DNA of 34,454 nt from positions 1 to 34,454 of the forward strand of contig JAKMFD010000006.1 in the NCBI GenBank assembly GCA_022425625.1. Reading direction: 5' to 3'. The translations under genes were made by a program, and so were the position numbers. Every line of letters starts with the position of its first letter. The first letter of the stretch is position 1. The notes beneath the pieces were generated by a model, which saw nothing but the letters and a program-made list of their open reading frames with translations, was not told the DNA's origin and ran no database searches. Below are positions 1 to 34,454 of this stretch, piece after piece. This DNA is from Crocinitomicaceae bacterium (GTDB lineage Bacteria; Bacteroidota; Bacteroidia; Flavobacteriales_D; Crocinitomicaceae).

Positions 1-264
1 TGCTTGTTCTAATTTCATCTCTTCAGTCAAATGATCATACAGTTGAATTCCACCTCCTTTAGAATCGTCATGAGTATTGAAAATAATATCAACCTCAGAT
101 AAATGGATTTGAAGACCTGTATCTGCAGCTTTTTTTAGTGATCTAGCAATAATTTCATTTGGAATATCCATTCTGATATGCATTTGGAAACCGATGCCAG
201 AAATTGGCACACCTCTATCCAAAAAATCATAAACCATTTCAAGCATGGAATCTAATTTCAGAGA
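1..264 (-). pseudogene. GH10 endo-xylanase-like C-terminal fragment, 5'-truncated in the window and running off the left edge
   Basis: Minus-strand translation ...LKLDSMLEMVYDFLDRGVPISGIGFQMHIRMDIPNEIIARSLKKAADTGLQIHLSEVDIIFNTHDDSKGGGIQLYDHLTEEMKLEQA. It has GH10-type 'GIGxQxHI' and 'GLxIHLSExDI' motifs. An in-frame TGA at 268-270 and the repeat at 267 replace the N-terminal part. Not in the ORF track. Confidence 0.7.
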
Positions 265-266
265 GT

Positions 267-376
267 CTCACGCAATCGGAGAATTGATTCACAGGAATTG
301 GTTCTCCTTTTTTTATGTTTGAGATTTCCTTCGATAAAATCGGTATTGAGCCAAAAATAGCGTTCACTTTTGGGGT
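267..376. repeat. Left copy of a ~110 bp direct repeat bracketing the locus
   Basis: tcacgcaatcggagaattgattcacagg... matches 32316-32423 in the same orientation, with about 9 substitutions and 1 indel by eye. Confidence 0.88.
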
Positions 377-423
377 TCGAACTCGGTCGTTTGACTTGTC
401 GTAACCCAACCCGGATGGAAAGA

Positions 424-711
424 CTAAATTTTAATCATTTTATTTATAATAAACATACCCTCATTAGAACTTAGTCTAAAGATGTACATGCCTTTTGTTA
501 AATTAATTGTGTCTACTGTAGTTATATCATTATGAACAACTATTGTATTTATTAAATCTCCATTTGTACTAAATATTTCAATTTTACCAACTTCGTCTGA
601 TTTCAGATTAATAGTAATTATATTTGAAAACGGGTTGGGATTTAATTTAAAATTTAGATCTGAAATTTTTATTGTTGTTTTATCCAGCGTTGAGCAATTA
701 AGGTTCGTTAA
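424..711 (-). pseudogene. T9SS type A sorting domain, in frame with the upstream hydrolase but separated from it by one TAA stop
   Basis: Codon-by-codon translation after TAA 712-714: LTNLNCSTLDKTTIKISDLNFKLNPNPFSNIITINLKSDEVGKIEIFSTNGDLINTIVVHNDITTVDTINLTKGMYIFRLSSNEGMFIINKMIKI*. 'NPNPF...G...L..G.Y..' is typical of a T9SS C-terminal domain. Confidence 0.85.
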
Positions 712-1551
712 TTAATTTGATGCTGTTGAATTTTGATCTAATAAATCCATTTCAAGAAGGTCACAATAACACATATCTCCATGTAAAAATAATTGTAACC
801 ATGCGTATACAATATTTCCAAGATCTTCGTTGCTAGTGGATGGATCTAATGGAATATTATGATCCGCATCCGAAACTTCAAAAAGTAATTTGGGCGTGGA
901 ATTTGGAGTATAATTATAATGAACATTAGAATGTTGATTATTTGGTGCTATTGTATCTACTTCCCCGCTAATTATTAACAAGGGTGAATTGTGATTTAAA
1001 TCTGACTCAGACAATGTATTTGGCCATAACCAAGGTGTTATAGATAAAACTGCTTTTATGTTGGGGTTTAATTTTGCAGCCAATTGAGCTCCACCACCAC
1101 CCATAGACCAACCTCCAACTGCTATATTGTTTATGTCAATTTTATGATAAAGAGGAGAAGAAACCCTTTCATTTTCTTGACGAATTGTTTCCATAGCATC
1201 GATTAAAGCATCAGCTCTTACTGCTGGTAAATCATTTAATGAGTTAGTCCCAATTGTCATAGAAACAATTCCACGTTTAGCCAAATATTCAGCCCAAAGC
1301 GCAACCGAATTTTGAGTTGCTTGATAACCTGGAACCAGAACAATACTTTTCAAATTTTCATTATCATTTAATGGAAAATATAGGGTTGCATCCTTATAAT
1401 CATCTCCATTTCTTAATCCGTCAGATTCTATTATTGAACCTATTTCAAAAGGACTATAATTAGTCGTGAGTTGTACAGAAACATCTTCACACTGACTTAT
1501 AGTCACAAAATGATTAATAAAAAATAAAAAGAAAAGTAGTTTGTTCTTCAA
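712..1551 (-). CDS. Secreted PETase/cutinase-like alpha/beta-hydrolase; likely starts at TTG 1551 (ORF track start 1584 is also TTG)
   Basis: VPGYQATQNSV, GWSMGGGG nucleophile elbow, EVDTIAP acid region and DADHNIP histidine region resemble the PETase/polyester-hydrolase family. The signal peptide reads KNKLLFFLFFINHFVTIS directly after TTG 1551. Confidence 0.82.
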   Translation of the reverse strand: MKNKLLFFLFFINHFVTISQCEDVSVQLTTNYSPFEIGSIIESDGLRNGDDYKDATLYFPLNDNENLKSIVLVPGYQATQNSVALWAEYLAKRGIVSMTIGTNSLNDLPAVRADALIDAMETIRQENERVSSPLYHKIDINNIAVGGWSMGGGGAQLAAKLNPNIKAVLSITPWLWPNTLSESDLNHNSPLLIISGEVDTIAPNNQHSNVHYNYTPNSTPKLLFEVSDADHNIPLDPSTSNEDLGNIVYAWLQLFLHGDMCYCDLLEMDLLDQNSTASN

Positions 1552-1695
1552 AGTATATATATCATTTCCTTTACAATATGACAACCGTTATATGAGCTTA
1601 ATCTTATGAAGTAATTGCCTTTTGCTAAATTACTTGTATCTACTGTGGTTAGATCCTTGTTGGCAACTATTGTCCTTAGTGAAACTCCGTTTGTT
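1548..1695 (-). pseudogene. Partial T9SS sorting domain remnant between the GH2 and hydrolase genes
   Basis: Minus-strand frame EDKTNGVSLRTIVANKDLTTVDTSNLAKGNYFIRLSSYNGCHIVKEMIYIL*. It is homologous to the sorting domain at 424-711 and lacks the N-terminal 'NPNPF' half. Confidence 0.75.
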
Positions 1696-4206
1696 TTATC
1701 TTCTTAGTTCACTCAACCATGATTTGTAAATTTCAAATTTCATTGGAGGACTATAAGACACATAATGATTATTATATGTATTTCCGCCAACCTTGTACTC
1801 AATTAGCCAAAGTTCATTACTCTTTACTTTAGGTAATTCATCCACTTTTAATTTTCCGTTGGCCTCCACTTCTACTGTTTTTGATAGCAGCGTTCTTCCA
1901 GAATCTTTATCGTTAATGGTTATGTCTACCTTCTGTTTGGCTCTAGTGTCATTCACTAAAATTACAGGGTGACCGGTATTTCCTTCGCGAATATCACCAA
2001 CCATAACACACACATCAGTTTGAACATTTTTAATATAGTCATATGCTAATTTTTTACCTCCGTAGTAGTCTATAATAGCATCCGAAATAATCGGCCATCC
2101 ATCGCGAAGGTTCCACCATAAGATTCCATTACGTTCACCTTTATTCATTCGCCAGAACTCAATGAAATATTTTTTTGCCTCAGCTTGTACTATTTGTGAA
2201 GCTATAACAAAATCCTCAAGGGTCGTTGGACATTCACCAAATACTTCACGTATTTGATTAACCATTAAGAAATTACGTTCTCTGTTAATTAAAGAATTAG
2301 GGTTAGACCTAGTTGCTTTTGCTTGCCATTCCTCATTCCAGACTAGCTTTTCTACTTTTTTTAGTTCACCATCAACTGTAACAACATCTTCATCTTCGAT
2401 CTTTAGGCCACTTACCCAAGGGTATACATTTTCTGGAGTCATCATTTTTTTAAGACTCTTAACATTAGGCGCCCCGTGATATCCAATTTCACTAACAAAT
2501 TTTGCATTATTTTCCGTGTAAAAGGGTGCTTTATAAAAACCCCGTGGTCCCCAAAGGTGCATTTCAGGAGAAAGAGATGGATCAACTTTATTATTAACTT
2601 TAAAAACCTCTTCACTAATAAAAGGTGAACTTGGCAAGTATGGTGTTTTTGGATCCCATTCCCTAACAGCGAGTGGTAAAACCTCACGACTAATCACATC
2701 TGAATTTGGGTCTATATGTGGTTGATCATCACCCCATTTTAGAGACACATCATTCTCATTATTTCCAGCCCACAAAACAATTGAAGGGTGGTTTCGCAAT
2801 CTACGTATAACTTTATCTGCTTCAATTTTCACAGCAGATTTAAATTCTTCATTTTGTGGGTAAGTAGTGCACCCAAATGAGAAATCATGCCAAACCATAA
2901 TTCCATTTTGATCACAAAGGTTATAAAAATGATCACTTTCATAAACATTTCCACCCCACATACGAATCATGTTCACATTCAAATCAGTCAACCAACTAAA
3001 AGCCTCATCTACATGATTAATGTCACGGCTGTGTAGAGCATCTAAGGGAACCCAATTGGTGCCTTTTATAAATATATATTCTCCATTGACTTTAAAATGA
3101 AAATCACCTGGATTTTTCTCTGTATTGATAGGCGTTAAAATCAATTCCGAAGTTCTAATCCCAATCTTCTGTTTGTTTTGAGCTAGAGTTTTGCCATTAG
3201 CATCTATTAAAGTTAGACTGGCATCGTACAATGATGATTCTCCAAAACCTCTTGGCCACCAAAAATCAACATTTTCAAGACCCCAAAACCTTTCTCTAGC
3301 TATAGTTGTTGTAACAGGGATTTGCCGGTTAACAATTTGTTTGCCATTTCGTTCTAGCACGAAAGAAATTGTCAAATCATCAATGTAGAGTAAATCCGTA
3401 TCAAACTGCCAATCAACATACATATTGGCTTTTTTTACATCTGGATAAACGTTTTTGGTAACCCAATACACTGATGAAAAATGTGTAGAAGGAACAATTT
3501 CTAACTTTACATCTTTCCACAATCCAGCACTCATCAAACGGGGCATGATATCCCAGCCAAACATGTGTGGTGCTTTTCTTATGGCAGAGGCCTCTCCCAA
3601 CTGATCGTATCTCACACCGAAATTATTTCGCAATTGATTACGAGCCTCTAGTTCGGTGGATTTTATGTGGACAAATAATTTGTTTCGTTTTTCTAAAACA
3701 TCCGTAATATCATAGTGATGCTCAACAAACATATTTTTAACCGAGGCGATTTTTTTGCCATTAAGCCAAATGTCTGCAATACAGTCAATTCCGTCAAATG
3801 CCAATTCTACACGCTCTCCCAATTCAAACTTTGGAGCATCAAACTCTCGGAAATACCACCAATCATACACTTCATATTTGCGCAAGTCATATACGTTATC
3901 CCCAATCATAGGATCTTCGATAATCCCTTCTCTTTCTAGGTCTATTTCAACATTACCTGGAACCGTTCCTACAATATTTTTAAAATCTGAATTTTCTAAT
4001 TCAGCAGGTGATTGTGGTGCATTTTTATCCTGCACGCCATAATAAAGCGTCCACTCTGACGACTTTGCAGAATTTAATGATATTATGGTTTTGGTAGAAG
4101 GTTTATTATGTACTTCCTGTAGTAAAGTGTTTTGATTTTGTGTATAGCTATTTACAGTATTCATTAGCAGTAATAAGATTATAATGTTGTTAAAAGTGTT
4201 ATTCAT
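1696..4206 (-). CDS. GH2 beta-mannosidase-like glycoside hydrolase
   Basis: MIRMWGGNVYESDHFYNLCDQNGIMVWHDFSFGC, LWAGNNEND (acid/base) and SEIGYHG (nucleophile) motifs; signal peptide. Confidence 0.88.
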   Translation of the reverse strand: MNNTFNNIIILLLLMNTVNSYTQNQNTLLQEVHNKPSTKTIISLNSAKSSEWTLYYGVQDKNAPQSPAELENSDFKNIVGTVPGNVEIDLEREGIIEDPMIGDNVYDLRKYEVYDWWYFREFDAPKFELGERVELAFDGIDCIADIWLNGKKIASVKNMFVEHHYDITDVLEKRNKLFVHIKSTELEARNQLRNNFGVRYDQLGEASAIRKAPHMFGWDIMPRLMSAGLWKDVKLEIVPSTHFSSVYWVTKNVYPDVKKANMYVDWQFDTDLLYIDDLTISFVLERNGKQIVNRQIPVTTTIARERFWGLENVDFWWPRGFGESSLYDASLTLIDANGKTLAQNKQKIGIRTSELILTPINTEKNPGDFHFKVNGEYIFIKGTNWVPLDALHSRDINHVDEAFSWLTDLNVNMIRMWGGNVYESDHFYNLCDQNGIMVWHDFSFGCTTYPQNEEFKSAVKIEADKVIRRLRNHPSIVLWAGNNENDVSLKWGDDQPHIDPNSDVISREVLPLAVREWDPKTPYLPSSPFISEEVFKVNNKVDPSLSPEMHLWGPRGFYKAPFYTENNAKFVSEIGYHGAPNVKSLKKMMTPENVYPWVSGLKIEDEDVVTVDGELKKVEKLVWNEEWQAKATRSNPNSLINRERNFLMVNQIREVFGECPTTLEDFVIASQIVQAEAKKYFIEFWRMNKGERNGILWWNLRDGWPIISDAIIDYYGGKKLAYDYIKNVQTDVCVMVGDIREGNTGHPVILVNDTRAKQKVDITINDKDSGRTLLSKTVEVEANGKLKVDELPKVKSNELWLIEYKVGGNTYNNHYVSYSPPMKFEIYKSWLSELRR

Positions 4207-4234
4207 AATTTCTATTTGTTACCTAATTTATTTA

Positions 4235-6205
4235 TTACCAAATGGTTAACGATTTTAAAACCAGAGAACCTTTATACTCTTCCTGTGGATTAATACAAAA
4301 AACAAATTGAGTGATATATTCCATCGTCTCATACTCTTTTTCATATTGCTCCATTGCCTCAGATAAGTCAATCGACAACTCTTTAAGTTCTCCATTTGTT
4401 ACAGGTAACTCCCTTGTTAGCCATTGCGACCAATTACCATTTGAAACGGCGATATATTTAAATGACAACGGGGTATTATCCATTGTCTTATAATTCATAA
4501 TAAGTTGTGAATTCTTATGCGCCCTAACATTTAAACCCTTGATACTAACCTTTTGCCAGTAATTAGCGGGATGTTCAATATCAATATGAAGCAAGCCATT
4601 CTTTACAGATAGTTGATAACCTTCAGCTTGTTCCCACTTATCATTCAAATCTCCTGTGGTAAAGGATAAGGTTTCTTCTTTTCTTGGTTTTGGCCGGTTT
4701 TTCTCATCTACATAAGCAACATGAGGTGGTGCAACAGGGTTGTTTGAATTATTTAAAACTCCTTTGGGTAATGCATCTTTCCAGCCCGCATTTAATCTTT
4801 GGGATAATTCCGCAACAATGGACTCATTTTCCTTTTTGTAAGCAATATTTACGCTCTCAATAGCATCTTTCCGGTGATCGTATAGTTCAATGGAATCGAC
4901 CTTCTCTCCTCTAACTCTCCATTCTGTATAACGATAATCAGCAGTTCGTATGCTATAGCCTTCCATTTTTCTTCCGCGGGGGAACTGGCTAAAAGAGGCC
5001 GTTTTCCATTCTCTATCCGGATTCTCCATCAAAGGTTTGAAACTGGTGCCCTCTGTGTATTCCGGAATCTCAATATCTGCAAGGTCGCAAAGTGTTGCAT
5101 ACAGATCTACATACTCTACAAGTCGGGTTGAGCGTTCACCTTTCTCATAACCCGGAGCTGAAACAATAAGAGGGGCAAGTGTTGAATTCTCAAAATTAGT
5201 CGTTTTCCCCCACATTTGCTGATCTCCCAGATGCCAACCATGATCGGAAATAAATACGATAATAGTATTATCATATTTGCCTGTCTCTTTAAGGCTTTCA
5301 ATCAACTTACCTACCTGGGCATCAATAAAAGAGATACAAGCGGCATAGGCATGAATTAATTTGCGCTGGTAATTGTCCGGCAAAACATGATCAGGAGAAT
5401 CGTAATAATTCAAACCGGCATAATTTGCAAGCGCGTAATGATTAGTCGAATAAGATGGTGAGTTCTCAGGATGATATTGGTTTGGAGACAACGGTATTTC
5501 ACTCTCCTCATACAAATCCCAGTATTTCTTTGGGGCATTAAATGGCAAATGCGGTTTTACAAACCCTACAGCTAAGAAAAAAGGCTTATCATTTTCCTTC
5601 TGTTGCGATATAATTTTAACAGCTTCTTTGGCAATCAATCCGTCACGATAAGCTTCATCCGGCACATCTGCACATTCATAGGGCGGTGTTTCTTTTCCAC
5701 GCCCTTTCTTGCCTCCTTTTTCAATATTTTCAGGCAGTGCATAATACGATCCTGTGTTCAGGCCTGTCTTAGGAAAATAATGCTCTGTTTTTAAATTATC
5801 ATGTGGTCCATGATGTATTTTTCCAAAAGTATGTGTGTAGTAACCATTTTGCTCAAAATATTCGGCTAACATAGGATGAGCAGGCCAAAATTCATTCATA
5901 AAATACTTGCTGTACGGATAATCCGTGCCTGTAGTATTGGGGCGAACTCCACTCAGAAAACTGGCCCTGGAAGCAGAACAAACAGCTTGTTGTACATAGG
6001 CATTTGTGAATAACACTCCATTCTTTGCCAAATTATCAATATTGGGAGAATGAATATAGTCAGCACCATAACAATTGAGCTCTGTGCGCATATCATCTGA
6101 AATAATGAACAGTACGTTGGGCTTCTCATAGAGCTTCTCCTGTGTACAGGATAGCATTATAATTGCTATGAAAAACAAAAATAATTTTGTAGTAATGTTA
6201 TTCAT
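4235..6205 (-). CDS. S1-family sulfatase (iduronate-2-sulfatase-like), lipoprotein, with an extra C-terminal beta-rich domain
   Basis: CSASRASFLSG formylglycine motif, NVLFIISDDMR, lipobox MLSC, and ~130 aa C-terminal extension. Confidence 0.9.
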   Translation of the reverse strand: MNNITTKLFLFFIAIIMLSCTQEKLYEKPNVLFIISDDMRTELNCYGADYIHSPNIDNLAKNGVLFTNAYVQQAVCSASRASFLSGVRPNTTGTDYPYSKYFMNEFWPAHPMLAEYFEQNGYYTHTFGKIHHGPHDNLKTEHYFPKTGLNTGSYYALPENIEKGGKKGRGKETPPYECADVPDEAYRDGLIAKEAVKIISQQKENDKPFFLAVGFVKPHLPFNAPKKYWDLYEESEIPLSPNQYHPENSPSYSTNHYALANYAGLNYYDSPDHVLPDNYQRKLIHAYAACISFIDAQVGKLIESLKETGKYDNTIIVFISDHGWHLGDQQMWGKTTNFENSTLAPLIVSAPGYEKGERSTRLVEYVDLYATLCDLADIEIPEYTEGTSFKPLMENPDREWKTASFSQFPRGRKMEGYSIRTADYRYTEWRVRGEKVDSIELYDHRKDAIESVNIAYKKENESIVAELSQRLNAGWKDALPKGVLNNSNNPVAPPHVAYVDEKNRPKPRKEETLSFTTGDLNDKWEQAEGYQLSVKNGLLHIDIEHPANYWQKVSIKGLNVRAHKNSQLIMNYKTMDNTPLSFKYIAVSNGNWSQWLTRELPVTNGELKELSIDLSEAMEQYEKEYETMEYITQFVFCINPQEEYKGSLVLKSLTIW

Positions 6206-6217
6206 TTCGATATAGTA

Positions 6218-7666
6218 TTAATTGATACTAACTGCTGAAAGCTTCTTTTGCAACTCAATTTTCATACTTTGAAGTTGTTGCTTACAAGCCGGATTGTTAA
6301 ATAGGTTAAACTCTTCACCCGGATCATTCCGTAGGTCATATAATTCATTCATTTCATCAGTTTCCAACCCAACATAATCGACATATTTCCAATTCTTTGT
6401 TCTCACCGATTGCCAGGATGGAGTATTTCGCGCTACCTTTTCGTGAAAATATTCGGCATAAAAAGATGTTCTCCACTCTGCGTCTTCTGTTTTGAAAAGT
6501 GATAAAAATGATTTTCCATGTATAGGAATCAATGGCTCAACCCCTACAACATCATATATTGTTGGTGCCCAATCAATATTTAAGACCATTTTATCTATTT
6601 TAATTCCGGATTTAATCATTTTTGGATATCGGATAAAAAATGGTACTCGCAACACATTGTCGTATGCCCAACGCTTGGTGTGGAATCTATTATGTTCCCC
6701 CATCAGCATTCCATTATCGCTAGTGTAAACAATAATTGTATTGTCTAACTGCCCCCGTTTTATTAGTATTTTAAATATTTCACCAACTCCTTCATCTACA
6801 CTAAGCAAGCAGCGCATTTGATCGGCAACGATACCGGTTCTATCATTATCCCTACCGCGTCTTGGTTCTACAGGCTCGGGTACAATGTTTTCATATTCAT
6901 AAGGGGGCTTCCATGGCACACTCCTTTGTAATACAGGTTTGCTCTCAATATTTCCCTTACTAACATGCGGTGCCCGATACTCAAAATCAGGATAGTAATC
7001 GCTATGACGCTCTGCTGGTATGATAGGACTATGGACCGCTTTGTGTGACAGAATCATCGCAAAAGGTTGGTTTTTGCTATTCTTTTTTAGAAAATTCACA
7101 GCCTGCTCGTTCAGGTAATCAGTCATATTGCCGTCAATTTGTTTGATTGTGCCTTCATCGTTAACTACTCCGTTGGTAAAAATACCTTGGCCCTTAAAGC
7201 TGACCCATCTGTCAAATCCAGGGCGACGGGAATCATCAAGTCCCATGTGCCATTTTCCAATAAAGGCAGTTTTATAACCATGCTCGCGTAATTGTCTTGG
7301 CCATGTCATTAGCGTATGACTGATAACATCCAGGCCTAAACGGTCATTGTTTATAACGGCATGTTTTTGTGCATACTGCCCAGTAAGAAAACTTGCACGG
7401 CTTGGTGAACATATTGGTGTGACCACAAAGAAGTTTTCAAACATTGCTCCTTCTTTTGCAATTCTGTCAATATTGGGCGTTTTTGAAACAATATTTCCCT
7501 CAATACTAGTTAATCCAGATTGTTGATCGTCAGTGATTATGAATATAATATTGGGTAATTCAACAATATTTGATACGCTGTCTTTTTTAGTTAAAACTGA
7601 ATTAACTTGAGAAGAACCATACCCAACAAAAAATATACAAACAAATAACTTTAATAATATTCTCAT
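6218..7666 (-). CDS. S1-family sulfatase; likely start MRILLK at 7666 (ORF track 7693)
   Basis: CSPSRASFLTG motif, IIFIITDDQQSG, DNGMLMGEH. The 9-residue extension in the track precedes a better signal peptide. Confidence 0.9.
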   Translation of the reverse strand: MRILLKLFVCIFFVGYGSSQVNSVLTKKDSVSNIVELPNIIFIITDDQQSGLTSIEGNIVSKTPNIDRIAKEGAMFENFFVVTPICSPSRASFLTGQYAQKHAVINNDRLGLDVISHTLMTWPRQLREHGYKTAFIGKWHMGLDDSRRPGFDRWVSFKGQGIFTNGVVNDEGTIKQIDGNMTDYLNEQAVNFLKKNSKNQPFAMILSHKAVHSPIIPAERHSDYYPDFEYRAPHVSKGNIESKPVLQRSVPWKPPYEYENIVPEPVEPRRGRDNDRTGIVADQMRCLLSVDEGVGEIFKILIKRGQLDNTIIVYTSDNGMLMGEHNRFHTKRWAYDNVLRVPFFIRYPKMIKSGIKIDKMVLNIDWAPTIYDVVGVEPLIPIHGKSFLSLFKTEDAEWRTSFYAEYFHEKVARNTPSWQSVRTKNWKYVDYVGLETDEMNELYDLRNDPGEEFNLFNNPACKQQLQSMKIELQKKLSAVSIN

Positions 7667-7670
7667 GTAT

Positions 7671-9062
7671 CTAGTTTTGTTTTGACCTAGCATTTTCTAA
7701 TTGAGCAGTTACTTTCTCTTTCATGAATTTTTCTGTCAAAGGATAAAAAAACATGATTATTATAGATAAAATTACCCCTACAGCTGCAAAAATGCTAATC
7801 ATTAATCGAATTCCTAAAATTGATTCATCGGTTTGTATGTCATTTGCAATAAAGCCAAAGGCAGCTAATATCCAACCACTTATAGCACCACCAATAGTCC
7901 AACCTAGTTTTTGTGACATGGAAGAGGAGGAAAAAATAAGACCCGTTGCTCGTCGGCCCGTTTTTAATTCGGAATAATCTGAGACATCGCCATACATAGC
8001 CCAAATTAATGGAAAAGCCATAGCCGAAAAAATACCAATTAATATATTGATTATAAATATAAATTCAATTTGTGTTGGAGGAAGAAAGAAAAACAATACG
8101 GAAAGAACGCCGCAAATCAAACCTGAAAGAATAAATGTGTTTTTTTTACCAATTCTATTAGAAATTGGTATTGCCATAATTACACCTATCAAGCTGGTTG
8201 CAAAACCACTGCTCATATAGGCCGCAGATAATGCACCATGAGAAACTTCTCCGAAATAGGTGACATTTTGATCCCCAATAAAATATTTAAAATAATATAG
8301 GATTGCCCCTCCTCTTAAAGAGTTAAATATTAGTACTGAAATTGAGGCGCCAAGCATAATAAACCATGGATTGTTTTTAAACAAATCACTTAAATCTACT
8401 TTAAAGCTAGAAGACTTCACTTCTTCAGGGTTGAGTCTTTCCTTAGTACCTAAAAAAGTAAGTACAAAAAATATCCCTGCTATTATTGCATAAATGGCGA
8501 CCGTTTTTTGATATGATGAGGCTAAATCTCCTGTTGTTTTGAAATATTCCACTAAATAATTAGCGGTTGAAGTGACCATCAATCCTGCACAAAATCCACC
8601 TATAAATCTAAATGAGGCCAATGAAGTTCTCTCGTCTGGATTCTTGGTCATTACGCCAAGTAAGGAAGCGTAAGGCACATTTACTGCTGTATACACCATC
8701 ATCATTAGTGTATATGTGATATACGCATAAATCAATTTCCCAGATGGCCCTATATCAGGCGTTGTAAAAGTTAAGATTCCAATGATGGTAAACGGTAGTG
8801 CGCCAAATAAAAGATAGGGTCTAAATTTACCCCATCTTGAGGTTGTGCGATCACATATCATACCCATTATAGGGTCATTTGTTGTGTCCCAAAATCGTGC
8901 TACAAGAAACATAGTCCCTGCTGCAGCCGCGGTTATCCCAAATACATCAGTATAAAAATATAAAAGAAACATGGAAAACAATGTCCAAAAGGTAGAGGAA
9001 GCAAAATCACCAAAGCCATAAGATATTTTTTCTTTAATGCTAATTTTTTCAATTTCATTCAT
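7671..9062 (-). CDS. MFS transporter, GPH (glycoside-pentoside-hexuronide:cation symporter, MelB-like) family
   Basis: YGFGDFASSTFW...YFYTDVFGI..., RFWDTTNDPIMGMICDRTTSRWGKFRPY, typical GPH signature; multiple TM segments. Confidence 0.9.
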   Translation of the reverse strand: MNEIEKISIKEKISYGFGDFASSTFWTLFSMFLLYFYTDVFGITAAAAGTMFLVARFWDTTNDPIMGMICDRTTSRWGKFRPYLLFGALPFTIIGILTFTTPDIGPSGKLIYAYITYTLMMMVYTAVNVPYASLLGVMTKNPDERTSLASFRFIGGFCAGLMVTSTANYLVEYFKTTGDLASSYQKTVAIYAIIAGIFFVLTFLGTKERLNPEEVKSSSFKVDLSDLFKNNPWFIMLGASISVLIFNSLRGGAILYYFKYFIGDQNVTYFGEVSHGALSAAYMSSGFATSLIGVIMAIPISNRIGKKNTFILSGLICGVLSVLFFFLPPTQIEFIFIINILIGIFSAMAFPLIWAMYGDVSDYSELKTGRRATGLIFSSSSMSQKLGWTIGGAISGWILAAFGFIANDIQTDESILGIRLMISIFAAVGVILSIIIMFFYPLTEKFMKEKVTAQLENARSKQN

Positions 9063-9087
9063 AAATAGTAATCTTAATAAAATGATT

Positions 9088-9108
9088 TTGCTAACACGTT
9101 ATAGCTAA
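9088..9108. promoter_or_regulatory. Candidate LacI-family operator upstream of the GPH transporter
   Basis: TTGCTAACACGTTATAGCTAA; the 16-mer core 9090-9105 has 6/8 palindromic pairs. Shares CTAACACG with the sites at 15503 and 30858. Confidence 0.6.
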
Positions 9109-9192
9109 TATATCAAAATTTGTGTCAACAAACAAAAAATCATATAAATGGTTTAAAAAAGATTTGAATCAATTAACAATATGATAATTGTA

Positions 9193-10692
9193 TTAAAATT
9201 CATTTTTTGACCAATACTTTAATGCATTTATTGCATTATGCCAGCCATCAATATGATGTTTTGTTTTTTTAATGTCATCGTTTGGCTTAAAATATCGATC
9301 AACTTCCCACATAGCTTGAATTTCTTCAACACTTTGCCAAAAGCCAATTGCCAAACCTGCAAAAAAGGCAGCGCCCATCGCAGTGGTTTCAATAATTTTA
9401 GGTCTTACAGTCACAGTGTTCAAAACATTGGCCTGAAATTGCATCAGCATCTCGTTTACTGCAGCTCCTCCATCTACCCGCAATTCTTCAATATGAATTC
9501 CTGAGTCTGCTTCCATCGCTCTTAAAACGTCCATGACTTGATAAGCAATTGACTCCAAAGCTGCACGAGCTATATGAGCATCTGAACTTCCTCTTGTCAA
9601 TCCAAAAAAAGCTCCTCGTGCATCTTGGTTCCAATGTGGTGCACCTAAGCCTACAAATGCTGGTACAAAATAAACTCCATCAGAGCTATCAACAGAGTTT
9701 GCAAGTTTCTCGACTTCAGTAGATGTTTTGATAATTTTAAGGCTATCACGTAGCCATTGTACAACTGCGCCTCCCGTGAAAACACTACCTTCTAGGGCAT
9801 AACTAGTTTTATCATTAATTTTCCAAGCTACTGTGGTTAATAAATTATTTTTTGATGCAATAGGTTTTTCTCCAATGTTCATCAACATAAAACAACCCGT
9901 TCCATAGGTGTTTTTCACCATTCCTGGCTCAGTACACATTTGCCCAAACAGTGCTGCCTGCTGATCACCAGCAATACCTGAAATGGGCAAACTAATTTCG
10001 AATAAATCTTTATGGGTGTAGCCATAGACTTCGCTTGATTGCTTAACCTCAGGCAACATACTTTTAGGTATGGTAAAAAGCTCTAAAAGCACATCGTCCC
10101 ATTTCATGGTATGGATGTTAAACAATAGAGTTCTAGATGCATTAGAAACATCTGTAATATGATGTTTTTTCTCACTCAGATTCCAAACGAGCCAAGTGTC
10201 AATAGTTCCAAATAAAAGATCTCCTTTATTTGCTCCTTCCCTAGCATTTGCCACATTGTCTAAAATCCATTTAATTTTAGTCGCTGAAAAATACGCATCA
10301 ACATACAATCCTGTTTTTTCAAAAATCATTTCACCATAAGGAGATTCTTTCAATTCATTACAATAACCAGATGTTCGCTTGTCTTGCCAGACTACAGCGT
10401 TGTATACGGGTTTTCCTGTATTTCTATCCCAAACGACAACGGTTTCTCTTTGGTTTGCAATTCCAATTGCTGCGATATTGGAAGGTTTTAACCTCGTTTT
10501 CATTATCGCTTCCAGAATAACATCATATTGACTTGACCAAATCTCTTGAGGATCATGCTCAACCCATCCAGGTTTTGGGAATATTTGTGTAAACTCTTTT
10601 TGAGCAGTTGAAACACAAGTACCCATTTTATCTACAATAATTGCTCTTGAACTAGTTGTTCCTTGATCTAGTGTTAAGATGAACTTATCCAT
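9193..10692 (-). CDS. glpK: Glycerol kinase
   Basis: [21 protein letters not shown]..., [55 protein letters not shown]. Confidence 0.96.
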
Positions 10693-10708
10693 AGTACAAT
10701 GACTGATA

Positions 10709-12286
10709 TTACCTTTTACTGGGGTTTAAAATATAATTATTAGCTAATTCTGAAAAAACTTTAATTTGCTTTTCAACCCAATTATCATCTTTCCTTAACT
10801 CTTTAGCTAACAACTTGGCAACAACTGGTGCGGCAGCTACCGAAGCCTGAGCATTTAAAAAAAGAGCCCTTGTTCTTCTAGCCAAAACATCTTCAACAGT
10901 CCTCGCAAATTCGTTTCTAATCGACCAGACAACTTCTGCTTTGGTATAATCAAGGGTAGGGTGTATTTTTTCAGAATATTCAGGGTGCTCCATTGAAAGT
11001 TTTTTAATGTGCTCAAAATCTGAACCATAAATACTCTGGGGCAGATCAACTGGTCTAGCGCCATGAATCATAATATTAGCTGTTAAACATTTTTTTTCTT
11101 CCAACATCCCAAGTAAAATAACTTCATCTATTGATTCTTCAGCCATTTTTCTAAATGTTGTCCATTTACCACCAGTAATAGAAATTAAGTTTGAATCAGA
11201 AACAAGGATTTTGTGACCTCTAGATATCTCTTTTGTTTTTTTGCGGTTATTCTTACGAATTGCAAGTGGTCTTAACCCTACAAAAACACTTAAAATATCG
11301 CTTCTTAGCACTTGTTTATTCAAGTAACTATTTAAGGTTGAAAGTATAAAACTAATTTCATCGTCTAGAGCCATGGGCTCGTATTCACATTTTTTAACTG
11401 GTGTGTCTGTAGTGCCAACAACGACTTTTCCTTTCCAAGGAATGACAAAAAGCACGCGTCCATCAATGGTTTTTGGAATCATGATTGCATCTTTACTTGA
11501 CAAAAAAGTATTTTCTAAAACAATATGAACGCCTTGACTAGGTTGAATAATTTTTTGTGCAAAGGGATTATCCATTCTAATAATCTTATTGGTAAAAACA
11601 CCTGTTGCGTTTATGACAACATTTGCATTAAGTTCATAGGAAATATTTGTTTCACAATCAATTGCCTTAACTCCACAAACTTTTGCAGCATCATTTTTTA
11701 ATATTTTATCTATCATAAAATGATTCAAAACGGTAGCGCCATAATCTACACAGCTTTGAGCAAGATTGACTGCCATTCTTGAATCATCAAATTGACCATC
11801 ATAATAAACTATTCCTCCCAATAGCTTGTCACATGACAAGGTTTTTAGTCTAAATGAAGCTTCCTCCTTGTTAATGAAGTATGATTTACCAACACTTCGT
11901 TTTCCAGCCAATAAGTCATATAACTTTAATCCTATCAAATATTTATACTTGCTTAACAAACTAAAACATGGAATAATAAAGGATTGGACCTTTGTTAAGT
12001 GGGGTGCATTTTTTAGCAGCAAATCTCGTTCTAACAAAGCCTCTTTAACAAGGCTTATATTCCCTTGTGCCAAATACCTTACTCCACCGTGAAGAAGCTT
12101 TGTGCTTCGACTCGAAGTTCCTTTTGCAAAATCAACTCCTTCTAGTAGCAATGTATCATACCCTCTTGATGCAGCATCTAATGCAACACCTAATCCTGTA
12201 GCACCTCCTCCAATTATAATAATATCCCATCTTGAGATTTGTTTGAGCTGATTTACTAAGCGTTTTCTATTATATAGGTTTCTCAT
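10709..12286 (-). CDS. glpD: FAD-dependent glycerol-3-phosphate dehydrogenase
   Basis: [64 protein letters not shown]. Confidence 0.95.
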
Positions 12287-12293
12287 TTATATA

Positions 12294-12956
12294 CTAGAAT
12301 TTAGAAGTATTGCGATTATGGTCTTCTAAAAATTTGGATAACCCAGAATCCGTCAGTGGATGATTTAGCAAACCTTCAATAGCAGACAAAGGCCCAGTCA
12401 TAACATCGCTCCCAATTTTTGCACAATTTATCACGTGCATAGTACTGCGAATTGATGCCGCTAAAATTTGAGTTTTGTATCCATAGTTATTATAAATTTT
12501 TCTAATTTCAGCTATTAGACCGAGTCCATCAGCAGAAATGTCATCCAGCCTTGCAAGAAATGGAGACACATAAGTTGCCCCTGCTTTTGCAGCCATTAAT
12601 GCTTGTCCAGAAGAAAAAACCAAAGTAACATTGGTTTTGATTCCCTTGTCTGAAAAGTATTTACAGGCCTTTATTCCTTCTGAAATAACAGGCATTTTAA
12701 TCACAATTTGAGGACTCAAAGCTGCAAGTGCTTCTCCCTCTTTAACCATACCTTCGAAATCTGTAGCAATCACTTCAGCGCTTACGTCACCATTTACTAT
12801 GTCGCATATTTTTTTATAATGGTTGAAAATGTTTTGTTGGCCACGAATTTCTTCTTTTGCCATGAGTGATGGATTTGTTGTTACTCCATCAAGTACTCCC
12901 AAAGATTCTGCTTGTGCAATGTCTTCGAGATTTGCTGTGTCTATAAAAAATTTCAT
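12294..12956 (-). CDS. Transaldolase / fructose-6-phosphate aldolase family (TalC/FSA-type, short)
   Basis: MKFFIDTANLEDI, GVTTNPSLMAKE, TNVTLVFSSGQA, YVSPFLARLDD. Confidence 0.93.
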   Translation of the reverse strand: MKFFIDTANLEDIAQAESLGVLDGVTTNPSLMAKEEIRGQQNIFNHYKKICDIVNGDVSAEVIATDFEGMVKEGEALAALSPQIVIKMPVISEGIKACKYFSDKGIKTNVTLVFSSGQALMAAKAGATYVSPFLARLDDISADGLGLIAEIRKIYNNYGYKTQILAASIRSTMHVINCAKIGSDVMTGPLSAIEGLLNHPLTDSGLSKFLEDHNRNTSKF

Positions 12957-12995
12957 ATTTAATTGGTCTTGGTTGTTATTAGTAATTAAGGATCA

Positions 12996-14132
12996 TTATT
13001 TTGTTTGATTTAAAAACAAAGTGAAAGGATGATTGTAAAATTTTAAAAAATCTAGAACTCCTGGATGTCCTGGGTATGGAACGTGGAAATGGCTTTTATC
13101 AGCGTTTCTCCAAACCATAACATAGCTAATTTGCCTTGTTATTTCGTCATATAATATACTTTTAAGTAATTTGTTAGTATACCAATCTTTTTCATTCATG
13201 ATAGCCTTACCATTATTAGAAAAAGGCCCCGTTTCTGTAAATGCTGCTGGTTTATTTTTTGTATTGGCTATTCCTACAAGAGTTTGTAATTGACTAACCA
13301 TTTCATTAATGCCTCCATAATTCTTCCTTAAACTCCAATAATTATCAAGTCCCAGAATGTCGATGTATTCATCTCCGGGGTACCTAAAAAGATAGTTTAA
13401 ATTGAGTGTCAACCTAGCTGGGGAAAAAGCATAAAGTAAATTATCTACTCCTTTAATTTCTGAAAGATATTCAACAGTAAATCGCCACAACTGGATGTAT
13501 TCTTCATCGGAACAGTTGCTAGCTCCCCACCAAAACCAGTCACCATTGTGCTCATGCCATGGTCTAAAAATAATTGGGATTTTTTCTCCATTTTGATCAA
13601 TAAGCGAATTGAAAAAAAAAGCCAAATGATCTAATTGGGACAAAAATTTAAGGTGGTTTTTTCCTCCAGGCAAAATCGAAGCAACAACATTTTTGGATTT
13701 ATATGGATGGTTTTTCCATAAATAATCACCCCCATAGTAATTTTCAGCATGCCAATCGATGGTATTAAACCCTCCTTTTTCATGAAATAATTCAATTTTA
13801 AATCGAGCAGCCTTAAAGTCTTCTCCACGAGCGATTCTGCAAATTGTGTAATCTGCTCCCCATCCAGCAAGTGCAGGATAGTCACCTGTTATTTTTTTAA
13901 CATCACTTTCATCATTGTCATTATCCCAACCTACTCCATATCCTGTAGCATCTTTCATTCCAAAAAAAATACCTTTGCCCTTGATTTGAAGTAGTTTGTT
14001 ATAAAGAGCTTGTGTTTGATGGCTTCTTTTTTTTACAAATAAGGAATCACTTACAGACGTATTATTAAACTCCTGAATAAAAAAAAGTGAACTAACAATG
14101 TTTAAATACGTCAGTAAAACAAAACAACTCAT
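12996..14132 (-). CDS. GH26 beta-mannanase-like glycoside hydrolase
   Basis: IIFRPWHEHNGDWFWWGA (acid/base) and PAAFTETGPF (nucleophile) are GH26 signatures; N-terminal signal segment. Confidence 0.88.
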   Translation of the reverse strand: MSCFVLLTYLNIVSSLFFIQEFNNTSVSDSLFVKKRSHQTQALYNKLLQIKGKGIFFGMKDATGYGVGWDNDNDESDVKKITGDYPALAGWGADYTICRIARGEDFKAARFKIELFHEKGGFNTIDWHAENYYGGDYLWKNHPYKSKNVVASILPGGKNHLKFLSQLDHLAFFFNSLIDQNGEKIPIIFRPWHEHNGDWFWWGASNCSDEEYIQLWRFTVEYLSEIKGVDNLLYAFSPARLTLNLNYLFRYPGDEYIDILGLDNYWSLRKNYGGINEMVSQLQTLVGIANTKNKPAAFTETGPFSNNGKAIMNEKDWYTNKLLKSILYDEITRQISYVMVWRNADKSHFHVPYPGHPGVLDFLKFYNHPFTLFLNQTK

Positions 14133-14143
14133 CAGAAAGTATT

Positions 14144-15478
14144 TTAATTTTTCAAACTATTATAAATAGCTTTTAATTCGTCAACCTTTTTAGGAAACTC
14201 AAGAGCTAAATTTGTTGTCTCACTGACATCAATTTCTAAATTAGATAAAAAGTAAGGACTTTCTAATAGCAGTGTATTCCTATAATTAGAGTCTTTAATA
14301 ACAGGGTTTATTAGTAACTTCCAATTCCCTTTTCGGACTGCTATCTGTTTTTGGTATACCCAGCAGTATTCATCATGCGACGATTTTACTTGATTATCTT
14401 TTAGTATTTCGGTTAAACTTTTACCATCTAAGCCATCCTTATTTAAACTTATCCCACACAACTCCGCGAGTGTAGGCATCCAATCAGCAACAACAGCCAT
14501 TTGACTACGTGTTTGCTTTTGCTTTATGACTTTTGGCCAAGAAATGGCGGCTGGTACGCGAATTCCTCCTTCAAAAAGGCTGCCTTTATGTCCACGATAA
14601 GGTCCTGAGCTTCCGCCGCCGCCATGCGCTCTTTGCTCATTGGAAAATCCATTGTCGCTTTGAAACACAATGATTGTGTTTTCTCTTAGTCCTAATGTTT
14701 CAAGTTTAGATAGTAATCCGCCGATATTGTCATCCATGGTAGATAAAAAAGCAGCATATAAATTTCGCGGGTATTCCACCCCATTAGTGTTGTAAAAATC
14801 TAACCACTCTTTGGTGCCCTGATATGGATAGTGAGGAACATTAAGTGCGTAATACAAAAAAAATGGATTTGATTTATTTGTCTCCAAAAACCTTTTGGCT
14901 TCTTCGAGCATCAAATCGGGGAAAAATTCACCATCACGATATATCTCCTTTCCATTCAAATAAAGGTCATGGTAGTTCGCTCCATTTGCATAATATGAAG
15001 AGTGAGAGAAATTGTCGAACCCGCCATCAAGAGGTCCAAAAGAATAATCAAAACCTTGATTAGTAGGTTGTTTTTCCATAGAGCTACCAAGGTGCCATTT
15101 TCCAATGATGGCGGTACTATACCCAGAATCTTTAAACATTTCTGCCATAGTATATTCTTCACTGGATAACCCTTCATTTTGGTATTGTCGGCTTCTAACC
15201 ACTTCAGTAACACCTGTTTTTCCAGGTCTCTTTCCTGTCAATAAAGAAGCACGGGTCGGAGAGCAAACCGGAGCAGCATAAAATTGGGTGAATTTAATCC
15301 CACTGTCCACAAGCTTATCCATGTTTGGAGTTTGTAAATCTAGAGCGCCATAAGAATTAAGATCAACACTGCCTTGGTCATCAGTTAGAATAACGATAAC
15401 ATTTGGCCTTTGCAAGGCTTTTACACTTAAAATTGAAGTTTGAATTAGCAAGAAAGATAAGAATGTGATTTTTTTCAT
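14144..15478 (-). CDS. S1-family sulfatase (arylsulfatase A-like); likely start MKKITF at 15478 (ORF track 15499)
   Basis: CSPTRASLLTG, NVIVILTDDQGSVD, SDNGFSNEQRAHGGGGSSGPYRGHKGSLFEGGIRVP. Confidence 0.92.
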   Translation of the reverse strand: MKKITFLSFLLIQTSILSVKALQRPNVIVILTDDQGSVDLNSYGALDLQTPNMDKLVDSGIKFTQFYAAPVCSPTRASLLTGKRPGKTGVTEVVRSRQYQNEGLSSEEYTMAEMFKDSGYSTAIIGKWHLGSSMEKQPTNQGFDYSFGPLDGGFDNFSHSSYYANGANYHDLYLNGKEIYRDGEFFPDLMLEEAKRFLETNKSNPFFLYYALNVPHYPYQGTKEWLDFYNTNGVEYPRNLYAAFLSTMDDNIGGLLSKLETLGLRENTIIVFQSDNGFSNEQRAHGGGGSSGPYRGHKGSLFEGGIRVPAAISWPKVIKQKQTRSQMAVVADWMPTLAELCGISLNKDGLDGKSLTEILKDNQVKSSHDEYCWVYQKQIAVRKGNWKLLINPVIKDSNYRNTLLLESPYFLSNLEIDVSETTNLALEFPKKVDELKAIYNSLKN

Positions 15479-15502
15479 ATGAATTATTAATAAAATCATT
15501 TA

Positions 15503-15520
15503 AGCTAACACGGTTTAGCT
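15503..15520. promoter_or_regulatory. Candidate LacI-family operator upstream of sulfatase
   Basis: AGCTAACACGGTTTAGCT: 7/9 palindromic pairs, 25 bp upstream of the likely ATG at 15478. Confidence 0.62.
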
Positions 15521-15579
15521 AATATAATAAAAAATGTCTTAAAATTTAAATTAATTATTCCTCTGTGCTTAAAAGCTAA

Positions 15580-16365
15580 TCAGCTTATAGTTTGTAAATA
15601 CATTAAACTTTTAGGAATTTGAGTTAAGACATTTTGACTTTCGTCCTCAACAAACAAATACTCAATTCGTAATTTAATGGCTTCAGCCACAATTTCTTTC
15701 ACACCCACATCACCAGAGCCCAAAACTACGTTGGTGTCACTATCTACTTGACCAGAATTATTGGATTTGGTTCCAATCTTTCTATCTTTTAAATGTAATA
15801 AAGAAATTTTATCTGAATACTTTTGAAGTAGTAATAAAGGATCTTCACCTCCCATTTTTATCCAAAAAACATCAATTTCAAAAGTAAAATATTTAGCCAT
15901 TTGGACCATATAATCAAAAAGGGTTCCATTCTTATACGGTTGGAACTCATATCCATGCGTATGGTATGCCAAACGCAACCCTTCTTTTTCTAAAAGCTTT
16001 CCAGATTTATTAAAAAAATCAGTTGCTATTTTGATCTTATCAAATTCAATAACATTATAATCATGAGGAATCCAACCTACAATCACATATTTCGATTCAA
16101 AATATTTTGCAGTCTCAATGACTTTATTTGGATTGTATAACAACTCTTCATAGGATACTGCTAAACTTATCAATTCCAACCCGTTTTTGTCAAGCAATTT
16201 TTTTTGAGCCTCCAAAGAAACCCCAGATATCGTGCTTCCTTCTACATATTTAAAGCCCCAATCTCGAACCCTTTTGAATGTTCTTGGAATGTTCTTTATA
16301 AATTGGCTACGAAGACTGTATAATTGAAGTCCTAATTGTGGTCTGAGGGAAAAATTAATTGACAT
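15580..16365 (-). CDS. Sugar phosphate isomerase/epimerase (xylose-isomerase-like TIM barrel)
   Basis: LGLQLYSLRSQF, LRLAYHTHGYEF, FEIDVFWIKMGGEDPLLLLQKY, ISLLHLKD, YLFVEDES. Confidence 0.88.
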   Translation of the reverse strand: MSINFSLRPQLGLQLYSLRSQFIKNIPRTFKRVRDWGFKYVEGSTISGVSLEAQKKLLDKNGLELISLAVSYEELLYNPNKVIETAKYFESKYVIVGWIPHDYNVIEFDKIKIATDFFNKSGKLLEKEGLRLAYHTHGYEFQPYKNGTLFDYMVQMAKYFTFEIDVFWIKMGGEDPLLLLQKYSDKISLLHLKDRKIGTKSNNSGQVDSDTNVVLGSGDVGVKEIVAEAIKLRIEYLFVEDESQNVLTQIPKSLMYLQTIS

Positions 16366-16490
16366 AACTATAGAAAAGTGATACGTTTTTTGGCTAATTA
16401 TAAGTTTTATCCCTTTTTAAATTATTATTTGTGCTAACTCCATTTTCATTTGCAGCCTTTTAAAAGCATAACCTGTTCTAGCAGATCTTT

Positions 16491-17834
16491 TTATTGATTA
16501 ATTCTTTGCCAAGGTATTTTACCAGACTTTCTTATATGTTGAGATAAATCGTAGCGAAGCATCTTAAACATTTTATGATTACTATCCAAAGGGTTCGTTT
16601 CAAATGGATCCGTTGAAATATTAAAAAGTTGCATCGACTCAAAGGGAGTGTTTTGAACTAATTTAAAGTCTCCTTGTCTAGCCGCATAATAACTCAACCC
16701 AGCGTCATCATACCCCGATCTTCTAACAAAAAAGATAGTTCTATTTTTTTGTGCCAAACTCTCATTGTTATGCTGTAATAAATTGATTCCGTCAATTACA
16801 TGATTGATTTCAACGCCAGATAAACCCAATAGAGTTGGATACAGATCCATCGTTATTCCTAATATATCTGTCTCAGAGTTTGTCTTGATTTTATTTTTCC
16901 AAACCAAACATGTAGGGACTTTTATTCCACCTTCATACATATCTGTTTTACTCCCTCTTAATTTTCCATTACTCGCTCCACTTGGAATGTGACCACCATT
17001 ATCGGATGTAAAAACTATTATGGTGTTTTCATACATCCCTCTAGTCTTTAAAGTCTCTATAACCCGCCCGATTTCATGATCTAAATGTTCAACAAGGGCT
17101 ACGTATTTTGCACGCTTTTCAGAGAGGGATTTATCCCTTTTTTTAACTTCACTATACCATTTATTTGGCGGTTGAATAGGATAATGGGGGGCATTGTATG
17201 AAAGAAGCATAAAAAATGGTGATGGTAATTTTGCGTTATCATTAATATACTTAATTGCCCAGTTAGAAAAAACTTCTGTGGCGTGACCATCGGCAGTAAT
17301 CGCTTCATAATTTCTACGCATAAAAGCCTCACCATTTTGCAAATGCTCATAATAATCATCCATCATACCACTTAAAAATCCATGAAAGAATGTAAACCCT
17401 CTTTGGTTAGGCAAGTTTGGGCTTTCAACACCAAGATGCCACTTACCGATAAGAGCTGTGTTATAGCCTTCATTTTTAAGGGTTTTTGGCAACGTTAATT
17501 CATCCTCTTTAAAATAACCCCAACTTTGATCTTTTTTTTTGCGAATAACTCCTGGAACTCCGACCATATCAGGATATTTTCCTGTAAGCAGTGAAGCTCT
17601 AGTGGGGGAGCAAACAGGGCTATTAGAATAAAAGTTTATAAAAACTACGCCTGAATTAAAAAGCGAGTCAATGTTAGGTGTTTTAATATTTTGACCTCTA
17701 TTGAAAGATAAATCTCCGTATCCTAAATCATCAGTCATAATGATGATTATATTGGGCTTGTCTTGTGCCCATATTTCTTGAGAGATAGCTATGGAAAGTA
17801 TTAGTATTAATAAAAGTTTAATTCTATATATCAT
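16491..17834 (-). CDS. S1-family sulfatase
   Basis: CSPTRASLLTG, NIIIIMTDDLGYGDLS, GKWHLG, TSDNGGHIPSGASNGKLRGSKTDMYEGGIKVP. Confidence 0.93.
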   Translation of the reverse strand: MIYRIKLLLILILSIAISQEIWAQDKPNIIIIMTDDLGYGDLSFNRGQNIKTPNIDSLFNSGVVFINFYSNSPVCSPTRASLLTGKYPDMVGVPGVIRKKKDQSWGYFKEDELTLPKTLKNEGYNTALIGKWHLGVESPNLPNQRGFTFFHGFLSGMMDDYYEHLQNGEAFMRRNYEAITADGHATEVFSNWAIKYINDNAKLPSPFFMLLSYNAPHYPIQPPNKWYSEVKKRDKSLSEKRAKYVALVEHLDHEIGRVIETLKTRGMYENTIIVFTSDNGGHIPSGASNGKLRGSKTDMYEGGIKVPTCLVWKNKIKTNSETDILGITMDLYPTLLGLSGVEINHVIDGINLLQHNNESLAQKNRTIFFVRRSGYDDAGLSYYAARQGDFKLVQNTPFESMQLFNISTDPFETNPLDSNHKMFKMLRYDLSQHIRKSGKIPWQRINQ

Positions 17835-17994
17835 CGTTTTTATAATTTCTTTTATGGAACCTTCATTTACTTCCTAATTATCAAATATTCCATCACATAA
17901 CTAATTCCCAATATTACCCTTTTGCCGATGCGTAATCCTTTTATACTAGACTGTGAGACCCTCAATAATTTCGGTTTTGCTTTGAGTTTGTTAT

Positions 17995-19422
17995 TTAATG
18001 ATAACGTTTAGTGATATATACCTTTTCAAGAGGGGTAGCGTTTATTTCAGGAATATATTTTGCCAACTCATTTTTAACATCCTGGTACTTTGGGTTATTT
18101 GCTAAATTTGTAAATTCCATTGGATCCACATCGTGGTTGTACAATTCTTCTTGCACCCCCCCATAACTTATGTAACGCCATTTTTTATTGCGTACAGTAT
18201 GGCGATTAAAACCCATCGTAGTTAATGAAGGAATGTTCCATTCTGTATTCACATCTTTCAAAAGAGGTACCAAACTATTTCCTTCATTTTCAGTATTAAT
18301 TGGAAGTCCAGCTAATTCTGAAAGTGTTGGATATAAGTCTAATAAATTAACAGGACTTGGGCAACGTGATCCAGGTTGTGTAAGGCCAGGTACTTTAATA
18401 ACCAATGGTGTTTTGCAGGCTTCCTCCCACAATGTGTATTTTTTATAACGCATTTTATCTCCTAAATGCCATCCATGATCTCCCAACAATATCACGATGG
18501 TATTTTCTGCATATTTAGTCTTTGCCAATGCATCAAGGATAATTCCTACACAAGCATCTGCATAGTTTATACTGGCCAAATATGCCTTCACAGCTGCCTT
18601 TTGTTTATTATATTTTTTAGCAGCAAAATAATTTTTTGAAGGCTTCGCAGCATAGCTTGGTATATCGTCGTGGTCATTTTCATTAATATATGGAAGAATC
18701 ATTTCCTCCTCATTAAATTTTTCGAAAAACTCTTGCGGAACATTCCAACTTAAATGAGGTCGGTAAATGCCAACTGCCAAAAAGAAAGGCTTATCATAAT
18801 CTTTCTGAAGTTGATCTGCAGCCCACTTAGCATTTAAGTAGTCAGAAGTTTCTTCAAACAGAGCATCTGTAGGTCCCCAGTCAAAATTATCATCAGCCTC
18901 ACCTTCTGGAATTCCATTAGCCATAAAACCAGGTTCTTTTTTTACCTCCCCATAATCACCTACTTCTTTTACCCACTTGTCCCATGAAATTGTATCTGCC
19001 TGTTGACCGTTTGGCTTATGAAATATTTTTCCACGAGCTGTTGAAAAATAACCATGTTTTGAAAACCATTGTGGCAAAGTCGGTGCGTTTTTTAAAATAG
19101 GCGAATCACGTAATTCCATTGCATTTCCATAAACACCAGTTGTTGACGGACGATATCCCGTTAATAATGCAGCCCTTGAGGGGCCACATAATGATGATGC
19201 AGCATAGGTTTTATCAAAAACAACTCCTTGTTGAGCTAATTTATCCATATTTGGGGTTATGGTTTGTGGATGTCCACCACCAAATCCTGTCCAATCGTTT
19301 AAGTCATCTACAGAAATAAAGAGAACGTTATAAGTTTGTTTTTTTTCTTGTTTAGAAGTAATTTTCGATATACAAGATGTCATTAATACAATTACAGTTA
19401 AAAGTAAAAGGTTTGTTTTCAC
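17995..19422 (-). CDS. S1-family sulfatase (iduronate-2-sulfatase-like), lipoprotein
   Basis: CGPSRAALLTG, NVLFISVDDLNDW, LLGDHGWHLGDKMRYKKYTLWEEACKTPL, lipobox TSC. Confidence 0.92.
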   Translation of the reverse strand: MKTNLLLLTVIVLMTSCISKITSKQEKKQTYNVLFISVDDLNDWTGFGGGHPQTITPNMDKLAQQGVVFDKTYAASSLCGPSRAALLTGYRPSTTGVYGNAMELRDSPILKNAPTLPQWFSKHGYFSTARGKIFHKPNGQQADTISWDKWVKEVGDYGEVKKEPGFMANGIPEGEADDNFDWGPTDALFEETSDYLNAKWAADQLQKDYDKPFFLAVGIYRPHLSWNVPQEFFEKFNEEEMILPYINENDHDDIPSYAAKPSKNYFAAKKYNKQKAAVKAYLASINYADACVGIILDALAKTKYAENTIVILLGDHGWHLGDKMRYKKYTLWEEACKTPLVIKVPGLTQPGSRCPSPVNLLDLYPTLSELAGLPINTENEGNSLVPLLKDVNTEWNIPSLTTMGFNRHTVRNKKWRYISYGGVQEELYNHDVDPMEFTNLANNPKYQDVKNELAKYIPEINATPLEKVYITKRYH

Positions 19423-19483
19423 AGTAGTGTGTTTAAATTTCTTAGATGCAATGTGATGTTATTCTGTAATGCCTAAATATTAT

Positions 19484-20956
19484 TCATTCTTGGTGGTTTT
19501 TATAATTATAGTTTTGTCTTAACCCTTTTGCTCCTACATTAGTTTTCCAATTGCGGAGTTTGCTTAAAAGTTCATTAGTTTTTAGTGGTTTGGTATCAGC
19601 AAGATTATATTTCTCTTCTAAATCATCCGATAAATTATAAAGTTCGATATGTCCGTCCTCAAGATATTCTAATAATTTCCAGCTACCTTCACGAATTGAA
19701 CTAACTGGCTTTACTGAGTAATAATAATGTGGAAAATGCCAGTACAAAGCTCTGTTTTCGATTGATTTAGCGTCTTCACCTTTTAGTAAAGACAAGAGAC
19801 TTTCTCCTTCAATATTATCTAAATCGTTATTTATGCCAGCAATTTCCATCACCGTGGGTAAATAATCGATTGTACTAATAGGGACATCAATTTGTTGTCC
19901 CTTACCTGGATTCTTGGGATAAAAAATAATAGTTGGAATACGAATTCCTCCCTCATATAAAGAGCCTTTTCCTTCCCTTAGCGGAAAGTTATCAGTAACA
20001 ACTTTATCTTTATACTTCTGGATGACGCCTCCATTGTCTGATGTAAACACAACTATTGTATTTTCTGAAATACCTAGTTGATCTAGCTTATGGAGCAAGC
20101 GACCAACATTGTCGTCCACATTTTTTACCATGGCTGCATAGGTTTCATTCTGATGATGGTTTTCAGGTGATAGTTTATTTTTAAAATAAGTAATATCTTC
20201 AGCTTTTGCCTCGATTGGAATATGTACATTATAATAAGATAAATTCAGAAAGAACGGCCGAGATCCAGCATCTTCAATGATTTTCATAGCTTCATCCGTT
20301 AATCTGTCAGTTAGGTACTCCCCTTCTCTATTTGTGAAATATTTCCCATCTGCATTCATTCCTAAATCGCCCACAAAGCGAAATTCGTCATAAACAATTC
20401 CCGTATAAGGATAGAAGAAAGAGGGTGGAGCACCCCGTTGGCTGGAAGCTACACTTACATCAAAACCCTGTGTGTTAGGAAAATGCATATAATCTCCGAT
20501 ATGCCACTTACCAACATGTGCTGTCAGGTAGTCTTTATGTTTTAATTTCTCTGCTATTGATATTTCTTCAAGTGGAAGGTTTTCTAAAGTTAACGGTTCT
20601 AAGTATTTAGAAACCCTGGATCTCTTTTCTTCAGCGTTTGCCGATGCCGCTTCGCTCCATACAGTATAGTTTAACTTTGCTGGCGTTTTACCAGTCATTA
20701 TTGAAGCTCTTGTTGGTGAGCATACAGAACCTGCTGCGTAACTATTGGTAAAAACCATACTCTTCTGTGCAAACTTATCAATATTAGGCGTTTCGTGTAG
20801 ATCTGCGCCATAGCATACTAAATCTGACCAGCCTAAATCATCAGTTATTATGAAAATAATATTGGGTTTAGACTCATTTTGTTCGACGACTTGGGTTTGG
20901 TTGCAACTTGATAGGACTGTAATCACTACCAAGAGTTTTAATATTGTATTTTTCAT
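19484..20956 (-). CDS. S1-family sulfatase (arylsulfatase-like), lipoprotein
   Basis: CSPTRASIMTG, NIIFIITDDLGWSDL, VGKWHIGD, TSDNGG...LREGKGSLYEGGIRIP, lipobox SSC. Confidence 0.93.
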   Translation of the reverse strand: MKNTILKLLVVITVLSSCNQTQVVEQNESKPNIIFIITDDLGWSDLVCYGADLHETPNIDKFAQKSMVFTNSYAAGSVCSPTRASIMTGKTPAKLNYTVWSEAASANAEEKRSRVSKYLEPLTLENLPLEEISIAEKLKHKDYLTAHVGKWHIGDYMHFPNTQGFDVSVASSQRGAPPSFFYPYTGIVYDEFRFVGDLGMNADGKYFTNREGEYLTDRLTDEAMKIIEDAGSRPFFLNLSYYNVHIPIEAKAEDITYFKNKLSPENHHQNETYAAMVKNVDDNVGRLLHKLDQLGISENTIVVFTSDNGGVIQKYKDKVVTDNFPLREGKGSLYEGGIRIPTIIFYPKNPGKGQQIDVPISTIDYLPTVMEIAGINNDLDNIEGESLLSLLKGEDAKSIENRALYWHFPHYYYSVKPVSSIREGSWKLLEYLEDGHIELYNLSDDLEEKYNLADTKPLKTNELLSKLRNWKTNVGAKGLRQNYNYKNHQE

Positions 20957-21052
20957 ATTTTAAAACGAATTAACATAACTTCTTTTCAGTTTTTAATAAA
21001 TCTTCATTCTTAATCAATTAGACTATTCATTGTTGTGAATTTGCCTTCAAGA

Positions 21053-23050
21053 TTATTCATTTCCTTCCATACCCATCATATCTGACGAGAACGATGCTGC
21101 TGGTAATCCTTCATTATTAAAAAGGTTCGGGGTTGAAATATCTGTCCAACCAAAACGAACACTTTTAGGAAATTTTACTTTTGGATTTCTAACAATTACA
21201 TTATTTCCTTCAATAAAAGCTTTAGCTGGGTAGTACGTTTGATCTTTACCAGCAACCTCAAAGTAATTTAATAATTTATCTGGGGAGTATAACCCACTTC
21301 CAATGCCTTCAAAATGAATTCTTATTTTCTTTCCTTCAATAGATATTTTTTCATACAGAGGTCCTGTATAAACTGTATTTACAAATCCATAATCTTTATG
21401 TAATGCCCAAAGAGCAAGACGATTAGCCACCTCATACTTGTTTTTAGGGTGTATATCATTAATGTCACCAATATCTGAAGTTACTACCATACCTGTGTTT
21501 GACAGTTTCATTGTCAATCGTTGAGCCTCTCTTAGCATGGGAGCTTTTCCTGAACCATAGTTATAAGGTGCAATTTGAACATAGTAAAAGGGAAAATCCC
21601 CTTGCTCCCAATAATTACGCCAAGAATTAATCAAGAGGGGAAATGAATTGAAATATTCTTGGGCTCTACTCACATTACTTTCTCCTTGATACCAGATAAC
21701 CCCTTTAATTTTATATGGTATTAACGGGGCAATCATTGCGTTAAAAAGAGAAGATGGTGATTTTTGATTATATTGAAGATTTGGTTTATTGTCTAAATTA
21801 AATTGAGAATCAAAAACTTTAAACGAAGTTTTGTTTTCGAAACAACCTAACATCTTGTATTTCCATGCACCATCAAGAGTTAAAACTACTTTATCTTTAT
21901 GTTTTATGCGAGGTGTGTTTTTGTAAATCCCACCGCCACCACCATTATCTAAAACACTTATGGCGATTTCATTTTTTCCTTTTTGTAACAAGCCCTTGGG
22001 TATTTCATATATCCTATCTTTTTGCCATCCAACTTCCTGACCAATATTAACTCCGTTTAGATACATAACATCTAAATCATCGATTGGGCCTAAGAGAAAA
22101 TTATAGGTCTTTTCATCGGAATAACTATCAAAATAAAATTCTTTACGATACCAAATCAAAGGGTCCATTTCACCAAATTCATTTTCAAATTTTGATGGCA
22201 ATTGGTGCTGACTCCATTTAGAGTCATCTACATCAATGTGATGATAACTCGGTAAAGTAGAAGAAAGGTATTCATTAATTTCTATAATGCTTTTGTTGGA
22301 TACATCAATTGAACGCATACCAGCTAACCACTGCTCATATTTAGATTTTATATTGATCTCATCTTTAATGACATCTCCAATGTTTACAAAACGCTTAATT
22401 TTTTCTACATAATCTAATGGCATCCAACTTTCAACTGGTGTTCCACCCCAAGTACTTTGAATAATTCCAATTGGTACGTTTAAATTTTTGGTCAAATTTT
22501 TTGCAAAAAAATAAGCCACTGCAGAAAATTCAGGGGCATTAGTTGAATTACAAATTTTCCATTGACCAATAGATTGTTCATTGGGCGTTAACGAAACTTC
22601 TTTTGAAACTTTAAAAAACCTGATATTGGTATTATTACGGATAGAATCTAATTCAAAAGATTGTAGAATTGGATGGCTTAGAGACCATTCCATATTTGAT
22701 TGTCCAGAGGCTAACCAAACTTCACCAAACATCACATTTTTGATTACAATTGTTTCAGCTTTCGACGAAATCTTAAGAAAATGTGGGCCGCCGGAGGAAC
22801 TGGTCTTAAGCTCAGTGTAAAATTTCCCAAACTTATCCGTAACAATAGTTTTTACTTGATAATTCCAAGAAGAAGTAATAGTAACAGAGTCATTTGGTAT
22901 GGACCATCCCCAAATGGGTGCCTTGCTACGTTGCTGAAGCACCATGTTATCTTGGAATAACGGACCTAATTCAAGACTTTTAAGCTGGCCAAATGAAAAT
23001 AAACATACTGCGAGTAAAAAAAACAATACCAAGCACTTATTGTACATCAT
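21053..23050 (-). CDS. Sialate O-acetylesterase-like (SGNH carbohydrate esterase) with internal GH2-type jelly-roll insertion; likely start MMYNKC at 23050 (ORF track 23158)
   Basis: FGEVWLASGQSNMEW, GIIQSTWGGTPVESWMP, GVIWYQGESNVSRA, DINDIHP; WYRKEFYF...YLNGVNIGQEVGWQKDR jelly-roll; signal peptide after MMYNK. Confidence 0.88.
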   Translation of the reverse strand: MMYNKCLVLFFLLAVCLFSFGQLKSLELGPLFQDNMVLQQRSKAPIWGWSIPNDSVTITSSWNYQVKTIVTDKFGKFYTELKTSSSGGPHFLKISSKAETIVIKNVMFGEVWLASGQSNMEWSLSHPILQSFELDSIRNNTNIRFFKVSKEVSLTPNEQSIGQWKICNSTNAPEFSAVAYFFAKNLTKNLNVPIGIIQSTWGGTPVESWMPLDYVEKIKRFVNIGDVIKDEINIKSKYEQWLAGMRSIDVSNKSIIEINEYLSSTLPSYHHIDVDDSKWSQHQLPSKFENEFGEMDPLIWYRKEFYFDSYSDEKTYNFLLGPIDDLDVMYLNGVNIGQEVGWQKDRIYEIPKGLLQKGKNEIAISVLDNGGGGGIYKNTPRIKHKDKVVLTLDGAWKYKMLGCFENKTSFKVFDSQFNLDNKPNLQYNQKSPSSLFNAMIAPLIPYKIKGVIWYQGESNVSRAQEYFNSFPLLINSWRNYWEQGDFPFYYVQIAPYNYGSGKAPMLREAQRLTMKLSNTGMVVTSDIGDINDIHPKNKYEVANRLALWALHKDYGFVNTVYTGPLYEKISIEGKKIRIHFEGIGSGLYSPDKLLNYFEVAGKDQTYYPAKAFIEGNNVIVRNPKVKFPKSVRFGWTDISTPNLFNNEGLPAASFSSDMMGMEGNE

Positions 23051-23054
23051 TTTT

Positions 23055-23708
23055 TTATTTTTTTTGTTGAAAAAAATGGATCTCCAATAACTGACATAAA
23101 ACATGATAAATAGGAAGGTGTAGTTCTTGAATTTGGGGGGTTGAATGTCCTCCAACATTTATCAATATATCACAATATTTTAAAAATTCTCCACCGTCTC
23201 TACCTACAAGCCCCACTATTTTTAAACCCTTAGCTTTTGCGACTTTCATAGCAGCAATTACGTTTTTAGAGTTTCCAGAAGTAGAAATACCCAGCAAAAC
23301 ATCTTGGGCATTGCCATATCCGTAAACTTGCTGTGCAAAAACATATTCGGGGTTTACATCATTGGAAAAAGCAGATATAAAAGCTGCATGGGCATTTAGT
23401 GAAATTGCGGGTAAGGCTCCTTCAAGTTTGCTCCCTAAATCGTCACCAGATTCACCATAGCTTTCTTTTAATTTGATTCTAAAGGCCGTAGGAATGGGTC
23501 TTTTAATAGAAAAGCTTTTGAGCAATTCTCCAACTATATGATCGCCGTCAGAAGCACTGCCACCGTTCCCACATATTAATAATTTGCCATGAGACTCAAA
23601 TGAAACTTTAAGTATTTTATAAGCAGCGATTATATCCTCGCTGACTTTTTCTAACACGGGGTACCTTTTAACTAAATCAGTTACCAAGCTATACTTTGAC
23701 ATGTTCAT
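23055..23708 (-). CDS. SIS-domain phosphosugar isomerase (GmhA-like)
   Basis: LLICGNGGSASDGDHIVGEL, LLGISTSGNSKNVIAAMKVAKAKGLKIVGLVG, QIQELHLPIYHVLCQLLE. Confidence 0.88.
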   Translation of the reverse strand: MNMSKYSLVTDLVKRYPVLEKVSEDIIAAYKILKVSFESHGKLLICGNGGSASDGDHIVGELLKSFSIKRPIPTAFRIKLKESYGESGDDLGSKLEGALPAISLNAHAAFISAFSNDVNPEYVFAQQVYGYGNAQDVLLGISTSGNSKNVIAAMKVAKAKGLKIVGLVGRDGGEFLKYCDILINVGGHSTPQIQELHLPIYHVLCQLLEIHFFQQKK

Positions 23709-24690
23709 TATTTAATTGAGTTAGATATTCATCGATAGCGACACTTATACTAGCAATATCACCTACATTATCTCCTAATTGAGCAGGAACAATACTGCAA
23801 ACAGATCTAGATGCAGCAATTGACTCTTTTACAATAACTTCGTTAGATATTGCATCAAATAAGTGAGGGTTTCTGGCATATACGCTACCGATTACAATTC
23901 TTTCAGGGTTTAAGATATCAATAAGAATAGAAAGTCCTTGTCCTAATTTTTTTGCAGATATATTAAAGATTTCAAGGGCATCTTTATCTCCAAGATTTGC
24001 AAGCTTAGAAAGTTGTAAAGCAGTAATGGATTGTAACTCATCAAAAGAAGCGCAATAGGAAACCTCCTCCCCTTTATTTAGCTTTTCCTCTGCTTTTAAT
24101 TGAGCTAACTTTGCAATACCCGAACCACTGCAGAATCCTTCAAATGAGCCTGATTTATTAAAACCAACAGGGCCTTCTTTTTCTATTCTGATGTGCCCTA
24201 CTTCACCGGCATTGTCATTTGATCCAGTGTAAAGCTTTCCATTTAGAATTAAACCAGCTCCTAATCCGGTACCAAAAGTTAAAAAAATCATATTCTGCGT
24301 GCCAACACCCGCTCCATATCTCCACTCGGCTAAAGCACATGCATTGGCATCATTTTGAATAAAGGTAGGTTTTTGTGTGTGTTTTTGAATAATTTCAACA
24401 ATTGGGATGTTGTCCCAACCAGGTAGATTTGGAGGAGAAAGAATAATTCCCCTTTTGCTGTTTAATGGACCACCGCAACTAATTCCAACCGTTTTAACCT
24501 TGTCGAAATCAACCTTTGATTTTATTTCGTCAATGGATTTTAGAATTTCTTTAATTGCATATTCAGGTCCCTGCTCCGTATGTGTGGCAAATTGAATGCG
24601 ATCTATTATTTTTAATTGTATTGTACTTATAGAAACCGTGCATTTTGTGCCTCCAATATCAACACCTATAAAATATTTAATGTCTGACAT
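23689..24690 (-). CDS. ROK-family sugar kinase
   Basis: FIGVDIGGTKCTVSIS, QNDANACALAEWRYGAG, FLTFGTGLGAGLILNGKLYTGSNDNAGEVGHIRIE, PERIVIGSVYAR. Confidence 0.92.
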   Translation of the reverse strand: MSDIKYFIGVDIGGTKCTVSISTIQLKIIDRIQFATHTEQGPEYAIKEILKSIDEIKSKVDFDKVKTVGISCGGPLNSKRGIILSPPNLPGWDNIPIVEIIQKHTQKPTFIQNDANACALAEWRYGAGVGTQNMIFLTFGTGLGAGLILNGKLYTGSNDNAGEVGHIRIEKEGPVGFNKSGSFEGFCSGSGIAKLAQLKAEEKLNKGEEVSYCASFDELQSITALQLSKLANLGDKDALEIFNISAKKLGQGLSILIDILNPERIVIGSVYARNPHLFDAISNEVIVKESIAASRSVCSIVPAQLGDNVGDIASISVAIDEYLTQLNNEHVKV

Positions 24691-24703
24691 AAATCAGTTT
24701 AGT

Positions 24704-25855
24704 TTAGCTTGTTTTTGAATAAAGGCTGAGGGTCAACAGGTAAATAAATGCGATTAATAAAATGTAAAAACTCTCTAAAACTCCAATAGTAGAACTTACC
24801 AAGCCCATAAATGGGGGAATTATGGCACCGCCGATAATCGCCATTATCATCAAACCAGATATTTCATTTACACGAGCTGGAAGTTTTTGAGCGGCAATCG
24901 AAAAAATAAGAGGAAAAATATTTGAGGTGCCTAGTCCTATCACAAAGATTCCAATTCTTGCCGACCAAACACCAGGCATAAACAATACCATAAATAACCC
25001 AATTAGAGATAGGATGGTAGAAGTGCGGAAAAAATATTTTATAGCAACAAATCTTAATGAAATAGCCCCAATGAATCGTCCAATCATTTGAGCTGAAAAA
25101 AAGATACTAATCGCCAAAGAAGCATTGTCTAATGATAGATTATGTACACCTTGAAGTAAGTTAGCAATATTTGTTTTCATACCTACTTCTGCTCCTACTA
25201 CTACAAAAATTCCCAGCACAAGCAATAAAATACTTCGCTTTTTTAACAAAGAGAAGCAGGAACTAAAGGTGGCCATTCTGTCAGTAGATTTGGTTTCTTT
25301 AATAGCAGTCGAGGATAACCATAAGATAGTTAACAAAGTGACAAATGCATAAACCAAAAAAACGAGTTTCCAATCACCAAGCTGTACAGACATAAAAACG
25401 GCAATAATTGGGCCGGCTAACGAACAACACGCCTTGATAAATTGACTCAGACTCATATAACTTGAAAACTTATCTTTTGAAACCACATCATGAAGAAGCG
25501 GATTGGCAGCAACTTGAACAACAGTATTACCAATTCCAAGAAGAACAAAAGCACAAATCATAGATTCGAAGGAATAAAATAGAATGGGTATAACCATCGA
25601 TAATCCAGAAACTAGCATTCCAATATTTAAAATTTTCTTTTTCCCATAGCGCTCTAATAATATTCCTGCAGGTACAGAAAAAATAAAAAACCAAACAAAA
25701 ACCAAAGAAGGTAGAAGTTGGGCAATTTTATCGTCAAGCTGAAAATCATTTTTGATATAACCTGTTGAAACTCCTATAATATCGACGAAGCCCATTACTA
25801 CATACACCATTAGCGTTGGCGCAAGTGATGACTTGTTTGTTGTTTTGTTTGTCAT
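24704..25855 (-). CDS. MFS sugar transporter (FucP-like)
   Basis: VMGFVDIIGVSTGYIKNDFQLDD..., GIGNTVVQVAANPLLHDVV, GLGTSNIFPLIFSIA; about 12 hydrophobic segments. Confidence 0.82.
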   Translation of the reverse strand: MTNKTTNKSSLAPTLMVYVVMGFVDIIGVSTGYIKNDFQLDDKIAQLLPSLVFVWFFIFSVPAGILLERYGKKKILNIGMLVSGLSMVIPILFYSFESMICAFVLLGIGNTVVQVAANPLLHDVVSKDKFSSYMSLSQFIKACCSLAGPIIAVFMSVQLGDWKLVFLVYAFVTLLTILWLSSTAIKETKSTDRMATFSSCFSLLKKRSILLLVLGIFVVVGAEVGMKTNIANLLQGVHNLSLDNASLAISIFFSAQMIGRFIGAISLRFVAIKYFFRTSTILSLIGLFMVLFMPGVWSARIGIFVIGLGTSNIFPLIFSIAAQKLPARVNEISGLMIMAIIGGAIIPPFMGLVSSTIGVLESFYILLIAFIYLLTLSLYSKTS

Positions 25856-25872
25856 AAGTTTTATTGTGAAAA

Positions 25873-25913
25873 ATAAAAAAAGGAAGTCACTTTAATGTTA
25901 AAGCGACTTCCTT
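25873..25913 (-). terminator. Strong rho-independent terminator between the beta-helix gene and downstream MFS gene
   Basis: Minus strand AAGGAAGTCGCTTTAA-CA-TTAAAGTGACTTCCTT followed by a T-rich run: 16-bp stem with one G.U. Confidence 0.85.
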
Positions 25914-25930
25914 AAAAAATTAAAATAGGA

Positions 25931-27748
25931 TTATTCTGATTTAATAACTTTAAAAGTCTTGGTGTATTGACCTGCTTCTATTTTACATAGATACAGACCT
26001 TCTCTTAAAGTCGTCGTATCAAAGTTTAATTGATGAGAACCTGAATTTAATGTATCATTAACAAATGTAGCTACTTTAGCTCCAGTTATTGTATAAAGAG
26101 ACACTTTAACGTCAGATTTTGAAGTTATATTAAACTTGATATTAAAGTTATTTCCAAATGGATTTGGAAATGTCACTAGACTTGTGATATTATCAGAATC
26201 TATCACATCTACAACTGATAGAGTTGAACTGTATGCACTCTGTATACTAGCCAATGCTTGAGCAGAGTCATAGCTATCAATTTGATTTGTCCAGTGCAAT
26301 GCACCAATAGCATGACCATCAATGTTAGAAACAAAACTACTTGCAATTGAGAAATCCTCTATTAAGTCAGAAAATTTAGTGATACCATCTCCATCCTCAG
26401 TTTCAGCGCCAGGGATAGTATTTGCGTCAAAATCACCAAACATAATACTTGACACATCCTCCGTTCTAGATTCATCTGGAACACTGTACCACTTACGTAA
26501 TTTAATGGCAAGCTCTACAGACTCAGCTGTAGATAGAGCTACTGTAGCTAACTGCGGATCTTGATTAAGAATGTTATTCTCCTCAACCCAACTAGCATTA
26601 TTAGCAAATAAATTAGTCTCTCTGGCTGCCATCCAATTTGCAGGAACATTAACATCGTGAGGACCATCAACACCATGCCACTTTAAATACGAAATAGGAT
26701 TGGTGGCAATTGTGTTATAATCTCCATCATAGTAGCTATCCAAGCTTGATTCGTTGTGATAAATATTATCAGCAACATAAATCTTGTAATTCGCTACATC
26801 ATTGTACGGCGCAACTAAAGCATCTCCCGATGCATTCAACATATCTGCGGGAATTGCACTGGTACTAGCATTGCCATCTAAAGAAATCGGTGCAAAGGCC
26901 ATAATCGGGAAAGAAACCTGTCCAGGATTCGACATTAAGTAATTATAATCTTCGCCCATCATATTGGCATTATAGAACAAGTTATTTGTAATATAAGCTT
27001 CATAAAAATATGGGTTAAGGTTCCAGAAAGTACTTGTGTTAACAAAGGTATTATGGTTTATCAACGCATATTTTACAACCTGGTTCTGTAAAAGTACAGG
27101 ACATCCAGCATTAGATACCGTGTTGTTCTCAAAAATGAATGACTCCACTGGAACACCCTTAGCGTCAATTACGTTTCCTGCCCATTGTTGGCCTGAAACA
27201 AACATATCGCGGAAATAGTTGTTCTTAAATGTCATTGTAAGTCCCTGAGGAACAGCTTGTGCCTTTATGAACCTTTGAGGATATTCTACCAAACAATCTT
27301 CCACATGAATGCTTCTGTCATTTCCAGTAACTTGGAAAAAATAACCACCCGTAGTACCTCCCTGATCGTTACGACCTTGGATATGGAGGTTTTTAAGCTC
27401 CAAACTAGAGGTGATCATCGATGAACCTGGTGCAACACCAGCATTAACATAAGGAACAACAACTGGCTTTTTACCAACTGTTGAACCATGAATCTTGATC
27501 GTACCTGTGTCGTTTGTCACATTGATTGCCGAATACATGAAGTGAAGACCCGGCTCTAACAAATAAATCCTATTGGGATTTAATCGATCTCCGCTAGCAT
27601 CTACATCACCATTAATAGTGGTTTCCAACAAACCTGCATTGGATGTACCACTTGGAATGCTGATAACCTCTTGATTAGCGGGAGCCTGTGCCATCAAAAA
27701 TGAAGAGGTCACGAACATACTTATAAAATGTAAAAATTTTGATTTCAT
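25931..27748 (-). CDS. Secreted right-handed beta-helix protein (polysaccharide-lyase/chondroitinase-B-like fold) with T9SS sorting domain
   Basis: Signal peptide; repeated short 'ENNTVSNAG', 'NHNTFVNTS', 'TNNLFYNAN' coils typical of a parallel beta-helix; C-terminal FPNPFGNNFNIKF...GLYLCKIEAGQYTKTFKVIKSE. Confidence 0.8.
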   Translation of the reverse strand: MKSKFLHFISMFVTSSFLMAQAPANQEVISIPSGTSNAGLLETTINGDVDASGDRLNPNRIYLLEPGLHFMYSAINVTNDTGTIKIHGSTVGKKPVVVPYVNAGVAPGSSMITSSLELKNLHIQGRNDQGGTTGGYFFQVTGNDRSIHVEDCLVEYPQRFIKAQAVPQGLTMTFKNNYFRDMFVSGQQWAGNVIDAKGVPVESFIFENNTVSNAGCPVLLQNQVVKYALINHNTFVNTSTFWNLNPYFYEAYITNNLFYNANMMGEDYNYLMSNPGQVSFPIMAFAPISLDGNASTSAIPADMLNASGDALVAPYNDVANYKIYVADNIYHNESSLDSYYDGDYNTIATNPISYLKWHGVDGPHDVNVPANWMAARETNLFANNASWVEENNILNQDPQLATVALSTAESVELAIKLRKWYSVPDESRTEDVSSIMFGDFDANTIPGAETEDGDGITKFSDLIEDFSIASSFVSNIDGHAIGALHWTNQIDSYDSAQALASIQSAYSSTLSVVDVIDSDNITSLVTFPNPFGNNFNIKFNITSKSDVKVSLYTITGAKVATFVNDTLNSGSHQLNFDTTTLREGLYLCKIEAGQYTKTFKVIKSE

Positions 27749-27805
27749 TGTATAATTAAATTAAATTTTTGAGGGAAAAAGGTAGCCCCCAGTTCTACCA
27801 TTTTT

Positions 27806-30800
27806 TTAGAATCTATATCTTAATCCAAACTTGATTCTGTTTCCGAAATAATTCAAATTAAGTGGTAAGCGGTGTTCATTGTTATATATAACAAAACGTT
27901 CATCAACATAATTTGTAATGTTATTTGCATTAAGGAATAGTTCAAAGTTCTTATAAAATCTTTGTCTTAGACTGATATCTACTAGCTCAAGGTCATCTTT
28001 GAAGTTCTGTTTGAATGCAAGCCTGTCTCCGCCATCAGAAACAGTTACACCTTGACGGCGATAAGAAATTCTAGAACTAAAACCTTTATAATCCCAACCT
28101 ATGATCACATTTCCAATAAAATCAGGTTGAGATGGCATTTTATTTTCTCTAGTTGAATACTGATATCCAATAATATCTCTTGGGAAAAAACCAGAATTAT
28201 CAACTCCTATGACAACCTCTTTGAAATAAGGGTACTTGGTTTTAGAGTTTATAAAAGACAAGTTTAGATCAAAAACAAATCCTTTAAGTATTTTATTTTT
28301 CAAATAACTAAGATTCGTTTGAACAGAAAGTTCTACTCCATAAAAGACTGCTTTATCCGGATTATTTATAGGTAAATTAAAATATGATGAGTTGGTAACA
28401 AAATCAGAAGGGTAAGAATCAACAGCAGGAATGTTATTAAAGAAATCAGCTGGTGGGTTTACAATTCTGTCATGGCGTAGTGGAAAATAGTCATTGAGTA
28501 CAACTCGGCTGTCTTTGATGATTTTGTAAAAAGGATTAATTGTAATCAAACCTAATTTTGAATTAAAAGCTTCTATAGAAAAATCATAATTCCAAGCTGT
28601 TGAGGGTCTTAGTAATGGATTTTTTGAATCAATCTCAGTATTAGATTCATCAGAATCAATAATTATTCTTGGTGATAGGTTGTTATAATTGGGTCTAGAT
28701 ATACTTTTGTAAACAGCACCTCGAAGGGACAAGGTATTATTAAGCTTTAACTTCAAGTTTACTGATGGGAAAAAATGCTCATTCCTTCGTTCTGCCGAGA
28801 CAGGCCTAGGAATGCCACTAACTCCCGAAGTGTTAATACCATTTTGGACTATGGAATAGGAGGAAAAGGATGTATTTGCTACTTCAAATCTTACTCCAGG
28901 AACAATTAATAAAGAACCAATATTTAAGTCAAACATCATAAATGCTGCAAATAATTCCTCTTTGTTTGCATAATCATTTTTATAACTATTAAGACCTTGA
29001 AAATTGAACAACAATGGGTAATTTTCATACAAATCAGATTGCATATTTACCAGTTGATTAATATTGGGCGACCAACTTAGGTTGTATTCTCCATTTAAAA
29101 ATTCTGCAGGATTATAATTCTGATCTATAAAATTTGATGCAGGAATACCTTGAAGATCGCCAGCAGGCCATTCCATCCAAGGGAATAATTCTAATGAGAT
29201 GTTTCTTGGTCCGATTCCACTACCTGCTTGATATTGCACATATTGATAATTCGAATCACTGGATCTTTCTTTTTTTCTTAGTAAGCCACCAACGGAAAAA
29301 GTCCCATCTAATTCTAATGATTTAAAATTAAATGGAACTTTCCATTTAAGATCAATATTGTATGTATTATCATCAATTTTATCTTTAGCTAAATCATTAG
29401 TTACCAGCCTATTGTTCAGAATTTCAGTTTGACCATAAAGATTGAGTAATTCTTTAGGATCTCTAAAAACCAAGCTATTCTGATTAATAGTCTCTCCTGA
29501 AAGGTCTAATTCTTTAAATGGGAAAATTTTTCTTGTTGAGTCAGAACTTGTATTCGAATAAGATAATTTAACGCTTAGCTCTGTTTTAAAAAAACGAAAA
29601 TAACTTTCGAGCAAGTGGGTCGAAACATATTTATCATTGGCATTATCGGAGGCTTTTAATGAGAATGGATTTCTGGAATTTAGAAAATTAAAAATTTCTT
29701 CTCTTAAAATTTTATTGTTTGGATTAATGTTGATTAAGTTGAAAAGGGAAACATCAATAAAAGGACTTTTATAATCAAGAGTAAGGTTCCCTGCAATGCG
29801 TCTTCTAGTTGCATTACTTAAGCTCATGTGAACACCAGAAGTTCTTGAAATATAGCTTTGTTCTCCCGTTAGCTGGCCATTTTCATCTATTTCCTGAACA
29901 AGAATTGGATTGGTATATTGACCATTAAAATTATGAGATGAAACAAGTTTTTCCTCAAAAGAACCCTGAAACTTTACCCCAAATTTTTTATTAAAGAATC
30001 TAGCAGCACCACCAGCGGTAAATTTGGTGTCTCCAATTTTTGAAAATAAATTATTGTAACCGCCCTCATACATAGCATTAAACTGGGGCACATCTGCTGC
30101 CTTGGACAGTCTAAGATCAACTGTACCTCCAATGGCACTAGCCTCCATATCAGGTCGCAAAGTCTTTGAAACTTCAGCACCTGCAAACATTTCATTTTGC
30201 ATCATACTTAAGTCCACACTCCTGTCTGATGTATTATTTGAAGCTAACTTAACACCAGCTATAGTAATATTGTTCTTTTCAGGAGATACACCACGAATTA
30301 TTATTTTTTGGGCCTCACCAGAAGAACGTTGCAGTGATATTCCAGGTAAACGTCCAAGAGCCTCGGCTGTATTAGCATCGGGGAGTTCCTGCATTTTTTC
30401 AGCAGATACAAGGTTGACAATTTTATTTGAAGAAACTTGTTCTCGTATGGCAGCCATTTGTCCTCTTGCTTGAACCGAAACAACAACTTCATCCAATACA
30501 TTATCAGACACAAGACCAAAAGAATAATTAAACGGCCCATCGTCACTAATGATTATCTCTCTACGTACCTCTTTAAATCCTATGTAAGAAATTAATAAAG
30601 TGTAGGTGCCATTTGGCGCCTCAAAACGAAATATTCCATTATCGTCAGTGGTACCACCTATCGACAATTCATTAACAAAAACAGTAGCAAACGCAAGTTT
30701 CTCGTTAAAACTTGCATCTACAACATTGACAGTTATGTTTTGTGTTTGCTGAGCATTGAGTAAACTCCCAATAAAAAGGAATAATATAACGTAAGTAATT

Positions 30801-30826
30801 CTTAAAAACGAAAATGTTACTTTCAT
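27806..30826 (-). CDS. TonB-dependent outer-membrane receptor with carboxypeptidase-regulatory-like N-domain; not SusC-type by eye
   Basis: VNVVDASFNEKLAFATVFVNELSIGGTTDDNGIFRFEAPNGTYTLLISYIGFKEV, plug EKMQELPDANTAEALGRLPGISLQRSSGEAQKIIIRGVSPEKNNITIAGV, C-terminal GNRIKFGLRYRF. Confidence 0.92.
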   Translation of the reverse strand: MKVTFSFLRITYVILFLFIGSLLNAQQTQNITVNVVDASFNEKLAFATVFVNELSIGGTTDDNGIFRFEAPNGTYTLLISYIGFKEVRREIIISDDGPFNYSFGLVSDNVLDEVVVSVQARGQMAAIREQVSSNKIVNLVSAEKMQELPDANTAEALGRLPGISLQRSSGEAQKIIIRGVSPEKNNITIAGVKLASNNTSDRSVDLSMMQNEMFAGAEVSKTLRPDMEASAIGGTVDLRLSKAADVPQFNAMYEGGYNNLFSKIGDTKFTAGGAARFFNKKFGVKFQGSFEEKLVSSHNFNGQYTNPILVQEIDENGQLTGEQSYISRTSGVHMSLSNATRRRIAGNLTLDYKSPFIDVSLFNLININPNNKILREEIFNFLNSRNPFSLKASDNANDKYVSTHLLESYFRFFKTELSVKLSYSNTSSDSTRKIFPFKELDLSGETINQNSLVFRDPKELLNLYGQTEILNNRLVTNDLAKDKIDDNTYNIDLKWKVPFNFKSLELDGTFSVGGLLRKKERSSDSNYQYVQYQAGSGIGPRNISLELFPWMEWPAGDLQGIPASNFIDQNYNPAEFLNGEYNLSWSPNINQLVNMQSDLYENYPLLFNFQGLNSYKNDYANKEELFAAFMMFDLNIGSLLIVPGVRFEVANTSFSSYSIVQNGINTSGVSGIPRPVSAERRNEHFFPSVNLKLKLNNTLSLRGAVYKSISRPNYNNLSPRIIIDSDESNTEIDSKNPLLRPSTAWNYDFSIEAFNSKLGLITINPFYKIIKDSRVVLNDYFPLRHDRIVNPPADFFNNIPAVDSYPSDFVTNSSYFNLPINNPDKAVFYGVELSVQTNLSYLKNKILKGFVFDLNLSFINSKTKYPYFKEVVIGVDNSGFFPRDIIGYQYSTRENKMPSQPDFIGNVIIGWDYKGFSSRISYRRQGVTVSDGGDRLAFKQNFKDDLELVDISLRQRFYKNFELFLNANNITNYVDERFVIYNNEHRLPLNLNYFGNRIKFGLRYRF

Positions 30827-30857
30827 GCTAACTCGATTTTGCTAATCATTACAAAAA

Positions 30858-30875
30858 AACTAACACGTGTTAGTT
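30858..30875. promoter_or_regulatory. Candidate LacI operator, perfect 18-bp palindrome
   Basis: AACTAACACGTGTTAGTT is fully self-complementary and lies between the lacI-type gene and the TBDR start. Confidence 0.82.
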
Positions 30876-30882
30876 AATTATT

Positions 30883-30912
30883 CAAATTTATGTTTTTTTT
30901 TATAATTTGCAA
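30883..30912 (-). promoter_or_regulatory. Bacteroidota-type promoter for the TBDR operon
   Basis: Minus strand TAAATTTG (fits -7 TAnnTTTG) at 30883-30890, with TTGC about 19 nt upstream as candidate -33; immediately upstream of the palindrome. Confidence 0.6.
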
Positions 30913-30953
30913 GAAATATAGTATTTTTTTTAAATTATCTTAAAAAGTAATCC

Positions 30954-31970
30954 TCATGAGCATGAATCTCTTAAAATAAGCTTCGAATCCAATTCCAAAT
31001 GTAAGGGGGCACTTGCTTCGTTTTTATTATCTATAGATTCCAACAACACATCTATGGCCGCTTTGCACATTTCATTTACAGGTTGTTTTATCGTGGTAAT
31101 GGAGGTCTCAAAAAGTCTAAAAACGGGGGTGTCATCAAAACTTACAACAGAAAGGTCATGAGGTATTTTCACACCCATATCTTTTAGTTTTTCCAATCCA
31201 GAAACACTAAGTTTATTTGTAGTAAATAGAATGCCATCTGCACCCTTTTGGACAACCTTCTCAACAGCACTTTTAACATCCTTTATTACATTACTAAACT
31301 TTAATTGTGCAATTAAAGTTTGGTTAACTGAAATATGATTATCAGAAAGCGCGTGCAGATATCCCATTGTTCTATCGTGCATGGTCGAAAGCTGGTTGTT
31401 CACATTGATAATAGCTATGTTTTTTCTATTGTTTTTTATCAAACGAATAGTTGCGTCGTAGGCAGCTTTATAATTATTGATGTTTACAGAATTTACTTTT
31501 GGGCTATCAATAGATCTATCAATTAAAACAAAAGGGATTTTTTGTGTGTGTAAAACTTCGATGAAGTCAACACAACCTACAGGAGGAACCAAAATAAGTC
31601 CATCAAGTCGACGGTTTATAAAATTCTCTAATTGCAGATTGAATTGTTTTTTGTCCTCATTTGAACTACTATACATTATATAATATCCTTTTTTAGAAGC
31701 TTCCTTTTCAAGGCGATATGCAATTTGAGAAAAAAAAGCATTTGAGATATCCGCAACAATCAATCCGATGGTGTAACTTTTTCCTGTCTTTAAGCTTTTT
31801 GCAATCGAGTTTGTCGTGTAGTTAATGCTTTTTACATACTCAAGCGTCCTATTAGTTAGCTCATCACTGATTCTCATTTCTTTAGATTTGCCATTAATAA
31901 TGAATGAAAGTGTTGATCTCGATATACCAAGATGATTTGCAATGTCTTTACTTGTAATTTTTTTATTCAT
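30954..31970 (-). CDS. LacI-family transcriptional regulator
   Basis: ITSKDIANHLGISRSTLSFIINGKSKEMRISDELTNRTLEYVKSINY HTH; TIGLIVADISNAFFSQIAYRLEKEA; VVSFDDTPVFRLFETSITTIKQP. Confidence 0.94.
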   Translation of the reverse strand: MNKKITSKDIANHLGISRSTLSFIINGKSKEMRISDELTNRTLEYVKSINYTTNSIAKSLKTGKSYTIGLIVADISNAFFSQIAYRLEKEASKKGYYIMYSSSNEDKKQFNLQLENFINRRLDGLILVPPVGCVDFIEVLHTQKIPFVLIDRSIDSPKVNSVNINNYKAAYDATIRLIKNNRKNIAIINVNNQLSTMHDRTMGYLHALSDNHISVNQTLIAQLKFSNVIKDVKSAVEKVVQKGADGILFTTNKLSVSGLEKLKDMGVKIPHDLSVVSFDDTPVFRLFETSITTIKQPVNEMCKAAIDVLLESIDNKNEASAPLHLELDSKLILRDSCS

Positions 31971-32108
31971 GAGGTCACTTATATAACAAATAGCAGCTTA
32001 AAGAATTAGAGTAGTGATTAACTGAAATATTTAACTCTTAGATTGTTTTTTTGTACAGATCCAAAAATATAAAAAATAATATATTTATTAATTGAGGAGA
32101 TATTATAC

Positions 32109-32137
32109 AACATTTCACACAAAAGTTGTGAAATGTT
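32109..32137. promoter_or_regulatory. Perfect 11-bp inverted repeat upstream of the lacI-type gene (regulatory hairpin or binding site, function unknown)
   Basis: AACATTTCACA-CAAAAGT-TGTGAAATGTT. Confidence 0.55.
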
Positions 32138-32250
32138 TAACACGAAAGCTAAGCTATGTAAATTAAGTTTTAATTCTCCATAAAGTTAGAACAATAGTAG
32201 GTTTGGGACTAGTCGAACCCGCAACCCATAAAGTTGTGGGTAATTTTATA

Positions 32251-32475
32251 TCAAAATTTAAATTCTAAAACTAATTTTACAACTTCAAAAACGTCTGAAC
32301 TATTACATGCTTGGGTCACGCAATCGGAGAACTGATTCACAGGGATTGGTTCTCCTTTTTTTATGTTTGAAATTTCTTTAGATAAAATCGAAATTGAGCC
32401 AAAATAGTGTTCACTTTTGGTGTTAAATATTCTAAGTGATGTATTTTCAATTTTGGCTTGCAACTCTTGAAACAA
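32251..32475 (-). CDS. Short hypothetical ORF spanning the right repeat copy; possibly a gene fragment
   Basis: 74 aa, MFQELQAKIENTSLRIFNTKSEHYFGSISILSKEISNIKKGEPIPVNQFSDCV...; no family recognised; homologous frame is disrupted by an indel in the left repeat copy. Confidence 0.35.
   Translation of the reverse strand: MFQELQAKIENTSLRIFNTKSEHYFGSISILSKEISNIKKGEPIPVNQFSDCVTQACNSSDVFEVVKLVLEFKF
32316..32423. repeat. Right copy of the ~110 bp direct repeat bracketing the locus
   Basis: tcacgcaatcggagaactgattcacaggg... matches 267-376 in the same orientation. Confidence 0.88.
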
Positions 32476-32617
32476 AATTTATTTCGTATATATTTAAGCA
32501 TTAAACGTCGATGTGTAATCACAGTTCAACTTCATTGAGTCAAAAGAAAATCAATAATAGCAAAATTTAAAAGTGGTTAAATAAAACGTAATTTATCAAA
32601 TTGGGGATTTACGAAAT

Positions 32618-33979
32618 TTATTCAATGATAATCCGATGAACAAATTTATTACCACTTAATATTGTTTCTAATAAATAGACACCTTTGCTAATACTAGAGA
32701 CATCTATGCTGTTTGCATCCTTAACCGATTTCACAATTGCACCTGTTAGAGAATAAACATTAATTTGTTCAGCATTATTATTTATTCGAATAATGCTAGT
32801 AGCTGGATTTGGATAGAAAATAACTGATAATTCATTTTCATTTTTTACAGAAGCAGTAGTTTCAGAAATCACTACATTTCCTAATTGACTTTCATTTTGG
32901 GGGTTACCTGCGGGGCCGCGTACCATAAACCCATATTGAATGTAAGTGCCGAGATCTAAGTCACTTGCGGATACTTCTATCGTAAAAGATCCTGCTTGGG
33001 TTAGTTCATATGACTTAGCGTAAACAACATCCCATGATAGGTTAAAAGCTTTAACAAATGCCTCAACATAATATTGACTATCAATTGTGAAGGATTCTAC
33101 AGTACCGTTAAATTCTAAATTTTTCCCTTTAAGAGAATTATCTGTCACAAAAGTACTCGCTTCAAGATTTTCAAAATTAAACTCACCATCCTGATTGAAC
33201 CAATAGCTATTATTTAACTCATTTGCATAAATACTAAAATTAGGCTGTAACGTTAGAGAGGAACTAGAAACAGTTGATTTTAAATCACTAACGCCCCAAT
33301 TATCACCATTTCCTCCTACTCCGTTCCATGTCATATAACCTGCCCAATCGCTTTGATCTGCACTTAAAGGGGTAATTACATTTAATTCAGATTGGCTCGG
33401 CTGATCGGAGGCAACAACGGCTCCCAACGTATTTTCATCACTTGGGTTTGCAGCAGGACCACGAACTATAAATCCGTACTGGATATTAGCGCCTAGGCTT
33501 AAATTTGAAGAGGAGGCCTGAACAGAAAAGTTTCCAGTTTTAGATATGGCTACTACGTTTTCAAAAACAGTATTCCAACTTGTGTCAAAAACCTTTATAA
33601 AAGCACTTACAGTGTATAGGCTAGAAATTGTATAGGTTGAGATATGTCCATTAAATACTAAATCATTTCCTTGAAGAGAATTATCCGTTATAAACGTACT
33701 TGCTTCAAGACTTTCAAAATTACATTCTCCATTTTCATCAAACCAATAGCTATTATTCAACTCATTTGCATAAATGCTAAAATTAGGCTGTAACGTAACA
33801 GAGGAACTAGAAATAGTAGATTTTAAATCACTAACGCCCCAGTTATCACCATTTCCTCCTTCCCCATACCAAGTCATATAACCACCCCAGTCTGCTGGAT
33901 TAGCTGATGTCGGTGTGACATAATTTGTTTGAGAAAAACTGAAAAATGATATTAGAATAATAAAAATAATTGATTTCAT
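32618..33979 (-). CDS. T9SS-secreted protein made of two tandem ~190-aa putative carbohydrate-binding modules, no catalytic domain seen
   Basis: WGGYMTWYGEGGNGDNWGVSDLKSTISSSSVTLQPNFSIYANELNNSYWF... repeated as WAGYMTWNGVGGNGDNWGVSDLKSTVSSSSLTLQPNFSIYANELNNSYWF...; C-terminal FYPNPATSIIRINN...KGVYLLETILSGNKFVHRIIIE. Confidence 0.8.
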   Translation of the reverse strand: MKSIIFIILISFFSFSQTNYVTPTSANPADWGGYMTWYGEGGNGDNWGVSDLKSTISSSSVTLQPNFSIYANELNNSYWFDENGECNFESLEASTFITDNSLQGNDLVFNGHISTYTISSLYTVSAFIKVFDTSWNTVFENVVAISKTGNFSVQASSSNLSLGANIQYGFIVRGPAANPSDENTLGAVVASDQPSQSELNVITPLSADQSDWAGYMTWNGVGGNGDNWGVSDLKSTVSSSSLTLQPNFSIYANELNNSYWFNQDGEFNFENLEASTFVTDNSLKGKNLEFNGTVESFTIDSQYYVEAFVKAFNLSWDVVYAKSYELTQAGSFTIEVSASDLDLGTYIQYGFMVRGPAGNPQNESQLGNVVISETTASVKNENELSVIFYPNPATSIIRINNNAEQINVYSLTGAIVKSVKDANSIDVSSISKGVYLLETILSGNKFVHRIIIE

Positions 33980-34131
33980 TTATATGTAATTATGTTTATG
34001 TAAAGTTACCATTGGAACAAGTTGAAAATAAAAAAATAGCTATGCAAGTACCGTATAGAAAATTTAACTTTAACAAATTAAATTTAAATTAAAACAATTA
34101 CCTATTTTTTTAGATTAATTTTGATAAACTT

Positions 34132-34205
34132 CATTGGTTAGTTCAACTGGATAGAATAACAGATTTCGGCTCTGTTGGTTGGGGGTTCGAATCCTCTCTC
34201 CCTCA
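34132..34205 (+). tRNA. tRNA-Arg(TCG)-like gene with defective or replaced 5' acceptor strand; possible tRNA remnant
   Basis: D-arm GTTC AACTGGATA GAAT; anticodon arm ACAGA-TTTCGGC-TCTGT; T-arm GGGGG-TTCGAAT-CCTCT; 3' acceptor CTCCCTC-A. The 5' CATTGGT does not pair with CTCCCTC. Confidence 0.6.
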
Positions 34206-34215
34206 CGAATAAATC

Positions 34216-34248
34216 AAAAGCAAGCAAAATCATAAAGCTTGCTTTTTT
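34216..34248. terminator. Hairpin terminator, possibly bidirectional, between the tRNA-like gene and convergent FGE gene
   Basis: AAAAGCAAGC-aaaatcataaa-GCTTGCTTTT followed by TT: 10-bp perfect stem. Confidence 0.7.
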
Positions 34249-34330
34249 GATTTTGAGAGATTTTGATTTTCAAAGCGGAGCTTTGTTAGGATCACGTGCT
34301 AATTTTTACTTGCATACTTTGAATACCAGT

Positions 34331-34453
34331 TTAAGGTACAGATACTACCGTTCTAAACCCAGTATGCATACTTCCTGTGTCTGGTGTGGTTTTCATCCGC
34401 ATACTGTTTCGGTATCCACTGCAATAACTGTCATGACATAAAAAACTACCGCC
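34331..34453 (-). CDS. Formylglycine-generating enzyme (SUMF1/FGE family), C-terminal end only, runs off the right edge
   Basis: Minus-strand frame GGSFLCHDSYCSGYRNSMRMKTTPDTGSMHTGFRTVVSVP*. Matches the FGE C-terminal pattern GGSxxCxxSYCxxYR...TPDxxxxxxGFR, including both active-site cysteines. Not in the ORF track. Confidence 0.88.
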   Translation of the reverse strand, partial: GGSFLCHDSYCSGYRNSMRMKTTPDTGSMHTGFRTVVSVP

Positions 34454-34454
34454 T

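Follow-up and report, generated by a model that had tools for sequence, protein, structure and literature searches.

A PETase-family esterase of a sulfated-glycan locus in Bacteroidota is separated from its T9SS sorting domain by an in-frame stop codon

Introduction

The closest described relatives of the enzyme examined here are PET30 of Kaistella jeonii and PET27 of Aequorivita. In the crystal structure of PET30 a disulfide joins C262 and C285, and PET30 remains active when its PorC domain is removed (PMC8767016), so the sorting domain is dispensable for catalysis. PET30 carries F80, Y178 and T200 at the variable substrate-contact positions, where IsPETase has Tyr, Trp and Ile, and mutating the PET30 contacts to the IsPETase type results in loss of activity on PET and BHET (PMC8767016). 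Contacts of the IsPETase type therefore do not predict PET activity. Among glycan loci, those of North Sea Flavobacteriia for beta-mannan contain GH130 and lack sulfatases (PMC6298971). Our search turned up no literature linking the PF12740 PETase family to a polysaccharide utilization locus, which does not prove that there is none.

For the native substrates of PETase-like enzymes in marine Bacteroidota, a relative encoded within the sulfatase/GH26 loci of three MAGs suggests a hypothesis open to test, namely a glycan ester. In this study, we examine one such gene in a 34,454-nt stretch of DNA, hereafter the window, which comprises positions 1-34,454 of contig JAKMFD010000006.1 (labelled G000:C156) in the Crocinitomicaceae bacterium MAG GCA_022425625.1. 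An earlier note on this DNA had described a secreted, PETase-like hydrolase at the end of a sulfated-glycan locus.

Results

The esterase is a PETase-like (PF12740) serine esterase catalytic domain of 279 aa, encoded on the minus strand at 712-1551. All 279 codons are open, with no frameshift or internal stop, and every motif quoted in the earlier note (TIGTNS, TPWLW, EVDTIAPNNQ, DADHNIP, GWSMGGGG) is present in the DNA. The coordinates imply a TTG start codon (1549-1551); no in-frame ATG lies upstream of it, and downstream the frame holds no Met before codon 98. Alignment with the UBA4009 ortholog indicates that the ATG of that gene became TTG in the window copy by a 1-nt deletion. The N-terminus, read by eye, is a Sec-type signal peptide (MKNKLLFFLFFINHFVTIS). 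Lipoprotein anchoring was considered and rejected, as TISQC, again by eye, does not fit a lipobox. Rfam elements were not found in positions 1-2000 of the window, nor was a terminator-like site, and promoter-like matches were not clearly above shuffles.

The PF12740 profile matched the protein at 2.4e-46 (158.7 bits, against a curated cut-off of 28), and general alpha/beta-hydrolase families gave weak secondary Pfam matches. Its best solved relative is PET30 (PDB 7PZJ; 3.6e-72 by sequence, 46% identity). The same structure was the top Foldseek match (9.1e-27, TM 0.75, 46% identity), followed by cutinases and IsPETase, of an AlphaFold model that was built from seven sequences and is of moderate confidence (pLDDT 68.5, pTM 0.75). 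The model matches the alpha/beta-hydrolase fold, and the GxSxG elbow reads GWSMG. Alignment to PET30 places a conserved catalytic triad at S149-D199-H231 and the substrate contacts at W148, Y76, M150, W174 and I201, a set of the IsPETase rather than the PET30 type. Two glycines are altered (G240S, G242E) in a conserved loop not far past the catalytic His. Phylogeny placed the protein among Bacteroidota relatives, in a separate 8-row clade (100/99) outside that of PET30. The profile search and structure overlay that the earlier note had proposed as checks thus returned a PETase-like fold and best match, and the outcome it had named as refuting did not appear. By its sequence, the protein is an authentic PETase-family esterase. 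It is best assigned to the serine carboxylester hydrolases, within the PETase / type II cutinase-like family, and belongs to a clade of Bacteroidota enzymes that is related to PET30. The earlier note had correctly recognised the family, together with the Ser-Asp-His triad and the kinship to PET27 and PET30.

The reading frame closes at an in-frame TAA (712-714, minus strand) that occupies a Tyr position of the relatives in UBA2540 (KYLTNLNC) and G470 (TYQTNLDC). The window reads NSTASN-stop-LTNLNCSTL; the corresponding stretch is NSTSSKYLTNLNCSSL in UBA2540, while G470 (L043), whose genome belongs to the same class, has NSTASTYQTNLDCPTL and, after it, an intact tail. Directly past the TAA, and in the same frame as the enzyme, lies an orphaned T9SS type A sorting domain of 95 stop-free codons (424-711, minus strand; domain match 427-711), which matches Por_Secre_tail in Pfam at 8.7e-11 and TIGR04183 at 3.1e-10. 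A stop-free frame of this kind arose in 1/20000 mononucleotide shuffles. The sorting domain typical of PET27/PET30-type enzymes is therefore present in the DNA but separated from the ORF, and the claim of a secreted enzyme with such a domain fails for the translated product. The Cys past the TAA aligns by count with C285 of PET30, so the partner for the C-terminal disulfide is encoded beyond the stop, although C263 is kept. We see no reason to invoke programmed read-through of the TAA. The window esterase would thus be either retained inside the cell envelope or starting to decay.

Tail loss extends to relatives within the eight-member clade (window, UBA4009, UBA2540, three Roseivirga, L030 and L043; 100/99), whose tail-less members group together in the tree (88/81). 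The tail is retained in L030 and L043. The UBA2540 relative has a stop three codons past the Cys and a degraded tail after it; those of the three Roseivirga genomes end at the Cys position or just short of it, with no tail and with Cys263 also replaced (Ser or Leu). The reading frames of the Roseivirga and UBA2540 genes are intact. Since the end points differ and the tail frame is still open in the window, separate losses are indicated, and from these alignments tail loss looks recurrent in the clade. The PETase-like proteins of L018-L022 (family f9 genomes) end in a dockerin-like repeat (ADIDGDGFVNVTDILELLSMFG), not a T9SS tail.

Comparison of the window gene with its UBA4009 ortholog (88% identity) over 279 codons gave dN/dS of 0.25 (NG86) or 0.17 (YN00), with 41 of the 71 differences at third positions, which argues that the gene was constrained for most of their divergence. 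When changes were polarised with outgroups, the window branch held 12 replacement and 6 silent changes. On the UBA4009 branch 15 changes were silent and 9 were replacements, or 8 if the start codon is left out. This replacement excess on the window branch (Fisher p 0.06) is weakly suggestive of relaxed selection on the window copy.

The upstream neighbour of the esterase is a mannosidase-like GH2 (1696-4206), beyond which lie two sulfatases (4235-7693), genes for a glycerol kinase, a glycerol-3-phosphate dehydrogenase-like protein and a member of the fructose-6-phosphate aldolase family (9193-12956), a GH26 reduced to its catalytic domain (12996-14132), and four more sulfatases with a TIM-barrel isomerase (14144-20956), all on the minus strand. 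The contig also encodes a SASA-type esterase, a TonB receptor, a LacI-type regulator and MFS transporters, and its six sulfatases are all six found in the MAG. The note's placement of the gene, last in a sulfated-glycan locus, is right for this contig, given its six sulfatases, GH2, GH26 and SASA esterase. By analogy, GH26 and GH2 suggest a beta-mannan-type backbone. The UBA4009 and UBA2540 esterase genes lie in a homologous sulfatase/GH26 locus of different gene order, and the three loci are not independent cases; around the ~60%-identical Roseivirga copies no glycan genes were found nearby. UBA4009 (L025) and UBA2540 (L026) share 99.5% identity across 7 kb of sulfatase genes, with an abrupt drop at GH26/PETase (~69%).

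Immediately upstream of the esterase, in another frame of the minus strand, is a relic of the last ~50 codons of a second T9SS sorting domain (1548-1703). At the DNA level it is 79% identical to the tail of a UBA4009 GH26 gene lying directly ahead of the PETase gene there; the product of that GH26 gene has 727 aa and consists of GH26, a surface-glycan-binding-type domain and a T9SS tail. A similar relic occupies the corresponding position in UBA2540, with a sulfatase gene now between a shortened GH26 and the relic, while in the window GH2 adjoins the relic. The differing arrangements indicate that the locus was rearranged and that GH26 and the esterase both ended up tail-less. The sorting-domain relics are alike and hardly resemble two other intact tails on the window contig; recombination through tail-coding sequence may possibly have produced the rearrangement. 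The three-domain, tailed GH26 copy of UBA4009 lies at L025:7802-9985, and the bare catalytic copy of UBA2540 at L026:7119-8270.

At the near end of the contig, a 5'-truncated GH10 xylanase fragment (1-267, minus strand) runs off the contig, next to a 110-bp gene relic (268-377) that reads ILSKEISNIKKGEPIPVNQFSDCV on the minus strand and is repeated at 32316-32424 with 91% identity. The direct repeat flanks the locus and reads as a degraded gene end. It was not found elsewhere in the MAG genome; in genus mates its matches were weak and no longer than 23-45 bp, and plasmids gave no match. We rejected it as a mobile-element boundary, debris being the simpler reading of a degenerate gene end that is not repeated elsewhere in the genome.

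The contig itself is likely misbinned or was acquired recently by horizontal, inter-family transfer. The window shares 1.5-kb stretches with UBA2540 at 92% and 89% DNA identity, whereas a housekeeping aminotransferase has 51-52% identity to the genus reference in UBA2540 and UBA4009, and 90% in this MAG. No GH26 relative was found at E 1e-40 in 240 family genomes, and tetranucleotide usage of the contig is nearer UBA2540 than the rest of the MAG.

Discussion

Most likely, the window esterase is periplasmic, with a glycan ester or another ester of short chain length as its substrate. The fuller proposal, that it is a functional periplasmic esterase acting on a glycan ester of the locus with PET or polyester activity incidental, we consider about evenly balanced. 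In this proposal the protein would be exported by Sec and, without a sorting domain, retained in the periplasm. Acting alongside the sulfatases, GH2 and GH26 of the locus, Ser149, with His231/Asp199 activating it, would cleave an acyl or aryl ester from oligosaccharides that the neighbouring TonB receptor would bring in; any action on PET or other polyesters would be secondary. Function is favoured by the intact triad and contacts, the low dN/dS, the open frame and the PF12740 and PET30 matches. A tail-less product is in keeping with the intact frames of the Roseivirga and UBA2540 relatives, with the dispensability of PorC in PET30, and with the locus GH26, likewise tail-less in the window and UBA2540. 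The altered start codon, the loss of the disulfide partner while Cys263 remains, G240S and G242E, and the 12:6 ratio on the window branch weigh in the other direction. The glycan-ester role would be plausible from genomic context: it is favoured by the UBA4009 and UBA2540 copies beside GH26 and sulfatases, and disfavoured by the Roseivirga genes. These are the closest relatives without a tail that lie elsewhere than in such loci, and they lack glycan genes around them. We know of no ester substituent of the glycan of this locus.

The main rival, which we hold possible though on the unlikely side, treats the window copy as a pseudogene at an early stage, once T9SS-secreted, whose start codon and tail were lost after the locus was rearranged. 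TTG in place of ATG, the nonsense codon at the Tyr position and the lost disulfide Cys could all be read as its first lesions, and the weak replacement excess and the nearby debris (truncated GH10, sorting-domain relic and 110-bp relic) fit the same course. Such decay would nevertheless have spared 279 codons from any frameshift or internal stop and left triad and contact residues intact; it also has to accommodate the pairwise dN/dS of 0.17-0.25 and tail-less relatives whose frames are intact.

A broader version of the periplasmic proposal, which we regard as doubtful, extends it to the clade: repeated sorting-domain loss would mark a shift from surface to periplasm, and the enzymes in sulfated-glycan loci would be periplasmic de-esterases. 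If true, this role would be a natural function for a PETase relative. In any event, the pattern of tail loss warns that family membership does not imply a T9SS-secreted PETase.

It is improbable that the substrate is instead an ester of glycerol or another short-chain, lipid-like ester, with freed glycerol passing to the GlpK and GlpD of the locus. Glycerol kinase and glycerol-3-phosphate dehydrogenase-like genes do occur here and near the UBA2540 copy, and PET27-30 are active on tributyrin and short-chain pNP esters according to the literature, but GlpK, GlpD and the aldolase could equally serve a sugar pathway, the window lacks lipid transport and beta-oxidation genes, and the Roseivirga relatives have no glycerol-gene neighbours. 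Equally hard to credit is an assembly or sequencing error at the TAA hiding a full-length T9SS-secreted PET30-like enzyme. In its favour, the post-stop domain is intact, stop-free and well-scoring, and the stop is about 700 bases from the contig end. Against it, the UBA4009 contig, which breaks off at codon 280 just before a stop codon could be completed, has TCAAATT as far as it goes and matches the window (TCAAATTAA), not UBA2540 (TCAAAATAT); the lost ATG and the relic upstream are, moreover, lesions of their own.

As a periplasmic esterase of a sulfated-glycan locus, the window protein would be a lead on the natural functions of PETases, and its comparison with known systems is as follows. 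In having GH26 with GH2, the locus recalls the loci for beta-mannan in Flavobacteriia of the North Sea (PMC6298971), but those carry GH130 and have no sulfatases, so the beta-mannan-type backbone is a tentative suggestion. A paralog in the same MAG (G000:C58, L002) shares PF12740 and Tyr-Met-Trp with the window esterase, but is 43% identical to it, has 368 aa and bears a weak T9SS sorting domain; this tailed paralog adjoins trmD/aminotransferase, a neighbourhood conserved across the MAG's own genus. PET93 and PET94 (Maribacter, Arenibacter; PMC13188925) are, like the window protein, PETase-like enzymes of Bacteroidota with a Tyr-Met-Trp motif and no PorC domain; by their description they have 433-434 aa, fall outside the PET27/PET30 subcluster and are not in an operon. 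IsPETase (Ideonella sakaiensis) agrees with the window esterase in fold (TM about 0.72), in the triad and in the residues at the HEMT-contact positions named in PMC8767016, at about 32% identity. The window esterase lacks the active-site disulfide of IsPETase (G196/I233 at the PET30 G195/V232 positions) and, aligned by eye, has His at the position of IsPETase Ser214. With PET30 and PET27 (PMC8767016) it has in common the fold, triad, N-terminal signal region, C-terminal CYC motif and Bacteroidota origin, and it differs in its contacts (Tyr-Met-Trp-Ile, against Phe-Met-Tyr-Thr in PET30 and Phe-Met-Trp in PET27). Unlike both, it has no translated T9SS domain, its C285-aligned Cys is encoded past a stop, and its gene belongs to a sulfatase/GH26 locus.
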